Shown here one piece after another: positions 1 to 64,000 of a stretch of DNA of 64,000 nucleotides. The notes below the pieces were generated by a model. The model saw nothing but the letters and a program-made list of their open reading frames with translations, had not been told where the DNA came from and did not search any database. The DNA is taken from positions 372,001-436,000 of the forward strand of contig NZ_JALKCU010000002.1 of the NCBI RefSeq assembly GCF_023540835.1, read 5' to 3'. Numbering within the stretch: the first letter of the stretch is position 1; every line of letters starts with the position of its first letter. The DNA is from Marivivens geojensis. Lineage in GTDB: Bacteria > Pseudomonadota > Alphaproteobacteria > Rhodobacterales > Rhodobacteraceae. A program made the translations under genes and the position numbers.

Positions 1-146
1 GGTGTCTCCGTCATTTGCCCGAACTGAACCCCGATTTCATCGCCCCTGCAAGGGCAAGTGAAAAACATTTCAACTCTTTGATCTATCGCAAGGTTTACCC
101 TCTCCAGACTGCTATGCATCTGGGGACACATCAAATGAGGCGCGAC

Positions 147-494
147 ATGGACTGGAAAGACTACCTAGCCAACACCACCAAATTCACCAAAGACTTCCGC
201 AAGGCCCAACCTGACGTCGGTAAGGCCTTTACCGATATGCACCGCGCGGTCCTGCATGACGGCGCGCTGTCGGTAAAACACAAGGAATTACAAGCCATTG
301 TCGTGGGCATCGTGACCCATTGCGCCGATTGCATCGGCTTCCACCTACAGGGCGCTGTCCGCGCAGGGGCCACCCGCGCAGAGCTCGAAGAAACGATCGC
401 AACCTGCATCCTGATGGGCGGCGGACCTGCGTATATGTATGGAATGAAGGCTCTAGAAGCCTATGACCAACTGGTGGGCGAAGGAGAGGGTTAA
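147..494 (+). CDS. AhpD-like carboxymuconolactone decarboxylase family protein
   Basis: Small all-helical protein of about 115 residues. A CxxC pair (HCADC, near residue 58) followed by a conserved histidine-containing helix is the redox-active signature of the AhpD/CMD family, which covers alkylhydroperoxidase-like thiol proteins and gamma-carboxymuconolactone decarboxylases. I chose the ATG at 147 because a GAGG-like ribosome site sits just before it and the family starts near this point; the frame stays open further upstream, with an ATG at 135. The C-terminal GG(P/G)AYMYG segment is also typical. Its 3' end overlaps the convergent cysE by four bases. Substrate unknown; a peroxidase or thiol-disulfide role is inference. 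Confidence 0.85.
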   Translation: MDWKDYLANTTKFTKDFRKAQPDVGKAFTDMHRAVLHDGALSVKHKELQAIVVGIVTHCADCIGFHLQGAVRAGATRAELEETIATCILMGGGPAYMYGMKALEAYDQLVGEGEG

Positions 495-1309
495 CCCTCT
501 CCCATGCACTTTTTCAGCAGTTGATCCATCGAAACGGAGGGCTGGTCACATCCAGCTTCTCCGACGATCTTGGCGGGGACACCCGCCACGGTCTTGCAGC
601 ATGGCACATCGTTCAGAACAACCGATCCAGCGGCGATACGACTGCGATCCCCGATCTTAATGTTGCCCAGCACAGACGCCCCAGCGCCGATCAGAACACC
701 ATCACCGATTTTCGGGTGACGATCTTCGTCCTCTTTGCCCGTGCCGCCCAGCGTCACGGTATGCAGGATCGACACGTTATCACCAACGACCGCCGTTTCA
801 CCGATCACGATGGAATGGGCATGGTCGATCATGATCCCACGCCCGATACGGGCTGCAGGGTGAATATCGACGCCAAAGGTTTCAGAGATGCGCATCTGTA
901 GGAAATACGCCATGTCCTTGCGCCCCTGCTGCCAGAGATAATGGCCCAAACGATAGGCCTGAACCGCCTGATACCCCTTAAAATAAAGGAGAGGATGCAG
1001 GAAACGGTGGCACGCAGGGTCACGTTCGTAGGTCGCAACCAGATCCGCACGGGCCGCAGCGGTCAGATCGGGTTCAGCCTCATAGGCATCATCCGCGATC
1101 TCGCGCAGCAATTGTTCCGACATCTCAGCCGACGCCAGCTTCATCGACACGCGATAGGCCAGTGCATCTTCGAACCGATGATGATGGAGGATACATTGGT
1201 GCAGCAGGCTCCCCATCAGAGGTTCGCTTTTGATCGCGTCCTCTGCTTCCGAACAGATACGGTCCCAGACGGGATCGATTTCAGCCAGTTTAGATTTCGG
1301 GTTTGCCAT
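491..1309 (-). CDS. cysE: Serine O-acetyltransferase
   Basis: Transfers acetyl from acetyl-CoA to L-serine, giving O-acetylserine for cysteine synthesis in the cytoplasm. The 272-residue protein has the N-terminal helical CysE domain (about 1-140) followed by left-handed beta-helix hexapeptide repeats (about 145-245). The DIHPAARIGRG and MIDHAHSIVIGET motifs carry the catalytic Asp148 and His163 by alignment with the E. coli enzyme, and LGGTGK (187-192) matches the acetyl-CoA loop. The C-terminal tail is the region that in this family binds cysteine synthase. It follows the GTA cluster on the same strand, as cysE does in Rhodobacter capsulatus, with about 80 bases between it and the small gene at 1390. 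Confidence 0.96.
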   Translation of the reverse strand: MANPKSKLAEIDPVWDRICSEAEDAIKSEPLMGSLLHQCILHHHRFEDALAYRVSMKLASAEMSEQLLREIADDAYEAEPDLTAAARADLVATYERDPACHRFLHPLLYFKGYQAVQAYRLGHYLWQQGRKDMAYFLQMRISETFGVDIHPAARIGRGIMIDHAHSIVIGETAVVGDNVSILHTVTLGGTGKEDEDRHPKIGDGVLIGAGASVLGNIKIGDRSRIAAGSVVLNDVPCCKTVAGVPAKIVGEAGCDQPSVSMDQLLKKCMGEG

Positions 1310-1389
1310 GGTCAGGCTCCTGCGTTTTCTCGCGTCAGACTACCCTACTTAGGGCATTTCGTCCAAGAATAAACCCGTGATCGACCATA

Positions 1390-1683
1390 TCACCGATTTT
1401 GATGACGCGACGCGATATAGGTTTGCAGCAAAACACTTAACGCCTCGTGGAACCCTTCTGGGGTTGGGTAGCGGATGGGTGCACGGGGCAATCGGATGGC
1501 GCGGTCATGGAGCGTCCCGTTGCCCCAGTCAGGATGCGCCCGCCCCGTGCGTTTGCGGTATTTGTCGGCAATGTGCGCCTGCGCGATCATCGTGGCAGCG
1601 AGGTCTGGCCAATCGCAGTCAGGGCACGCCAGCAATGCCCGCGCCCCCTGTTCGAGGTCAGCCAGCAACACCGCCCGCATCAT
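1390..1683 (-). CDS. Small conserved protein downstream of GTA orfg15
   Basis: A 97-residue protein whose ATG overlaps the orfg15 stop codon (TGATG), so it is translationally coupled to the GTA operon. It has no signal peptide or membrane helix; visible features are a CPDCDW stretch near residue 21 and a basic RKRTGRAHPDWGNGT segment. A small protein at this spot is seen in other Rhodobacterales GTA loci (I recall a DUF7742 assignment but cannot verify it). The position suggests co-expression with the GTA, but a structural role is not shown. A TTG at 1692 is an alternative start. Confidence 0.7.
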   Translation of the reverse strand: MMRAVLLADLEQGARALLACPDCDWPDLAATMIAQAHIADKYRKRTGRAHPDWGNGTLHDRAIRLPRAPIRYPTPEGFHEALSVLLQTYIASRHQNR

Positions 1684-4600
1684 GCCACCCAAAGCGACCG
1701 ATACGACCCCGCGCCATACCGATCCGACAATTGCGCGACCTGCACGGTGTAGCCCGCCGTGACACCATCCGCCGCTTTATCAGCCGCCGAATAGGTGAAC
1801 TCTGGCGCGGTCACGATCACCTCGCGTTTCAGATCACCCGCCGCAAAGATACGCACCACATAGGCTTCGCGATCCTCGCCCAAGGGCACCTCTGCCGCGT
1901 CCCAGCTATCGCCATCGACCCGCGTCCGCCGAACCCACGTCGTTACATCCCCAGTCGAGGTCAGATGACACACAGGATAAGGCCTTAGCCCTACACCCGC
2001 GAACCCACTGGTGACGGTCTGATAGGTCGGATCATCATAGCCACGGTTGGCAGGGCCAAACCGATAGCTGCGTGTGACACCGCGCAGGGTGCTGGGGTAG
2101 TCGGGCTGCACCAGCGCCCCGTCCAAAAGAACCACCATCGATCCCGCAGGACGGAAAACAGCCTCGGTCCCTTGTTGCCCCCTCAGCCGCAGCCGCAGGT
2201 CATAGGTGTTTGGCGCAACGAGCACGGCCTCTTGGAACTGGAACACCTCCCAACCGTCTGCGCTACCGTCCCCAATCGCAATCGCATTGCGGCCCGACAG
2301 AACGCTCAACCGATCAGTCGAGGAGAGTTCCCCCCGCACCAATTGCACCCGCAACGCGGCCCCATGATCCCACCGTCCCGCCATCGCGGGGGCAAGCGTG
2401 GTTAACGTGGTGCCGATCGTAGCGGGTCGCTCTGCCGTGGCAGCGAGCCTATAGTCGCTGTCGGTTTCCGAATGATAGAGCGCGACCGCTCCCGGCCAAT
2501 TGACTGCCGTCGCGGCAAAATGCGGGGCATGTGCGATCTCTGTCCCCGTTAGCAGTGGAAGGTCGAGGAATACGCCCGTCACTGGCAAAGGCGCCGTTAT
2601 AGATGCCACCGTCTCTGCCAAATCATCGACCAAGGGCGGGATATAAGCGTCCGTATCAATGCGCGTCGCCTCCACCTCTTGCCCCAAGGATTGTGTCATC
2701 CGATCAATGCGATAGCTGTCACCGCTCAAGGTCACCACATCGCCTGCAGCGACATCAATCCGCGAGGGCGGCAAGGCAAATGTCACTGTGTCCCGCGCCA
2801 TGCGCTGCTCGGTCAACCAACGGTCGGTGATCTGGCTGGCTTCGGCTTTGGTCAGGACAACACCCGCCTCGGACCGCGCAACAGACTGCGTCCCACCGAC
2901 AAGGCTCGCCTCGGCCAGACGCGTGTCATAGCTGCCGTCCGCCCCCACATAGGACAGGCGGATTTTGCCCGCGACTTCAGCCTCGGGTGCACGGATGTGT
3001 TCGATGGCAGAGAACCGATCCCCTATCACCAGTTCATCAGGGGAGAGCGTCACCCCATGCGTCGGCGTACGCGTGACAAAGGTCAGTTTCCCACCCCGTT
3101 CGGTCACATCAAACCCATAGGCCAGCATCAAAGGCTGCAAAGCCGCCCGCGCCGTGTCGGTCTGGTCGATCATATAGCCACGCAGCACACCATAGAGGCG
3201 GCTGACATCGACCTCTGTCACCCCTGCCCGCCGGCACATATCGGCCACCGTTTGGGCAAGGCTGCGGGCCGACAAACGCCCGTTCATCCAGTGGCCCCGG
3301 GCGTAATTCGCCCCATCCGACCAGAGGTCGCGATTGTTGGGAAACGCAGGATAAGGCCGCGCGTCCCATGCCCAAAGGCAGGCCAGCGACATATCCACCA
3401 TCGCCCCGCCATACACTGGCGACACGGGGTTCGTCGCTGGGTCCGCGTAATGGTCGTGGATCGCGGCAATATAGGCCGCTTGGAGGGCATCATCGCGCGC
3501 CCCTGTCGAATAATACGGCAGACCGGATTCCGACGACTTCGGGTCGAGGAATTTGTTCGGCTGGTTCGTCCCCTTATCAATCGCCGCACAGCCGTATTCG
3601 GTAAAGACGATGGGTTTCGACATGGGCACCCAATCGGTGGCGGTCGCTTGCTTGACGCCCCCAACGCGGTTGTAATGGGGGTTAGACCACCAATTGCGAA
3701 TGTCCTTGGGGCGCCAAATCCACGGTTCACCCTCACCATCGGTGATCGGCGTGCGGATTTGCGCGGCGCGGGCCTCGGGCGAATGGTAAAACCAATCATA
3801 AAGCTCGCCGCCCTCGACGTTGGATCGGAGGTAATCGAGGTTGCGAATATCGCCCCATTCCGCATCGAGGTGATCCAGCCCATCGCGCCAATCAGAGAGC
3901 GGCAGGTAGTTGTCGATCCCGATGAAATCGATGTTCGGGTCAGCCCAGAGCGCGTCGAGGTGGAATATCTTATCGGCCGTGCCCGCAGGCTGCATCCCGT
4001 GATATTCGGACCAATCGGCGGCATAGGTGATCTTGGCGTTGGGCAGGATCGCTTTGACCTCTGCCGCGAGTTGGCGCAGTTGATCGACCGCAGGGAACCC
4101 ATTCGCCCCGCGGATTTCCGTGAGGCCCCGCAGTTCGGAGCCGATGCAGAACACGCCAACGCCGCCCGCCGCAGCACAAAGGTGCGCGTAGTGGAGGATG
4201 AAACGACGATAGCTCCATTCGGTCGGGCCTGTGTAGCTGACCGTTGTGCCGTTTATCACGAAATCACTGGGCTGGGCTGTACCGAAAAACGCCGCGACCT
4301 CGGCTTCGGCAAGGGCGGTTTGGTCGGGGGTTCCGGATTGATTTGGGGCGAGCGACAGCGTGATCCGACCCCGCCACGGCAGCGCAGGTTGGGCGGTGCC
4401 GCCCCACGGATCGGGTAGAGCATTATCCGACAATTGCTCCATCAGAACAAAGGGATAGAATACGGGGCTAATGCCGCGCAAATTCAGGGACTGGATCGCC
4501 TGCACCACGGATTGGTCGGTGGGCGTGCCGCCGTAAACGGGGCGATCGTCCACGTATGGCACGAGCCCTGCAGTCGCGCGGTCGGCCCCGCTGACCTGCC

Positions 4601-5516
4601 ACGGCATGTCGATAGGATCGGGGCCAAGCGTCTCTGCCCGTGGCCCGATCCTGCACGATCCACACCGCAGATCATTCCCGCACCACGACACAATGAGCGA
4701 GGCGGTCGCGAGGTTCGGCGCCTCATCCGTGAGGGCATCCAGAGACACCTCAATATCCGCCTTGCCCGCCGCTGTGTGGACGTTCAGCGACCGATAGGAC
4801 CCCAGACCATCGTTCACCGTCACGGGCGTTGTGGCCAGCGCGTATTCCCCCGTTCCTGGGATCAAGGCCACACCACGGACCTTGTGTGCGATGTCGTCGG
4901 GGCTGGTTTTTACCACCTCAAACGAAAATTGCGGGATACGGTTGCCGAACAGCCCAAGGGGCAGGTCTTCGATCACCACATAGGCGGTGCCGCGATAGGC
5001 GGGCGCGTTGCCTGTGCCCTCAACCGCTTCGATTTTCGGATCGGGGAGCTGGTCTTCGCCGCCCTTATAGACCCGCAAGGTCAGGTCATCGGCGACGATC
5101 TCTACCCCGTCCGCCCAAATGCGTCCGATGCGGGTGATCGGCCCCTCGCAGACCGCGATGGCGAGGCTGACGGTATAGGTAAAATTCGTCACACTTGGCT
5201 GGCGGAACCCCTTGCCGCTGCCGCCCGTGGTGGTCGTGCTCTCAAGGAAACGCGTCGCCCAGATAACCTGTCCCCCCACACGCATCTGCCCGTGGATTTG
5301 CGGGATCGCTGCACCCTCGGATGCACCTGTAAGACGGAAACGGTCGATGCGGCCTGTTTCGACCGCATCCGATCCGCCCATCACACGTTGGTCGATGAAA
5401 CGGCCCAAGGTTGCCCCAATGGCCCGCCCGATCACCGCATTCGACAGGCCAAGCGTGGTGCCCCCGATGGACCCACCCAGCGCCATACCTGCCGCAGAAA
5501 GAACAATCGTCGCCAT
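1680..5516 (-). CDS. orfg15: GTA baseplate megatron protein (phage host-specificity, TIM-barrel-like)
   Basis: The largest GTA protein (1278 residues), the multidomain baseplate component that forms the central fibre tip and contacts the recipient cell. The N-terminus is Gly-rich and hydrophobic (about 1-35), followed by a tail-protein region (GPITRIGRIWADG near 122). A glycoside-hydrolase-like TIM-barrel section lies at about 410-740, visible in IGSELRG (about 460), FIGIDNYLPLSDW (about 533) and IVFTEYG (about 638). The C-terminal 500 residues resemble phage host-specificity proteins. ATG at 5516 overlaps the orfg14 stop; a TTG lies one codon upstream. Length and order match RcGTA orfg15. 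The Glu in TEYG and in SELRG could be hydrolase catalytic residues, which is inference. Confidence 0.95.
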   Translation of the reverse strand: MATIVLSAAGMALGGSIGGTTLGLSNAVIGRAIGATLGRFIDQRVMGGSDAVETGRIDRFRLTGASEGAAIPQIHGQMRVGGQVIWATRFLESTTTTGGSGKGFRQPSVTNFTYTVSLAIAVCEGPITRIGRIWADGVEIVADDLTLRVYKGGEDQLPDPKIEAVEGTGNAPAYRGTAYVVIEDLPLGLFGNRIPQFSFEVVKTSPDDIAHKVRGVALIPGTGEYALATTPVTVNDGLGSYRSLNVHTAAGKADIEVSLDALTDEAPNLATASLIVSWCGNDLRCGSCRIGPRAETLGPDPIDMPWQVSGADRATAGLVPYVDDRPVYGGTPTDQSVVQAIQSLNLRGISPVFYPFVLMEQLSDNALPDPWGGTAQPALPWRGRITLSLAPNQSGTPDQTALAEAEVAAFFGTAQPSDFVINGTTVSYTGPTEWSYRRFILHYAHLCAAAGGVGVFCIGSELRGLTEIRGANGFPAVDQLRQLAAEVKAILPNAKITYAADWSEYHGMQPAGTADKIFHLDALWADPNIDFIGIDNYLPLSDWRDGLDHLDAEWGDIRNLDYLRSNVEGGELYDWFYHSPEARAAQIRTPITDGEGEPWIWRPKDIRNWWSNPHYNRVGGVKQATATDWVPMSKPIVFTEYGCAAIDKGTNQPNKFLDPKSSESGLPYYSTGARDDALQAAYIAAIHDHYADPATNPVSPVYGGAMVDMSLACLWAWDARPYPAFPNNRDLWSDGANYARGHWMNGRLSARSLAQTVADMCRRAGVTEVDVSRLYGVLRGYMIDQTDTARAALQPLMLAYGFDVTERGGKLTFVTRTPTHGVTLSPDELVIGDRFSAIEHIRAPEAEVAGKIRLSYVGADGSYDTRLAEASLVGGTQSVARSEAGVVLTKAEASQITDRWLTEQRMARDTVTFALPPSRIDVAAGDVVTLSGDSYRIDRMTQSLGQEVEATRIDTDAYIPPLVDDLAETVASITAPLPVTGVFLDLPLLTGTEIAHAPHFAATAVNWPGAVALYHSETDSDYRLAATAERPATIGTTLTTLAPAMAGRWDHGAALRVQLVRGELSSTDRLSVLSGRNAIAIGDGSADGWEVFQFQEAVLVAPNTYDLRLRLRGQQGTEAVFRPAGSMVVLLDGALVQPDYPSTLRGVTRSYRFGPANRGYDDPTYQTVTSGFAGVGLRPYPVCHLTSTGDVTTWVRRTRVDGDSWDAAEVPLGEDREAYVVRIFAAGDLKREVIVTAPEFTYSAADKAADGVTAGYTVQVAQLSDRYGAGSYRSLWVA

Positions 5517-5950
5517 CAAAGCCCCCTTTCAGGAAAGGAAAACCGCGCCGCGATGCGACGGGCCCATGGTGGGGTCAGGCGGCTCTCGATCACGCCGTGA
5601 CCCGTGTAGGAATGGATAAATGCAGGATGCGCCCCGATCTGCGATTGCAGACCGAGGTGTTTGGCGACCGACCCATCGCGCATCCGAAACAGGATCAGAT
5701 CGCCAAGCGCGGCATCCGACAGGGGTTTCGGGGTGAAATGGCGCAGAGCGGCGTCAAAGAGATCCTCACGCCCTTGGGGTTCGGACCAATCCGCGCTGTA
5801 GGCGGGCACGGGTTCAGGGAGCGGGCCGATATGCGTGCGCCACAGGCCAAGGATCAGACCCAGACAATCGCAGCCCGCCCCCTTGCACGAGGCCTGATGC
5901 CTATAGGGGGTGCCGATCCAGTCGCGGGCGGTGGTGACAATCGCGTTCAT
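5516..5950 (-). CDS. orfg14: GTA NlpC/P60-type cell wall peptidase
   Basis: A 144-residue papain-like peptidase carried on the GTA tail, thought to open recipient peptidoglycan during DNA delivery. It shows the NlpC/P60 plan: GTPYRH near 13-18, the catalytic Cys in CDCLGL (Cys29), His98 in AKHLG and a third polar residue at His113 in FIHSYTG. It is preceded by a strong GGGGGGAG ribosome site, its ATG overlaps the orfg13 stop (ATGA), and it ends overlapping orfg15. Cys27 sits two residues before the nucleophile, so the motif is CxC rather than the more usual DCSG. Confidence 0.95.
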   Translation of the reverse strand: MNAIVTTARDWIGTPYRHQASCKGAGCDCLGLILGLWRTHIGPLPEPVPAYSADWSEPQGREDLFDAALRHFTPKPLSDAALGDLILFRMRDGSVAKHLGLQSQIGAHPAFIHSYTGHGVIESRLTPPWARRIAARFSFPERGL

Positions 5951-6816
5951 CGTAGGCTCCCCCCGTCATTGCTGCCTGCACGGCGTGGGGTGGACACCAG
6001 CCAGTCTTCGCCTGGGATGTCAGGGAAGCCGCGGAAATTCAGGAGGTTGTCGAACTTTGCCTGACAGGTCGTCATGCGTTTGTCGCAACCTGCCTCCAGT
6101 CGGATCAGATCACCCGCCGCCACATCGGCCCCGAGGGGCTGCCACAGTTCGATCAGATGGCGGGGACCGTCGATACGGTTCGCCTTGATCAGACCAGAGA
6201 GACCCGTGGCAGCCCCCGACAGAACCGTCAGACACCCCTTTTCGAACCACCGCTCTGCCTGAGGCAGAGGGTCGGTCCAAAAGACGCGGTTGCGTTTGAC
6301 GGCATAGACCGAGGTTTCGTGACGAAAGGCGGGGGTGTTCAGGTCAACACGACAGGCCGCATCGCCCAAGCTAGCGGAACAGCCGCGCTGGAACACGCGG
6401 CCTTGGGGTTGGTTCAGCGCCTCTGCCAGCCCGCGCAATTCGGCGCGGAACTCTGGCCCGTTGCGGCGCATTTCCCCGATGCTGCCGCGAAACCGCAGCG
6501 CCCGTTCCGACGTGTCGGCCCAGTTGACGATCCAGAACCGCACCTCGGCCCCGTCATAGCGGCCTGCGATGATATCGGCCTCTGTGATGGCGGTGTCGGT
6601 CAAGGTGCCGATGGCCTCTGTGTTATCAACGGACAGACCCGTGGATTGTTCGATAGCCTGCGCCGACAGCCCCGTGTCTGCGCGAAACGTGATCCCGTCG
6701 AATGTCAGGTCGCGGTCGTGGTCGGTAAAGCCCAAGGTCACGCCATCGCCCCGCGTCACGGCCCATGCGCGGCAGGTGGTTGTGGTGCCTGTGGAGAGGT
6801 GAGCGAAGAGCGTCAT
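5947..6816 (-). CDS. orfg13: GTA baseplate hub protein (DUF2163 family)
   Basis: Baseplate hub protein of 289 residues that joins distal tail and megatron. The N-terminal domain (about 1-130) has the DUF2163 pattern FTDHDRDLTFDG and the C-terminal domain (from about 140) is a beta region with four paired cysteines: Cys146 and Cys155 (RGCSASLGDAAC) and Cys244 and Cys251 (GCDKRMTTC). In the published RcGTA structure the hub protein carries an iron-sulfur cluster as I recall; these four cysteines are the natural ligands here, which is inference. Start overlaps the orfg12 stop and stop overlaps the orfg14 start, both ATGA. Confidence 0.94.
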   Translation of the reverse strand: MTLFAHLSTGTTTTCRAWAVTRGDGVTLGFTDHDRDLTFDGITFRADTGLSAQAIEQSTGLSVDNTEAIGTLTDTAITEADIIAGRYDGAEVRFWIVNWADTSERALRFRGSIGEMRRNGPEFRAELRGLAEALNQPQGRVFQRGCSASLGDAACRVDLNTPAFRHETSVYAVKRNRVFWTDPLPQAERWFEKGCLTVLSGAATGLSGLIKANRIDGPRHLIELWQPLGADVAAGDLIRLEAGCDKRMTTCQAKFDNLLNFRGFPDIPGEDWLVSTPRRAGSNDGGSLR

Positions 6817-7445
6817 CGGCGCACCTCCACCACAGGAATATCAGGCACCTCGCCCGCGTTGAAATTCGCGGCTGATATGCGGATTGCGTCGGTGTCGAAC
6901 CGCACGGGCACGTCGAATTCAAATCCCGCACGGATGTCCACGCCAATGTCTGGCGGGTGGACAAAGGTGATCTCTCCGTTCGTGTAATCGACGGTGTAAT
7001 CGATGCTTTCCTGCTGCGGGATATTGCCCAGCGTCACCAGCACCGTGCCAAGGACGGGTTTGGTGATCGGGCGCTCATAGCTGCCCGCGCCTGAGGTGTA
7101 GAGCTTGCGCAGGGCAAAGGTCGATGTGACCTCATCCCCGATGCCCAGCAGTTGGTCGATACCCGATGGTGCCCGTGACGGGACGCAGGATTTGTAGTCG
7201 GCCCAGTCTTTCCACCGAAACCCATAGAGCTGACCCCTGCGGCCCTCAAAAAATGCGATCAGCGCGTCGATGTCATCCATCGACCGCAGGCCAAGGCCCG
7301 CATCATAGCGTCTACGCGAATGGGCCCACGGCGCATTGCGTTCCTCGTGACCGTTGGCGAGTGTGACAATTTCGGTGCGCCGCTCTGGTCCACCGACAGA
7401 GCCGAACGACAGCGACACGGGAAAGCGGATATCATGAAACCCCAT
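6813..7445 (-). CDS. orfg12: GTA distal tail protein (DUF2460 family)
   Basis: Tail protein of 210 residues, DUF2460/TIGR02217 type, forming the distal tail ring. The family N-terminus is MGFHDIRFPVSLSFGS, followed by RRTEIVTLANGHEERNAPWAHSRRRYDAG. I placed the start at 7445 because an AAGGAGG ribosome site sits just upstream; an in-frame extension of ten residues is possible but would bypass it. The central GFRWKDWADYKS motif is typical. Ten bases separate it from the tape-measure gene, and its stop overlaps orfg13. Confidence 0.95.
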   Translation of the reverse strand: MGFHDIRFPVSLSFGSVGGPERRTEIVTLANGHEERNAPWAHSRRRYDAGLGLRSMDDIDALIAFFEGRRGQLYGFRWKDWADYKSCVPSRAPSGIDQLLGIGDEVTSTFALRKLYTSGAGSYERPITKPVLGTVLVTLGNIPQQESIDYTVDYTNGEITFVHPPDIGVDIRAGFEFDVPVRFDTDAIRISAANFNAGEVPDIPVVEVRR

Positions 7446-7455
7446 TGTGGCCTCC

Positions 7456-8115
7456 TTAGCGGTTGCGTTGGCCACGGCTCATCATGCGCGACATTTGCGC
7501 GGCAATCTGGCTCTGGCTGCGTTGGAACCCCTGCACGTCGGGGGTGGTGATGTTCATCGTGACGTTGACCGTGCCACCGCCCTGCGCCTGAACGCCCAAA
7601 CGACCGTCCGCGGAACGGGTGAGCGGCATGATCGCCTCTGGCCCCGCCTCACCCATGAGGCCCGTGGCACCGCGCATCGGGAATGTGGTCGGGCTGGTGA
7701 CAACGCCGCCCTTGGCAAAGGGCATGACGCGGCCTTGGGTAAAGGCACCGCCCTGCGCATAGGGCATAACGGACGATACCAGCGCATTCAGACCACCCGC
7801 GAGCATCCCGCCGAAGTGATCCGTCACGGGCTTCATCGCGGCGTTATAGACGGTGTTCGACATCGCCTTGCCTAGGGTGGACAGCGCGTCAGAAAGCTTC
7901 ATCCCGTCAAAGACCACGCCATCAAAGGCCCGCCGCAGCCCACGCGAAAACCCCGCATCCAGATTGCCCAGATCGCGGGTGGTGTCGCCCAAGGTTTGGC
8001 GGATGTCGCGCAGTTGTGCATCAAAGGCGGCGGTCATCGTGGACGCCTCGCCCATGCTGGTTTCCAGCGATGAAAGCTGCGTGTCCAGATCATCCAAGCG
8101 GTCGAAATCGCTCAT
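7456..8115 (-). CDS. orfg11: GTA tail tape measure protein
   Basis: Short tape-measure protein of 219 residues, which fits a short siphovirus-like GTA tail. The N-terminal 80 residues are predicted helical and coiled coil (SSLETSMGEASTMTAAFDAQL). The middle has a hydrophobic Gly/Ala stretch (about 100-120), followed by the phage-tail AxGGAFxxGRVMPFAKGGVVTSPT motif (about 119-142) and GEAGPEAIMPL (about 152-162), diagnostic of lambda-like tape measures. The C-terminus is basic. The start overlaps the stop of the small gene upstream by four bases. Confidence 0.93.
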   Translation of the reverse strand: MSDFDRLDDLDTQLSSLETSMGEASTMTAAFDAQLRDIRQTLGDTTRDLGNLDAGFSRGLRRAFDGVVFDGMKLSDALSTLGKAMSNTVYNAAMKPVTDHFGGMLAGGLNALVSSVMPYAQGGAFTQGRVMPFAKGGVVTSPTTFPMRGATGLMGEAGPEAIMPLTRSADGRLGVQAQGGGTVNVTMNITTPDVQGFQRSQSQIAAQMSRMMSRGQRNR

Positions 8116-8297
8116 CTCGTGGTCCTTTCGTCAGGATAAAGGGTGGCCAGTTCGGCCAAACGGGCGCGGCCCATAGCGGGCGATGCGGCATCCAGCCCCG
8201 CGATGAGGAGGAGCTCTGCCGGTGTCAGCGCCCAAAATTCGCGCGGGGACAGGCGCAAACCGCGCAGGCCCAACCGCATCAGACCCGCCCAGTCCAT
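8112..8297 (-). CDS. orfg10.1: GTA tail assembly chaperone-like small protein (rcc01693 family)
   Basis: A 61-residue protein starting directly after the orfg10 stop (TGAATG) and overlapping orfg11. The sequence MDWAGLMRLGLRGLRLSP followed by EFWALTPAELLLIAG matches the small GTA family named after R. capsulatus rcc01693. In siphoviruses a short ORF between the tail chaperone and the tape measure is the GpT-like partner made by frameshifting; here it is a separate gene with its own ATG, so frameshifting need not be assumed. Confidence 0.9.
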   Translation of the reverse strand: MDWAGLMRLGLRGLRLSPREFWALTPAELLLIAGLDAASPAMGRARLAELATLYPDERTTR

Positions 8298-8612
8298 TCA
8301 GGCCACCGGCGTGAACGCACGGGCGAGCAGGAGGGCCGCCGCCTGTGCCGCACCCACGGGTCCGCCCGCAATATCGGCGGTCAATAGATCGGCGCTGGTG
8401 CCGCGCCACCCGCCCCCACGCAGACCCGCGACGCACAAGGCCAACACATCGCGCGAGGAAAACGCGCCTGTATCAAAGCGGTCGATCAGGTCGATGAGCG
8501 TTCCGGTCTGTAACTCGGCCTCAAGTTCGGCCAAGGCGCCGAGCGTCAGTTTGCACGGGTATGCGGTGCCGTTGAGGGTCAGGGTCACTTCGCCTGCGTG
8601 GGGGTTCGCCAT
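8298..8612 (-). CDS. orfg10: GTA tail assembly chaperone (gp10)
   Basis: 104 residues. The sequence begins MANPHAGEVTLTLNGTAYPCKLTLGALAELE, the GTA gp10 pattern: a beta hairpin and then a helical core. Its place between the major tail tube gene and the tape-measure gene equals that of the lambda GpG chaperone. The start overlaps the orfg9 stop by one base and the stop abuts orfg10.1. It is expected to hold the tape measure in solution while the tail tube polymerises; that role is inferred from position. Confidence 0.92.
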   Translation of the reverse strand: MANPHAGEVTLTLNGTAYPCKLTLGALAELEAELQTGTLIDLIDRFDTGAFSSRDVLALCVAGLRGGGWRGTSADLLTADIAGGPVGAAQAAALLLARAFTPVA

Positions 8613-9028
8613 CAGACGGCCGCCGTAAAGGTTAACGCACCTGCAGAGGCGAGGGAGAGTTCATAGGTTGCTTCGCCATTGTGGGTACCGGCGTATTCGA
8701 TGGCGGTGATCTGAAACGGGCCTTCGATGGTGCCGAAATCGGGGATGATCACCTGAAAATCGGGCATCTGACCGTCGAAAAAGATCTGGCGGGCGCGTTC
8801 GTCGGTGGCGTCATCTTTGAACACGCCAGAGCCAGAAAGGCTCGCTGAACGGACCCCTGCCCCTGCGAGCAACTCGCGCCAGCCGCCTTGGCTGTCGAGG
8901 TTCGTCACATCCACGGTTTCCGCGTTGAAGCTGATGCGCGTGGCCCGCAGGCCAGCGGTGGTTTGGAACTGACCGTCACCAGTCATGTCCATCTTGATCA
9001 ATAGGTCTTTGCCGTTTTGGGCTACCAT
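8612..9028 (-). CDS. orfg9: GTA major tail protein (TP901-1 family)
   Basis: Tail tube subunit of 138 residues. It carries the TP901-1 family motifs KDLLIKMDMTGDGQFQTTAGLR (about 7-28) and VDVTNLDSQGGWRELLAGAG (about 39-58), and an all-beta composition typical of tail tube folds. A GGAGAA-like ribosome site precedes the ATG. There is a 23-base gap to orfg8 upstream, while the downstream chaperone gene overlaps by one base. Confidence 0.95.
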   Translation of the reverse strand: MVAQNGKDLLIKMDMTGDGQFQTTAGLRATRISFNAETVDVTNLDSQGGWRELLAGAGVRSASLSGSGVFKDDATDERARQIFFDGQMPDFQVIIPDFGTIEGPFQITAIEYAGTHNGEATYELSLASAGALTFTAAV

Positions 9029-9051
9029 GGGATTTCTCCTGTCGTGAGGGG

Positions 9052-9447
9052 TCAGAGGTCTTCGACGCGGGCGCGGAAGATCAGGGTGATTTGGCGAACA
9101 CTGCTGCCGTCCACGCGAGACGCAGTGGCCCGCAGGAAATTCAGCGAAACGATGCGACCACGGGTCAGCGTCAGCACCGTATCAAGGAGCGCATCAGACA
9201 CCTGCGCAGCCGCCAGTTTCGCGGCGGCGAAGCCTGCGGTCTCCGTGGCGATCGTCACGCTGAAATCGTGATCCGCCCCGTGGCCCGTTTGATCAGAGCG
9301 ATCCCTGACCACCTCGGGACCGAGCGTGATGTAGAGCGCGGGCAGCGTTCCTGTGGGCAGCGCGTCATAGACGGGCGTGTCGGTGATCTGATCGGTGAGA
9401 CGTGCGTAAACCGCCGATTGTAGCGCGGCAGAAAGGGCATAGGTCAT
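9052..9447 (-). CDS. orfg8: GTA tail terminator (DUF3168)
   Basis: 131 residues, DUF3168 family, capping the tail tube where it meets the head. The N-terminus LSAALQSAVYARLTDQ and the following PVYDALPTGTLPALYITLGPE are the family signature. The start overlaps the orfg7 stop by four bases (ATGA), so translation is coupled. Assignment rests on sequence pattern and the fixed GTA order. Confidence 0.93.
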   Translation of the reverse strand: MTYALSAALQSAVYARLTDQITDTPVYDALPTGTLPALYITLGPEVVRDRSDQTGHGADHDFSVTIATETAGFAAAKLAAAQVSDALLDTVLTLTRGRIVSLNFLRATASRVDGSSVRQITLIFRARVEDL

Positions 9448-9782
9448 ACGGCGACCTCCTCTGTGACATAGCAGGTCAGGAACCGTGCATCCGAGTCGCG
9501 TTCCACCACCGCATCAATCGCAAAGAGGCGTGAGGCATCACGGAACCGCTGTTCAGGGCGCGGGCGCGAGGGCGATCCGATTGGGGCGGCGCGCACGGTC
9601 ATGGTGAACCGCGATTTCGACAGAGGGACGGCGACGCCAGACCCTTCGGCCCCAGTGCGGGCTTTGACCTCGGCCCAGAGCGTGCCCATGGGCTGCCAGT
9701 CGATGCTGTAGCCGCCTGCCCCATCCGCCACACGGATCGGCGTTTCAAGCGTGAGTTTGCGCGAAAGGATCGGCAGGGTCAT
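9444..9782 (-). CDS. orfg7: GTA head-tail stopper / head closure protein
   Basis: 112 residues, head-closure family (TIGR01563, SPP1 gp16-like). Typical features are LTLETPIRVADGAGGYSIDWQ near the N-terminus, LWAEVKARTG (35-44), and RFRDASRLFAIDAVVERD in the C-terminal beta part. It seals the portal and connector after DNA packaging and provides the tail docking surface. The start overlaps the orfg6 stop by four bases. Confidence 0.92.
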   Translation of the reverse strand: MTLPILSRKLTLETPIRVADGAGGYSIDWQPMGTLWAEVKARTGAEGSGVAVPLSKSRFTMTVRAAPIGSPSRPRPEQRFRDASRLFAIDAVVERDSDARFLTCYVTEEVAV

Positions 9783-10372
9783 TCCATGCCTCCCAACCGC
9801 AGGGTGCGATAGCGTTCGACAAGCGACGCCACCATCGGCGGCATCAGGTCACGGCCAGCGGTTTCGCCGTGACGGAAGTCGTAGAAATGAGCGGCGAGCA
9901 TGAGGACGGCCTGAGCCAGGTCATTGGGGATGTCGGACCAATTCGGGCCGTAGCCTGCGATGAAATCGAGCCGTGCAGAGCCACCAGTTGCAATCAATGG
10001 CAAGGAAAGCCCCAAAGCTACGAGCCGCGGACGGTGGAGGTCAGCGACAAGCACCCACGACGACTGCGACACAGGCGTTTCAGCGCCCAAACGGTCGATG
10101 AGTGTGAGTGATGTGACGGCAGAGACAGGCCCCACGGGGAGCACCGCGTCAGAGGCCGACCGCCAGCGATAAACGGTCCAGCTAAAATCGCGCTGGATCA
10201 GGATTTTCCCAGTGCGGGCCTCAATCGCGGCTATGGCGGCACGGAGCGCCGCGACCAGCACGCCGTCTTGCAAACCATCATCGGCAAAGCCCGACCCCAG
10301 TCGCAAATGGTCTTTGAATTCAGCGACCGGAAGCGCCGCGAGGGGCACCGTGGTCTGTTCGACTAACATCAT
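9779..10372 (-). CDS. orfg6: GTA head-tail connector / adaptor
   Basis: 197 residues of the phiE125 gp8 / HK97 gp6-like connector group. The opening LVEQTTVPLAALPVAEFKDHLRLG and the middle IEARTGKILIQRDFSWTVYRW are the family pattern, and ARLDFIAGYG followed by IPNDLAQAVLMLAAHFYDFR is the conserved helical end. A GGAGAG ribosome site lies eight bases before the ATG at 10372; a GTG one codon earlier and an ATG one codon later are alternatives. It follows the capsid gene after a 130-base structured gap, the largest space within the GTA cluster. Confidence 0.93.
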   Translation of the reverse strand: MMLVEQTTVPLAALPVAEFKDHLRLGSGFADDGLQDGVLVAALRAAIAAIEARTGKILIQRDFSWTVYRWRSASDAVLPVGPVSAVTSLTLIDRLGAETPVSQSSWVLVADLHRPRLVALGLSLPLIATGGSARLDFIAGYGPNWSDIPNDLAQAVLMLAAHFYDFRHGETAGRDLMPPMVASLVERYRTLRLGGME

Positions 10373-10375
10373 CAC

Positions 10376-10504
10376 ATCTCTCCGAAATTCCGGTCGGTTG
10401 AGGTCCGCGCGGTCACTGGCCCTTCTCGGGCGGGGACATGCTAGTGGGGTCAGGAGCCCCGCGCGGACCGTGGGGCGGCCTCCGCCGCCCGTGGATCAGC
10501 CCGC
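10376..10504 (-). other. Structured intergenic segment between capsid and connector genes
   Basis: The only sizeable gap inside the GTA operon. Right after the capsid stop, 10473-10490 forms a hairpin with a perfect 7-base stem (GGGCGGC / GCCGCCC) and four-base loop, without a T-run. Further on, GGTCCGCGC at 10402-10410 is the perfect inverse of 10461-10469, giving a 9-base stem that closes a 50-base domain containing further GC pairs. No ORF is supported here. A role in capsid mRNA stability or partial termination is inference. Confidence 0.5.
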
Positions 10505-11686
10505 TTAGGCGGTGCCGAATTTCAGCAGTTTGATCGCGTTAAAGTCGCTCACCGCGCCGCCCACACGTTTTGTCGCGTAGAACAGCACATGTGGCTTTGC
10601 CGAGAACGGGTCGCGCAACACGCGCACGTCAGGGCGTTCCGCGATGGTGTAGCCGTTGGCAAAGTCACCAAAGGCAATCGCCATAGCGTCCGCAGCCACA
10701 TCAGGCATGTCCTCTGCGATGAGAACCGGATAGCCCATAAGGCGCGCAGGTTCGCCTTGGCTCAGGCCATCCGACCAGAGGAAACGACCGTCGGCGTCCT
10801 TGAGTTTTCGCACGGTGCCTGCAGTTTTGGAGTTCATCACAAAGGTCGCGTTGGCGCGGTATTCAGCCCCGAGCGCATAGACCAGTTCGATGATCGGATC
10901 ACCGTCATCAATCGCGCCAGCGGTGCCTGTGACCACATAACCGATGTTGCCCCAGGTCCAGATCATTTCGTCGACGGTCGGGTAATCGAGGAACCCTTTG
11001 GGTTTATCCACGCCGTCACCGTTAACGAAAGCAGACGCTTCGGAGCGGGCGAATTTGTCGGCGATGCGGCCAGCGAGCCAGCCTTCGATATCAAAGGCGC
11101 TGTCATCAAGCAGCCGTTGCGAAATCTTCGGCATCGCAGAGAGTTCGTTGACGGGAATGGTGATGCGGTCGATCTGCGGGGTTGCGGTCTCGGACAGGTT
11201 CGCGGCCTCATTCGCCCAGCCCGAGCCCATCTCAGTGTGGTCGATCAGCACGTCATACGAGGTCGATTCAACGGTAACGATGCTGGCGATTGCGCGGATC
11301 GATGCGGTCGCGGTCAGCGCCGATTTGATCGTGTCAGAGGTCTGCGGATCGACAAGGTAGCCACCATCCGCCGCAACAGCGGTCGACATCGCCTTGCCTT
11401 CAAGCGGCAGATCACGAAGGCCCTCGTCTTCGCCCGAACGAAGGTATGCGGCAAAGGCCTTTTGGTGTGGGGCCTCGATCATCTCAGCGCCCGAAAGCGC
11501 GGGGCGTGACGCCATCATGGATTTACGGTTATATTTGGTCATGCGGTCTTCCTGCTGCTGAAGTTTGGCGTGAACGCCATTAGAAAACTGTTTGAATTCA
11601 CATACGAAATCGGTGATCGCCGATTTCAGGTCTTGGACCGGAGACATGTCTTCTCCGGCCCGAGGGGTGGCCTCGGGTTTGGTCAT
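10505..11686 (-). CDS. orfg5: GTA major capsid protein (HK97 fold)
   Basis: 393 residues of the HK97 family. The first 100 residues or so are helical and charged (QDLKSAITDFVCEFKQFSNGV) and correspond to the delta domain removed by the prohead protease. The mature part begins around KAMSTAVAADGGYLV and carries family motifs PVNELSAMPKISQRLLDDSAFDIEGWL, AFVNGDGVDKPKGFL and the final FYATKRVGGAVSDFNAIKLLK. A GAGAGGA ribosome site precedes the ATG. The protease gene lies 24 bases upstream. The capsid packages about 4 kb of random host DNA in characterised GTAs. Confidence 0.96.
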   Translation of the reverse strand: MTKPEATPRAGEDMSPVQDLKSAITDFVCEFKQFSNGVHAKLQQQEDRMTKYNRKSMMASRPALSGAEMIEAPHQKAFAAYLRSGEDEGLRDLPLEGKAMSTAVAADGGYLVDPQTSDTIKSALTATASIRAIASIVTVESTSYDVLIDHTEMGSGWANEAANLSETATPQIDRITIPVNELSAMPKISQRLLDDSAFDIEGWLAGRIADKFARSEASAFVNGDGVDKPKGFLDYPTVDEMIWTWGNIGYVVTGTAGAIDDGDPIIELVYALGAEYRANATFVMNSKTAGTVRKLKDADGRFLWSDGLSQGEPARLMGYPVLIAEDMPDVAADAMAIAFGDFANGYTIAERPDVRVLRDPFSAKPHVLFYATKRVGGAVSDFNAIKLLKFGTA

Positions 11687-11710
11687 ATTCGGTCCTCTCG
11701 AATGGGTCGG

Positions 11711-12244
11711 TTAGTCGGGGATCAGCGCGGCGCTCGCCTGCCGAAACGCATCGGCCAGATCGCGCAGATCAGTGGTCAACGCGTCGTCGGATTTGCCCGC
11801 AACACGCGCCTCGGGCAGCATCGGAAAGGTGACGAGCGACACTTCCCACAGCTCTACCTCGGTCAAGAGGCGCTGGCCTTGGTTGGTTTTCGTAGATTTC
11901 ACCGTGCGATAGCCGATGGACAGCCCGTCGATGGCGCCCACAGCAATCAACGCGGCGGCCTCGCGGCCCTTTTCAACATCAGTGAGGATACGACCTTTGA
12001 CCCAGAGGCCACGGTCGTCCTCGCGGAGTTCGTCCCAGATACCGATGGGCTGCGCGGGGTCATGCTGCCAGAGCATTTTCACGCCCGACCGTTTCGCCAA
12101 AGATGCGGCATAGGCCCCACGGGCCACCACATCGTTGCCCTGATCGACAGCATCAAAGAGGGATGCGTAGCCTTCGATGATATGGTCGTCCTTCAGCGCA
12201 ATATCGCACGATAAGCGGCTGAATTTATGTTCTAATTCCATCAT
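11711..12244 (-). CDS. orfg4: GTA prohead protease (HK97 family, peptidase U35)
   Basis: 177-residue serine protease that removes the capsid N-terminal domain during maturation. The family core is IEGYASLFDAVDQGNDVVARGAY (23-45), KMLWQHD with catalytic His61, GLSIGYR with catalytic Ser109, and ELWEVSLVTFPMLPEA with the acidic third residue (Glu131 or Glu134). Two consecutive ATG codons form the start (12244 and 12241). It ends 24 bases before the capsid gene and starts two bases after the stop of the small upstream gene. Confidence 0.95.
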   Translation of the reverse strand: MMELEHKFSRLSCDIALKDDHIIEGYASLFDAVDQGNDVVARGAYAASLAKRSGVKMLWQHDPAQPIGIWDELREDDRGLWVKGRILTDVEKGREAAALIAVGAIDGLSIGYRTVKSTKTNQGQRLLTEVELWEVSLVTFPMLPEARVAGKSDDALTTDLRDLADAFRQASAALIPD

Positions 12245-12245
12245 T

Positions 12246-12434
12246 CTATCCTATCACGATGCGGATGAGTTCCAGCCCAGAGATCAGCGCAAAAGAGGCG
12301 ATGACCAGCCACAAGAGGCTTTCGACTTTGGCTACGATGGCCTCAATCCGGCTCAGGCGGGCTTCGAGTTGGGCGAACCAAAAATCGTTCACGGGTGCGG
12401 GGCGATTGGGGAGAGGCACGATGTTATCCTGCAT
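12246..12434 (-). CDS. orfg3.5: GTA head formation small membrane-type protein (rcc01685 family)
   Basis: 62 residues, overlapping the end of the portal gene by 11 bases. The first half is soluble (NIVPLPNRPAPVNDFWFAQLEARLSRIEAIVAKVE, with a short coiled-coil run) and the last 23 residues are a single hydrophobic helix. This matches the short GTA head-formation family named after R. capsulatus rcc01685, present between portal and protease. Exact function is not established; the hydrophobic tail is unusual for a virion assembly protein. Confidence 0.88.
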   Translation of the reverse strand: MQDNIVPLPNRPAPVNDFWFAQLEARLSRIEAIVAKVESLLWLVIASFALISGLELIRIVIG

Positions 12435-13602
12435 CGCCTACCTCAATCGCGGGCAGGCCCAAGAGCGCCCGTTTTTCCGCCGCCGTCAGAAAGGTTGCAT
12501 CGCCCACGCGACGCCATGCGGCCTCGCGTTCGGTGGCGAGCGCTGGGATCTGGTCGAGGTCGGGCCGAAGGTCGATGCGTTCACCCGTGAAATCGGACAG
12601 CCAATCGGCAATGACCGAAGTCACACGCGTGGCGAGAGGCAGGACGGTCAGGCGATAAAACGCGCGGTTGGCCTCTTGGTAGTTGGCATAGGTCGCGTCC
12701 CCCGGAATTCCGAGCAGCATAGGCGGCACGCCAAAGGCAATCGCGATCTCGCGGGCGGCGGCCTCTTTGGTTTTCTGGAACTCCATATCCGAGGGGCTAA
12801 AGCCCATCGGTTTCCAATCGAGTCCCCCCTCGAGCAGCATGGGGCGGCCTGCGTTGCGCGCACCTTGGTGCATGGTTTCCATCTCGTGCAAGAGACGGTC
12901 GTATTGGTCGCTGCTGAGGCTGCCCTGACCATCCGCGCCTTTGTAGACAATCGCGCCTGATGGACGTGCCGCGTTATCAAGGAGTGCCTTGGACCAGTTC
13001 GACGCGGCGTTGTGCACGTCGATGGCAGAGGCTGCGGCCTCGAGCGGGGAAAATCCGTAATGGTCGTTTTGCGGGTGGAAGGATTTGATGTGACAGATCG
13101 GGCTTGCGCCATCGCCCACTGTGAAACGGTGTTTTTTGCCCGCAACGGTATAGTCGTAGCCGATGGGCCAGCCATCTGCGCCTTGGACGACGGACATGCG
13201 TTCGGGGCGCAGGGCGTGCAGTTCGACGGGAAGGGTCCCATCGCCCACGGCCTCTAGATAGGCGTCGCCCGACAAGAGAAGATAGCCATAGACCGCCTCG
13301 AGCAATTCAGCGCGGCCCTGAGCAGCGTTCGGACGGGCGAGGAGGTCAGCCACGGGGTGCGCATCATAACGGCGGTCGCGGTCTTGCAGGATCAAGGGCA
13401 GCGCGGCGGCGGCCTCTGCGATCATGCGCACCGCACGAAAGCCCACAGGATTGCGGGTAAAACCCGATTTGGTCAGCGTCACCGTATCGCGGGCAGACCA
13501 GACAGCACGGCCAGCCCCCATCGCCAGCACCTTGCCCGTGGCCGAGGCTTTGGCCTCAACAGGGGCATCTTGCGCCGTGCCACGCTTTAGAAAGTCAAAC
13601 AT
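12424..13602 (-). CDS. orfg3: GTA portal protein (HK97 family)
   Basis: 392-residue portal, the dodecameric DNA entry ring of the head. Typical motifs are MFDFLKRG at the start, GFTRNPVGFRAVRMIAEAAAALPL (about 44-67), LLARPNAAQG, GYLLLSGDAYLE, HIKSFHPQNDHYGFSPLEAA and the C-terminal GVPPMLLGIPGDATYANYQEANRAFY. A GGAG ribosome site sits before the ATG at 13602; the frame is open another 45 codons upstream, overlapping the terminase gene, but that stretch is rich in Cys and Pro and looks non-coding. Confidence 0.95.
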   Translation of the reverse strand: MFDFLKRGTAQDAPVEAKASATGKVLAMGAGRAVWSARDTVTLTKSGFTRNPVGFRAVRMIAEAAAALPLILQDRDRRYDAHPVADLLARPNAAQGRAELLEAVYGYLLLSGDAYLEAVGDGTLPVELHALRPERMSVVQGADGWPIGYDYTVAGKKHRFTVGDGASPICHIKSFHPQNDHYGFSPLEAAASAIDVHNAASNWSKALLDNAARPSGAIVYKGADGQGSLSSDQYDRLLHEMETMHQGARNAGRPMLLEGGLDWKPMGFSPSDMEFQKTKEAAAREIAIAFGVPPMLLGIPGDATYANYQEANRAFYRLTVLPLATRVTSVIADWLSDFTGERIDLRPDLDQIPALATEREAAWRRVGDATFLTAAEKRALLGLPAIEVGDAG

Positions 13603-13706
13603 CCATCGCTCCTTCGTTTCCGCCCCAATGCGTCGTTGGAGCCAATATGCAGGAAAGGTGTTCACATCCCCCCAACGCAGCGTGCGCAGGGGGGCGCAAC
13701 AGGGCG

Positions 13707-15080
13707 TCAAAGGTGACGCACACGGGGCGCTTGCCATGTTGCGGCAGGGGCGATCACCAGATCAAAGAGCGCCCAAACGAGGGCATCGACTCGGTCTGGA
13801 GAGCCCTGCCCCTGAAACCCGTTTGCCGTCATCAGGCACATCTCATCCTCTAGCGCCCCAAGGTTGCGGCCATGATGCACCCGCCCCTGTTCGTAGAGGG
13901 CCGCGACGGGTTCGGCGCGGGCGACCTTGCCCTTGGACGCACGAACGGGGCGATAAGGGACGAGGGGGTCGATCTGGCGCACGACCTCTTCGACCAGAGC
14001 GCCGCCTTGGTTCACTTCGGCCACCATACGGTCGGCCCCATGACGGTGGAGCGCATCGACCGCCGCCTGAGCCCATTGCGAGGGTGATGCGGCAGAGACG
14101 GTCGCGTCCTCAATCACATAAGCGCGCCAGTTTTGCGGCGGGCCATCGGTCACAACGCCTGCCACGATGATCCCGCAGTCATCCGATCCCTTGTGCCCCG
14201 TGACGGGCGGATCGACGGCGACAACAACGCGGTCGCACTGCGGAATACGGTCTACCCGCGAGGTTTCGACCATATGGGACGTCCACAGCGCGCCTTCGGC
14301 ATCAGCCAAAAGAACGCCGTCCAATTCCTGCCGACCAAGGCGGGTCCCCGCATAGCGGCGCTGCACTTCATCTAGGAACCCCGCCGCGAGGTTGGCACGG
14401 TTGGCAGAGGTCGGCGCATGGGTCACAACAGTGCTCTCGCGGTCGAGTATGCCGCGCAACACGGAGGCATTGCGCGGTGTGGTCGTCACGCAAGCCCGTG
14501 GATCATCGCCAAGACGCAGGCCAAATTGGATCATATCCCAAGTTTCCTGCCCCTTTTTCCACTTCGCGACCTCATCCGCCCAGACCGCATCGAATTGCGG
14601 GCCGCGCAGGGTTTCGGGGTCAAATGCGGAAAAGACCTGCGCGATGGCGCCGTTGGGCCATTGCAGCATCTTGCGCCCCGCGATCCATGTCGGACGACGA
14701 TCAGGGGGCGAACAGGCCATGATCCCGCTGTCGCCAAAGATCATCACCTCGCGCGCCTGATCATAGGTTTCACCGACGATGGCGACACGGGCGGCACGGC
14801 CCTTGTCCATCGGGCGTGATCCTTCGACCTGAGACCGCACCCATTCGGCCCCTGCCCGCGTTTTGCCCGCCCCTCGTCCGCCAAGGATCACCCATGTGCG
14901 CCAATCGCCAGATGGCGGCACCTGATGATCCAAGGCCCAGAAGTCGAACAAAAAGGGCAGAGCGCGAAGCTCTGCCGGTGTAAGTTTATTCAGAAACTGC
15001 GTCTGCTCTGTGGGCGTTCCTGATGCGATCAAGTCTGAACCCGAGTGACACCCGCACGGCGTCAAAGTCGATTTCTCCAT
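13707..15080 (-). CDS. orfg2: GTA terminase large subunit
   Basis: 457-residue packaging motor. N-terminal ATPase: Walker A GGRGAGKT (67-74), Walker B FDAVWADE (163-170) and coupling motif CVTTTPR (about 197-203). C-terminal RNase H-like nuclease: VVVAVDPPVT with Asp290, GSDDCGI with Asp300 and Asp301, and SPDRVDALVWA near the end. As annotated, the start overlaps the small terminase gene by 95 bases; a TTG at 15032 or another later start would shorten the overlap but lacks a visible ribosome site. In GTAs this headful-type enzyme packages host DNA without sequence preference. Confidence 0.93.
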   Translation of the reverse strand: MEKSTLTPCGCHSGSDLIASGTPTEQTQFLNKLTPAELRALPFLFDFWALDHQVPPSGDWRTWVILGGRGAGKTRAGAEWVRSQVEGSRPMDKGRAARVAIVGETYDQAREVMIFGDSGIMACSPPDRRPTWIAGRKMLQWPNGAIAQVFSAFDPETLRGPQFDAVWADEVAKWKKGQETWDMIQFGLRLGDDPRACVTTTPRNASVLRGILDRESTVVTHAPTSANRANLAAGFLDEVQRRYAGTRLGRQELDGVLLADAEGALWTSHMVETSRVDRIPQCDRVVVAVDPPVTGHKGSDDCGIIVAGVVTDGPPQNWRAYVIEDATVSAASPSQWAQAAVDALHRHGADRMVAEVNQGGALVEEVVRQIDPLVPYRPVRASKGKVARAEPVAALYEQGRVHHGRNLGALEDEMCLMTANGFQGQGSPDRVDALVWALFDLVIAPAATWQAPRVRHL

Positions 15081-15315
15081 TCTCTGGACCCTCTTTGTAT
15101 TTGTCGTGGAATGCCTCTTCGGCTTTGCGGACCCGCACGAACATTTCTTGCAAAACAGCGAGCTGTGCGGTGGCCTTTTTCGGCGCGTCGGTGTTGCCGA
15201 CCTCTGCCTCTGCGATCAATTCGTGCAGCAATTTCAGGGTGCTGTCGTAGACCTCGCTCACCTCTGAGAGGCGTGATCGCGTTTGGTCTGCCTGTTGTTG
15301 GTCCCGATTTATCAT
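14986..15315 (-). CDS. orfg1: GTA terminase small subunit
   Basis: 109-residue, highly charged helical protein (RSRLSEVSEVYDSTLKLLHELIAEAE and QLAVLQEMFVRVRKAEEAFHDKY), first gene of the GTA cluster. It matches GTA small terminases, which lack the usual specific DNA-recognition role, consistent with random packaging. The ATG is preceded by a weak AGGGA site. Its last 95 bases overlap the proposed start of the large terminase in another frame. The 133-base leader before it holds a palindrome and a hairpin listed separately. Confidence 0.9.
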   Translation of the reverse strand: MINRDQQQADQTRSRLSEVSEVYDSTLKLLHELIAEAEVGNTDAPKKATAQLAVLQEMFVRVRKAEEAFHDKYKEGPENGEIDFDAVRVSLGFRLDRIRNAHRADAVSE

Positions 15316-15360
15316 TGGTTGTTCCCTATCGGTTGCCCCGCCAGATCGAGAAACGACAAG

Positions 15361-15382
15361 GGGCGGCCCAAAAGGACCGCCC
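15361..15382 (-). terminator. Hairpin between mltG and the GTA operon
   Basis: Perfectly spaced 9-base arms (15361-15369 and 15374-15382, one G-U pair on the minus strand) with a four-base loop. Minus-strand sequence after it reads CTTGTCGTTT, only a broken T-run. It could end the fabF-mltG transcript or attenuate read-through into orfg1, 46 bases further on. Confidence 0.5.
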
Positions 15383-15428
15383 TGCGTCTTCTAGCCTGTG
15401 ATGACTTTACCCGAAGGGTGCGAAAGAC

Positions 15429-15438
15429 CGGTTAACCG
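15429..15438. promoter_or_regulatory. CGGTTAACCG palindrome upstream of the GTA cluster
   Basis: Perfect ten-base palindrome 114 bases upstream of orfg1 and just past the mltG stop. It contains TTAACC, which resembles a CtrA half-site; CtrA controls GTA expression in R. capsulatus through GafA. Only one half-site is present, so a role is speculative. Confidence 0.3.
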
Positions 15439-15448
15439 ACCGTTCGCA

Positions 15449-16603
15449 TCAGTTCGCTGCACGCTCCAATGCGCGGTAAGCGGCGACGTTGCGGTTATGC
15501 TCGTTCAGAGTGGCCGCAAAGACGTGACCGTCCGCAGGGTTCAGCGTTTTCGCGACAAAGAAAATGTAGTCACTCTGCTCTGGGTTCAGAACCGCCTCGA
15601 TGCTGGCCTTACCGGGGTTAGCGATTGGGGTCGGCGGGAGGCCGTTGATAACATAGGTGTTATAGGGCGTTTCGCGTTGGAGTTCGCTCTGGCGCAGGCC
15701 ACGACCCAAGGTGCCTTGGCCTTTGGTAATGCCATAGATCACGGTCGGGTCCGTTTGGAGGCGCATGCCCTGTTCCAGACGGTTGATAAAGACCGAAGCG
15801 ACCAAAGGACGTTCCGATGCAATGCCCGTTTCCTTTTCCACGATAGAAGCAAGTGTCAGCGCCTCTTCGGGGGTGTCGAACGGTAGCCCATCGGCACGGT
15901 TTTCCCATGCCTGTGCGAGGATAGTGGCCTGTGCGGCCTCCATCCGGGACAGGATGTCGGCAACGCTCGCGCCTTTGGTAAATTCATAGCTGTCGGGGGA
16001 CAAAGAGCCCTCAGCAGGGATCACATCGACATCACCGTCGAGCGTATCAATGGCATTGAGGCTGGTCATGATCTGCCAGCTGGTGACACCTTCGGCGATG
16101 GCGATACGGAAACGGGTGTCGTTTTGGCCAGCCACGGTTGTGTAAATCTCGGGCACTTCAGAACCGAGTTCGAAATCCGCGACCTCGTCATAGCGGGCAG
16201 TTTCGGGGTCCATTTGGCGGACCTCTACAGTCGCCGCGTTCACGCCGATGCGATAGAGAATTTCGGTGCCACAGGTGCTCTGCCCACCACGGGTCACGAT
16301 ATCAATGATCGATTCCATCGAAGACGCAGCAGGCACGATAAAGCTACCCGCTTTGAGCTGGTTGCTCGCGCCTGTGTAATCCACCCCCATGTTAAAGATC
16401 ATCTTGGACGAAATCGCGCCCTGCTGATCCAGATTGTCCGCAACGCGACGGAAGTTCGTCCCGCTCGGCACCTCCATGCAGATCGCCTGCTCCAGAGGGC
16501 CTTCGGCGCGATACTGAGATTTACCCCAGAGGACGACGCCCCCCAGAACAAATAGCAGAACAATCAGGAACGACAGCGCGTTGGACGCGATGTTACGCCA
16601 CAT
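15449..16603 (-). CDS. mltG: Endolytic murein transglycosylase MltG
   Basis: Inner-membrane lytic transglycosylase (YceG family, 384 residues) that cuts nascent glycan strands and so limits their length. There is one N-terminal membrane helix (about 9-27), a LysM-like region (about 40-100) and the catalytic domain with ASIVEKETG (252-260, catalytic Glu at 256 or 258), RPLVASVFINRL and the terminal YNTYVINGLPPTPIANPG. Its ATG overlaps the fabF stop (TAATG), so the two are co-translated. It lies directly upstream of the GTA cluster. Confidence 0.96.
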   Translation of the reverse strand: MWRNIASNALSFLIVLLFVLGGVVLWGKSQYRAEGPLEQAICMEVPSGTNFRRVADNLDQQGAISSKMIFNMGVDYTGASNQLKAGSFIVPAASSMESIIDIVTRGGQSTCGTEILYRIGVNAATVEVRQMDPETARYDEVADFELGSEVPEIYTTVAGQNDTRFRIAIAEGVTSWQIMTSLNAIDTLDGDVDVIPAEGSLSPDSYEFTKGASVADILSRMEAAQATILAQAWENRADGLPFDTPEEALTLASIVEKETGIASERPLVASVFINRLEQGMRLQTDPTVIYGITKGQGTLGRGLRQSELQRETPYNTYVINGLPPTPIANPGKASIEAVLNPEQSDYIFFVAKTLNPADGHVFAATLNEHNRNVAAYRALERAAN

Positions 16604-17862
16604 TAGCTGATTTTCCCGAAGATCACGCTCGCGTTGGTGCCGCCAAAGCCGAAGGAGTTCGACAGAGCCACGTCAATCTTACGCTCGACTTTCTTGTTCG
16701 GCGCGAGGTCAACGGGGGTCTCTACAGCAGGGTTATCAAGGTTGATCGTCGGCGGAGCGACCTGATCGCGGATCGCAAGGATCGAGAAGATCGCTTCAAT
16801 CGCGCCAGCAGCACCCAACAGGTGACCCGTCATCGACTTGGTCGAGGACATGGTGACGTTACCAGCGTGATCACCGAGCATACGTTCGACCGCGCCCAGT
16901 TCGATTGTATCCGCCATCGTCGAAGTGCCGTGCGCGTTGATGTAGTCAATCGCCGACGGTTCCAGACCAGCGTCCTTGAGAGCGGCAGCCATACAACGGC
17001 CAGCGCCTTCGCCATCCTCGGACGGTGCGGTGATGTGATAGGCGTCGCCCGACATGCCGTAGCCCAGCACTTCGGCGTAGATCTTTGCGCCGCGAGCTTT
17101 GGCGTGTTCGTATTCTTCGAGAACAACGATACCTGCGCCCTCGCCCATTACGAAGCCATCACGGTCCGCATCATAAGGGCGCGATGCTTTGGTCGGTTCA
17201 TCCACACGTTTGGTCGACAGCGCCTTGCACGCGTTGAACCCAGCGATACCGATTTTACAGATCGCAGCCTCGGCGCCACCTGCAACCATCACGTCAGCCG
17301 CGCCGTATTTGATCAGGCGTGCTGCGTCACCGATGGCGTGAGCGCCCGTGGAACATGCGGTCACGACAGAGTGGTTCGGGCCCTTAAAGCCGTATTTGAT
17401 CGAAACTTGACCCGAGATCAGGTTGATCAGTGCACCGGGGATAAAGAACGGCGACACGCGGCGTGGGCCTTTTTCTTCGATCATCACGGCGGTGTCTGCG
17501 ATCGATTTCAGACCGCCGATGCCAGAGCCGATCAGAACGCCAGTGCGTTCTTTGTCTGCGTCAGCCTCAGGTTTCCAGCCCGAATCCTCGACCGCTTGGA
17601 GCGCGGCAGCGTAGCCAAAGAGGATAAAGTCATCGACCTTACGCTGCTCTTTGGGTTCCATGTATTTGTCAGCGTTAAAGGTCGCATCAGAGCCGTCGCC
17701 ACGTTTGACTTCGCAAGCGTAGGTGGTGCCCAGCCCTTCGGGATCAAAACCCGTAATGCGGCCAGCGCCAGACTGTCCGTCCAATAGACGGGTCCAGGTT
17801 TCTTCAACCCCATCCGCCAACGGTGTGACAAGGCCCAATCCGGTTACGACGACACGGCGCAT
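16603..17862 (-). CDS. fabF: Beta-ketoacyl-ACP synthase II
   Basis: Condensing enzyme of fatty acid elongation (419 residues): condenses malonyl-ACP with acyl-ACP. The catalytic triad is visible as Cys170 (VTACSTGAH), His311 (NAHGTSTMADT) and His347 (KSMTGHLLGAAGA). The start GLGLVTPLADGVEETW is typical. On the minus strand it follows acpP in the usual fab order but is separated from it by an opposing PilZ gene. It is translationally coupled to mltG. Confidence 0.97.
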   Translation of the reverse strand: MRRVVVTGLGLVTPLADGVEETWTRLLDGQSGAGRITGFDPEGLGTTYACEVKRGDGSDATFNADKYMEPKEQRKVDDFILFGYAAALQAVEDSGWKPEADADKERTGVLIGSGIGGLKSIADTAVMIEEKGPRRVSPFFIPGALINLISGQVSIKYGFKGPNHSVVTACSTGAHAIGDAARLIKYGAADVMVAGGAEAAICKIGIAGFNACKALSTKRVDEPTKASRPYDADRDGFVMGEGAGIVVLEEYEHAKARGAKIYAEVLGYGMSGDAYHITAPSEDGEGAGRCMAAALKDAGLEPSAIDYINAHGTSTMADTIELGAVERMLGDHAGNVTMSSTKSMTGHLLGAAGAIEAIFSILAIRDQVAPPTINLDNPAVETPVDLAPNKKVERKIDVALSNSFGFGGTNASVIFGKIS

Positions 17863-17992
17863 TTTCTGCCCTCAACTCTTGTTCTCATTTCCACCCCAAA
17901 TAGCGCGTTCCCCCCCCTTTGGGCAAGGCAACTCGCGCCATTCAGACCGCGTTATTTACTAAAACTTGGGGATTGGGGCGTATTTGATCAAT

Positions 17993-18931
17993 ATGATGTT
18001 CGTTTTCCGCCTCTTCTGCGTGGTGTTTATCACCTTGGCGCCCCTCCGTTCGGCCGATGCGGCTCAGGATGGGGTGGATTGCCGTGGGGTTCACGATCTC
18101 GCGACGATCATCGTGGCGCAGCAGATCGCGCTCACCGACCCAACCCGATTGCGCGCTGCGCTGGATCATTTGGCGCGAAACGGCGGGCGATTTGATGCGG
18201 CATCTGCACGGTGGATGATCGGGGACAGGGTGAATTCCGATGCACAGGCGGCGCTGGTGAATGCAGCACAACTGGGCGCTGTGATCGCTGGTCGACTGCA
18301 AACCCAGACAGAGGCACAGCGGGCGCGGATCGGTAGCGCACTCCTCTCGCAGAACCGCGTGGTGGTAGAGGCCGCGATAGCCACCCTGCCCCGCCTGACC
18401 GACCTCTGCGACAGCCAAGCCCGCGCGCAGTCCTTTTCGACAATGGAGGAGCCGTTGATCACCCCTCGCACGGCTGCGGTCAATGGTGGTTTGGGGTTTC
18501 TCGCACTGATCACGGTTGGCGTGTTTTTCGGTCGGATCATCGCGCTCCGCCACGCTAAGGCACGACGGTTCACTTGCAGCATTGAGACAACCATCCCCCA
18601 TCGGGGCAAGGTGATTCCCGCGCGGATCATCGACATCAGCCGTTTGGGCGCAAAGATCACGCTGACGGAAAGTCCCCCATTTGAACGACATCAGAGGATC
18701 ACGGTGATGGTGAACGGCCAGTCTATTCCCTGTCGGGTTGCGTGGTCGAATACGCATGTCAGCGGGATCAAATTTCGCCGCGCTCTGACAGTGGCTGACC
18801 TCGGGGCGGCATTAGGTCATGGGCCGAAGGTCGAACAGACGCGCAAACGGTCCCAGCGTGGCAAACCGATCCGCCAAAACGAAAACGGCACCCCAAGGGG
18901 TGCCGCAATCGATACTTCGAAATCCAGTTAA
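17993..18931 (+). CDS. Membrane-anchored PilZ-domain protein
   Basis: 312 residues. The N-terminus is a signal-like hydrophobic segment (about 2-24, ending SADAA), followed by a roughly 130-residue helical, probably periplasmic part containing two cysteines, a membrane helix at about 162-186, and a cytoplasmic PilZ domain (about 190-265). The DISRLG element (214-219) fits the D/NxSxxG c-di-GMP motif; the arginine motif before it is loose (RHAKARR). The C-terminus is basic. It is transcribed against the fab genes and its stop codon directly abuts the acpP stop. A TTG at 17966 is an alternative start. Likely a c-di-GMP effector; target unknown. Confidence 0.8.
   Translation: MMFVFRLFCVVFITLAPLRSADAAQDGVDCRGVHDLATIIVAQQIALTDPTRLRAALDHLARNGGRFDAASARWMIGDRVNSDAQAALVNAAQLGAVIAGRLQTQTEAQRARIGSALLSQNRVVVEAAIATLPRLTDLCDSQARAQSFSTMEEPLITPRTAAVNGGLGFLALITVGVFFGRIIALRHAKARRFTCSIETTIPHRGKVIPARIIDISRLGAKITLTESPPFERHQRITVMVNGQSIPCRVAWSNTHVSGIKFRRALTVADLGAALGHGPKVEQTRKRSQRGKPIRQNENGTPRGAAIDTSKSS
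18876..18905 (-). terminator. acpP intrinsic terminator, inside the PilZ coding region
   Basis: On the minus strand a 9-base GC stem (CGGCACCCC / GGGGTGCCG at 18886-18905) is followed by GTTTTCGTTTT. It lies 26 bases past the acpP stop and therefore within the 3' end of the convergent PilZ gene, where it encodes part of the GTPRGAA tail. Confidence 0.8.
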
Positions 18932-19165
18932 TTACTGAGCTTCAGAGATGAATTTCACAGCGTCGCCGAAGGACTGAATGGTCTCTGCAGCGTCGTCCGG
19001 GATTTCGATACCGAATTCTTCTTCGAAAGCCATAACCAGCTCTACGGTGTCGAGGCTGTCTGCGCCGAGGTCATCGATGAACGATGCATTCTCGGTCACT
19101 TTTTCCTCTTCAACACCCAGGTGCTCAACTACGATTTTGCGCACACGATCAGCGACATCGCTCAT
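18932..19165 (-). CDS. acpP: Acyl carrier protein
   Basis: 77-residue acidic four-helix protein that carries acyl chains in fatty acid synthesis. The phosphopantetheine attachment serine is Ser37 in [13 protein letters not shown]. An AGGA-type ribosome site precedes the ATG. Upstream at 19220-19235 is a near-palindrome around GTTAAC that may be regulatory. The stop directly abuts the PilZ stop from the other strand. In most proteobacteria fabG precedes acpP directly; here a TetR-type gene intervenes. Confidence 0.98.
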
Positions 19166-19325
19166 ATCAAGTCCTCACGTTCAATAGGGCTTTCGGCCCG
19201 TTCTTTTGTGTGCCCCGCGGGGCGGTTAACTGCCCGCAGGGGGCGCCCACGGACGTAACGTCATCGTTCACATCCTGCAGGTATCACAGGGCCTATAGCA
19301 GAGAATTCCGCAGAGGCAAACGCTT

Positions 19326-19916
19326 TCAGGCATCCATATCATCGGTTGCGTGAATTGGGTTATTCAAGATCACCTTACAGGATTTACGCACGTAAACCTC
19401 GGCCTGCGCTGGAACAGGTTCATCCGGCAGGTATTTCTGAATAATCGCCTTGGGCACCTGAATCACGGCCAAATCAATTGAATCCGCATCCGTGCCAAAA
19501 CGCGCGGCATAGCCGTTGATTTCATCCGCGAGGGATTGGTTTTCAAAATTAACCTTGGCGCGGTTCGTCTCTGAAATGCCAGAGCGCACCAAAAACCGTT
19601 TTGGCACCGCGAAAAGCAAAATCGCGGCAGGCCGATCCAATGTGGCAAAGCGCACAGATTTAACCGCAGAGCGCAGCGCCCCTGCCTCACCATCCATTTG
19701 AAGTGTCTTGGTCATAAACACACGGTAGCGCTCATGTGCCCAAACCCATGCTTCGGCGAGGAGATCCTCCATCGAGCCAAAGCGGTGATAGATCGAACCC
19801 ACGGATACTTTCGTGCCTTTTGAAACTTGTTGCACCGTAACCCCCGGTGCCGTGGCGAGATGATCCGCCAACCACACAAAAACATCCTCATCGGTAAAAC
19901 CCGATTTGCGCCCCAT
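19326..19916 (-). CDS. TetR-family transcriptional regulator
   Basis: 196 residues with the N-terminal TetR helix-turn-helix (about 5-50): GVTVQQVSKGTKVSVGSIYHRFGSMEDLLAEAWVWA. The C-terminal ligand domain is not one I recognise. The start at 19916 has a GGAG site eight bases before it; the frame is open far upstream antiparallel to fabG coding but in a Arg-rich non-coding frame, so I discard that extension. It sits between fabG and acpP on the same strand, behind what looks like a fabG terminator. Control of fatty acid or stress genes is conceivable but unproven. Confidence 0.9.
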   Translation of the reverse strand: MGRKSGFTDEDVFVWLADHLATAPGVTVQQVSKGTKVSVGSIYHRFGSMEDLLAEAWVWAHERYRVFMTKTLQMDGEAGALRSAVKSVRFATLDRPAAILLFAVPKRFLVRSGISETNRAKVNFENQSLADEINGYAARFGTDADSIDLAVIQVPKAIIQKYLPDEPVPAQAEVYVRKSCKVILNNPIHATDDMDA

Positions 19917-19961
19917 CCAAAATCTCCGTCCACGTTTTTTATTGTTGTGACAAGATTCTAA

Positions 19962-19988
19962 TAAAAAGGGGCAGCCGATGGCTACCCC
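19962..19988 (-). terminator. fabG intrinsic terminator
   Basis: Minus-strand stem GGGGTAGCC / GGCTGCCCC (19968-19988, one G-U pair, three-base loop) followed by TTTTTATT. It lies about 50 bases past the fabG stop and before the tetR start, so fabD-fabG and tetR are probably separate transcripts. Confidence 0.75.
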
Positions 19989-20002
19989 TATACGTGAAAA
20001 TG

Positions 20003-20027
20003 GCAACTTTACTTTACGTAAAGTTGC
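20003..20027. promoter_or_regulatory. Palindrome between fabG and tetR
   Basis: Holds a perfect 14-base palindrome ACTTTACGTAAAGT (20011-20024) nested in a wider inverted repeat GCAACTTTA / TAAAGTTGC (20003-20011 and 20019-20027). Size and symmetry suit a TetR-type operator about 90 bases upstream of the tetR start. It could instead be an mRNA hairpin at the fabG 3' end. Confidence 0.4.
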
Positions 20028-20038
20028 AAAGTGTTTCC

Positions 20039-20776
20039 TTAGAGCATCGCCATGCCGCCGTTGACGTGCAGGGTCGCACCTGTGGTGTAACCGGCCTCGT
20101 TCGACGCGAGATAAAGAACCGCTGCTGCGATCTCTTCTGGGGTGCCCATACGAGCGGCGGGGATCTGAACGTTGATCTTTTCTTTCTGATCGTCGGTCAG
20201 TTTGTCGGTCATCGCGGTTGCGATAAACCCCGGTGCGACGCAGTTCACGGTGATCCCGCGGCTTGCCACTTCGTAAGCGATGGATTTCGACATGCCGACC
20301 ATGCCCGCCTTGGACGCTGCATAGTTCGCCTGACCCGGATTGCCCGTCGCGCCAACGATGGACGAGATATTCACGATGCGGCCCCAACGCGCCTTCATCA
20401 TGCCACGGATCACGCCTTTGCACAGACGCATGGTCGAGGTGAGGTTGACCTCAAGCACGCTCGACCATTCGTCGTCGGACATGCGCATAAAGAGGTTATC
20501 CTTGGTGATGCCAGCGTTGTTGATCAGAATATCAACCGAACCCATCAGATCAGCGGCTTGTTTCGGCAGCGCATCAACGGCGGCTGCATCGCTGAGGTTA
20601 CAGGTCAGCACGTGAACGCGGTCGCCCAGTTCTGCAGCCAATTCATCGAGAGGCCCCTGACGGGTGCCCGACAGAGTGACCGTCGCGCCCGCACCATGGA
20701 GTGCCTTGGCGATTGCGCCACCGATACCACCCGAAGCACCCGTGATCAGCGCGTTTTTACCTGTGAGATCAAACAT
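20039..20776 (-). CDS. fabG: 3-oxoacyl-ACP reductase
   Basis: NADPH-dependent reductase of the fatty acid cycle, 245 residues, classical short-chain dehydrogenase. Cofactor loop TGASGGIG (12-19), NNAG (86-89), catalytic Ser139, Tyr152 and Lys156 (NYAASKAGMVG). The C-terminus GATLHVNGGMAML is typical of FabG. It follows fabD after 40 bases on the same strand, and is followed by an intrinsic terminator. Confidence 0.97.
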   Translation of the reverse strand: MFDLTGKNALITGASGGIGGAIAKALHGAGATVTLSGTRQGPLDELAAELGDRVHVLTCNLSDAAAVDALPKQAADLMGSVDILINNAGITKDNLFMRMSDDEWSSVLEVNLTSTMRLCKGVIRGMMKARWGRIVNISSIVGATGNPGQANYAASKAGMVGMSKSIAYEVASRGITVNCVAPGFIATAMTDKLTDDQKEKINVQIPAARMGTPEEIAAAVLYLASNEAGYTTGATLHVNGGMAML

Positions 20777-20816
20777 CTTATATCCTTTCTTCCGCCCGAC
20801 GTTGGGGCAGGTTCAA

Positions 20817-21755
20817 TTAGCCTTTGAGAGCTTCAACAGCGGCAGCAACATCGTCAGGGGTGCCAACGTTGTTGGTCGCGACATCTTTGCTGATGCGTTT
20901 GATCATGCCCGACAGCGCCTTGCCCGCGCCGATCTCCCATGCCTCTGTGACGCCTTGATCGGCCATCCAAAGCACACTTTCGCGCCAACGCACGGACCCC
21001 GTGACCTGCTCGACCAAAAGCGCGCGGATGGTTGCAGGGTCAGTGACCGCAGCGGCGCGCACGTTTGCAACAACCGGCACAGCAGGCGCATTGATCTGAA
21101 CGTCGTCCAGTGCCTCTGCCATCACGTCAGCGGCAGGTTTCATCAGCGCGCAGTGGAACGGTGCAGACACAGGCAGGAGAAGCGCACGTTTGGCGCCTTT
21201 TTCCTTAGCGATGGTCAGTGCGCGTTCAACGGCCTCTTTGTGGCCCGACACCACGACCTGCGACGGGTCGTTGTCGTTGGCAGCCTGACAGACTTGGCCC
21301 TGAGCCGCTTCTTCTGCGACTGCGGTTGCGGCTTCGAAATCGAGGCCAAGGAGTGCCGCCATAGCGCCGACACCAACGGGAACAGCCTCTTGCATTGCGG
21401 TGCCACGGGTGCGCAGCAAACGCGCCGTGTCAGCAACCGAAATCGCACCAGCCGCAGCAAGTGCCGAATATTCACCAAGCGAGTGACCGGCAACGTAATC
21501 CGCAGCGGTGATCGACACGCCTTCAGCCTCGAGCGCCCGCATTGCGGCCAAAGAGGTCGCCATCAGCGCAGGCTGCGCGTTTTTAGTGAGCGTCAGGGTC
21601 TCAATGTCCCCGTCCCAGATCAGCGACGACAGGCTTTCCCCGAGAGCGTCATCAACTTCGTCGAAAATGGCTTTGGCTGCCGGATAAGCATCGGCCAGCG
21701 CCTTGCCCATTCCAATGGCTTGGGCGCCCTGCCCCGGAAATACGAATGCCCGCAT
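20817..21755 (-). CDS. fabD: Malonyl-CoA:ACP transacylase
   Basis: Moves malonyl from CoA to acyl carrier protein, 312 residues. FVFPGQGAQ (4-12), nucleophile Ser92 in GHSLGEYSAL, and catalytic His201 in SAPFHCALMKPA are the family hallmarks. First gene of the fabD-fabG pair; a GGGAAGTG ribosome site precedes the ATG. Confidence 0.97.
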   Translation of the reverse strand: MRAFVFPGQGAQAIGMGKALADAYPAAKAIFDEVDDALGESLSSLIWDGDIETLTLTKNAQPALMATSLAAMRALEAEGVSITAADYVAGHSLGEYSALAAAGAISVADTARLLRTRGTAMQEAVPVGVGAMAALLGLDFEAATAVAEEAAQGQVCQAANDNDPSQVVVSGHKEAVERALTIAKEKGAKRALLLPVSAPFHCALMKPAADVMAEALDDVQINAPAVPVVANVRAAAVTDPATIRALLVEQVTGSVRWRESVLWMADQGVTEAWEIGAGKALSGMIKRISKDVATNNVGTPDDVAAAVEALKG

Positions 21756-21822
21756 GTGTCACTTCCCTTTGGTAACGTTTTCTCTGCCTTAGCGTGTCAC
21801 GGGCCACATCACAAGAATTCGT

Positions 21823-21853
21823 AAAAACGAAAAAGGCGACCCGAAGGGCCGCC
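21823..21853 (-). terminator. Intrinsic terminator of the gene at 21878
   Basis: Minus-strand stem GGCGGCCC / GGGTCGCC with a three-base loop (21835-21853), then TTTTTCGTTTTT. It lies 25 bases past the stop of the 195-residue membrane protein and separates it from fabD. Confidence 0.8.
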
Positions 21854-21877
21854 CGTTAAAGAAAATGCTTTAAAATA

Positions 21878-22465
21878 TTAGGCAGGAATGGCGATCAGGT
21901 CTTTGCCCAGACGATCGCGCAGCGCCTCAATCCGAGGAAGCGGACCATAGGCGACCTCTAGCAGCGTGGTCGAATTGCGATAGCGGAGCATGAGTGCACC
22001 GTGACCTTTTTCGCCGCGCTCACGGTCGATGAATAGACCGCTGAAGGATTTGAAATCATAGCGCCCGATGAGCGACGGCCGACCCGCGTGGTTACGGACA
22101 ACCTCGCGCAATTCGCGGACATTGGTGTCAAACTCCAGTTCGACCTCCGCGCCACGGGTCGCATAGCGGAAACAAAAGGCTGACAAGACAGCGAGGAATA
22201 CAGTCAGGCCGATTTTGATAACCTGAACGCCATCTGACACAATGCTCGACGGCATGAGCCACAGACCCACAGCAGCGAGTGCGAAGACCACCCCGACAAA
22301 CAGCGCAACGGCCTGTAGGGTTTTCACCATCGGCGACGGCCCCTCAAGCGACCGAATGACATAACCCCAATACGTGTCAGCGAGCATAAAATCAGCCTTG
22401 CTACAGCCCATCGGAACCTCAATTGCCCCGTTGTGAAATAATCTATCAGTTGTCAGCGCGTTCAT
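21878..22465 (-). CDS. Hypothetical membrane protein with two helices
   Basis: 195 residues, no family recognised. After a 45-residue soluble start there are two adjacent membrane helices (about 46-71 and 79-100), then a cytoplasmic-type C-terminal domain (about 105-195) with RGAEVELEFDTNVRELREVVRN and FSGLFIDRERGEKGHGALMLRYRN, which resembles a small PH-like or lipid-binding beta domain but this is only a guess. It is divergent from rpsF and has its own terminator, so it is probably monocistronic. Confidence 0.75.
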   Translation of the reverse strand: MNALTTDRLFHNGAIEVPMGCSKADFMLADTYWGYVIRSLEGPSPMVKTLQAVALFVGVVFALAAVGLWLMPSSIVSDGVQVIKIGLTVFLAVLSAFCFRYATRGAEVELEFDTNVRELREVVRNHAGRPSLIGRYDFKSFSGLFIDRERGEKGHGALMLRYRNSTTLLEVAYGPLPRIEALRDRLGKDLIAIPA

Positions 22466-22621
22466 TGTAGCACCTTTTTACCCTATGGTTGTAACCTTGT
22501 AGACCAAAAGTGTCGAAAAACAGGCGATGCCCTGACGTTGTTTTGACTTTCTTATATTCACCCCAACCACGATCCCACCGCCCCGCGCTGGTGCGTATAT
22601 TAAGAGAGTGTCATTCCACAC

Positions 22622-22649
22622 TTGCCTTTGGGGTCGCTGCATGTATAAG
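22622..22649 (+). promoter_or_regulatory. Sigma-70 type promoter of rpsF-rpsR-rplI
   Basis: TTGCCT (22622-22627) and TATAAG (22644-22649) with a 16-base spacer, about 108 bases upstream of rpsF. The remaining 291-base divergent region (22466-22756) shows no other gene. Confidence 0.5.
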
Positions 22650-22756
22650 GCCCCATCTTTCCGCAATTCGTTAGAACTGCGCAGTCTCTCGTGGGTGGAG
22701 GCGGAAAGATCTCATTGCCACCCTATGAAATGCGCTGAACAAAAACAGGAGTGCAC

Positions 22757-23137
22757 ATGCCGCTATACGAGCATGTTTTCATTTCGCGTCAGGACCTGTC
22801 GAACGCACAGGCTGAAAGCCTCGTCGAACACTTCTCGACAGTGCTTGCTGACAACGGTGGCAAAGTCATCGAAAGCGAATACTGGGGCGTCAAAACGATG
22901 GCCTACAAGATCAACAAAAACCGCAAGGGCCACTACGCTTTCCTGCGCACCGATGCACCGTCGTCGGCTGTTCAAGAGATGGAACGCCTGATGCGCCTGC
23001 ACGACGACGTAATGCGTATCCTGACCATCAAGGTCGATGCACATGAAGAAGGTCCGTCGGTTCAGATGCAAAAGCGTGACGACCGCGGTGAGCGTGGCGA
23101 ACGCGGTGACCGTGGCGAACGCCGCGAACGTCGCTAA
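22757..23137 (+). CDS. rpsF: 30S ribosomal protein S6
   Basis: 126 residues. The MPLYEHVFISRQDLS start, GGKVIESEYWGVKTMAYKINKNRKGHYAF and MRLHDDVMRILTIKVD are the S6 core. The C-terminal 20 residues are a charged Arg/Gly/Glu run of short repeats, common as a flexible tail in alphaproteobacterial S6. ATG at 22757 is preceded by CAGGAG; a GTG two codons earlier overlaps that site. First gene of the three-gene ribosomal operon. Confidence 0.97.
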   Translation: MPLYEHVFISRQDLSNAQAESLVEHFSTVLADNGGKVIESEYWGVKTMAYKINKNRKGHYAFLRTDAPSSAVQEMERLMRLHDDVMRILTIKVDAHEEGPSVQMQKRDDRGERGERGDRGERRERR

Positions 23138-23162
23138 GTTGATCAGGAAAGGACATTAAGTC

Positions 23163-23390
23163 ATGGCTACCAAACCATTTTTCCGTCGTCGTAAGTCCGA
23201 TCCGTTCGAGGGCGAGAACGCTCCGAAGATCGACTACAAAGACACTCGCCTTCTGCAGCGCTACATCTCTGAGCGCGGCAAAATCGTTCCCGCACGCATC
23301 ACCGCTGTTGGATCCAAGAACCAGCGCAAACTGGCACAAGCCATCAAACGCGCACGTTTCTTGGCTCTGCTGCCCTACGCTGTGAAGTAA
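23163..23390 (+). CDS. rpsR: 30S ribosomal protein S18
   Basis: 75 residues, binds S6 and 16S rRNA in the small-subunit platform. [39 protein letters not shown] and [19 protein letters not shown] are the conserved S18 segments. It lies between rpsF (25-base gap) and rplI (12-base gap), each with a good AGGA site. Confidence 0.98.
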
Positions 23391-23402
23391 GGAGTCATAT
23401 CA

Positions 23403-23984
23403 ATGGACGTTATCCTTCTCGAACGCGTTGCCAAACTCGGCCAGATGGGCGAAGTCGTATCCGTGAAAGACGGCTACGCTCGCAACTTCCTTCTGCCTAC
23501 CGGCAAGGCTCTGCGCGCTAACGAAGCAAACAAAGCGAAATTCGAAGCTGACAAAGCTCAGCTCGAAGCACGCAACCTCGAAACCAAAAAAGAAGCCGAA
23601 GCACTGGCTGCAACCCTCAACGGTCAGCAGTTCGTTGTGATTCGCTCCGCTTCGGATTCGGGCGCTCTCTACGGTTCTGTCTCCCTGCGTGACATCGCCG
23701 AAGTTGCGACCGCTGGTGGTTTCTCGATCGACCGCAAGCAGGTTGTCCTGCAAGGCGCGATCAAAGAACTGGGCCTGCACAGCGTAACCGTTGTTCTGCA
23801 CCCTGAAGTTGAAGCAACCATCACCATCAACGCTGCACGCTCTGCAGAAGAAGCTGAGATCCAGGCATCGGGTAAATCGATCCAGGAACTGGCTGCTGAA
23901 GAAGAGCAAGCTGCAGCTGACGAGATCGCCGAACTGTTCGACGACGTTGGTGGCGCTGCGGCGGACTCCGACGAAGACCTCTAA
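23403..23984 (+). CDS. rplI: 50S ribosomal protein L9
   Basis: 193 residues. The N-terminal rRNA-binding domain [32 protein letters not shown] is followed by the long connecting helix (about 42-75, [18 protein letters not shown]) and the C-terminal domain. The last 45 residues are an acidic Glu/Ala/Asp-rich extension beyond the usual 150-residue L9, as in other Rhodobacterales. It is followed by a strong terminator that ends the operon. Confidence 0.97.
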
Positions 23985-24008
23985 GGTTTCCGTCAGACCA
24001 AATAGAAA

Positions 24009-24036
24009 GGCCGCAGAGCAATCTGCGGCCTTTTTC
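24009..24036 (+). terminator. Intrinsic terminator of rpsF-rpsR-rplI
   Basis: Perfect 9-base stem GGCCGCAGA / TCTGCGGCC (24009-24030) with a four-base loop and TTTTT after it. It lies between convergent genes and may also stop the gene at 24048 from the other side, though the T-run there is broken. Confidence 0.9.
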
Positions 24037-24047
24037 TTGTGTGATGA

Positions 24048-24521
24048 TCAGCGGCGGAAGGTTTCCAGCTCTAGGATCGCATCACAGTAATCCCCGTCAT
24101 AGGTTCCGACCCAGACATCGAGATAGCCGTCCAGAGGCCGTGTCAGCACGATCTTGGGGTCCATATTGCCGTTGTCATCGTCATCGTAATACCAGTTGGC
24201 AGATGCCGTGTTGATCAATAGCGCACTGTCGCATTTGCTGATGACGCTGATTTCCAGGCGTAGGCCAGACATGCCGCTCATATCGAACGTGAAATCTGGT
24301 GCCGTGGTAAAGTACCCTGCCCCTTGATCCGTTCCCGGACGCACGTTCGGACAGTTCCAAATGTAGTTTTCACCGCCAGCAACAACGTTGAAACGAACAG
24401 GGCTGCGCATTTGGGGACCCGTTACCGAATAACTGTCGCCCCACTGGGAATAGTCAGGACACGCCATCGCAGCCGTCGACAAACCAAACACCGCCAAAAC
24501 AGAGAGAAGATATTGCTTCAT
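24048..24521 (-). CDS. Secreted hypothetical protein
   Basis: 157 residues with a signal peptide (MKQYLLSVLAVFGLSTAAMA, cut before CPDYSQ). Three or four cysteines, aromatic residues and beta-type sequence follow; a DDDDNGNMDP acidic run (about 113-122) could bind calcium, and the C-terminal DGYLDVWVGTYDGDYCDAILELE resembles jelly-roll or pre-peptidase-like beta domains in secreted proteins. No family recognised. Convergent with rplI, with the shared terminator between them. Confidence 0.8.
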   Translation of the reverse strand: MKQYLLSVLAVFGLSTAAMACPDYSQWGDSYSVTGPQMRSPVRFNVVAGGENYIWNCPNVRPGTDQGAGYFTTAPDFTFDMSGMSGLRLEISVISKCDSALLINTASANWYYDDDDNGNMDPKIVLTRPLDGYLDVWVGTYDGDYCDAILELETFRR

Positions 24522-24620
24522 GGTTCAAATCCTTGGTTGAGACTAAAACTTCCTCAAGCCTAGGCCTGTTATCCAAGTGGATAAACCTCTTGAGGTCAGT
24601 TTTTTTCGTCGCACAAACAA

Positions 24621-24646
24621 AAAAGGCGCCCCGAAGGGCGCCTTTT
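24621..24646 (-). terminator. Trigger factor intrinsic terminator
   Basis: Symmetrical hairpin AAAAGGCGCC / GGCGCCTTTT with a six-base centre, followed on the minus strand by TTTTTTGTTTG. Arms are flanked by A and T runs on both sides, so it could act in either direction; it lies 20 bases past the tig stop. Confidence 0.85.
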
Positions 24647-24666
24647 GATCAGGGATGAACCGCTGA

Positions 24667-25992
24667 TTATTCTTCTTCCAGAGCCTCAACAGCTTTCTGG
24701 AGGTCTTCTTTCGACACTTCTTTGTCAGTCACGGCAGCGACCGAAAAGATGTGATCGACAACTTTGTCTTCGAAGATCGGAGCCTGAAGCTGCTGACGGA
24801 ACTGAGCGTTCTGCTGAACGAATTCAAAGAACTGACGCTCTTGACCCGGGTACTGCCGTGCTTGGTTCATGACCGCTTGGGTCAGTTCAGCGTCAGAGAC
24901 TTTGACTTCTGCTTTGTTGCCGATTTCAGCAAGGAACAGACCCAGTTTTACGCGGCGCGCAGCGAGAGCTTTGTGCTCGTCGGTTGCTTCGATCGAACCG
25001 TGGTTGTGATCGTGCACTTCTGGGTTTTCTTCGTGCCACAGCTGGTGAGCGATCTGGTCTGCTTCTGCGTTAACCAGCGATTCCGGCAGGTCGAATTCAA
25101 CTTTGCCGTCCAGCGCGTCGAGGAGCGAACGTTTCGCAACTGCGCGTGCTGCACCTTGATATTCAGCTTCAAGACGCTCAGCGACTTGTGCCTTCAGCTG
25201 AGCGAGGTCTTCGGAACCGAATTTCTTCGCCAGTTCGTCGTCGATCGCTGCGTCTTTCGCTGCTTTAACAGCTTTGATGGTGCAGGTGAAAACAGCCGCT
25301 TTACCAGCGAGGTTTTCAGCGCCGTATTCCTCAGGGAAGGAGACGTCTACGTCTTTCACGTCGCCAGCTTTTACGCCAACGAGGCCAGCTTCAAAGCCGG
25401 GGATGAAGGAGTTCGAGCCGAGTACCAGCGGGTAGTCAGATGCTGCGCCGCCTTCGAACGCTTCGCCGTCAACTTTACCAACGAAGTCCATGACAACTTG
25501 GTCGCCGTCTTCTGCAGCGCCGTCTTTGTCTTCGAAGGATTTCGCGGTTTTCGCGAGGTTTTCGAGAGCTTCGGTGATCGATGCGTCGTCAGCTTTGACA
25601 ACCAGACGCTCCAGTTTCACGTCAGAGAAGTCGACTTCCGGAATGTCCGGCAGGCGCTCGTAGGAAACTTCTACAACAACGTCGTCGCCTTCTTTCCAGT
25701 TCTCGTTGGTCATTTTCATTTCCGGCTGTGCTGCCGGACGGTCACCCGAAGTTTCGAGGTGGTTGTTCATCGCGCCGTCGATTGCGTCTTGCATCGCTTC
25801 GCCCAGAACACGCGGGCCGAACTGCTTTTTCAGCATAGCCATCGGGACTTTGCCCTTACGGAAACCCTTCATTTCAATGTCGGGCTGAGCTTCGATGAGC
25901 TTTTCGTTTACTTTTGCGTCGAGCTCTGCAGCGGTTACAGTGATTGTGTAGCCGCGCTTGAGGCCTTCGTTGAGGGTCTCGGTGACCTGCAT
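24667..25992 (-). CDS. tig: Trigger factor (ribosome-associated chaperone)
   Basis: 441 residues. The N-terminal ribosome-binding domain has the signature GFRKGKVP (43-50), the FKBP-type peptidyl-prolyl isomerase domain lies at about 155-240 ([20 protein letters not shown]), and the C-terminal chaperone domain runs to the acidic tail EALEEE. It folds nascent chains at the ribosome exit. In many genomes tig is followed by clpP-clpX; that pair is not present here, where the gene is alone and followed by its own terminator. Confidence 0.97.
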
Positions 25993-26232
25993 CGTATGCG
26001 TCCTTTTACGTCTCGTTCAGGCCGCACGACGGCGGCCACCCTAAATCAGCCGTCCTTCTATTGGGGCATAGCGCCCCATGCAAGGCGAAATGGCACATTC
26101 CTCCCTATTCCATCAGGATGTTTTTCGGGTCCATTCTGGGGAAGTCCGTCGAATTCGCGAAAATAAGGCCCTGAACAGGCTGAGACGATCGACCAAGGGC
26201 CAATCTAACATCGTCAGTTTATTCAGGATTTG

Positions 26233-26317
26233 TGGTGCGGGTGGAGGGACTTGAACCCCCACGCCTTGCGGCGCTAGAACCTAAATCTAGTGCGTCTACC
26301 AATTTCGCCACACCCGC
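26233..26317 (-). tRNA. tRNA-Leu (UAG)
   Basis: 85 nucleotides including encoded CCA (26233-26235). Acceptor stem GCGGGTG (26311-26317) pairs with 26237-26243, the T-arm GGGGGTTCAAGTCCCTC is intact, and a long variable arm marks a class II tRNA. The anticodon stem CTAGA / TCTAG encloses a seven-base loop TTTAGGT with anticodon TAG, reading CUA. A long variable arm GCGCCGCAAGGCGT fits leucine. Confidence 0.95.
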
Positions 26318-26524
26318 TCTGAGCGGCGGTCTAGCAAAGCCTTGCGCGGGCTTCCAGCGAAAAATGCACACGTATTAAATGTATGTAAACACGCATAAAG
26401 TGTGTCCAAAAGGTTAACAATCGGCGCATATGGGCAGTCGGGGGTGCTTTTTGGCTGGTGTTAACCCAATGCTTGCTTAACCTGCCTAGCAATTGAGGCA
26501 GACACAGCAAGAGCGGGAACCGCC

Positions 26525-26989
26525 ATGCACCCTGATATCGAGATTCGCCCGGCGCAAGCCGTGGGCGTTCGCAATTTGACTGGCCTTGTGGCCGGCACCA
26601 CCCTTTTGACGCTGGATGGGGAACTCCCTGTTGAGACGCTTGCCGCTGGTGATCGCATGATTACGCGCGATTCTGGCATGGCGATCCTCCGCGAAGTTCG
26701 CGCATTCACCGTCACCGCAGAGATGATCCGCATTAAGGCAGGAACGCTGGGCAACACCCGCCCCGACCGCGACATGGCCGTATTTGCGCAGACACCGATC
26801 CACATTCGGGATTGGCGTGCGCAGGCTCTTTATGGTCAAGCGACCGCGATGGTGAGCGCAGAGCGTTTGATCGATGGCGAATACATCACGCGATCCCAAC
26901 CTCAGTCGGTGATGATGTTCGAACTGGTCTTTGACCGTCAGCACATCCTTTATGCAGACGGGATGGAGGTTGGATCAGCCGCTGTCTGA
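26525..26989 (+). CDS. Small Hint-domain-like protein lacking the catalytic cysteine
   Basis: 154 residues, almost wholly one hedgehog/intein-like domain. The GLVAGTTLLTLDGELPVETLAAGDRMITRD segment (about 19-48) is the Hint block A, and the TPIHIRDW block resembles block B. The position where active domains have Cys (compare VCYLAGTT in the gene at 36873) holds Gly, so self-splicing or autoproteolysis is not expected. No partner domain is attached. It is followed by its own terminator at 27012-27040 and lies next to tRNA-Leu; function unknown. Confidence 0.8.
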   Translation: MHPDIEIRPAQAVGVRNLTGLVAGTTLLTLDGELPVETLAAGDRMITRDSGMAILREVRAFTVTAEMIRIKAGTLGNTRPDRDMAVFAQTPIHIRDWRAQALYGQATAMVSAERLIDGEYITRSQPQSVMMFELVFDRQHILYADGMEVGSAAV

Positions 26990-27011
26990 TCCGCACCACA
27001 TGGTTTTGATG

Positions 27012-27040
27012 CGCCGCCCCATTTGGGCGGCGTTTTCGTT
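27012..27040 (+). terminator. Intrinsic terminator of the small Hint-like gene
   Basis: Perfect 8-base stem CGCCGCCC / GGGCGGCG with a five-base loop, followed by TTTTCGTTTT. The T-run touches the stop codon of the convergent NAD(P)HX repair gene. Confidence 0.88.
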
Positions 27041-28552
27041 TTAGAGTCCTAAGTCGCGGAATACGGCAGGCAGCGCCTCTGGTAGATCCTCAGCAATCAA
27101 CCCTGCGCCAAAGTGACGGGCCGCAGCGGTGTGGAGCCAAGCCGCCGTCTCTACGTCCTTGATCCCCGTGATAATCCCCGCGAGCACATCCCCCGCTCCA
27201 GCCGTCGCGAGCCAAGGGGTCGCATTCTCATAAGTCGCCGCATTTAGGACCGTCTGACGATAGGGCGCTGCAATAACGGTATCGCGCCCTTTGTAGAGAA
27301 CAGTGCAGCCAATGCGGGTCGCGGCCTCCTCAGTCGCGATGATTTTCGACGGGTGATCGATGAGGTCAGGAAACAGCCGTGCAAATTCACCGCCATGCGG
27401 GGTGAGAACGCAGAGGGGATGGAGTGCCCTCATCAGCGTGGCATCCGACGCCAAAGCCGTCAGTGCATCCGCATCAATCACTGTGAACCGTTCAGCCGCG
27501 AAGACCGTGGGTAAAAACGCCGCTGCACGGTCGACGCCGAACGCGGGACCGATGCAGAGACTGTCGTAGCGTTTGTCCTCTACTATAGCTGCTAGGTCTT
27601 CGGGCGTGTCGCACGGCACCAGCATCACAGCCGTTTCATGGGTTGCGTATTCTGACATGGCGTCACGTGGCACCGCGATCGTGACCAACCCTGCCCCCGC
27701 CCGCAGCGCCGCCCGCGCCGCCAGTCGTGCCGCACCCGTTTTACCCGCAGGCCCACCGAGGATCAGCGCGTGACCGTGGCTATATTTATGCGTCACCCGC
27801 CGCAGCCCACCTTTGAGCAAGGATCGGCGGGGTTCGGATAATCGGACCGCCTGTGGACAGGGCGTCGTTATGCCGATGTCCGCGATCACGAGTTCACCGC
27901 AAAGGTCAGGCCCCACAGTCAGGTGATGACCAAGTTTGGCGCGGTGAAAGCTCACCGTAAGGTCATAGAAAATCCGCGCATCTTGGGTCAGGTGCGATTG
28001 GCCTGTGTCCGCGTCCAAGCCACTGGGAAGATCAACGGCCACCCACTTCCCACCCTCTGCATGGGCCAGATCAGCAGGCCAAACGGACAAGGCGCGGAAC
28101 CCCTCTGCGATCTCACCTGTCACCGCTCGTGACAGTCCCGTTCCGAACACCGCATCAATCCACAGCGCAGGATGGTAATCATCACCCCAGCCCCGCAAGG
28201 CCGCACCCAAATCAGCCCAAGGCCGCACCTGCCCCATCGCAGCCCAACGGTCATAGTTCGCACGGGCATCATCAGACAAACGCGCCGCATCGCCCGCAAA
28301 GAAACAGGCGACCTCCCACCCGCGCTCTGCCAAAAGCCGCGCGATGACGAAACCATCGCCACCGTTATTCCCCGGACCGCACAAAACAACAGCCAGATCA
28401 GGCGCAGCAGCCAGCGTAGGCCATTTAGCCAAAATAGACTCGACCACGCCCTGCCCCGCACGCTCCATCAGTTCGAGGCCTGTGACACGGCCAGATGACA
28501 TCGCAGCGCCTTCAGTGGCGCGCATTTGAGCAGAGGTCAGGACTTCGATCAT
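27041..28552 (-). CDS. nnrDE: Bifunctional NAD(P)H-hydrate epimerase / ADP-dependent dehydratase
   Basis: 503 residues, repairing hydrated NADH and NADPH. The N-terminal epimerase half (YjeF_N) shows CGPGNNGGDGFVIARLLAERGWEV, and the C-terminal kinase-like dehydratase half has GGPAGKTGAARLAARAALRAGAGLVTIAVP, CVLTPHGGEFARL and the active-site ATAGAGDVLAGIITG. The start at 28552 (MIEVLTSAQMRATEGAAM) fits the family; the frame continues 17 codons upstream. Divergent from glnB, in which position the same pair occurs in related genomes. Confidence 0.95.
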   Translation of the reverse strand: MIEVLTSAQMRATEGAAMSSGRVTGLELMERAGQGVVESILAKWPTLAAAPDLAVVLCGPGNNGGDGFVIARLLAERGWEVACFFAGDAARLSDDARANYDRWAAMGQVRPWADLGAALRGWGDDYHPALWIDAVFGTGLSRAVTGEIAEGFRALSVWPADLAHAEGGKWVAVDLPSGLDADTGQSHLTQDARIFYDLTVSFHRAKLGHHLTVGPDLCGELVIADIGITTPCPQAVRLSEPRRSLLKGGLRRVTHKYSHGHALILGGPAGKTGAARLAARAALRAGAGLVTIAVPRDAMSEYATHETAVMLVPCDTPEDLAAIVEDKRYDSLCIGPAFGVDRAAAFLPTVFAAERFTVIDADALTALASDATLMRALHPLCVLTPHGGEFARLFPDLIDHPSKIIATEEAATRIGCTVLYKGRDTVIAAPYRQTVLNAATYENATPWLATAGAGDVLAGIITGIKDVETAAWLHTAAARHFGAGLIAEDLPEALPAVFRDLGL

Positions 28553-28636
28553 CGTTTCAGCACCAAAAGTTTTCAAACTGCGCACTAAGCGCGCATATTG
28601 CACAATTTTTAATCACACCCTATGGAATCATCCCAA

Positions 28637-28671
28637 AGGCACAGGCTGCGTCAGCCTACCCGATTGTGCCT
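28637..28671. promoter_or_regulatory. Nested inverted repeats upstream of glnB
   Basis: AGGCACA (28637-28643) and TGTGCCT (28665-28671) flank a small perfect hairpin GGCTG-CGT-CAGCC (28644-28656). This lies 57-91 bases before the GTG of glnB, the right place for nitrogen regulation such as NtrC binding, but a canonical sigma-54 promoter is not present. Confidence 0.3.
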
Positions 28672-28691
28672 GCCGTGCAGACATGGTCTGA

Positions 28692-29066
<375 letters not shown>

Positions 29067-29101
29067 TTCACTGAAAAATTTCACCTCAAGAGGAATCAGG
29101 G

Positions 29102-30508
29102 ATGAACAACCAAGAGTTTCTTAAACTAATCGCGGACGAAGGCGTTGAGTACGTCGATGTTCGCTTCACCGACCCGAAGGGTAAGCTCCAGCACGTGACG
29201 ATCGTCTCTGATCTGGTTGACGAAGACTTCCTCGAAGAAGGCTTCATGTTCGACGGTTCGTCGATTGCTGGCTGGAAGTCGATCGACCAGTCCGACATGA
29301 AACTGATGCCGGATTCGTCCTCTGCTTACATGGACCCGTTCTACGCTGAGAAAACCATCGCGATCCACTGTGACGTTGTTGAGCCGGACACTGGCGAAGC
29401 CTATGACCGTTGCCCACGTCAAATCGCGAAAAAAGCAGAAGCTTACCTGAAGTCCTCGGGCATTGGTGACGCTGCATACTTCGGCCCAGAAGCTGAATTC
29501 TTCCTGTTCGACGACGTTCGTTACTCGGTTACTCCGGCGAAAGTATCTTACCAGATCGACGCTGAAGCAGCTGCTTGGAACACCGACGCAGAAATCGAAA
29601 TGGGCAACCTCGCACACCGTGCAGGTCACAAGGGCGGTTACTTCCCTGTGAACCCGATCGACGAAGCGCAGGACATCCGTGGCGAAATGCTCTCCACCAT
29701 GAAGCGCATCGGCATCAAAGTTGACAAACACCACCACGAAGTGGCGACCTGTCAGCACGAGCTGGGCATGATCTTTGGTGGTCTGGTCGAGCAAGCCGAC
29801 AACATCCAGAAATACAAGTACATCATCCACAACGTGGCTGCGTCCTACGGCAAAACCGCAACCTTTATGCCCAAGCCGATGGCTGGCGATAACGGTTCTG
29901 GCATGCACGTAAACATGTCCATCTGGAAAGACGGCAAGCCGCTCTTTGCAGGCGACAAATACGCTGACCTGTCGCAAGACGCGCTGTACTTCATCGGTGG
30001 TATCCTGACCCACGCAAAAGCACTGAACGCGCTGACCAACCCGTCGACAAACTCCTACAAGCGTTTGATCCCGGGCTTCGAAGCTCCTGTTCTGCGCGCA
30101 TTCTCCGCACGCAACCGTTCGGGCTGTGTCCGTATTCCGTGGACCGAATCGCCAAAAGCAAAACGCGTAGAAGCTCGCTTCCCAGATCCGGCAGCGAACC
30201 CATACCTCGCTTTCGCAGCTCTGATGATGGCTGGCCTCGACGGCATCAAAAACAAAATCGATCCGGGCGCTGCTTCGGACAAAGACCTCTACGATCTGCC
30301 GCCAGAAGAACTTGCAGCAATCCCGACCGTATGTGGTTCGCTGCGTGAAGCTCTGGAAGAGCTGGAAAAAGACATGGACTTCCTGCTTGCAGGCGACGTG
30401 TTCACCAAAGACCAGCTTCAGGCTTACATCGACCTGAAATGGAACGAGGTTTACGCTTACGAGCACACCCCGCACCCGGTCGAATACCAAATGTACTACA
30501 GCTGCTAA
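29102..30508 (+). CDS. glnA: Glutamine synthetase type I
   Basis: 468 residues, ATP-dependent glutamate to glutamine. MFDGSSIAGW (about 49-58), the ATP motif KPMAGDNGSGMHVNMS, NRSGCVRIP and the adenylylation loop KDLYDLPPEE with Tyr397 are all present. Length and Tyr397 match the GSI-beta dodecamer regulated by GlnE. It is the second gene of glnB-glnA, with AGAGGA before the ATG and a strong terminator after it. Confidence 0.99.
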   Translation: MNNQEFLKLIADEGVEYVDVRFTDPKGKLQHVTIVSDLVDEDFLEEGFMFDGSSIAGWKSIDQSDMKLMPDSSSAYMDPFYAEKTIAIHCDVVEPDTGEAYDRCPRQIAKKAEAYLKSSGIGDAAYFGPEAEFFLFDDVRYSVTPAKVSYQIDAEAAAWNTDAEIEMGNLAHRAGHKGGYFPVNPIDEAQDIRGEMLSTMKRIGIKVDKHHHEVATCQHELGMIFGGLVEQADNIQKYKYIIHNVAASYGKTATFMPKPMAGDNGSGMHVNMSIWKDGKPLFAGDKYADLSQDALYFIGGILTHAKALNALTNPSTNSYKRLIPGFEAPVLRAFSARNRSGCVRIPWTESPKAKRVEARFPDPAANPYLAFAALMMAGLDGIKNKIDPGAASDKDLYDLPPEELAAIPTVCGSLREALEELEKDMDFLLAGDVFTKDQLQAYIDLKWNEVYAYEHTPHPVEYQMYYSC

Positions 30509-30532
30509 TCTTAGCAGTCGTCAGACAAACGG

Positions 30533-30559
30533 AAGGGCGTCCCATTCGGGCGCCCTTTT
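30533..30559 (+). terminator. glnB-glnA intrinsic terminator
   Basis: Stem AAGGGCG / CGCCCTT with an inner CCC / GGG pair and a one-base bulge, followed by TTTT, 25 bases past the glnA stop. Confidence 0.85.
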
Positions 30560-30663
30560 GCTTTACTGGAACGGTCCCACGACAATTTCATGTCTTTGCC
30601 CTGATTTTGCCATTATAAGTTGAGATGCTGTGAGTGAGTGAACCAGTTTTCAGGTCCAGTATC

Positions 30664-30846
30664 ATGTTTAAGAGTGCCCAAGATTACCTTGCCCCCAAGC
30701 CGAACCACATTCCGGCGTCTGCCCAGCCAAAGCCGCAGATGCGCCTACCGCATCAGGCTGGCCTTGTGTCTCGGCAAACGCCGATCTCTCATAAAAATTG
30801 GGTGTCCGCGTTGTTGGAGCGGATCAAAACGACCCTCAACCCCTGA
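30664..30846 (+). CDS. Possible small protein, unknown
   Basis: A 60-residue frame with Pro, Gln and Lys rich sequence (APKPNHIPASAQPKPQM) and an amphipathic end. It begins 155 bases past the glnA stop and its stop directly abuts the stop of the convergent gene at 30847. I see no clear ribosome site and no family. Kept as a possible gene only. Confidence 0.35.
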   Translation: MFKSAQDYLAPKPNHIPASAQPKPQMRLPHQAGLVSRQTPISHKNWVSALLERIKTTLNP

Positions 30847-31572
30847 TCAAATCGCAACCATGGTGGTGTGGATCGCAAAGAGAACCGCGCCCGTTTTCGG
30901 CAGCCGCATGACGGTCTGCCGTTCGCTGCGTTCATAGAGCGGATTGATGTCCGTATACGGCCGCGGGTTCGCTTCGCTGCGGACATGGAATAGCGTCGCG
31001 TCCTCATAGCTGTGCAGGTTCGCGCGCCACATCGGTCGCAGGGGCTGTGCCCCATCAAACAAACGCTGCACGCGCTTGCCGATATCCTCGGTGTAGGACG
31101 GCACGGGCACATGGATGCGCAAGAGCGGACGCCCGATTTTCTCGGCCAAGGTCCACGCGGCAGGGAAACACAGCAATGCCGCCGTCAGCACATGTTCGTC
31201 GCCCTGTTTTTGCAAGAGGCACAGGTCCTCTTGGACCAGCTGCGACAGGGTCATGAAGGGATCATTGCGGTCGATGGTGACGACCTGCCCATCGGGGCGC
31301 GTCACCTGATCTGCCGTCACCGTGAACCCCACCGATGGCAATTCGGCCAAGATCACGTCGAGGAGTTCAGACACCGCCTCTTCGGCCTCGGCCAGGACAC
31401 CGCAGACAGCCGCGCGATGGTCGCGCATCAGGCGGGCCTTTTCACCCAATTGGCCCGTGTAGGCACTATCAACCGTGATCCACGGCCCCGTCACAGGTCG
31501 CATAGATGGTAAACGCGCAGCAGCAACAGCGCGTTGTTCGTCGGGCAAATGGTCTTGGAGAATGGGCGTCAT
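30847..31572 (-). CDS. DUF3445 heme-dependent oxidative N-demethylase-like protein
   Basis: 241 residues. The HVPVPSYTEDIGKRVQRLFDGAQPLRPMWRANLHSYEDATLF block (about 165-207) is the core of the DUF3445 family, whose characterised members are the heme subunits of an oxidative N-demethylase. AWTLAEKIGRPLLRIH is also typical. Usually further subunits sit beside such genes; none is seen here, where an EEP-family gene is eight bases downstream. AGGA precedes the ATG. Confidence 0.8.
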   Translation of the reverse strand: MTPILQDHLPDEQRAVAAARLPSMRPVTGPWITVDSAYTGQLGEKARLMRDHRAAVCGVLAEAEEAVSELLDVILAELPSVGFTVTADQVTRPDGQVVTIDRNDPFMTLSQLVQEDLCLLQKQGDEHVLTAALLCFPAAWTLAEKIGRPLLRIHVPVPSYTEDIGKRVQRLFDGAQPLRPMWRANLHSYEDATLFHVRSEANPRPYTDINPLYERSERQTVMRLPKTGAVLFAIHTTMVAI

Positions 31573-31580
31573 GGCGGGTC

Positions 31581-32465
31581 CTAAGGTCCGAATGACAGCG
31601 CCAGACCATAATGATCCGACCCCGCCAAGGGGCGAATATCGACAGCCCCCTGCCAGCCATGTGGGATCAACGTGTGATCAATGGCAAAGGGCAAATGGGC
31701 GCCAAACCCAGGGAAGCTGGACAAATAGCCTCCAACCCGCACAGCACCCGCCATTTCAGCGATCCGCCGAACGGAACTTCCCCAAGGGATCATATTGAAA
31801 TCGCCGGCGATCACGATTGGACCATCGAGGCTTTCCAGCCCATGCAGGATTTTCGGGACCTGCGACGCTTGGGTAAAGGGGTAAGGCCAGTTGAGGTGGA
31901 CCGACCCGACCCAGATCTGACCGATCTCTGGCACGTCGGCTTGGGCAATGACGATGCCGCTGCCCAAACTACAGCCCGCGCCAGACGGCGTCAGAGGGTA
32001 ACGGGACAGAAGGGCAATACCGCCGTTCCCTTGGCTCGCGCAGGCAAGGCGATAGGGAAACCGTTCCTCTAGCCCGTCGAGAACGATTTGATTGATAGAC
32101 GACGTTTCTTGCAGCGTTACGAAATCTGCATCCGTCGACAGGATATCGGTCAAAATCGCCTCGGGCGTGGCACCGTTCCACAGCATATTCTTTTGATAGA
32201 GCGTCAGAGGCCCCGTTCCACGCAGCGCACCGCCCGCAAAATCGCCCCATGTGACCACGCCAGAGGCGATCACCGCGACCAAGACACCGGCCGCCCACCG
32301 CTTTAGGCCAAAAAACAACAGGGCAATGACAATCACCAATCCAGACGCCAGCAACACGGGGCGCCCCAAAGACAAGGAATCGGCCAGCGGAATCCACGTC
32401 CCAAGATGCGTAAACGCCAAGAGCGCCACACCTAGAAACGTTATGAATTTCAGAACACTACGCAT
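31581..32465 (-). CDS. Membrane-anchored endonuclease/exonuclease/phosphatase family protein
   Basis: 294 residues: three N-terminal membrane helices (about 6-24, 36-54, 57-73) then an EEP hydrolase domain. Metal and catalytic residues are in place: Glu120 (LQETSS), His190 (GSVHLNWPYP), Asp222 and Asn224 (AGDFNMIPW), Asp263 and His264, and Asp284 and His285 (SDHYGL). Such proteins act outside the cytoplasm or at the membrane on nucleic acid or lipid phosphodiesters; substrate here unknown. GAGAGGAT before the ATG; downstream gene is eight bases away. Confidence 0.87.
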   Translation of the reverse strand: MRSVLKFITFLGVALLAFTHLGTWIPLADSLSLGRPVLLASGLVIVIALLFFGLKRWAAGVLVAVIASGVVTWGDFAGGALRGTGPLTLYQKNMLWNGATPEAILTDILSTDADFVTLQETSSINQIVLDGLEERFPYRLACASQGNGGIALLSRYPLTPSGAGCSLGSGIVIAQADVPEIGQIWVGSVHLNWPYPFTQASQVPKILHGLESLDGPIVIAGDFNMIPWGSSVRRIAEMAGAVRVGGYLSSFPGFGAHLPFAIDHTLIPHGWQGAVDIRPLAGSDHYGLALSFGP

Positions 32466-32662
32466 CGATCCTCTCGCCCCATCTCGGCGGGTTTCGCCTA
32501 TAGTCCTGACGCATCATTCTCCCGAGTTCAATGCGCCAAGGGCATAGCCCCCGCACCCTAGCGGCCTTTTGCCCACCAGTTATGGCTGTGCTGCTCTTGT
32601 TACGACACGTCATGCATCGTATGAGGCGCGTGAAACTTTCCACCGACGAAAGGCCGCTGCCA

Positions 32663-33967
32663 ATGATCCCTCGCTATTCCCGCCCTGAAATGGTCTCCAT
32701 CTGGGAACCTGCAACCAAATTCAAAATCTGGTTCGAGATCGAGGCACACGCCTGTGACGCCATGGCTGATCTGGGCGTGATCCCCCGCGAAAACGCGGAT
32801 GCCGTTTGGAAAGCCAAAGACGTAGAGTTTGATGTCGCCCGCATCGACGAAATCGAAGCCGTCACCAAACACGACGTGATCGCATTCCTGACACACCTTG
32901 CGGAACATGTCGGCAGCGAAGAGGCCCGTTTCGTTCACCAAGGTATGACCTCCTCTGACGTTCTCGACACCTGCCTGAACGTTCAGCTGGTGCGCGCCTC
33001 GGACATCCTGATCAAAGACATGGAAGCCCTGCTCGCTGCGCTGAAAAAACGCGCGATGGAGCATAAGAACACCGTTCGCGTTGGCCGCAGCCACGGTATC
33101 CACGCAGAGCCGACCACCATGGGTCTGACCTTTGCCCGCTTCTATGCAGAGATGGACCGCAACCTCGCGCGTCTGAAACTCGCTCGTGAAGAGATCGCAA
33201 CAGGCGCAATTTCGGGCGCTGTCGGCACCTTCGCAAACATCGACCCCCGCGTCGAAGAACACGTTTGCGCGCAACTCGGCCTGAACCCAGAGCCGATCAG
33301 CACCCAAGTGATCCCGCGCGACCGTCACGCGATGTTCTTTGCAACGCTCGGCGTGATTGCGTCCTCGATCGAAAACGTTGCTATCGAAATCCGCCACATG
33401 CAGCGCACCGAAGTTCTTGAGGGCGCAGAGTTCTTCTCGATGGGCCAAAAAGGCTCATCCGCGATGCCGCACAAAAAGAACCCCGTTCTGACCGAAAACC
33501 TCACGGGTCTGGCGCGTCTGGTTCGCATGTCGGTTATTCCTGCGATGGAAAACGTCGCCCTCTGGCACGAGCGTGATATTTCGCACTCCTCCGTTGAACG
33601 TGCGATTGGTCCAGATGCCACCATCACCCTCGATTTCGCACTGAACCGTCTGACCGGCGTTGTCGATAAAATGCTCATCTTCCCGCAGAACATGCTGGAT
33701 AACATGAACAAATTCCCAGGTCTGGTGATGTCGCAGCGCGTTCTGTTGGCCCTGACCCAAGCTGGCGTATCGCGCGAAGACGCATATTCCATGGTTCAGC
33801 GTAACGCGTTGAAAGTATGGGAAGACCGCGTTGATTTCCGTGAACAACTGCTTGCCGACGAGGATGTTGTGAACGCGCTTGGCGTTGATGCGATCAACGA
33901 AAAGTTCGACATGGACTACCACACCAAACACGTGGACACGATCTTCAAACGCGTGTTCGGCGCATAA
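32663..33967 (+). CDS. purB: Adenylosuccinate lyase
   Basis: 434 residues, two steps of purine synthesis (SAICAR cleavage and adenylosuccinate cleavage). The fumarase/lyase signature GSSAMPHKKNP lies at about 264-274, with the catalytic serine in the mobile loop. TSSDVLDTCLN, GRSHGIHAEPTT and HERDISHSSVER are further family blocks. The start MIPRYSRPEMVSIWEP at 32663 is typical; an upstream open stretch of 44 codons is not. It is followed by a terminator. Confidence 0.97.
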   Translation: MIPRYSRPEMVSIWEPATKFKIWFEIEAHACDAMADLGVIPRENADAVWKAKDVEFDVARIDEIEAVTKHDVIAFLTHLAEHVGSEEARFVHQGMTSSDVLDTCLNVQLVRASDILIKDMEALLAALKKRAMEHKNTVRVGRSHGIHAEPTTMGLTFARFYAEMDRNLARLKLAREEIATGAISGAVGTFANIDPRVEEHVCAQLGLNPEPISTQVIPRDRHAMFFATLGVIASSIENVAIEIRHMQRTEVLEGAEFFSMGQKGSSAMPHKKNPVLTENLTGLARLVRMSVIPAMENVALWHERDISHSSVERAIGPDATITLDFALNRLTGVVDKMLIFPQNMLDNMNKFPGLVMSQRVLLALTQAGVSREDAYSMVQRNALKVWEDRVDFREQLLADEDVVNALGVDAINEKFDMDYHTKHVDTIFKRVFGA

Positions 33968-33974
33968 TCGGATC

Positions 33975-33996
33975 GGGGGCCTGCGGGCCCCCTTTT
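33975..33996 (+). terminator. purB intrinsic terminator
   Basis: Seven-base GC stem GGGGGCC / GGCCCCC with a four-base loop, followed by TTTT, eight bases past the purB stop. Confidence 0.9.
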
Positions 33997-34056
33997 CATT
34001 TGGGCTAATTGTTTTTTCACCTTTCTGGCTGATCTTGGGGCGGAAAGGACACCACT

Positions 34057-35088
34057 ATGCCCGATGGATCACACCTCCCCCCGATTGCCCATCTGACCCG
34101 CCGTCAAAAGGCGGCGCTCTTGGTGCAATATCTGATGGCGGACGGGCAGACGCTGAACCTCTCTGAGATGCCGGAGGATGCGCAAATCGCCCTCACCCGC
34201 GAGATCGCCGATATCGGCATGGTGGATCGGGCGACGGTGGATCATGTGGTGATCGAATTCCTCGACGAGATGGACCGCCTCGGCCTCACTGGGCCCGGTG
34301 GTATCTCTGCCGCGCTCGATGCGCTGTCGGGGCAACTCAGCGCGGGGACCACAGCGCGGCTCAACGATGAACTCTCTGGCACGGACCCTTGGCGGCAGAT
34401 CTGCAAGCTAGAGGTCGATCAAATCGTCCCTCTGGTCAATGCTGAGGCGATAGAGGTCTGCGCGATCACTCTGTCGAAACTCCCCGTTGATAAGGCTGCC
34501 CAAGTGCTGGGCCGTATTGCAGGCGAACGGGCGCGTCGCATCACTTATACCATGTCGCTGACCACGGGCGTGGCGCCTGAAACCGTCCTACGCATTGGCA
34601 CCGCGCTGATCGGGGACTATGGCAAACCGCGCGAAACGGCCTTTGCCCAGCCCGCCCCACGGCATCTGGGTGCGATCCTGACGGCCAGCGGGGCCGACCT
34701 GCGCGACAGTCTTTTGTCTGATCTGCATGACGATGATCCCGTGTTCACCGCGCAAGTTCGGCAGGCGATCTTTACCTTCGCCGATATCCCTGCCCGCCTG
34801 CCCCCGCCCGACGTGCCCAAAGTGCTACGTGCTGCGGATCAGGCCGATGTCGTGACGGCGCTAGCCCATGCAATGGCGATGGGTGGCGCGCTAGAGGCTG
34901 GGGCGGAGTATCTCCTTGCGAACCTGTCGCAGCGGGTGGCGGACCAGATCAAGGATGAGATGGCGGAGCGCGGCACCCCACGCAAGGCCGATGGCGAGGC
35001 CGCGCAGACCCGAATGACAGCCGTGATCCAGAAATTGGCCGAAACGGGTGAGATAACGCTCTTTTCTACGGGAGAGGACGCTGCGTGA
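34057..35088 (+). CDS. FliG-like flagellar motor switch protein, stand-alone
   Basis: 343 residues, full FliG length. N-terminal: RRQKAALLVQYLM and MVDRATVDHVVIEFLDEM; middle: KLEVDQIVPLVNAEAIEVCAITLSKLPVDKAAQVLGRI and RHLGAILTASGADLRDSLLSDL; C-terminal: VRQAIFTFADIPARLPPPDVPKVLRAADQADVVTALAHA and LSQRVADQIKDEMAERG ending KLAETGEITLF. The C-terminal helix keeps the Arg and the acidic pair that FliG uses for torque (SQR and KDE), but the usual ALKG lysine is absent and the LLDDR loop is PPPDV. No flagellar neighbours. Motor role is plausible but unproven; a paralogue is the alternative. Confidence 0.78.
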   Translation: MPDGSHLPPIAHLTRRQKAALLVQYLMADGQTLNLSEMPEDAQIALTREIADIGMVDRATVDHVVIEFLDEMDRLGLTGPGGISAALDALSGQLSAGTTARLNDELSGTDPWRQICKLEVDQIVPLVNAEAIEVCAITLSKLPVDKAAQVLGRIAGERARRITYTMSLTTGVAPETVLRIGTALIGDYGKPRETAFAQPAPRHLGAILTASGADLRDSLLSDLHDDDPVFTAQVRQAIFTFADIPARLPPPDVPKVLRAADQADVVTALAHAMAMGGALEAGAEYLLANLSQRVADQIKDEMAERGTPRKADGEAAQTRMTAVIQKLAETGEITLFSTGEDAA

Positions 35089-35156
35089 TCCATCCTGCTG
35101 CTTGAGATTGCGGTGCCAGCCCTTTATCTGAGGGGACAGACCGCACAGGATGGCAC

Positions 35157-36083
35157 ATGGCCCAGACCAAAGACAGCGACATTGGCACGACTGCCGACTG
35201 GGTGATTGACCGTATCTTGCGCGTCATGATCGGTGGGCTGATGCGTTTGCCCTATGAACGGCGCGTGGCGCTGATGGGGGCTGCGACCCGCAATGTCATT
35301 GGGCCTATTGCGGGCTACCGCAAACGGGCGTTGGATAACCTGTCGCTGATTTTCCCTGACATGTCTGGCGCCGAAAAATCCCGCATCGCTGATGGTGTAC
35401 TAGACAACGTGGGCCGCACCCTGATCGAAAATTATTCTTGGCAGGAATTCGGTCAGCGCCTCGCACGGGCTGACATCAGCGGTGATGGCATGGAGGCCGT
35501 CGAAGAGGCCCGAGCCAATGGCCGACCGATCCTATTTATCACGGGACATTTCGGCAATCACGAGGCCCCGCGTCAGGTGCTTACCAACAAAGGTTACATC
35601 ATTGGTGGCCTCTACCGTCCGATGAAAAATGCCTATTTCAACGATCACTACGCCAGCACGATGACCGAACTCTCTGGCCCCGTCTTTGCCCAAGGGCGGC
35701 GTGGCACGGCAGGGTTTGCGAAACATCTGCGTGGTGGCGGCATGGGCACGCTGCTGTTTGACGTGGCCGTGCCCGACGGTGTGCTGTTGGATTTTATCGG
35801 CCATCCCGCCATGACCGCGACCTCTGCCGCTGATATTGCGCTGCGGATGAATGCGCTCCTCGTGCCGTATTTCGGGATCCGACAGGCTGACGGTGTGACC
35901 TTCGACGTGGTCGTTGAGACGCCCATCGAACATACGACCCCTGAACAGATGATGGCAGAGGCGACCGCTCGTTTAGAGGCCCGCGTTAGGGCCAACCCCG
36001 AACAGTGGTTCTGGGTTCATAATCGTTGGAAGCCTCAGCGCACGCGCGCTGCCGATACGATCAACCCCGGCCCTGGTTCCTGA
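35157..36083 (+). CDS. LpxL/HtrB-like lysophospholipid/lipid A acyltransferase
   Basis: 308-residue inner-membrane acyltransferase. The catalytic HX4E motif is HFGNHE (131-136), the RRGTAGFAKHLRGGG region binds substrate, and the end EQWFWVHNRWK is diagnostic of the lipid A acyltransferase family. There is an amphipathic N-terminal helix instead of a long membrane segment. It starts 69 bases after the FliG-like gene and its last 49 bases overlap the convergent DUF1223 gene. Substrate (lipid A or phospholipid) cannot be told from sequence. Confidence 0.9.
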   Translation: MAQTKDSDIGTTADWVIDRILRVMIGGLMRLPYERRVALMGAATRNVIGPIAGYRKRALDNLSLIFPDMSGAEKSRIADGVLDNVGRTLIENYSWQEFGQRLARADISGDGMEAVEEARANGRPILFITGHFGNHEAPRQVLTNKGYIIGGLYRPMKNAYFNDHYASTMTELSGPVFAQGRRGTAGFAKHLRGGGMGTLLFDVAVPDGVLLDFIGHPAMTATSAADIALRMNALLVPYFGIRQADGVTFDVVVETPIEHTTPEQMMAEATARLEARVRANPEQWFWVHNRWKPQRTRAADTINPGPGS

Positions 36084-36739
36084 AGGATTACCACTGCTGG
36101 TGCGTCGCCTTCGATGGTCACCGAGAGCGACAACGGCGTGCGCGTGTCCCACTCGCCCAAATCGTCCCATGACGTGACGATGTTGGTGTAATCCACGGTC
36201 TTTCCAGCATTCTCGCCACGTTCAATATCGACCTGCGCATTGGGTTGGTAGCGCACGAGTTGCACCATCAGAGGCGTTGCAAAGCTCTGGAGAGATTCAG
36301 CCGTTAGGCTCAGCGTATTGCCTGACCGTTCAAGGTCCAAATCAATACCATCGGCCATGATGATATGACGTCGCATCAGCTCCATCAGTTCCATCGGGTG
36401 GGCACCAACCACATGATCCACACCGCCAATGACAAACTGCGGCGTGTAGATGGTTCGTTCGCCTGCTTGGGCAGCATATCGTTTCTGGCGTTCGGTAAAG
36501 GCAGGATTGGCAAAGCTATCAGCCCAACCAATGTAATCCCAATAATCCACATGCAGCGCCAGCGGGATCACATCATCACTCTGCGCCAATTCTGCAAGAA
36601 TTTCATCAGCAGGCGGACAGGACGAACAGCCCTGAGAGGTGAACAATTCAACAATAATGGGGGGATGATCATCCGCATGGGCAACTGCAGGCAGGGTCAA
36701 CGCCAAGCCACACATCACCGATCCCAATAGCTGTCGCAT
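36035..36739 (-). CDS. DUF1223 secreted thioredoxin-like protein
   Basis: 234 residues with a signal peptide (MRQLLGSVMCGLALTLPAVAHA). The DUF1223 domain begins VELFTSQGCSSCPPAD, with Cys38 and Cys41 forming a CxxC redox pair, followed by ALHVDYWDYIGWADSFANPAFTERQKRYA, TIYTPQFVIGG and the PLSLSVTIEGDAPAVVILQEP end. It is likely a periplasmic thiol protein; partner unknown. Convergent overlap with the acyltransferase gene. Confidence 0.92.
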   Translation of the reverse strand: MRQLLGSVMCGLALTLPAVAHADDHPPIIVELFTSQGCSSCPPADEILAELAQSDDVIPLALHVDYWDYIGWADSFANPAFTERQKRYAAQAGERTIYTPQFVIGGVDHVVGAHPMELMELMRRHIIMADGIDLDLERSGNTLSLTAESLQSFATPLMVQLVRYQPNAQVDIERGENAGKTVDYTNIVTSWDDLGEWDTRTPLSLSVTIEGDAPAVVILQEPGPGLIVSAARVR

Positions 36740-36872
36740 GTTTACATCCGTGTTCGTTTCCTAAGACCGATTTAGCGCAACACGATCACACTCTCCAATC
36801 AATGAATTGCGAGACTTTGACATGATTGCACAGAGGACACGATTTTCAGGGGCAAAGTCTGTGCGAATACGC

Positions 36873-37964
36873 TCAGGCGGTTTCACGTTCCAGCCTACGG
36901 GACAACGGCGATTTTCGGTCGAGTAGCCCCTCGCGTTCCATCGCCCATCGCAAGAGTTCCGCCTCGCGCGCAGTCAAACACATACGTGCCGCAGGGCCAT
37001 AATGCTCCCACCCGCCATGCAGCACAGGAAACACATCGAGGAGCGCGGCACGATCTGCCTCAGAGATGGTTTTGATGGCTTCGGGGCCGGGCAAGAGGCT
37101 TTCGCTCAGCAAACCGTCCGCCATCACAATGTCGTGCTGGTCGAGCGCGAAATGGACGTAATGCGCGAGCGCCCGTGGCTCTGACCGAATGAGGTCGCCA
37201 TCAATGAGATGTTTCGCCGCGACGAGCACGTCCTCTTCGCCAAAGAGTAGTTCAACAAAGGGGCCGTGAATCATCAGGCGGTGATTGGGCGAGACGTAGA
37301 CGGGCACTTCGTTATCTAAGACACCCGTGGCTATCCGAACGGGCGCGTTTTTCCCAACGCCAAGGATCGTGTTTTGCCCCACCCAGCGGATCGGCTGCAA
37401 TCCGTGATCCATGGTTTCGACCATATCACCCACGCGCAATTGCTGCACAGGCACCCAGCCCCGCGCCGTCTGGATCGTTGTCCCCGCGAGATAACAAACA
37501 AACATCTGATCGACGCCGGTGGTATAAATCCCTGTGTATTCAACGCCGTTCCATGTGCCGATGGTGACAGAGGAGACGGCGGAATAGTGACCCTCAGGGA
37601 TCGAGGTATCCATGAGGCGGTAGCCCCATGTCCCATCGGTGAACAACGTGACCTCAATAGCAAGGCCAGAGATCACCTGCCCGTTCATCACAATGGAGGA
37701 ATTGGTGTAAAGCGCGATTTCCTGTGGGTAGAGGGTCGTCGTCGGGCCGATAATATAATCGCCAAAGTACCTGATTGGGCCCAAGTCTAGGTCATCGTCG
37801 TTTATGACACCGTCGTTGTCACCATCGCGAATGGTATATTCAATGTAGTATGGGTTGTTGATCGTGTAACCGTTCAGGCTCTCATCAAGAACATCTTGAG
37901 AGAGAATCTCTGGGAACGGAAACTGGGTTGGCATGTACCAACCCCAACTGAGCGTATCGACCAT
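36873..37964 (-). CDS. Hint-domain protein with N-terminal calcium-loop region
   Basis: 363 residues. The N-terminal 155 residues are a beta-rich region of unknown fold containing RDGDNDGVINDDDLD (46-60), which matches a calcium-binding DxDxDG loop as in EF-hand or dockerin repeats. A Hint domain follows: nucleophile Cys157 in VCYLAGTTIQT, DMVETMDHGLQPIRWVGQ, and block B histidine in SPNHRLMIHGP (His228). A charged C-terminal tail of about 60 residues ends the protein. In Rhodobacterales such proteins are often secreted by type I systems, which is inference here; no signal peptide is seen. Confidence 0.88.
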   Translation of the reverse strand: MVDTLSWGWYMPTQFPFPEILSQDVLDESLNGYTINNPYYIEYTIRDGDNDGVINDDDLDLGPIRYFGDYIIGPTTTLYPQEIALYTNSSIVMNGQVISGLAIEVTLFTDGTWGYRLMDTSIPEGHYSAVSSVTIGTWNGVEYTGIYTTGVDQMFVCYLAGTTIQTARGWVPVQQLRVGDMVETMDHGLQPIRWVGQNTILGVGKNAPVRIATGVLDNEVPVYVSPNHRLMIHGPFVELLFGEEDVLVAAKHLIDGDLIRSEPRALAHYVHFALDQHDIVMADGLLSESLLPGPEAIKTISEADRAALLDVFPVLHGGWEHYGPAARMCLTAREAELLRWAMEREGLLDRKSPLSRRLERETA

Positions 37965-38086
37965 ACCGCAAAAACCTCGTGACTATACAGGATCTGTAAC
38001 GGCAGTATCCGTGGCAAATTTAGTGCCAAGGTCGGCGAGAGGGCCGAATAAAGTGCGCTTTGCGGTCGCAGCATGAAATACACAGA

Positions 38087-38162
38087 TTATCCACAGGGTT
38101 GCCCACCCCTAAGTGGTTCTATCCACAGGCTTACCCCCTGAATCCGATTTGCCGAATCCACA
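38087..38162. promoter_or_regulatory. Cluster of three DnaA-box-like 9-mers
   Basis: TTATCCACA (38087-38095, exact consensus), CTATCCACA (38119-38127) and GAATCCACA (38154-38162) are on the same strand, spaced 32 and 35 bases. They occupy the 219-base divergent region between the Hint protein and the gene at 38184, which otherwise holds no gene. Confidence 0.5.
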
Positions 38163-38183
38163 GGGGGGTGGTCGATTTGGGGG

Positions 38184-38648
38184 ATGGATATCCAACTCTC
38201 ACATCTGCGTCTTTCTACTGACGACGCCTACCCGCCTCTGCCGGAAAACCGCGCTTATGCGTTGGTTATTATCGCGCATGAGGAAACAACGGCCTATTGG
38301 CGTCGTGGTCTGGCGGAAATGATGGCTGTGGGGGCCTGTGTTCAGGCGAATATCTGGGGCAGTGACGCCGAAGAGTGGTGCGCGGACATCAACGCCGCCA
38401 ATGCTCTGTCCATCATGACAGAGGAACGCGCCGAATATTTCCCCGACATCGAGGTCTCCAGCCAGTCGTCGCGCGTGATCGACGATGTGTTCGACTTTGC
38501 GACCGCGCAAATGCACACGTCAGAGGCCGAAGAACTCAGCCTCTTGATTGTGTTGGAAATTGGCGAACCTGCGTGGCGCTATGATCTGTCGGGCATGGCC
38601 TGCCGAGCCGCCCGCGATTGGGGCGCCATGGCGGCCTATGCCTGCTGA
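38184..38648 (+). CDS. Conserved hypothetical protein
   Basis: 154 residues, acidic, soluble, with no signal peptide. Notable segments are VIIAHEETTAYWRRGLAEMMAVGACVQANIWGSDAEEWCADI and SEAEELSLLIVLEIGEPAW. No family recognised with confidence. GGGGGATG provides a tight ribosome site and start. The stop directly abuts the ccmG stop on the other strand. Confidence 0.75.
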   Translation: MDIQLSHLRLSTDDAYPPLPENRAYALVIIAHEETTAYWRRGLAEMMAVGACVQANIWGSDAEEWCADINAANALSIMTEERAEYFPDIEVSSQSSRVIDDVFDFATAQMHTSEAEELSLLIVLEIGEPAWRYDLSGMACRAARDWGAMAAYAC

Positions 38649-39188
38649 TCAGTTACCCAGCGCCTTTTCCAGTTCAGGCAAAAACCGGCTTTCATAGTCA
38701 GCACCGATCAACGGCCCTGCAAACCGATAGAGCACCGTGCCGTCTCCATCGACGATGAACGTCTCCGGAGGTGCGGTCACACCCCAGTCGATGCTGCCGC
38801 GCCCTGTGGCGTCAAAACCCGTCGCAAAAAACGGGTTGCCCAGTTCGGCAAGGTAATCGCTCGCCGCGCCTTGGGTATCGCGGAAGTTCACGCCCGCCAC
38901 ACGGTAGCCCTGTTCTGCCAGTTCATGCAGAACAGGATGCTCTGCACGACACGGCGGACACCAGCTCGCCCAGAAATTCACCAGCGTCACTTCGCCCGAC
39001 CGCAGCATTTCTGGCGTCAGTTGGACGGTGCCCTCAAGCGCCTCGGTCGGCAGGGCCGGAGCCTCTTTGCCGATAAAGGTCGACGGGAGTTTGTCGTCGT
39101 TGCCAAAATACATACCGCTGAAAAACAGCCCCGCGATCCCCGCAAAGATCACGGGGGGTAGGATTGCCAATACCGGAACCTTAGCCAT
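38649..39188 (-). CDS. ccmG: Thiol:disulfide oxidoreductase CcmG/DsbE
   Basis: 179 residues: one N-terminal membrane anchor (about 5-26) and a periplasmic thioredoxin domain with FWASWCPPC (Cys77 and Cys80). It reduces the apocytochrome CXXCH motif in cytochrome c maturation. Last gene of ccmABCDG on the minus strand, overlapping the ccmD stop by eight bases. Confidence 0.96.
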   Translation of the reverse strand: MAKVPVLAILPPVIFAGIAGLFFSGMYFGNDDKLPSTFIGKEAPALPTEALEGTVQLTPEMLRSGEVTLVNFWASWCPPCRAEHPVLHELAEQGYRVAGVNFRDTQGAASDYLAELGNPFFATGFDATGRGSIDWGVTAPPETFIVDGDGTVLYRFAGPLIGADYESRFLPELEKALGN

Positions 39189-39330
39189 GTTTCGATTCAA
39201 CCTCATCAAGTCGTTTCTTCGCGGCGCGGCTCTGGTTCAGGCTCACAAGCGCGAGCGCGACCAAGAGGCCGATCGTCACGCCGTAAGACAGCCAGATATG
39301 AAGCGTGTGTTTACCGAAATCGACCATCAT
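39181..39330 (-). CDS. ccmD: Heme exporter protein CcmD
   Basis: 49 residues with one membrane helix (IWLSYGVTIGLLVALALVSL) and a basic C-terminal tail, the size and layout of CcmD, which helps release holo-CcmE. The start at 39330 overlaps the ccmC stop (ATGATG containing TGA) and is preceded by GGAGGGC. Upstream in-frame extension is read-through of ccmC sequence and is discarded. Confidence 0.93.
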   Translation of the reverse strand: MMVDFGKHTLHIWLSYGVTIGLLVALALVSLNQSRAAKKRLDEVESKHG

Positions 39331-40058
39331 GCAGCCCTCCGAGCCCGCGCCTCGAGCGCATCCGCGCGCCGTAAACGGATATGTGTGTTCGTACGGATCA
39401 AAACCAATGCGACAAAAAAGAGCCCAAAGCCCAGCATCGAAATCACCGCAGGCCACCAGAACGACGCATCGATGTTAGTTTCGCGGTCGGCCGAAAAGGT
39501 CGCGGTTTGGTGCAGACCTTTACCCCAGAACATCGCAGCGTAGCGCGAGAGCACCGCAAAGACCGACCCCACGATGCAAAGGACCGAGGTCAGGTCGGCT
39601 GCAGTATCGTTGTCTTCAATCGCGGTCCAAAGGGCCATGTAGCCGATGTAGAACAGGAACAAGATCAGGAACGACGTCAGGCGCGGCTCCCATGCCCACC
39701 ATGTGCCCCATGTCGGTTGGCCCCAGATCGCGCCTGTTGCCAATGCGATCACGGTCATGATCGCGCCAATCGGTGCCGCTGCCCGTGCCGCAAGCGCCGA
39801 GACGTGATGACGGCGGATCAGCCAGATCAGCGAGGCAACCAGCATCATCATCCAGCCATTGATCGCCATCAGGGCCGAAGGCACATGGACGAACAAGATT
39901 TTCACCGAGTGTTCGAACTGGTCGGCTGCTGGGGTGTTGAAAAGACCCCAGAGCAAGCCAACCGCGATCAGCAACATCGACCCACCAAAGATCCACGGGA
40001 TCAGTGGTGCCGTTGTAGCCATAAATTTCTTGGGGTTTGCATATTCCCAGATCGACAT
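39327..40058 (-). CDS. ccmC: Heme exporter / handling protein CcmC
   Basis: 243 residues, six membrane helices, delivers heme to CcmE. The tryptophan-rich heme-handling motif is visible as WGTWWAWEPRLTS, with periplasmic His in HVPSALM and nearby. Start MSIWEYANPKKF at 40058; the frame continues 24 codons upstream into ccmB. Nineteen bases separate it from ccmB. Confidence 0.96.
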   Translation of the reverse strand: MSIWEYANPKKFMATTAPLIPWIFGGSMLLIAVGLLWGLFNTPAADQFEHSVKILFVHVPSALMAINGWMMMLVASLIWLIRRHHVSALAARAAAPIGAIMTVIALATGAIWGQPTWGTWWAWEPRLTSFLILFLFYIGYMALWTAIEDNDTAADLTSVLCIVGSVFAVLSRYAAMFWGKGLHQTATFSADRETNIDASFWWPAVISMLGFGLFFVALVLIRTNTHIRLRRADALEARARRAA

Positions 40059-40077
40059 GATGTCCCCTTTTGTTGTC

Positions 40078-40734
40078 TTAGCGCAGGTTGACCCGCAGCG
40101 CCGCAGCACTGGCGAATGGCAATAGCGCAAAAGCCCCTGCAGTAATACCCGCCAGCATTACAAAGGGCGTCGTCACATCCATCCCAGCCGCGCCACGGCG
40201 CACCGCTTCGGCCCCAAAGACCAGCGTCGGGACATATAGCGGCAAAACCAGAAGCGACAGCAAGAGGCCACCGCGCCGCAGTCCCACCGTCAGCGCAGCG
40301 CCAAAGGTGCCGATAATCGACAACGCAGGAGTGCCGAGCGCGAGTGAGATGAATAAGTAGCCATAGGCTTCTGAATTCATGTGCAAAAGAACACCCAGCA
40401 TCGGCGCGGCTAGGGTCAACGGAAGCCCCGTTGTCAGCCAATGGGCAATCGCTTTGATCAGGGCTGCGCCCTCAAGCGGGAGTGGCGAAGTGGCGAGGAG
40501 CGCCAAAGAGCCGTCTTCGTAATCCAGCGCAAAAATACGGTCGAGCGACAGAAGGCAAGCCAAGAGAGCCGCGACCCAGAGGATACCCGGCGCGATCGGC
40601 TCTAGCACAGAGGCATCAGGCCCCACGCCAAAGGGGATCAGCACCACGACGATCAGAAAGAACGCAAGGCCAAGGCCGAACCCGCCCCCTGCCCGCACAG
40701 CAAGCCAAAGATCACGTTTGAGAAGCGCGATCAC
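40078..40734 (-). CDS. ccmB: Heme exporter protein CcmB
   Basis: 218 residues, six membrane helices, permease partner of CcmA. The start [38 protein letters not shown] and the segment [33 protein letters not shown] are conserved in the family. A GTG start overlaps the ccmA stop (GTGA). Confidence 0.96.
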
Positions 40735-41348
40735 AAGAACGCCTCGTCGCTGCCGCCAGATTGATCAGCAGATGCACGGAATGGCTCTAAGTCCAATTCG
40801 GGTGCATCAAGGCCAAGGTCGATGTGGGTCGCGATTACAGCGATACCGCCCTTGGCGAGGTGTTGATCGCGAATGAAATCAGCAAAGAGGTTCACCGAAA
40901 ACCGATCGAGGGATACTGTCGGTTCGTCAAGGAACAGCACCTTGCGCCCGATCACACCGAGCCGCGATAATCCGAGACGGCGTTTTTGCCCCGCCGACAA
41001 AGTGCCCGCCATGCGGTGGCGCAGATCGACCAGATCGAAGGCCTCGTAAATCGTGTCAGGCACGGGGTTGCCGTAGACCTCAGCCCAGAAGCTCAGGTTT
41101 TCTTCGACGCTCAGTTGCGCTTTGATCCCGTCCGCGTGACTGGCATAGGCCGCCTGATCGTCGGGCAGGTCAATTTCGCCACTCAGCGCAGGTTGCAGGC
41201 CCGCAAGCGTCCGCAAGAGCGTGGTTTTCCCGATGCCATTGGCCCCGCGCAGAACCAGTGCCTGCCCCGCCTCGACCGTGAACGACACGCCAGAGAGGAC
41301 AGGAACCCCACCGCGCGCGCAGGCCAGATCAGTGACCGCGAGGCGCAT
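40731..41348 (-). CDS. ccmA: Heme exporter ATP-binding protein CcmA
   Basis: 205-residue ABC ATPase that drives release of heme from CcmE together with CcmB. Walker A GANGIGKT (35-42), signature [14 protein letters not shown] and Walker B VLFLDEP are visible. Its start overlaps the stop of the Mth938-like gene by one base, so the operon begins at least at 41701. Confidence 0.97.
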
Positions 41349-41701
41349 CAGACGGGGATCAAGGCCAGCGCGACGCGGCGGCCTTCGGACAAGAGGACAT
41401 TGTAGGTGCGGCAGGCCGCGGGCGAGGACATCGGTTCAGCGCCAATGCCAGCCTCGTCTAATGCGGTGCGTAGGGAGGCAGGCAAATGGGCGATTTCTGC
41501 GCCCGTGCCGACAAAGATCACATCGACCACATCTTTGAGCGCCAAGAGCGCCTCAACGTCGTCATAGCCGCCCCAAGAGGACACGCCCGTAGAGGTCACG
41601 ACCAGCGGGCCTTCAAAGACCTCACCACCGATGCGGAAAAAACCGGGACCATAGCCATCAACGGGCTTGGCATCGGAATAAACGACCTCGTTCAAACGCA
41701 T
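41348..41701 (-). CDS. Mth938-like / NDUFAF3-related protein
   Basis: 117-residue single-domain protein of the Mth938 (DUF498) fold. [20 protein letters not shown] and [15 protein letters not shown] are the conserved segments. Its mitochondrial relative assists complex I assembly; in bacteria the role is unclear. Lies between secF and ccmA and is translationally coupled to ccmA, but separated from secF by a stem-loop. Confidence 0.88.
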
Positions 41702-41744
41702 GTCTTATCCTCTTTGCTCAGGGCCTGTTACCGCGCCGTGGGTC

Positions 41745-41774
41745 CTTGGGGTTTGAGATAGCTCAATCCCCAAG
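41745..41774 (-). other. Stem-loop just downstream of secF
   Basis: Thirteen-base arms (41745-41757 and 41762-41774) with one mismatch and a four-base loop, five bases past the secF stop. On the minus strand the T-run lies before, not after, the stem, so it is not a standard intrinsic terminator. Confidence 0.55.
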
Positions 41775-41779
41775 AAAAA

Positions 41780-42748
41780 TCAGGCATCAATGTCCATGAA
41801 CTGGTTGCCCGTAGGTTTCTTTTCCTTCGACCAGTCACGTTTCACACCGAGCATAAGCACGATGTTCTTTGCAACATAGATCGACGAATAGGTACCGACC
41901 AGAATGCCCCATGTGATCGCAAAGACGAACCCACGGATCACGTCACCGCCAAGAACCAAGAGCGCAATGAGCGCCAATAGCGTGGTGCCCGAGGTCATGA
42001 TGGTCCGGCTCAGCGTTTCGTTGGCCGAGAGGTTCAGCACGTCGATCAGCGGCTTTTGCTTATACTTGATCAGGTTTTCACGAGCGCGGTCAAACACGAC
42101 CACGGTATCGTTGATCGAATAGCCCACGATGGTCAAAAGCGCCGCGATGGTCGCAAGGTCGAACTTGAACTGGAACACCGCCCACAGGCCGATGGTGATT
42201 GCCACGTCGTGGATCAAAGCCACAACAGCGCCCACCGCAAACTGCCATTCGAACCGTAGCCAGATATAGGCCACAATCGCGACAAGCGCCGCGAGAACGG
42301 CATAAACCGCCTTTGAGATCAATTCGCCCGACACCTTGGGACCAACGGATTCGACAGAGGCAAACGTCACCGCAGGATCGACTGTTTGCAGAGCCGCCTC
42401 AACATTGGCCACGATGTCTTGGGAAATGCTTTCCTGACCGTCTTGGGCCTGAATGCGGATCATCGCAACGTGCTGATCGGCGGCAAATGTCGGGTCAAAG
42501 ACCTGCGTGATCACCACATCGCCAAGGCCGAGCGGATCAATCGCCGCGCGGTAATCCGCAACATCAACAGCGTTCGTGCTGTCTGTGCGGATCGTGGTGC
42601 CGCCACGGAAGTCGATACCAAAGTTAAGCCCCATCACGAAGAACGCGATGACAGAGGCAATCACCAACACCACAGACGCCCCAAAGGTAGCGCGTGCGAC
42701 GCGGAAGAAATTGAAGTTCGTGTTGTCAGGGACAAGACGCATCCGCAT
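41780..42748 (-). CDS. secF: Protein translocase subunit SecF
   Basis: 322 residues, six membrane helices plus the first periplasmic domain. GIDFRGGTTI (about 49-58) and the TM5 motif SINDTVVVFDRARENL are SecF signatures. With SecD it uses the proton gradient to pull pre-proteins out of SecYEG. Three bases separate it from secD. Confidence 0.97.
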   Translation of the reverse strand: MRMRLVPDNTNFNFFRVARATFGASVVLVIASVIAFFVMGLNFGIDFRGGTTIRTDSTNAVDVADYRAAIDPLGLGDVVITQVFDPTFAADQHVAMIRIQAQDGQESISQDIVANVEAALQTVDPAVTFASVESVGPKVSGELISKAVYAVLAALVAIVAYIWLRFEWQFAVGAVVALIHDVAITIGLWAVFQFKFDLATIAALLTIVGYSINDTVVVFDRARENLIKYKQKPLIDVLNLSANETLSRTIMTSGTTLLALIALLVLGGDVIRGFVFAITWGILVGTYSSIYVAKNIVLMLGVKRDWSKEKKPTGNQFMDIDA

Positions 42749-42751
42749 GGC

Positions 42752-44413
42752 TCAGACCTCGATGGTTTTGGGACGGCGGCGTTGGAACCACCAGACGATG
42801 AAAAGACGGGTCACAAAGAGCGCGGTGAAGACCGAAGTCACGATACCGATGCCCAGAGTGGTCGCAAAGCCGCGGACGGGGCCAGAGCCAACGAACCAAA
42901 GAATGGCTGCGGTGATGATCGTGGTGATGTTCGCATCCACAATCGCCGACATAGCGCGTTCATAGCCCAGTTCGATTGCACGGGCAGGCCCTTTGGCGGT
43001 TTTCAGTTCTTCGCGGATCCGCTCAAACACAAGAACGTTCGCGTCCACCGCCATACCCATGGTCAGCACGATACCCGCGATACCAGGCAGCGTGAGCGTC
43101 GCACCGAGGACCGACAGCGCGCCAAAGATCATCGCAACGTTGATCACCAGCGCGAGGTTCGCGATCCAACCAAACAGGCCGTAGGTCAGCGCCATAAAGA
43201 CCATGATCAGCGCAAAACCAACCAGCGCTGCGATCTGCCCAGCCTTCACGCTGTCCGCACCCAATTCTGGGCCGATTGTGCGTTCTTCGAGGAAAGACAA
43301 ACCAACAGGCAGAGCACCCGCGCGCAACAGAACCGCGAGGTTTGTCGACTCCTCAATCGAGAAGCTACCTGAGATGATACCAGAGCCGCCCGTGATCGCC
43401 TGACGAATGGTCGGGGCGCTGATCACTTCGTTATCGAGGACAATCGCAAACGGCGCGCCAACGTTTTCAGAGGTATATTGACCAAAGGCTCGCGCACCCG
43501 TCGGATTGAAACGGAACGATACAGCCGGCAGGCCGTTCTGGTCGAACGACGGTTGCGCATCAACCAGCTCTTCACCGGTGACAACAGGGGTCCGTTCAAG
43601 GATGTAATAGCTGCCCTCTTCGTTCAGAGACGGGGCAAGGATATTACCGACACCCGGATTTGCATTTGCATCCGTGGTGCGACCAACGACCGAGTTAAAG
43701 GTCAGTTGTGCCGTCGTGCCGATCCAGTCTTTCAACTCTTGCGCTGATTTGGCGCCGGGAACTTGGATCAGGATACGGTTGTCGCCCTGACGCTGGATCG
43801 CTGGCTCACGTGTGCCTGCGGCGTCAATACGGCGACGAATGATTTCAAGCGCTTGTTTCACAACACGGTCGTCAGAGGCCATCTTTTCCGCCTCAGACAG
43901 CCCAATGCTGATCACTTGCCCCTCAGCAGAGACAACGATGTTCGATGCGCCTGCGCCCGTCAGGGTCGCCACAGGCTGGCCCAAACCGCGCACCAATTCT
44001 AGCGCGCGCTCTATGCCAGCGGCCTCGGAAATACGCACACGCAGCGCGTCAGCGGTGGACTCTTCGCGGGTCACAAACCCAACGGTGTCACGCTCTGCGG
44101 CCAGCACATCACGCACCTCAGGCCACATCGCGTCGAGCGTGGCGCCATAAGCCTCTTGAACCTGCACTTCGGCGAGCAGATGCGCACCGCCCCGCAGGTC
44201 CAGCCCGAGGTTCACCAAATTCGACGGCAGGAACGACGGCCAGAGCGCGACATCCGCCGCGATCTGGTCGGAACTCATCCCCGCATCAACCAATTTTACC
44301 GCGTCGTTGTGAGACTCGACGCGGCCGTAAAAAAAGTTCGGCAAGGTAAAGACAACCCCGGCCAGGCAGGCCAGTAGGATCATCAACTGGCGAAAGCGCG
44401 AAATATGCAGCAT
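42752..44413 (-). CDS. secD: Protein translocase subunit SecD
   Basis: 553 residues. Large periplasmic head between TM1 and TM2, [12 protein letters not shown] (about 68-79), [27 protein letters not shown], and the conserved [20 protein letters not shown]4 motif. Minus-strand order is yajC, secD, secF; yajC ends 15 bases upstream. Confidence 0.97.
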
Positions 44414-44428
44414 GTCCGGGGCCTTGTC

Positions 44429-44710
44429 TTATGCCTTGGCAGGTTCGGTCTTGCTCACAACCTGAGCAATGGTCGAACGCACGACGCGAACGTTTACGCC
44501 CGCAGCAACTTCGATTTCGATCTCGTTGTCGTCTTTGACCTTCGACACTTTGCCGATGATGCCGCCTTGGGTGACAACCTGATCACCGCGGCGCAGCGCA
44601 GCAACCATCGCCTGATGCTCTTTTACCTTTTTCTGCTGCGGACGGATCAGCAAGAAATACATGATCCCGAAGATCAGGATAAACGGTACGATACCTTGAA
44701 TGGCCTCCAT
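44429..44710 (-). CDS. yajC: Preprotein translocase subunit YajC
   Basis: 93 residues: one membrane helix ([22 protein letters not shown], about 6-27) followed by the YajC core [26 protein letters not shown]. Forms the SecDF-YajC complex. First gene of the sec/ccm minus-strand set, divergent from serS. Confidence 0.96.
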
Positions 44711-44899
44711 CAGGCGCTCCCCTTCGTGTTAAATATGCAGGTCTCGCCCCGCAAAAGTCGCGGCACGTTAATTCGCAGATGGGGGAATGGCAACCGGACC
44801 GCAACCCCATATCTTCGTGATAATGCCGCAGCCCGCCAAAAAATCCCCCTTGCCCCTTTGTGCAACAAATATCCCGGGGGTGAATTGGCGCAGCCAAGA

Positions 44900-44918
44900 G
44901 GGGGCAGAGCCCCCTTTT
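44900..44918 (+). terminator. Terminator-like hairpin in the serS leader
   Basis: Perfect six-base stem GGGGGC / GCCCCC with a three-base loop followed by TTTT, ending 53 bases before the serS start codon. The position between divergent yajC and serS means it faces serS and could attenuate it. Confidence 0.5.
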
Positions 44919-44971
44919 CACCCTTCCCCACCCATGCCATAAGCACCGCGTCATTAAGAAGGAGAAGCCCC

Positions 44972-46264
44972 ATGCATGACATCCGCTTTATCCGCGAAAA
45001 TCCGGCTGCATTCGACGCTGCCCTGTCGCGTCGTGGGGCCGAACCTATGTCGTCAACCGTTCTTGCTCTGGACGAGGCGCGCCGCGCTCTGATCCACGCT
45101 GCGGAAACCGCGACCGCCGAACAGAACAAAGCGTCCAAAGAGGTTGGCGCCGCCAAAGGTCGTGGGGACGAGGCAGAATTCGAACGCCTCCGCGCGCTGG
45201 TCGCCGAGAAAAAAGCCGACATTGCCCGCATGACAGAAGAGGCCAAGCAGAAAGACGACGAACTGAACGCGCTTTTGCTGACCATTCCGAACATGCTCTA
45301 CGATGACGTGCCGGATGGGGCGGACGAAAACGACAACGTGGAAATCAACCGTTGGGGCACCCCGCGTAGCTTTGATTTCAAACCTGTGGAACACTTTGAA
45401 ATCGCTGGCGTTCAGACGGGTATGGACTTTGCCGCTGGCACCAAACTCTCGGGCAGCCGCTTTGTGGTGCTCTCGGGCGCTGTGGCGCGTATCCACCGTG
45501 CGCTGGCTCAATTCATGCTGGACTACCATGTGGACGTTCACGGCCTGACCGAAGCGATCACCCCCGTCATGGTCAAAGAAGAAATGATGTATGGCACGGG
45601 CCAGTTGCCGAAATTCGGCGAGGACAGCTATCAAACCACCAACGGCTGGTGGTTGATCCCGACCGCAGAGGTCACGCTGACGAACCTCGTGAATGGTGAC
45701 ATCGTGGACGAATCCACCCTGCCCCGCCGTTATGCCGCTCATACCCAGTGCTTCCGCTCCGAGGCTGGCTCTGCTGGTCGCGACACCTCTGGGATGCTGC
45801 GTCAGCACCAGTTCGAAAAGGTTGAGATGGTCACCATCATCACCCCCGAAGAATCCGAGGCTGAACATGCCCGCATGACCCGTCAGGCTGAGGCGATCCT
45901 TGAGGCGCTCGACCTACCGTACCGCACCGTGAAACTCTGCTCGGGCGACATGGGCGCAGGTATGAAACGCACACACGACCTCGAAGTATGGCTGCCCGGT
46001 CAGGACAAATACCGCGAGATTTCCTCGGTTTCGACCGCTGGCGATTATCAGGCCCGCCGCATGAACGCGCGTTACAAACCCGCTGACGGTGGCAAGCCGC
46101 AGTTCGTTCACACCCTGAACGGCTCTGGCCTCGCGGTTGGCCGCACGCTGATCGCGGTTCTCGAAAACGGTCAGAACGCAGATGGCTCGGTCACACTGCC
46201 CGCTGTCCTGCACCCCTACCTCAAAGGCAAGACCACGCTCACCGCTGCAGGCGATCTGGCCTAA
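44972..46264 (+). CDS. serS: Seryl-tRNA synthetase
   Basis: 430 residues. The N-terminal tRNA-binding coiled coil (about 30-100, [35 protein letters not shown]) is followed by the class II catalytic core: motif 2 [25 protein letters not shown] and motif 3 [27 protein letters not shown] precedes the ATG at 44972. The upstream open frame, read through the yajC antisense, is discarded. Confidence 0.98.
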
Positions 46265-46296
46265 ACACTTGATCCAAAGGGCGATCGTGCCACGTA

Positions 46297-46319
46297 TAAG
46301 GATTATGAGAAAATCCTTA
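46297..46319 (+). other. Start-codon hairpin of the TspO-like gene
   Basis: Perfect eight-base arms TAAGGATT (46297-46304) and AATCCTTA (46312-46319). The seven-base loop begins with the ATG itself, and the AAGGA ribosome site lies in the left arm, so folding would hide it. Confidence 0.5.
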
Positions 46320-47009
46320 CCGTGGTTGGTCGCCCTTTTTGCATCTACGTTTATCCTCGCGCCTCTGGTGACAGAGCCGTTCACGGGATATCGCCCTGAA
46401 CACCTCCCTGTTTTCATGGATCAACCGCCGATCCAGCCCGCAGGCTATGCCTTTGCAATCTGGGGTGTGATCTATTCGTGGCTGGTGGCCTCTGCCGTCT
46501 TTGGATTGGTGAAACGGCGCCATGATGGTGCGTGGGACATCGTGCGGGGGCCGCTGGCACTGTCGCTCGCCCTCGGCACGCTGTGGCTGTCGATTGCCAA
46601 TGCCACTGCGATCTGGGCGACGGTGGTAATCCTCATCATGGCGGGCGTCACGATTTTGGCGCTCTTGCGGTCCCCGACCAAGGATTACTGGTGGCTCAAG
46701 GTCCCGCTCGGCCTCTATGCAGGATGGCTGACGGCGGCCTCTGTGGTGTCTCTGTCGATCACCCTCGCGGGCTTTGGCGTGATGAGCTACGACGTCGCGT
46801 CCATCGCGGGGCTACTCCTCGCCATGACCGCAGCCATTCTGGTGCAACTCATGCCCCCCAGCGGGCCAGCCTATGGCCTCGCCGTGAGTTGGGCGCTCTT
46901 CGGAATTGTGGTGCAGAACGGCACAGACAATTTCATCATGTCTGTATTGGCCGGCGCGGGCATTGCCGCGCTCGGCCTGATTAACCTTACTCGCCGCGGT
47001 TCGACTTGA
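46305..47009 (+). CDS. TspO/MBR-related (tryptophan-rich sensory) membrane protein
   Basis: 234 residues with seven or eight membrane helices. [23 protein letters not shown] (about 47-69), [13 protein letters not shown] and [16 protein letters not shown] match the longer TspO/MBR-like group, in which Trp and Tyr line a tetrapyrrole or lipid pocket. It begins 40 bases after serS and could be in its operon. Short TspO proteins have 160 residues; this longer form is less well understood. Start and ribosome site lie in a hairpin. Confidence 0.65.
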
Positions 47010-48459
47010 GGTGTTTTGCCAGACGACCTGTCTGTTTCTTCTTCTTGTTCTTGTAGGGGTTCTTTTCCCCCTGATCGCGCAAGAAGAGACGGATCGGCGT
47101 CCCCGGCATATCAAAATCGTCACGTAAGCCGTTGATAAGATATCGGTTATAGCTTTCCGGCACCTTATCAGGGTGTGAGGTCATAACGACGAATGCTGGC
47201 GGACGGGCTTTCACCTGCGTCATATAACGCATCTTAATCCGCTTACCCTGCGGTGCGGGTGGCGGGTGCTGTTCCAGCATACCAACCAGCCAGCGGTTCA
47301 ACGCAGAGGTCGACACGCGGCGGTTCCAGATCGTGTAAGCACGCATGATCGCGTTATGCAAACGATCAAGCCCCTTGCCCGTTTTCGCGGACACAGTGAC
47401 CATCGGCGCACCACGAAGTTGCGGCAGCAGACGTTCGAATTTCTCGCGCAGGTCTTTGAGTTTTTCCTGCTTCTCGTCCTCGAGGTCCCATTTGTTGACC
47501 GCAACGACGACGGCACGGCCTTCGCGTTCGGCAAGGTCGGCAATCCGCAAATCCTGCTGTTCAAACGGAATTTCAACGTCGAGAAGGACAACCAGAACTT
47601 CGGCAAACTTTGCCGCACGAAGCCCGTCCGAGACGGAGAGTTTTTCCAGCTTTTCCTGAACCTTAGCCTTTTTGCGCATACCCGCGGTATCAAAGATACG
47701 CATCGGCACGTCGTCCCATTCGGTCTTCACCGAAATCGCGTCGCGAGTGATGCCTGCCTCAGGTCCGGTGAGCAGACGCTCTTCGCCGAGGATCTTGTTG
47801 ATCAGGGTCGATTTACCAGCGTTCGGGCGACCAACCACGGCGATCTGTAGCGGTTTGTCCCACGTGGGCATCGGAACTTCGGGCTCGTCGCCCTCTTCGA
47901 AATCGTCCCACTCTTCGATATCAACATCGACTTCAGGCGCGTCTTGGGCAGCGCGTTCTTCGAATTGCTCTGAAATCGGCAGGAGAACGTGATAGAGCTC
48001 ATCCATGCCTTCGCCGTGTTCCGCAGAAATCCGCAGCGGTTCACCAAGGCCGAGCGAATAAGCCTCAAGGAAACCGCCCTCGCCAGCCCGACCCTCGGAT
48101 TTATTCGCGCCAAGGATCACGTTCGCGTTCTTTTTGCGCAGGATGTCGGCAAAGACTTGGTCCGTCGGCGTAATGCCCACACGTGCGTCGATCAGGAACA
48201 GACAAACGTCTGCCATTTCCACCGCACGCTCGGTCAAACGGCGCATACGGCCCTGAAGGCTGTTGTCGGTCGCGTCTTCGAGACCTGCAGAATCGATCAC
48301 AGTGAATCGCAAATGGCCGAGTTTCGCGTCGCCTTCACGCAGGTCACGCGTCACCCCCGGCTGGTCGTCGACCAGCGCGAGCTTCTTGCCTACAAGGCGA
48401 TTGAACAATGTCGACTTGCCCACGTTAGGGCGGCCAACAATGGCGAGGGTGAATGTCAT
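46987..48459 (-). CDS. der: GTPase Der (EngA)
   Basis: 490 residues, double-Era GTPase for 50S subunit maturation. The two G1 loops are GRPNVGKS (9-16) and GRPNAGKS (about 209-216), each followed by a DxxG-type switch; the KH-like C-terminal domain (about 380-460) ends in a Lys-rich tail. An acidic linker ([19 protein letters not shown]) joins the two domains. The 3' end overlaps the convergent TspO-like gene by 23 bases. Order yfgM-bamB-der equals that of gammaproteobacteria. Confidence 0.97.
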
Positions 48460-48507
48460 GGCTAAAGCCCTTTCAGATCAAGATCGGGGCGATACACCAT
48501 TCCCGCG

Positions 48508-49815
48508 TTAACGGAAAGCCAGCAATTGCCCGTTCTTCGACACGACATAGAGGGTATTCCCTGCAACGACGGGCGCAGAGGCGGCGCCGTTCGGGATTTC
48601 GATTTGTCCAACAAGAGCGCCCGACACTGGGTCGAACTGACGGATCAACCCGTCAGACGAGGCCACAATCAGACGCCCGCCCGCAAGGATTGGTCCGTAA
48701 TGCGCGACAGCAGCGCGGGATTTACCAGCGCGGCGTTCGATAAGGTCAGGCAGTGCCACGCGCCATATGACAGACCCGTCACGATTATCGAGGCGCACCA
48801 ATTGGTTCAGGTCGTTGACGGCAAAGACAGACCCACCCACGGGCCAGACCGGACCAACAGCGCCTTCGTGCGCGGACCATTTGCGGTCGCCCGATACGGC
48901 GTCCAGCGCAATGGTCATGCCCGAAGAGTTGCCAAGGTAAATCGTATCACCGCTGACCACAGGTCCTCCGCTCAGCCCATCAAAGGCATTGAGCGGACGT
49001 CCCAGACGTTCACCGCCGATAAAGGCCGACCAACGCTCTAGTCCGCCATCGCGGAAGGCCGCAACCAATTCACCGCCCGCGAACGGCATCAGTGCAAAGC
49101 GATCTGTTACGGCGACACCTGGACCGCTGCCGTAGCTGGTGTTCGACGGTGCGCCGTTGACGGTCCATTTGATCAAACCGTTGTCCGACTGGAGCGCCCA
49201 GCCACGGTTGTCATGGCCCACCACGTAAATGAAGTTGCCCGAAACGGTCGGCGATGTCGCACCCGAGGCATCCAAGGTCTGACGCCAGATCACGCCACCT
49301 GTGCTGCGGTCGATCGAGATGACCTCGCCATAGCCCGTTGTCGCAACGAGACGATTACCGTCAACAGCCAGACCGCCGCCAGACGCGGAGCCACCCTCGC
49401 CCGCAGGGGTGAGGTCCACCGACCAGAGCGTCGCGCCATTGGTGCCTGTCGCTGTCACGGTCGTCGCGGCGTCCATCGTGTAAATCGCATCGCCTGCGAC
49501 AACAGGATCTGCGGTGATCCGTGCGCGGCGGCTTTCGCCTTCACCGATGTTTGCGGCAAAGGCCAAGGTCGGCGTCGCGGAGAGCGCCAGATGCGGCATG
49601 GAGTGCGCAGCGTTGCCACCACGGTGGGTCCAGTCCGCGTTCGCGACTTGCTGACCCAGAGAAATTTCACGGGCTTCGTTCACTTCGGCCACAGGGGCAG
49701 AGGCGAGGCCATCACGAATATCCAAGCGTTCGCCCGGAAGACGGACATCCTTTGTGCCACAGCCAGCGAGCAATGCCACCAGTGCGACCGTGCCAAGGAA
49801 GGTAAATTTCGTCAC
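48508..49815 (-). CDS. bamB: Outer membrane assembly lipoprotein BamB
   Basis: 435 residues. Lipoprotein signal with lipobox LLAGC (Cys19), then PQQ-type beta-propeller blades (repeats such as GNFIYVVGHD, GDTIYLGNSSGMTIALDAVSGDRKW and GNTLYVVSKNGQLLAF). GTG start at 49815 with GGAGGA nine bases before it; a longer frame to 49881 would spoil the signal peptide. It scaffolds BamA and outer-membrane protein insertion. Between yfgM and der. Confidence 0.93.
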   Translation of the reverse strand: MTKFTFLGTVALVALLAGCGTKDVRLPGERLDIRDGLASAPVAEVNEAREISLGQQVANADWTHRGGNAAHSMPHLALSATPTLAFAANIGEGESRRARITADPVVAGDAIYTMDAATTVTATGTNGATLWSVDLTPAGEGGSASGGGLAVDGNRLVATTGYGEVISIDRSTGGVIWRQTLDASGATSPTVSGNFIYVVGHDNRGWALQSDNGLIKWTVNGAPSNTSYGSGPGVAVTDRFALMPFAGGELVAAFRDGGLERWSAFIGGERLGRPLNAFDGLSGGPVVSGDTIYLGNSSGMTIALDAVSGDRKWSAHEGAVGPVWPVGGSVFAVNDLNQLVRLDNRDGSVIWRVALPDLIERRAGKSRAAVAHYGPILAGGRLIVASSDGLIRQFDPVSGALVGQIEIPNGAASAPVVAGNTLYVVSKNGQLLAFR

Positions 49816-49852
49816 TGCCCCGTCCTCCGACGTGTTTTCGTTCCTGCGTCGT

Positions 49853-50488
49853 TTAAGACGCGTCACCACCCAGCGCCACAATCAAGCCTTCGACCCGATT
49901 GCGCAAGCCCTGCGTGACAGTTGCATCGCTGCTAATCTCGCGCAGCGTGGCCATTGCGGCCTCTGCATCGCCAGCGTCCAATTGCGCGACAGCGATCTGT
50001 TCTTTCGCCAAGAGCGCGAAAGTCGCACCCGGTGCGGCTAGGTTTTGGAACCCTGCGATCCGTTCGTCCGTGGACAGGTTTTCCGCATTCGCCAACAGCG
50101 CCTTGAACGCGCCTAGGTCACGATAGACCTGACGTGCGCCTTCTAAATTGGCAAGCGCGGTGAAGGCCTCTGACGCGGCCGCAGTATCACCTGCCTCTTG
50201 GGCCGCAGCCCCCGCCATCAAAAGCGTCATGACAGAGGGTGGCAATTGCGCAAAGGCTGCCTGACGGTCAGCCCATTCATTCTGTTCGAGCGCATCAAAA
50301 ATCGCATCACCCGCCGCCTGTGCCGCAGCGCGCGTTTTCGACGCCTGATATTCGGTCCATGCCGTCGCACCAACCAGACCAACAACGGTCAAAGCTGCGA
50401 TCCAACCATATTTACGGATGTAGGTGAAAAGCTGGTCGCGGCGGACCTCTTCGTTGACTTCGTCGATGAAGCTTTCGTTATTGCTCAT
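49853..50488 (-). CDS. YfgM-like TPR membrane protein
   Basis: 211 residues: cytoplasmic N-terminus with FIDEVNEEVRRDQLFTYIRKYGWIAALTVVGLVGATAW, a single membrane helix (about 28-46) and a periplasmic helical TPR-like domain. YfgM relatives bind SecYEG and periplasmic chaperones. Its position directly before bamB and der supports the assignment. Confidence 0.88.
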   Translation of the reverse strand: MSNNESFIDEVNEEVRRDQLFTYIRKYGWIAALTVVGLVGATAWTEYQASKTRAAAQAAGDAIFDALEQNEWADRQAAFAQLPPSVMTLLMAGAAAQEAGDTAAASEAFTALANLEGARQVYRDLGAFKALLANAENLSTDERIAGFQNLAAPGATFALLAKEQIAVAQLDAGDAEAAMATLREISSDATVTQGLRNRVEGLIVALGGDAS

Positions 50489-50620
50489 TGCGCGACCGGC
50501 CTTCTAAAACTGTTAGTGCCCTGTCTTAACTTGAACCTTCAGGAATTGCCAAGGCCTTCGCAGATCACGGTTTTATTCAGTCGGCTTCGCTGCCTTGCAG
50601 AAAAAGCCAAAAATTACTAA

Positions 50621-50640
50621 TCTAAACCAAATGGTTTAGA
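50621..50640. promoter_or_regulatory. Operator-like palindrome of the RND efflux operon
   Basis: Two perfect nine-base arms TCTAAACCA and TGGTTTAGA separated by two bases, followed immediately by a TATAAC -10-like box (50642-50647), 95-115 bases before the adaptor gene. Typical of TetR-type repressor sites of efflux operons; no regulator gene is adjacent. Confidence 0.7.
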
Positions 50641-50734
50641 GTATAACGAACAAGATTCTTCCTTGCTCTGAACCTTTTCATGACTATTTCCGCGGTTAGT
50701 TGCGAACAGTGACCGTTTTTCGAAAGGCCAAACC

Positions 50735-51832
50735 ATGCGCGTAATGCCGCTTATTACAGCTGTAGTTGTAACTGCGTTTCTCTACTTCCTCGTTGCGGAA
50801 CGCGACAGCCTGCTGGCTTTTGCTCAAGCTGACACCTCTGCTGAGGCCGAGACGGAGGGGGCTGACACCCCAGTTGACGAGTCATCGCTGATCAAAGTCG
50901 TCGTTTTGCGTAGCACTGAGCGAGATATCGAAAGTGCGGTCATCTTGCGCGGTCGCACCGAAGCGGCGCGTCAGGTGGATGTACGGGCCGAAACCACGGG
51001 TCAGATCGTCTCTGAACCGCTGCGCAAAGGGGCCTTTGTGAATACGGGCGATCTCCTGTGCGAAATCGACATCGGCACCCGCGAGGCGTCGCTCGCTCAG
51101 GTCGAAGCCGCAAAACGCGAGGCTGAACTGAACCTCACGGCAGCGGAACGTCTGATTGGCGACGGCTACGCCAGTGAAACTCGCCTGCTCTCTGCCGAAG
51201 CTGCGCTCTCTGCTGCCGAGGCGGCGGTCAGCGCTGCACAGCGTGAAATCGAAAACACGAAAATCGTAGCGCCCTTCTCGGGCCTATTGGAAACCGACAC
51301 GGCGGAATTGGGGACCTACCTGTCGACGGGTGCAGCCTGCGCAACGATCATCCAGCTCGACCCGATCAAGCTCGTTGGGTTTGTACCCGAAATCGAAGTG
51401 GGCAAGGTTCAGGTTGGCGCGCCCGCTGGTGCCCGTCTTGCCGCTGGTGGCGACGTGATGGGCCGCGTGACGTTCCTGTCCCGCTCTGCCGACGACACCA
51501 CCCGCACCTTCCGCGTTGAGGTCGAGGTTCCGAACGCCGACATGTCGATCAGCGACGGTCAAACCGCCGAAATCATCATCGGCACCGATGGCCGCAAAGC
51601 GCACCTCGTCCCGCAATCGGCTCTGACGCTGAATGACAACGGCGATCTGGGTCTGCGCGTGATTGACGAGACGAACACTGTTCACTTTGCCAAGGTCGAG
51701 GTTGTCCGCGACACCATCGACGGCGTCTGGGTCACAGGCCTTGAGACTGAAGCGAATATCATCACCGTTGGTCAAGAATACGTCGTCGAAGGCGTCACCG
51801 TCGCCCCGACCTTTCAGGAGGCTAAGGGATGA
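50735..51832 (+). CDS. RND efflux periplasmic adaptor (membrane fusion) protein
   Basis: 365 residues. An N-terminal membrane anchor (about 5-20), lipoyl half (VRAETTGQIVSEPLRKGAFVNTGDLLCEIDIG, about 80-111), a helical hairpin with Ala/Glu repeats (about 115-165), the second lipoyl half (KIVAPFSGLLE) and beta-barrel and MP domains. It connects the permease to an outer-membrane channel; no TolC-like gene is near. Its last four bases overlap the permease start. Confidence 0.93.
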   Translation: MRVMPLITAVVVTAFLYFLVAERDSLLAFAQADTSAEAETEGADTPVDESSLIKVVVLRSTERDIESAVILRGRTEAARQVDVRAETTGQIVSEPLRKGAFVNTGDLLCEIDIGTREASLAQVEAAKREAELNLTAAERLIGDGYASETRLLSAEAALSAAEAAVSAAQREIENTKIVAPFSGLLETDTAELGTYLSTGAACATIIQLDPIKLVGFVPEIEVGKVQVGAPAGARLAAGGDVMGRVTFLSRSADDTTRTFRVEVEVPNADMSISDGQTAEIIIGTDGRKAHLVPQSALTLNDNGDLGLRVIDETNTVHFAKVEVVRDTIDGVWVTGLETEANIITVGQEYVVEGVTVAPTFQEAKG

Positions 51833-54800
51833 CTGGAATGATTGATTGGGCGGCCAGCCGTGCGCGGATGGTCATTGCCTTTATTGTGCTTTCGATCATC
51901 GCGGGTGCGGTCGCTTATGTGAGCCTCCCCAAAGAAGGTGAGCCGGATATCGAAATTCCGGCTCTGTTCGTGTCTGTGCCCTTCCCCGGCATTTCCGCGA
52001 CCGACGCGGAACGCCTGCTGGTCGAACCGATGGAAACCGAACTGTCGGACATCGACGGCCTGAAAACCATGACCGCCACCGCTGCCGAAGGTTATGCAGG
52101 TGTTGCGCTTGAGTTCGAATTCGGCTGGGACAAGACCCGCACCATGGCGGATGTCCGTGATGCGATGAACGCGGTTGAAGGGAAATTCCCCGATGGCGCG
52201 GATCAGTATTCGATCAACGAGATCAACTTCTCTGAATTTCCGATCATCATTGTGAACCTCACGGGCGATGTGCCCGAACGCACATTGATCAAGGTTGCCA
52301 AAGACTTGCAGGACGAACTCGAAGGGATCGAAGCGATCCTTTCAGCCAACCTTGCAGGGACGCGCGACGAGATGGTTGAGGTGGTGATCGATCCCCTGCG
52401 GCTTGAGGCTTATAACGTCACTGCGGGCGAATTGATCAACGTTGTCACGATGAACAACTTGCTCATCGCGGCGGGTGAAGTGTCGACCGAACAGGGTAGC
52501 TTCTCGGTCAAAATCCCGTCGTCGTTCGACAGCCCCCAAGACATCTACAGCCTGCCCGTCAAAACCAACGGCGACCGCGTGATCACCTTGGGCGATTTGG
52601 CGACGATCCGTCTGACCTTTGAAGACCGCGAAAGCACCGCACGTTTCAACGGCGTGAAAACCGTGGCGCTGCAGGTGGTAAAGGCGCGCGGCTATAACCT
52701 GATCGACACTGCGGCTTTGGTCCGTGAAACCGTTGAAAACGCGCGGGCGCAATGGCCCGCCGACCTCCAAGCTGCCGTGCACGTGGGCGCATCGAATGAC
52801 CAGAGCCGTACCGTTGCCTCGATGGTATCACAGCTTGAGGGGTCTGTTCTGACCGCGATTGCACTGGTGATGATCGTGGTTCTGGCCTCGCTCGGCACGC
52901 GCTCTGCGCTGCTTGTTGGCTTCTCGATTCCGACGTCGTTCCTTCTTGCGTTCCTTCTCTTGGGTATCATGGGCGTGACGATTTCGAACATCGTGATGTT
53001 CGGTCTGATCCTCGCCGTGGGGATGCTCGTCGATGGCGCGATTGTGGTCGTGGAATATGCGGACAAACGGATTTCCGAGGGCGCAGGCCCAATGTCCGCC
53101 TATACCGAGGCCGCAAAGCGCATGTTCTGGCCTGTGGTGTCTTCGACCGCGACAACGCTCTGTGCGTTCTTGCCGATGCTGTTCTGGCCGGGTGTTCCGG
53201 GTCAGTTCATGGGGATGCTGCCTGTCACGCTGATCTTCGTTCTCTCGGCCTCGCTAATCGTGGCACTGATCTATATGCCCGTCATGGGGGGCGTTCTGGG
53301 TCGCACCAGCCGTCTGTTTGGCCGCACCTCTGACGCGCTCAAGGCTCGCCTACCGTGGGTCGTTCGTGCCTTGTTGGTCGTGCCAGCGGGTCTGATGGCT
53401 TTTGTCGGTGCGATGATGACACTGAACCCTGCCTATCTCTCGGGTGAAGCCGTTCAGACCTCTGGCCTCATGGCGTCGCTTCCGGGGATGATCCTCTTTA
53501 TGCTCGGCGCGGTTGGCCTGTCGATCACCATTGGCGCGGCCAAGATCGAACGCAAGCAAACGAAAATTCGTGCGGGTTATCACCGCAGTCCGTTTGGCTG
53601 GGTGATCTGGGGCGTGGCAGGCAACCCTGTTATGCCGCTCGTGACCGTGGGCGCGATCCTCGCCATTGTTATGTCGACCTTCACCTATTTCGGGGCGAAC
53701 AATAACGGCGTTGAATTCTTTACCGCAACTGAACCAGAACAGGCGATTGTCTACGTTCAAGCCCGCGGCAACCTCAGCCTCACCGAAAAAGACGTCCTCG
53801 TCCGTCAGGCCGAAGAGATCGCGCTGTCGGTGCCCGGTATCCAAACTGTCTTTGCCTTTGCTGGTGCGGGTGGCCTCAACGCAAATACCGCAGGTGCAGA
53901 AAGCCCGCGTGATGCCGTCGGTCAGCTGCAGATCGAACTGATCCCATGGGATGATCGTCCTGCCTTTGCTCGTGCCAATGACATTCCGCTTGAGGAATTG
54001 AACGGCAAGACAGTCATGGCGAACCTTCAGGCAAAGCTGGATCAAATCCCAGGCGTGCATACGGAAACGCTTGACCTTGCGATGGGGCCTGCGGCGACAA
54101 AACCCGTGCATCTGCGCCTCAAGGGGGATGATTGGGAACAACTGCTTGCGACCACTGCTGAGGCCCGTGCGTTCTTTGACACTGTTCCGGGTCTGACCCA
54201 GATCGAAGACAGTCGCCCCCTGCCCGGTATCGATTGGGAAATCTCGGTCGATGTGGAAAAAGCAGGTCGTTACGGTGCCGATGTCGCGACCGTGGGTGGC
54301 ATGGTGCAGCTTGTGACGCGGGGCATCCTGCTCGATACGATGCGGGTGGATAGCTCTGACGAAGAGATCGAAATCCGCGTTCGCCTTCCCGAAGAAGACC
54401 GCGTTCTGTCCACCCTTGATAACCTCAAAGTGCGGACCTCTGCGGGCCTCGTTCCGCTGTCGAACTTCATCACCCGCACCCCTGTTCCGAAACTGGCGCA
54501 GATCGACCGTATCGACCAGAAACGCTACTTTGACATTAAGGCAGGCGTGGCCGATGGGCTGGTGAAACTGACCGCTGAGGATGGCACGTTCACCATCCTG
54601 GCCGAGGACGCGATGACCGATGCGCAGCGCGATGCGGTCGCGAACGGTAGCCTGAAACGCGAGGTCGTGAACGGCAACGAACGGATTGCCTTTGTCGAAA
54701 GCTGGCTCAACGACGGCAATTTGCCTGCTGGGATCAGCTTTGAATGGGCGGGCGACATGGCGGACCAAGAGGAAAGCTCTGCCTTCTTGGGACAGGCCTT

Positions 54801-55473
54801 CTCTGCCGCGCTTATGTTGATGTTCATCATCCTGCTGGCGCAGTTCAACAGCTTCTATAACTCTGTTCTGGTGCTTCTGGCGGTGATCCTGTCGACCACG
54901 GGCGTTCTGATCGGGATGCTGGTGATGGATCAGTCTTTCTCGATCATTATGACGGGGACAGGGATCGTGGCGCTGGCGGGGATCGTGGTGAACAACAACA
55001 TCGTTCTGATCGATACCTATCAGGAATATAACCAGTATATGCCGCGTCTCGAGGCGATCATTCGCACCGCCGAAGACCGTATTCGTCCGGTTCTGTTGAC
55101 CACCATCACGACGATGGCGGGCCTCGCGCCGATGATGTTCGGCCTTAGCCTTGATTTCATCAACGGGGGCTATTCAATCGACAGCCCGACGGCGCTCTGG
55201 TGGAAACAACTGGCGACGGCGGTTGTCTTTGGCCTCGGCATTGCCACGGTTCTGACGCTGGTCTTTACCCCTGCGATGTTGGCGGCACGGGTTTGGTTCA
55301 CGACCTACCTGCATTGGCTTGGCCGTCTGTTGGCGCGCCTGTCGATGGGTCGCGGTAGCCGCGCGGCGCAAGACTGGGCACTGGCACGAGAGGCCCGCAA
55401 GGTCAAAGCGCCAGAGATCATCTGGGAAGACCCAGAAGAACCCTCCGCCCCATCCCTACGGGCTGCAGAATAA
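51829..55473 (+). CDS. RND efflux transporter permease
   Basis: 1214-residue inner-membrane proton-driven exporter of the HAE1/MexB type. TM4 has VMFGLILAVGMLVDGAIVVVEYADK with the conserved Asp and the second half has TGIVALAGIVVNNNIVLIDTYQEY. It is longer than usual (about 1040): an insertion of about 80-100 residues between TM6 and TM7 (residues about 500-580) contains two extra hydrophobic segments. Substrate class cannot be told. Operon of two genes, ending at a bidirectional terminator. Confidence 0.94.
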   Translation: MTGMIDWAASRARMVIAFIVLSIIAGAVAYVSLPKEGEPDIEIPALFVSVPFPGISATDAERLLVEPMETELSDIDGLKTMTATAAEGYAGVALEFEFGWDKTRTMADVRDAMNAVEGKFPDGADQYSINEINFSEFPIIIVNLTGDVPERTLIKVAKDLQDELEGIEAILSANLAGTRDEMVEVVIDPLRLEAYNVTAGELINVVTMNNLLIAAGEVSTEQGSFSVKIPSSFDSPQDIYSLPVKTNGDRVITLGDLATIRLTFEDRESTARFNGVKTVALQVVKARGYNLIDTAALVRETVENARAQWPADLQAAVHVGASNDQSRTVASMVSQLEGSVLTAIALVMIVVLASLGTRSALLVGFSIPTSFLLAFLLLGIMGVTISNIVMFGLILAVGMLVDGAIVVVEYADKRISEGAGPMSAYTEAAKRMFWPVVSSTATTLCAFLPMLFWPGVPGQFMGMLPVTLIFVLSASLIVALIYMPVMGGVLGRTSRLFGRTSDALKARLPWVVRALLVVPAGLMAFVGAMMTLNPAYLSGEAVQTSGLMASLPGMILFMLGAVGLSITIGAAKIERKQTKIRAGYHRSPFGWVIWGVAGNPVMPLVTVGAILAIVMSTFTYFGANNNGVEFFTATEPEQAIVYVQARGNLSLTEKDVLVRQAEEIALSVPGIQTVFAFAGAGGLNANTAGAESPRDAVGQLQIELIPWDDRPAFARANDIPLEELNGKTVMANLQAKLDQIPGVHTETLDLAMGPAATKPVHLRLKGDDWEQLLATTAEARAFFDTVPGLTQIEDSRPLPGIDWEISVDVEKAGRYGADVATVGGMVQLVTRGILLDTMRVDSSDEEIEIRVRLPEEDRVLSTLDNLKVRTSAGLVPLSNFITRTPVPKLAQIDRIDQKRYFDIKAGVADGLVKLTAEDGTFTILAEDAMTDAQRDAVANGSLKREVVNGNERIAFVESWLNDGNLPAGISFEWAGDMADQEESSAFLGQAFSAALMLMFIILLAQFNSFYNSVLVLLAVILSTTGVLIGMLVMDQSFSIIMTGTGIVALAGIVVNNNIVLIDTYQEYNQYMPRLEAIIRTAEDRIRPVLLTTITTMAGLAPMMFGLSLDFINGGYSIDSPTALWWKQLATAVVFGLGIATVLTLVFTPAMLAARVWFTTYLHWLGRLLARLSMGRGSRAAQDWALAREARKVKAPEIIWEDPEEPSAPSLRAAE

Positions 55474-55475
55474 AC

Positions 55476-55513
55476 AAAACGGGCGCGATGAGAGATCACC
55501 GCGCCCGTTTTTT
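55476..55513. terminator. Bidirectional terminator between RND and ABC genes
   Basis: Eight-base stem CGGGCGCG / CGCGCCCG (55480-55487 and 55500-55507) with a 12-base loop; TTTTTT on the plus side, and TTTTG on the minus side. It separates two convergent operons. Confidence 0.88.
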
Positions 55514-55532
55514 ATCTCGCCTAAAATGGGAC

Positions 55533-57350
55533 TTAAGCCGCGTCTTCTGAGGCCTGTTTCTGCCAGAGCTGCGCATAGCGACCCGACTGGGCAAGCAGCG
55601 CATCGTGACGCCCCTGCTCGACGATATGGCCGTCCTCTAGCACCACAATCCGATCCGCATCCGCGATGGTCGACAAACGGTGCGCGATGGTGATCACTGT
55701 ACGGCCCTGTCCCATCGCCCGTAGCTGGGTCTGGATGTCCCGCTCTGTTTCCGTATCGAGCGCCGATGTCGCCTCATCGAGCAACAAGATCGGCGGGTTT
55801 TTCAGGATCGTGCGGGCAATCCCCACGCGCTGCTTTTCACCGCCCGAGAGCTTTAGCCCACGTTCACCCACTTGCGTCTCATAGCCCTTGGGCAAAGACA
55901 GGACAAAGTCGTGGATCTGCGCCGCTTTTGCGGCCTCGACAATTTCTGCCTCTGACGCCTCAGGACGACCGTAGGCGATGTTGTAACGGATTGTGTCGTT
56001 GAACAGCACCGTGTCCTGGGGCACCACGCCAATCGCCGCATGAAGGCTATCTAGCGTCACATCGCGCACGTCCTGACCGTCGATGGTCAGCGCCCCGCCC
56101 GTCACGTCATAGAACCGGAACAACAACCGCCCAATGGTTGATTTGCCCGACCCAGAGGAGCCGACGATTGCCACGGTTTCGCCGGCAGCTACGTCAATCG
56201 ACACGCCCTTGAGGATCGGGCGCTCTGCGTCATAGGCGAACTCGACCGCGTTCAGCGATACTGCCCCGCCGTTCACCACCAGCTCGGTCGCGTCTGGCTT
56301 ATCTGTAACCTCTGATGGCTGATCCAGCAGGTCGAACATATCGCCCATATCAATCAGGGCCTGACGGATTTCACGATAGACCGACCCGAGGAAGTTCAGC
56401 GGCATGGTGATTTGGATCATATAGGCGTTCACCATAACGAAGTCGCCCACAGTCAGAACGCCACTTTGAACCTCCATCGCGGCCATCACCATCACAGCGA
56501 CGAGGCCACTGGTAATCAAAACGGATTGGCCAAAGTTCAAAAAGGCCAGCGAATACGATGTCTTAATCGCCGCCTTTTCATATTGCGCCATAGCGCCGTC
56601 ATAGCGGTCGGCCTCCCATTTTTCGGCGCCGAAATACTTTACCGTCTCAAAGTTCAACAGGCTGTCGATAGCCTTTTGGTTCGCGTCCGTGTCCTGTTCG
56701 TTCATCTTTTTGCGAATTTTCACCCGCCATTCGGTGACGCGGAATGTGAACGCGATATAGAGCCCGATAGTCAGCACGACGACCGCCACATAGCGGATGT
56801 CAAAGAGATACATCAGCATCCCCGCGATCATCAAAAGCTGCAACATCAGCGGCCCCATATTGAACACAAGGAACCGCAGGAGGAATTCAACGCCCTTTAC
56901 GCCACGCTCCATAATGCGACTCAAACCGCCGGTTTTGCGGGTGATGTGATAGCGCATCGACAGGCGGTGGATGTGGGTAAACGTCTCAATCGCGAGCCGC
57001 CGCAGGGCGCGTTGTCCGACCTTGGCAAAGATCGCATCGCGGAGCTGATTGAACCCCACTTCCATCAAACGCGCCATGCCGTAGGCCAGCGTTAGACCCA
57101 CAGCACCAAGGGCAAGGAAGGTCGCAGGGCTGCCGTCAGGCGACAGGGCATCCACGGCCTGTTTGTAGAAAATCGGGGTCACAACGGCGATCAGCTTTGC
57201 CGCCAAAAGCACCGTCAGCGCGATCACCACACGCCGTTTGACCCAAGCCTGACCATCAGGCCAAAGATAAGGCACCGCGCGGCGCAGCACACGCATGCCT
57301 TGCACACGGTCGTTATTAAGGTTCGCATCTGTTTTGGAAAGGCGGCGCAT
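55533..57350 (-). CDS. ATM1-type ABC transporter (permease-ATPase fusion)
   Basis: 605 residues: six-helix membrane domain (about 20-325) fused to an ATPase domain. Walker A GSSGSGKST (about 392-400), signature LSGGEKQRVGIARTIL (about 497), Walker B ILLLDEATSALD (about 515-526) and the switch ITIAHRLS (about 550). The N-terminal RVLRRAVPYLWPDGQ and membrane segment YHITRKTGGLSRIMERGVKGVEFLLRF are typical of the ATM1/HMT family that exports glutathione or metal-thiol conjugates. Substrate inferred from family only. Confidence 0.93.
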   Translation of the reverse strand: MRRLSKTDANLNNDRVQGMRVLRRAVPYLWPDGQAWVKRRVVIALTVLLAAKLIAVVTPIFYKQAVDALSPDGSPATFLALGAVGLTLAYGMARLMEVGFNQLRDAIFAKVGQRALRRLAIETFTHIHRLSMRYHITRKTGGLSRIMERGVKGVEFLLRFLVFNMGPLMLQLLMIAGMLMYLFDIRYVAVVVLTIGLYIAFTFRVTEWRVKIRKKMNEQDTDANQKAIDSLLNFETVKYFGAEKWEADRYDGAMAQYEKAAIKTSYSLAFLNFGQSVLITSGLVAVMVMAAMEVQSGVLTVGDFVMVNAYMIQITMPLNFLGSVYREIRQALIDMGDMFDLLDQPSEVTDKPDATELVVNGGAVSLNAVEFAYDAERPILKGVSIDVAAGETVAIVGSSGSGKSTIGRLLFRFYDVTGGALTIDGQDVRDVTLDSLHAAIGVVPQDTVLFNDTIRYNIAYGRPEASEAEIVEAAKAAQIHDFVLSLPKGYETQVGERGLKLSGGEKQRVGIARTILKNPPILLLDEATSALDTETERDIQTQLRAMGQGRTVITIAHRLSTIADADRIVVLEDGHIVEQGRHDALLAQSGRYAQLWQKQASEDAA

Positions 57351-57413
57351 GGAGGCTCCGTTCTGGCTGTACCAGTGGAACCTATGCGCCGCCGAAGTGG
57401 ATTGCCAGTAGGG

Positions 57414-58763
57414 TTACTCGCTAATCTCGGGGAGGACGAAAACCTGTCCTGGGTAAATGAGGTCAGGATCGCGGATCAAATCGCGGTTTGCCTCGTAGAC
57501 GTAGACGTATTTGATGCCGTCCCCATAGGTATCCGATGCAATCGCCCAAAGGGTATTTCCTGGCTGAACCGTACGGACAGCGGCGCGGGTTTCTTCGGTC
57601 ACTTGGTCTGCCATGGTTGCGGCGACTTCGGTCGCGACCTCGCGTTTGAACGGGGTTTCCATGCGGCTGACAACGTCGCCCTGCGGGGACACTTCATCCA
57701 GTCGCAGGGTGTACACACCAGGTTCAACGCCAACCAAATCGATCTGCCAAGACCGGTCCGCTTCGATCGTTGCGGTGCCGACAGAGGCGCCATCCAGATA
57801 GGCCTGAACAAAGCCTTCGCCCGTGGCACGGCCCGCCAGTTTTACCTCGCCATTATCGTCATAGGTGATCGTGTCGAGCGTCAACGCCTCAAGTGCCGCA
57901 CCATCCGCCAAGACACGCACACCTTCTGCGTCCGCGACGAGAAGTTGCGGAGCGGCGGCGGGTGCAGGCTCTGCGGCTGGTTCAACTGTTGGCTCTGTGG
58001 CAGCCGCAGCTTCTGATACAGGTTCGTTTGCAGGTTCTGTGGCTGTTGTCGGCTCTGCCGCTGCTGCAACCTGAACCTCTTCTTGGGCAGCTGGCTCGGC
58101 GACAGGTTCCTCTGCTACGGGTTCTGCTTCGGCAACGACAGGCTCTGCGTCTTGGGCAGGTTCAGCAGTTTCTTGCGCTGGAGCGGCCTCTGTATTGGCC
58201 TCAGACACTGTGACTTCCGAAGTTTCCTCGGCAGCAACCTCTTCAGCCGGCGCTTCTTCGACAACGCGCTCAGCCACCTCAGGCTCTGCCATACCGAACG
58301 GTGCGATGATCACGGTCTCTGCCGCTTCAATCGCTTCGCCATCGGGATCACCGACCAGCGATAGGACGCGCGGTTGATCGGACGGGGCAATCGTCAGGAA
58401 CGCGGCAAAGGCACCGTCAGCACCTGCTTCAATCCGTTCAATCGGCGCACCATCAAGGCGCAGTTCCACCGCGCCACCACCGTCAAATTGCCCTGCGATC
58501 ACGGCAGTGCCGTCTGCTTCGACCCGAACGGTGTCAAAGATCGGCGCAGCGCGGATGATGTCGACAACAGGTTCTGGCTCTGCTGCGGGTGCAGGTTCGG
58601 GCGCTGCTTCTGTGGCGACGGCAGGCACCTCGGCCAGATTAGCCGGTGTTGCAGTTTCCGCCCCGTCAGAGCCTTGCCCAATGAAATAAGCCCCTAGCGC
58701 AATTGCAGCTACTACAACCACACCCCCGAGGACCAATGTCCCCTGACTAGATTTTGTCGTCAC
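57414..58763 (-). CDS. LysM-domain membrane-anchored protein
   Basis: 449 residues: short cytoplasmic tail, a membrane helix (about 9-28), then an acidic Ala/Glu/Pro-rich low-complexity region (about 190-300), two Ig-like or carboxypeptidase-regulatory-like beta segments ([21 protein letters not shown] and [35 protein letters not shown]) and a C-terminal LysM module [35 protein letters not shown] start at 58763 with AAGGAA upstream. It likely binds peptidoglycan at the membrane; partner unknown. Divergent from the LOG gene. Confidence 0.87.
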
Positions 58764-58877
58764 TCGTGTTCCTTCCCCAGCAGCAAATTGCCGCCCCTTT
58801 TTGATCAAGGGTTGTTGGACCATATCAACCGCCCTATTCAGGGTCAAAGCTATCTAATGGCTATTTTGGGGGCCACG

Positions 58878-59423
58878 ATGAAATCAGTCTGCGTTTACTG
58901 TGGGTCACGGTCGGGCAACCGCCCGTCCTATGAACAATCCGCCGTTGATACGGGCACGATGTTGGCCGCGAATGGCTGGCGATTGGTCTACGGTGCGGGC
59001 GACGTGGGGCTGATGGGCACTGTCGCACGGGCGACCCAGTCCGCGGGCGGTATGACCTTTGGCGTCATCCCCGAACACCTCGTCAAATGGGAAGTCGGCA
59101 AACGCGACCTCGACAGCTATGTCGTGACTGAGACCATGCACGAGCGCAAAAAGATCCTCTTTATGAACGCCGATGCGATTGTCGTTTTGCCGGGGGGTGG
59201 TGGGTCGCTTGATGAGTTTTTTGAAGTTCTGACATGGCGGCAACTGGGTTTGCATTGCAAACCCATCTACCTCGTTAATGTTGAGGGATATTGGCAAAAG
59301 CTTGTCGACCTGCTCGACCATATCGTGGACGAGGGCTTTGCAGGCGAAACGCTGCGGTCTTACGTCACCGTGGTCGAGGATACCGCAGCGCTGGAAACGG
59401 CTCTGCGGGACGCCCTGTCCTGA
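58878..59423 (+). CDS. LOG-family (TIGR00730) nucleotide-monophosphate glycosidase-like protein
   Basis: 181 residues of the Rossmann-fold LOG family, related to cytokinin-activating phosphoribohydrolases. MKSVCVYCGSRSGNRPSY, GWRLVYGAGDVGLMG, MHERKKIL and the signature PGGGGSLDEFFEVLTWRQLG (about 99-118) are visible. The signature has Ser where the usual motif PGGxGTxxE has Thr; Glu is shifted within SLDE but present. ATG at 58878 with GGGGG upstream; an ATG at 58857 is possible. The end overlaps the convergent transporter gene by 64 bases. Confidence 0.9.
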   Translation: MKSVCVYCGSRSGNRPSYEQSAVDTGTMLAANGWRLVYGAGDVGLMGTVARATQSAGGMTFGVIPEHLVKWEVGKRDLDSYVVTETMHERKKILFMNADAIVVLPGGGGSLDEFFEVLTWRQLGLHCKPIYLVNVEGYWQKLVDLLDHIVDEGFAGETLRSYVTVVEDTAALETALRDALS

Positions 59424-60265
59424 CGGATGGCCGCGACCGAGTAGAGGACGAGCGCAACCCAAATCATTGGGAATGCGATGCCGTGCCAGAGGGTGAACGG
59501 CTCTAGGAAAACGGTCGTCGCCACGACGAACTGCAGCGTCGGGTTCACGTATTGCAGGATACCGACCGTCGAGAGCCGCACCCGCCGCGTCCCGTAGGCA
59601 AAAAAGATCAGCGGCGAGGCGGTGAGTGGGCCAGAGAGCGCAAGCAAGATTTGCGTGCCCCAGTCCTTATCTGGCGTGCCAAAGAGGAACAGATAGGTGA
59701 GTGCGAAGGGCGCGAGCGTCAGCACCTCAGCCGTCACGGATAAAACAGGCCCAAGGTCGAGCTGTTTTTTCACCAGCCCATAGCCGCCGAAGGTAAACGC
59801 CAGCCCCAGCGCGATCCACGGTGGAACCCCAAGCCCCACAGCCAAGATCAGCACCGCAAAGGCCGCAAGAGCCACAGCCCCCCATTGCCAATTCGAGAGG
59901 CTTTCCCCTAGCACAAAGCGGCCCAACATGACCACGAACAGCGGGAAAATATAGTAGCCCATAGAGGCCTCAACGGCGTAGCCGAATTTGATCGCAAAGA
60001 TAAACCCGAACCAATTTGCCCCGATCAGCGAGGCCGCCAAAAAGATCACACCGAATTTACGCGGGGTGCCCAACGCGCCGCGCAATTGTCCCAAACGCCC
60101 CTGCCACGTCAGAATGATGCCAAAGAACAGCAGCGACCAAAGCGACCGATAGCAAAGCACTTCGAGAGGCGGCAGATGACGAAGCTGCGCATAATAGAGG
60201 GACGACAACCCCCAAACAGTCGCCGCAACAACAAGCGCGACGATCCCTTTGACTGCTTCGGACAT
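59360..60265 (-). CDS. rarD: RarD-like EamA-family transporter
   Basis: 301 residues with about ten membrane helices in two EamA repeats. GIVALVVAATVWGLSSLYYAQL and LPPLEVLCYRSLWSLLFFGI at the N-terminus and GILQYVNPTLQFVVATTVFLEPF in the second half match the RarD group of drug/metabolite exporters. Substrate unknown. Overlaps the LOG gene at its 3' end. Confidence 0.92.
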   Translation of the reverse strand: MSEAVKGIVALVVAATVWGLSSLYYAQLRHLPPLEVLCYRSLWSLLFFGIILTWQGRLGQLRGALGTPRKFGVIFLAASLIGANWFGFIFAIKFGYAVEASMGYYIFPLFVVMLGRFVLGESLSNWQWGAVALAAFAVLILAVGLGVPPWIALGLAFTFGGYGLVKKQLDLGPVLSVTAEVLTLAPFALTYLFLFGTPDKDWGTQILLALSGPLTASPLIFFAYGTRRVRLSTVGILQYVNPTLQFVVATTVFLEPFTLWHGIAFPMIWVALVLYSVAAIRQDRASRRAVSSAAVSSTTVT

Positions 60266-60344
60266 GACGCGCGCCTTTAGTGAACCTTGGCCTGTTTAGG
60301 TCACAGCCGTTCGCCAAAGACAAGGACCTGTAGGAGGGACAGCG

Positions 60345-62174
60345 TTAGGCTTGGGTAAATTCCCGTGCCAACGCCTGCATTTCGTCGTCCAAACGCCCCG
60401 TCGCCGCGCTGATTTCATTGAGCGACCGCGATTGCTGGCGGCTCATCTCTGTGATCGTGTCGATCAGGCCCGCGATCTCTGTCGCACCATAGGCAATCTC
60501 TGCCAAGGTCACGCCGCTGGTCTCAACAATCGAGGCCCCCTTGCGGACCTCACTGGCGGATTGTTCGATCAGTTCAGAGACATCGCTCGCCGCGCGGGCA
60601 GAGCGTGCCGCAAGCTGCTGAACTTCGGTTGCAACCACCGCAAAGCCACGACCCACATGACCCGCGCGCGCCGCCTCTACCCGTGCGTTCAACGCGAGCA
60701 GGTTCGTCTGGAACGCGATCTCATCGATGATCTTAATGATCGACGTGATCTTGTCCGAGGCCGCACGAATACGTTCCATCGCCGCAATTGCGCTTTGAAC
60801 GATGGTGTTACCCTCATTCGCGCTCAGTTGCATCTCATTCGCGAAGGTGTTCGCCATCTCTGTGGTTTTCAACGAGGACGACACGGAATTCGCAAGCTCT
60901 TCAACAGTTTGCGCCGTGTTTTCAAGGTCATTGGAAATCCGCTCAGACCGCGCCTTGGATTGTTCCGTGCGAGCGACGAGTTCGTTCAACCGCTGTTTTT
61001 CTTCTTGGGCGCGAAGCGCATCGGCATCACGGGTATCGCGGATCGTGTCGCGGAAAATCTCAACGGATTTGATCAAGGTCGAAATGCCGTTGTTGCCGAC
61101 CTTCGGGAAAGTCACATCCAGATTGCCATCAATCATTTGCAGCGCGCTGCGCACCACCTCGCCCAAGACGTTCTGCACGGTCAACGCCATCATGTAGATC
61201 AGGAGAGCGACAAACGCGATCAGCAGGACCGAAATTGCTGTCACAAGAAATAGGTTCTGTGTCGCCTCTGCTTTGGACTCCACTATCACGACATCCAAAA
61301 GATCCCACGTGTCTTGGATATGATGTTCCATCATGGCCAAGCTTGCATCGTAGGCTGCCCTCACATCCGAGACGGACGTCGAAAAGTCCCCGTTGACGGC
61401 CTGTTTCTGCATTTCGACAATGGACTGATACTCTGGCGAGGCCAAAAGCGCGCGGCCATGCTCTGCAAATGCGGGAAACGGCGACGTCGTCAAATGGTTC
61501 AGACCGATATCCACAGTCGTCCGCAATTCGATCAGGCGACGCAGATCATCCCCTACCATCGTCCGTTTCGAAAAAACCCGTAGCGCAGCTGCCTTTTCCT
61601 CATTGGCCGCTTCTTGGGCCCGCAAAAAATTATTCAATGACTCGAGAATAAGCGATGTTTCACCGCTGCTCAAAGCGCCAGAGGCGTGATCGGCGATATT
61701 GATCAGGCTCTTGTTGATAACCGAGTATTGGTCGATCACGGCTTCCGCCGTGACGTCGCGTTGCTCGATACCATCTCTCAATTCTTGAAAGCGTTGAATT
61801 TCTCCAGAGAGTTCCAGAAGCCTATGCGACAGATCAATATCGGCCCACATGCTTCCTGCATCAGCAAAGTCCTGAAGGCCATTATCGACGATAACGCGTT
61901 GTGCCATCAGGTCTTGCTTGCCGATGGAGCCTTCCCCCTCAAGGTACTGAACGCTCAACCACCGCTCTTTCTGCAGTTCAAGAACCAGATTGCTCGTTTG
62001 CTCTACGGTCTCAACAACAACTTCAAGACGACCAACGTCGCGCACCTCATTCAGGCGCTGGATGCCAAGGATGCCCGAAAAGACAACGGCCAAAAACAGT
62101 GGCGCGCCACCAACCAACATGTAGATGCTGATTGTCTGCCAAGTAAGGAACCACTTGCGGAGAGTTTTTTTCAT
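60345..62174 (-). CDS. Methyl-accepting chemotaxis protein with NIT sensor domain
   Basis: 609 residues. One membrane helix at about 18-37, an extracytoplasmic helical domain (about 40-310) with VLELQKERWLSVQYLEGEG matching the nitrate/nitrite sensor NIT family, a second membrane helix (about 315-338), a short HAMP-like linker and the cytoplasmic signalling hairpin with IIDEIAFQTNLLALNARVEAARAGHVGRGFAVVATEVQQLAARSA, the CheA/CheW tip. ATG at 62174; a GTG six codons earlier lacks a ribosome site. Stand-alone receptor, no che genes nearby. Actual ligand unverified. Confidence 0.9.
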   Translation of the reverse strand: MKKTLRKWFLTWQTISIYMLVGGAPLFLAVVFSGILGIQRLNEVRDVGRLEVVVETVEQTSNLVLELQKERWLSVQYLEGEGSIGKQDLMAQRVIVDNGLQDFADAGSMWADIDLSHRLLELSGEIQRFQELRDGIEQRDVTAEAVIDQYSVINKSLINIADHASGALSSGETSLILESLNNFLRAQEAANEEKAAALRVFSKRTMVGDDLRRLIELRTTVDIGLNHLTTSPFPAFAEHGRALLASPEYQSIVEMQKQAVNGDFSTSVSDVRAAYDASLAMMEHHIQDTWDLLDVVIVESKAEATQNLFLVTAISVLLIAFVALLIYMMALTVQNVLGEVVRSALQMIDGNLDVTFPKVGNNGISTLIKSVEIFRDTIRDTRDADALRAQEEKQRLNELVARTEQSKARSERISNDLENTAQTVEELANSVSSSLKTTEMANTFANEMQLSANEGNTIVQSAIAAMERIRAASDKITSIIKIIDEIAFQTNLLALNARVEAARAGHVGRGFAVVATEVQQLAARSARAASDVSELIEQSASEVRKGASIVETSGVTLAEIAYGATEIAGLIDTITEMSRQQSRSLNEISAATGRLDDEMQALAREFTQA

Positions 62175-62248
62175 GATGCCGTTCTTTGTCACAGGTCGTT
62201 GCGTCTCAAACGGCGTAGTCTTCTGTTCTGTTAGCGTACTGAAGGCTC

Positions 62249-62284
62249 AAAAAAGGAAAAGGCGCGAAAGTATCCTTTCGCGCC
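62249..62284 (-). terminator. sodB intrinsic terminator
   Basis: Perfect ten-base stem GGCGCGAAAG / CTTTCGCGCC (62261-62284) with a four-base loop; on the minus strand it is followed by TTTTCCTTTTTTG. Ends 28 bases past the sodB stop. Confidence 0.9.
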
Positions 62285-62311
62285 CAAACCAATGTTCGTG
62301 ACTGTCTGAAA

Positions 62312-62911
62312 TCAGAGGCGCGATGCCACGTTTTCCCAGTTCACGAGGTTGTCGAGGAAGTTGGTCAGATAGGCCGGACGCTTGTTGCGGAAGTCGATGT
62401 AGTAGGAATGTTCCCACACGTCGCAACCCAGCAGAGCAGTCTGACCAAAGCACAGCGGGTTCACGCCGTTTTCGGTTTTGGTCACTTTGAGGCCACCGTC
62501 GGTGTCTTTCACCAGCCAGCACCAGCCAGAGCCGAACTGACCTGCGCCAGCAGCCGAGAACTGCGACTTGAATTCGTCAACCGAACCGAACGATTCAACG
62601 AGAGCTTTTTCCAGCTCGGACGGCATTGCCGACGAACCCGGTCCCATCATTTCCCAGAACTGGTTGTGGTTCCAGAGCTGCGAGATGTTGTTGAAGATAC
62701 CGTTCTGGGCAACTGCGGTTTTGTTGTAGGTGCCTACGATGATCTCTTCGAGGGTTTTACCCTCCCACTCGGTGCCTGCAATCGCTGCGTTACCGTTGGT
62801 GACGTATGCGTTGTGGTGCAGGTCGTGGTGATATTCCAGCGTTTCTGCGGACATGCCTTTAGCGGCAAGAGCGTCATGTGCGTAGGGAAGATCGGGAAGT
62901 TGAAATGCCAT
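62312..62911 (-). CDS. sodB: Fe-type superoxide dismutase
   Basis: 199 residues, cytoplasmic superoxide to peroxide and oxygen. Metal ligands: His28 (LEYHHDLHH), His in WNHNQFWE, and Asp and His in GCDVWEHSYYIDFRNKRPAYL. The Gln in ISQLWNH and the absence of Gln in the NGVNPL segment favour Fe over Mn. ATG at 62911 with AGAGGA upstream; a 25-codon upstream extension is discarded. Followed by its own strong terminator. Confidence 0.95.
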   Translation of the reverse strand: MAFQLPDLPYAHDALAAKGMSAETLEYHHDLHHNAYVTNGNAAIAGTEWEGKTLEEIIVGTYNKTAVAQNGIFNNISQLWNHNQFWEMMGPGSSAMPSELEKALVESFGSVDEFKSQFSAAGAGQFGSGWCWLVKDTDGGLKVTKTENGVNPLCFGQTALLGCDVWEHSYYIDFRNKRPAYLTNFLDNLVNWENVASRL

Positions 62912-62995
62912 CAGAGAAATCCTCTTGGTCTGGTTACTGTTCGCTGCCCTGTAACAAAGCGCAAGCGCGCCTGAGGTCAAGCCCAATCCGCGACC

Positions 62996-64000
62996 TTAGG
63001 CCCCCTCTTGCCGACGGACAGACTGCAAAAAGGCAAAATAGCTGCGGGCGGTGTCAGGATCGGGTTCATGAGACGATCCTGCAAGCTGAAGTTGCCAATA
63101 GAGATCAACGGTCTCTACCTCGGTCATCACCTGCGCAAACCTCTCTTGGTGCCATGCGACAGCCTTTTGGTGCAGATCGCGTAACGCGTCGGTTTCGATC
63201 TCGGCTCGCACCGCACGGGTGGCGGGTGCGTGGTGGCTGATCGCCCAATCCTCGACCGTGTTCCAATTGCGGGACACCCAGTATTTCAAGCCAAGGTCGA
63301 GGTGCATCTTATTGGGCAACCCCCGCCGCGTTTTCAGCACATATTCCGCGACGGACCGCACCGAATAGTGGTTCAACTGGACCAAGGGCTTGGTTGGGAC
63401 ATGACCAAAGCTGTTGATGCGGTTCGGCATCTGCGCAATTGCGTCAGGCAACGGCTCGCCTGCCGCATCCGCCCAGCGCGCGGTGCCATTGGCGAGCGAT
63501 TTGGGACGATGGACGCCCATCTCGCCAAAGAGCGAACGGCGATAGATCGTCTTAAAGAAATGGCCGAGGGGCACAGGAATGGTGTGAGTAGCCGCCGCTG
63601 TGAACCGTTCGGTCACGGGCGCATCCGCAAACGCGCTCTGCCCGTTATGCCCGAACAACCGCCACGGCAGGATCATCGCGTCCATGTCCCGATCGAGCAG
63701 CGCCCTTAGGTCAGGCACCGACGGGTCGAGCACGATGAATTCGTCCACGTCAAAAAACAGCACCCATTCGGCAGCAGAATAGTCGGGGTGCCCATAGGCC
63801 GTCCGAAGCGCCTGCCACTGGATCGTCTTTTTCCCCTGCTGGCTATGGCGCACATGGGTCAGCCACCCTGCCCGCGCCAGTTGGTCGAGCATCACATCCG
63901 TCCCGTCCTCGCAATCGTTCGAAAACACAAGGAAATGGTCGATGCCCAGCGCACGGTGATGCGACAGCCACTCTAACAAATAAGGGGCTTCGTTCTTCAC
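62996..64000 (-). CDS. Glycosyltransferase (family 2 / GT92-like), 5' end cut by window
   Basis: At least 334 residues; the gene starts beyond 64000. KNEAPYLLEWLSHHRALGIDHFLVFSNDCEDGT and VLFFDVDEFIVL, with the DxD metal motif, are typical of family 2-like glycosyltransferases that start with VxxMKNEAPYLLEW. LFGHNGQ, HVPTKPLVQLNHYSVRSVAEYVLKTRRG and YWVSRNW continue the pattern, common for surface-polysaccharide or protein modification in Rhodobacterales. Substrate unknown. The first codon within the window is GTG and probably not the real start. Confidence 0.85.
   Translation of the reverse strand: MKNEAPYLLEWLSHHRALGIDHFLVFSNDCEDGTDVMLDQLARAGWLTHVRHSQQGKKTIQWQALRTAYGHPDYSAAEWVLFFDVDEFIVLDPSVPDLRALLDRDMDAMILPWRLFGHNGQSAFADAPVTERFTAAATHTIPVPLGHFFKTIYRRSLFGEMGVHRPKSLANGTARWADAAGEPLPDAIAQMPNRINSFGHVPTKPLVQLNHYSVRSVAEYVLKTRRGLPNKMHLDLGLKYWVSRNWNTVEDWAISHHAPATRAVRAEIETDALRDLHQKAVAWHQERFAQVMTEVETVDLYWQLQLAGSSHEPDPDTARSYFAFLQSVRRQEGA

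Follow-up and report, generated by a model that had tools for sequence, protein, structure and literature searches.

A complete RcGTA-type gene transfer agent cluster, very probably functional, in Marivivens geojensis

Organization of the cluster

The window, a stretch of 64,000 nucleotides from the marine bacterium Marivivens geojensis, contains 18 genes on the minus strand at positions 1390–15315 that resemble the head–tail operon of RcGTA, the gene transfer agent (GTA) of Rhodobacter capsulatus. GTAs are phage-like particles that move pieces of the producer's own DNA from cell to cell. Genes g1 to g15, including g3.5 and g10.1, occupy 1680–15315 in the canonical order and all 17 are free of internal stops, as an earlier note on this sequence had claimed for orfg1–orfg15. 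That note set the extent at 1680–15315, which is correct for g1–g15 but overlooks an eighteenth gene, g16; the unit therefore spans 1390–15315. Its statement that most genes are coupled by 1–4 base overlaps is too strong, since such overlaps are present at seven of the 16 junctions when the first available starts are used.

All cluster and flanking genes described in this section lie on the minus strand. The first gene, g1 (14986–15315), encodes a putative small terminase of 109 residues and matched no NCBIfam or Pfam family. The putative head formation protein g3.5 (12246–12434) reaches 24 bits with NF048001, under the cut-off of 50. Both are weak by sequence and are assigned by size, position (g1 lies upstream of g2) and homologues in all seven Marivivens genomes, the window's own included. 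The large terminase is encoded by g2 (13707–15080; PF03237, 90.2 bits; PF17289, 68 bits), whose true start is probably downstream of the first ATG. The portal gene g3 (12424–13737; TIGR01537, 224.7 bits) probably starts near 13602, and its dN/dS comparison was made with a later start. It is followed, beyond g3.5, by the prohead protease g4 (11711–12244; TIGR01543, 118.2 bits) and the major capsid protein g5 (10505–11686; TIGR01554, 371.5 bits, cut-off 27.5). The latter also matches the RcGTA capsid in 6tb9/6tba with an E value of 7e-175.

The head–tail connector g6 (9779–10375; TIGR02215, 190.7 bits), the head completion protein g7 (9444–9782; PF05521, 65.5 bits) and the tail completion protein g8 (9052–9447; PF11367, 72.1 bits) precede the major tail protein g9 (8612–9028; TIGR02126, 101.5 bits) and the GTA-gp10 family tail protein g10 (8298–8612; PF11836, 94.4 bits). 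The small gene g10.1 (8112–8297) matches TIGR02216, the rcc01693 family, with 56.1 bits, exactly the cut-off. The RcGTA-type short tape measure is encoded by g11 (7456–8115; NF058675) and the distal tail protein by g12 (6813–7475; TIGR02217, 273.6 bits), for which a later start is possible. The baseplate hub g13 (5947–6816; TIGR02218, 306.7 bits, cut-off 80.5) and the NlpC/P60 cell-wall peptidase g14 (5516–5950; TIGR02219, 162.6 bits) lead to the megatron baseplate protein g15 (1680–5519; NF048004), which matches the RcGTA chain in 6tba/6teh. The megatron (1777 bits versus 800) and the RcGTA tape measure (366.7 bits versus 220) both score above their curated cut-offs; the megatron exceeds its cut-off in all seven Marivivens genomes, this one included. 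The end of g15 is overlapped by g16 (1390–1683), a DUF7742 gene (PF24891, 93.2 bits versus 27). Each of the seven Marivivens genomes has a similar ORF after g15.

No integrase, repressor or replication genes were found among the 18 cluster genes scanned with NCBIfam and Pfam models, and g14 is the sole cell-wall enzyme among them. Within that scope, the earlier description of the cluster as devoid of integrase, repressor and replication genes holds. The cluster is flanked by mltG/yceG (15449–16603; TIGR00247, 245 bits) and fabF (16603–17862; TIGR03150, 638.5 bits) on one side and by the serine acetyltransferase gene cysE (491–1309; TIGR01172, 227.3 bits) on the other, the same three flanking genes that the note had named. 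The 133-bp gap between mltG and g1 (15316–15448) is the presumed promoter region. In R. capsulatus, GafA binds 75–125 bases upstream of g1, according to a passage of PMC9638019.

Dispersed loci and regulation

The gafA, lysis and fibre loci, which the note had proposed as a check, are all present elsewhere in the genome with open frames. The gafA gene encodes 367 residues and adjoins a DUF6477 gene. The lysis pair consists of a holin (GTA_holin_3TM, 92.5 bits versus 24.8) and a holin-associated muramidase (NF040573, 334 bits versus 240). A tail fibre gene outside the cluster carries DUF2793 (98.8 bits versus 27). It was also considered as a head spike, a reading that was dropped. Tail fibre is the better assignment because PMC8265664 places DUF2793 at the N-terminal end of rcc00171 and the protein matches one of the chains in entry 8gtc, where a megatron chain is present as well. 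The label "Ribonuclease III" on the matched chain is taken as wrong.

A TspA-like gene with an open frame adjoins lysS. Residues D509, H537 and D570 of its product are conserved in all seven Marivivens genomes with the spacing of D505, H533 and D566 published for TspA (in the relevant part of PMC13420450), although two other residue sets also passed the spacing filter. The protein is called TspA-like on the basis of synteny, size and residue spacing.

Two further candidates were set aside. The RcapNL gene at 7217–7678, guessed to be a relative of rcc01079 and used as a proxy for the head-spike genes rcc01079 and rcc01080, gave no useful PDB or Pfam match. A second PF13550 locus (C17, L110), of which four proteins were scanned, was rejected as a second GTA. 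It is read as an ordinary prophage tail module because of its long lambda-type tape measure, different tail-tube family and DUF6950 protein.

A CtrA-like sequence, TTAA-N7-GTAA, is present upstream of gafA in all seven Marivivens genomes. When the 12-kb locus was shuffled 200 times, however, 19 of the shuffled sequences also contained at least one match. Alignments of the regions upstream of g1 and of the lysis, fibre and tspA loci revealed no convincing common motif for a shared GafA site. Among the genomes examined in the family, a GTA-type capsid is present in 71 of 84 with gafA (absent from 13) versus three of 18 without it, as raw counts that ignore phylogeny and assembly gaps.

Selection, inheritance and alternative readings

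Between the window and the nearest Marivivens species, dN/dS ranges from 0.009 to 0.138 for the 17 genes g1–g15 and is 0.100 for g16. The IMG/VR contig L157, which is 97.6% identical to the window and covers mltG and g1–g12, gives a pN/pS of 0.048 over 15 genes (mltG and 14 GTA genes). Judged from these comparisons, purifying selection on the GTA genes is strong, in support of the earlier claim of selection on GTA function.

The position of the cluster is also conserved. Among 73 related loci long enough to score, the core genes found keep their order at 71, and mltG lies directly upstream at 62. All 15 scored core genes are covered to at least 85% in single ORFs at 65 of these loci. A core gene is short or missing at the other eight, for which sequence divergence, a true loss or an error in the assembly may be responsible. 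In R. capsulatus, yceG (mltG) precedes g1, and g16 and then cysE1 follow g15, as an excerpt of PMC9552610 describes. Gene order, the upstream mltG and this shared flank layout agree with the vertical inheritance proposed earlier. The cluster thus combines purifying selection, seen in dN/dS and pN/pS, with a fixed chromosomal place, seen in the 73-locus comparison, as expected of a GTA.

The cluster could instead be a decaying remnant whose frames are open by chance or whose function was lost recently. The nearest species offers a precedent. Its genome, titled M. donghaensis KCTC 42776 (G006), has the same GTA genes and flanks as the window and a capsid 99% identical, but its g5 carries a nonsense codon at position 304 and its gafA has lost 68 bp, which shifts the reading frame. 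In the window, however, all 17 genes are open and constrained, selection is visible also against L157, and the gafA, lysis, fibre and tspA frames elsewhere in the genome are open. A remnant is therefore unlikely.

The two lesions in G006 indicate that members of this clade can lose GTA function, and that a near-complete cluster alone is no proof of particle production. The remaining GTA genes tested in G006 are all open, and an IMG/VR contig 96% identical to G006 has an intact capsid gene. Among the matches listed, seven of 246 genomes have more than one DUF6456 match, and G006 is the only one of the seven that is frame-split. Apparent gafA lesions in the others are explained by weaker matches elsewhere beside a full-length one (four genomes), contig ends (one) and an insertion in an open frame (one). 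Possibly, though we lean slightly against it, the KCTC 42776 lineage lost the ability to make GTAs very recently through two independent knock-outs, one in the activator and one in the capsid, and the species of the window and other close relatives retain it. These lesions, outside the window, are the only unusual finding, and the intact/broken pair merits follow-up as a natural loss-of-function comparison within one genus. Provided that the lesions are real, be their origin natural or in culture, Marivivens offers a closely related natural GTA-plus/GTA-minus pair for measuring cost and benefit. How GTAs are selected despite lysis of the producing cells is an open question, as part of PMC6209664 states.

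Less probable still, the proteins could be kept for a use other than DNA transfer, for instance as a particle that lacks a head and kills cells or clears biofilm. TspA degrades biofilm, according to a portion of PMC13420450, and modelling described in a passage of PMC6209664 finds recombination benefits insufficient for GTA maintenance. Yet the terminase, portal, protease and capsid genes (dN/dS 0.009–0.048) are constrained at least as strongly as the tail genes (0.020–0.116), and a headless particle needs none of them. An inducible, self-replicating and self-packaging prophage is highly improbable: the capsid and tail proteins match phage families, and phages with RcGTA-like genes exist (a section of PMC11409702), but the 18 genes scanned lack integrase, repressor and replication functions, both cluster ends abut host genes, mltG adjoins most related loci, and the lysis and fibre genes lie elsewhere.

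The cluster is thus very probably the head–tail operon of a working RcGTA-type GTA, and the strain likely produces particles. By homology to R. capsulatus, CtrA would help switch on gafA, and GafA would activate the promoter upstream of g1 together with the lysis, fibre and tspA loci scattered elsewhere. Small tailed particles, filled with random pieces of host DNA, would then be assembled from the products of g1–g16. The holin and muramidase would lyse the producer cell, and the tail fibre and TspA would help the particle reach a recipient.

Comparison with known systems

An RcGTA-type GTA in a Marivivens genome (Rhodobacterales) is of a kind known already and is an ordinary new member. Both terms, "Marivivens" and "gene transfer agent", occur in PMC10041152, where the passages concerned deal with a Ruegeria pomeroyi gene, and in PMC5829616.

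The cluster is similar to RcGTA in gene content and order, in the match of its megatron (1541 bits) and capsid (584 bits) to the RcGTA structures, in the flanking yceG/mltG, g16 and cysE (the same excerpt of PMC9552610), and in the dispersed gafA, lysis, tail fibre and TspA-like loci. It differs in belonging to another genus with diverged sequence and in that one DUF2793 fibre gene was found. The GTA clusters of other Rhodobacterales, including Yoonia, Roseovarius and Tateyamaria, share its core gene set (65 of 73) and order (71 of 73), but are diverged in sequence and include the eight with a short or missing core gene. The window extends this list to a further genus, whose GTA gene set is complete and constrained and comprises a TspA-like tailspike.

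Organization of the GTA cluster and dispersed loci

The genome that carries the window is 3.18 Mb in 18 contigs and is 99.97% complete. Over the best segments, its GTA capsid protein shares 99% identity with the M. donghaensis KCTC 42776 protein and 81% with the M. niveibacter protein, and the genome is therefore a Marivivens. The 17 GTA genes reported in the earlier note span 1680-15315 of the minus strand; their order is canonical and none has an internal stop. Their proteins match curated models and solved RcGTA structures. An 18th gene, g16 (DUF7742, 1390-1683), follows g15, overlapping its end, and was absent from the earlier list.

Most genes had been described as coupled by overlaps of 1-4 bases. 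Computed from the first available start codons, the 16 junctions from g1 to g15 measure -95, -31, -11, +1, +24, +129, -4, -4, +23, -1, 0, -4, -20, -4, -4, and -4 bases, negative values denoting overlaps. Such coupling holds for seven of the 16 junctions, not for most. As judged from the reading frames, the true starts of g2, g3, and g12 are probably downstream of the first available ones. With the overlap count corrected and g16 added, the earlier observation of an intact cluster and its interpretation as a probably particle-making, vertically inherited element both stand.

The earlier note proposed looking for gafA, lysis, and fibre loci elsewhere in the genome, and all three are present. The gafA gene has an open frame of 367 aa (DUF6456, 180.7 bits) and adjoins a divergently oriented DUF6477 gene. 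A TTAA-N7-GTAA site lies upstream of gafA in all seven Marivivens genomes; the 12-kb gafA locus contains one match against 0.14 expected, and at least one match occurs in 19 of 200 shuffles. The lysis locus encodes a GTA-type holin (PF11351), a holin-associated muramidase, and a third, XhlA-like small protein that scores below the cut-off (29.6 versus 34.7 bits). There is one DUF2793 fibre gene.

A prophage-like tail module occupies about 2439-11269 of locus L110 (contig C17 of the same genome, 50000-69900) and accounts for the second PF13550 match in the genome. Its long lambda-type tape measure makes it look unlike a second GTA.

Lesions in the sister genome

Foremost among the new findings is an intact/broken GTA pair inside the genus Marivivens. 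M. donghaensis KCTC 42776 (G006) carries two lesions. Its g5 (L003:10001-11182) has a TAG nonsense codon at position 304, which is tryptophan in 80 of 81 alignment rows (the window and 79 other loci, from the best 80 of 305). Its gafA (L111:4477-5482) has lost 68 bp between two copies of GGGCTGGG, an 8-bp direct repeat; in gafA of the window species the GGGCTGGG copies are 68 bp apart. The resulting frameshift costs the protein the end of its DUF6456 domain. According to the accessible text of PMC9638019, R. capsulatus GafA binds DNA through its C-terminal part, and GTA activation requires the full protein. A single copy of g5 and of gafA was found in G006, and the remaining GTA genes tested there are all open.

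The lesions may reflect assembly error or a change in culture. Against error, coverage of about 69-fold is given for the contig with g5; gafA is on a different contig. As a control, none of 71 GTA-type capsid matches from 90 family genomes has an internal stop. The IMG/VR contig L156, which spans g5 but not gafA, is 96.2% identical to G006 over 11,089 gap-free bases. Its capsid gene is intact, so the g5 stop is not fixed in the G006 lineage. The stop codon aside, g5 of G006 and L156 differ by one nonsynonymous and 44 synonymous changes, indicating that selection acted on the gene until recently.

Selection and conservation

Between the window and G006, dN/dS (NG86) is 0.009-0.138 over the 17 GTA genes. 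For g5 of G006 the comparison covers the codons that precede the TAG, and for gafA, outside the 17, the part that is still open. The value is 0.100 for g16, and 0.005, 0.039, and 0.028 for the flanking fabF, mltG, and cysE. The pair of genomes G003 and G004 gives 0 to 0.135 over the 17 genes except for g10.1, whose 0.334 comes from eight nonsynonymous and eight synonymous changes. In its GTA proteins, G004 stands at the same distance from the window species as other members of the genus do, KCTC 42776 being close. The IMG/VR contig L157, taken from its number to be metagenome-derived, aligns to the window without gaps over 10,075 bases at 97.6% identity. Between the two, stops are absent from mltG and the 14 GTA genes from g1 to g12, for which 28 nonsynonymous against 196 synonymous changes give a pN/pS of 0.048.

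Among the best 80 of 305 related loci, the 73 of at least 20,600 bases were scored for 15 core genes, g2-g15 including g10.1; g1 and g3.5 were excluded because BLAST misses both at this distance. All 15 genes, each with at least 85% coverage in a single ORF, are found in 65 loci. The order of detected core genes is kept in 71 of the 73, and mltG lies just upstream of g2 in 62. The eight exceptions to the full set are two isolate loci (L003 of G006, and L056), four titled MAG (L020, L029, L033, and L080), and two titled uncultured (L017 and L035). The megatron scores above the model cut-off in all seven Marivivens genomes, the window's own included.

IMG/VR holds 443 stretches encoding relatives of the window capsid, with GTA clusters listed as viral contigs; GTAs are thus counted as viruses in that database. 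The best 80 of these (L156-L235) each share 67% identity or more with the window capsid.

DUF6456 is found in 228 of 246 family genomes. Of 84 positive genomes examined, 71 have a GTA-type capsid (at least 55% identity), 10 have no match, and three have only remnant or prophage-like matches, the latter 31-33% identical. A capsid match is present in three of the 18 negative genomes; in one of these the match is split in two and carries a flagged stop. The difference (71/84 versus 3/18) gives a Fisher p of 5.5e-8, uncorrected for relatedness or incomplete assemblies. In genome G009 the capsid search gives no match, and one stop, which may be the natural end of the gene, is flagged in the DUF6456 match; G043 retains the capsid only as an 89-residue piece with a stop. 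Both are possibly decaying GTAs.

Comparison with known GTA components

A gene adjoining lysS (L128:3891-6194, contig C12 of the window's genome) encodes a 767-aa protein that fits a homologue of TspA, described in the accessible text of the preprint PMC13420450 as a biofilm-degrading tailspike. Its D509, H537, and D570 correspond to D505, H533, and D566 named there, and E381, E575, E579, and D649 to E377, E571, E575, and D645, by residue numbering and spacing rather than alignment, the spacing filter also admitting two other sets (207 or 208, 236, 270). All seven residues share a constant offset of 4 and are invariant in the seven Marivivens genomes.

The window cluster is a standard, well-maintained RcGTA-type element. 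In R. capsulatus, as the available portion of PMC9552610 describes it, yceG (mltG) lies directly 5' of g1, and g16 starts 3 bases past g15, is cotranscribed with it, and is followed by cysE1.
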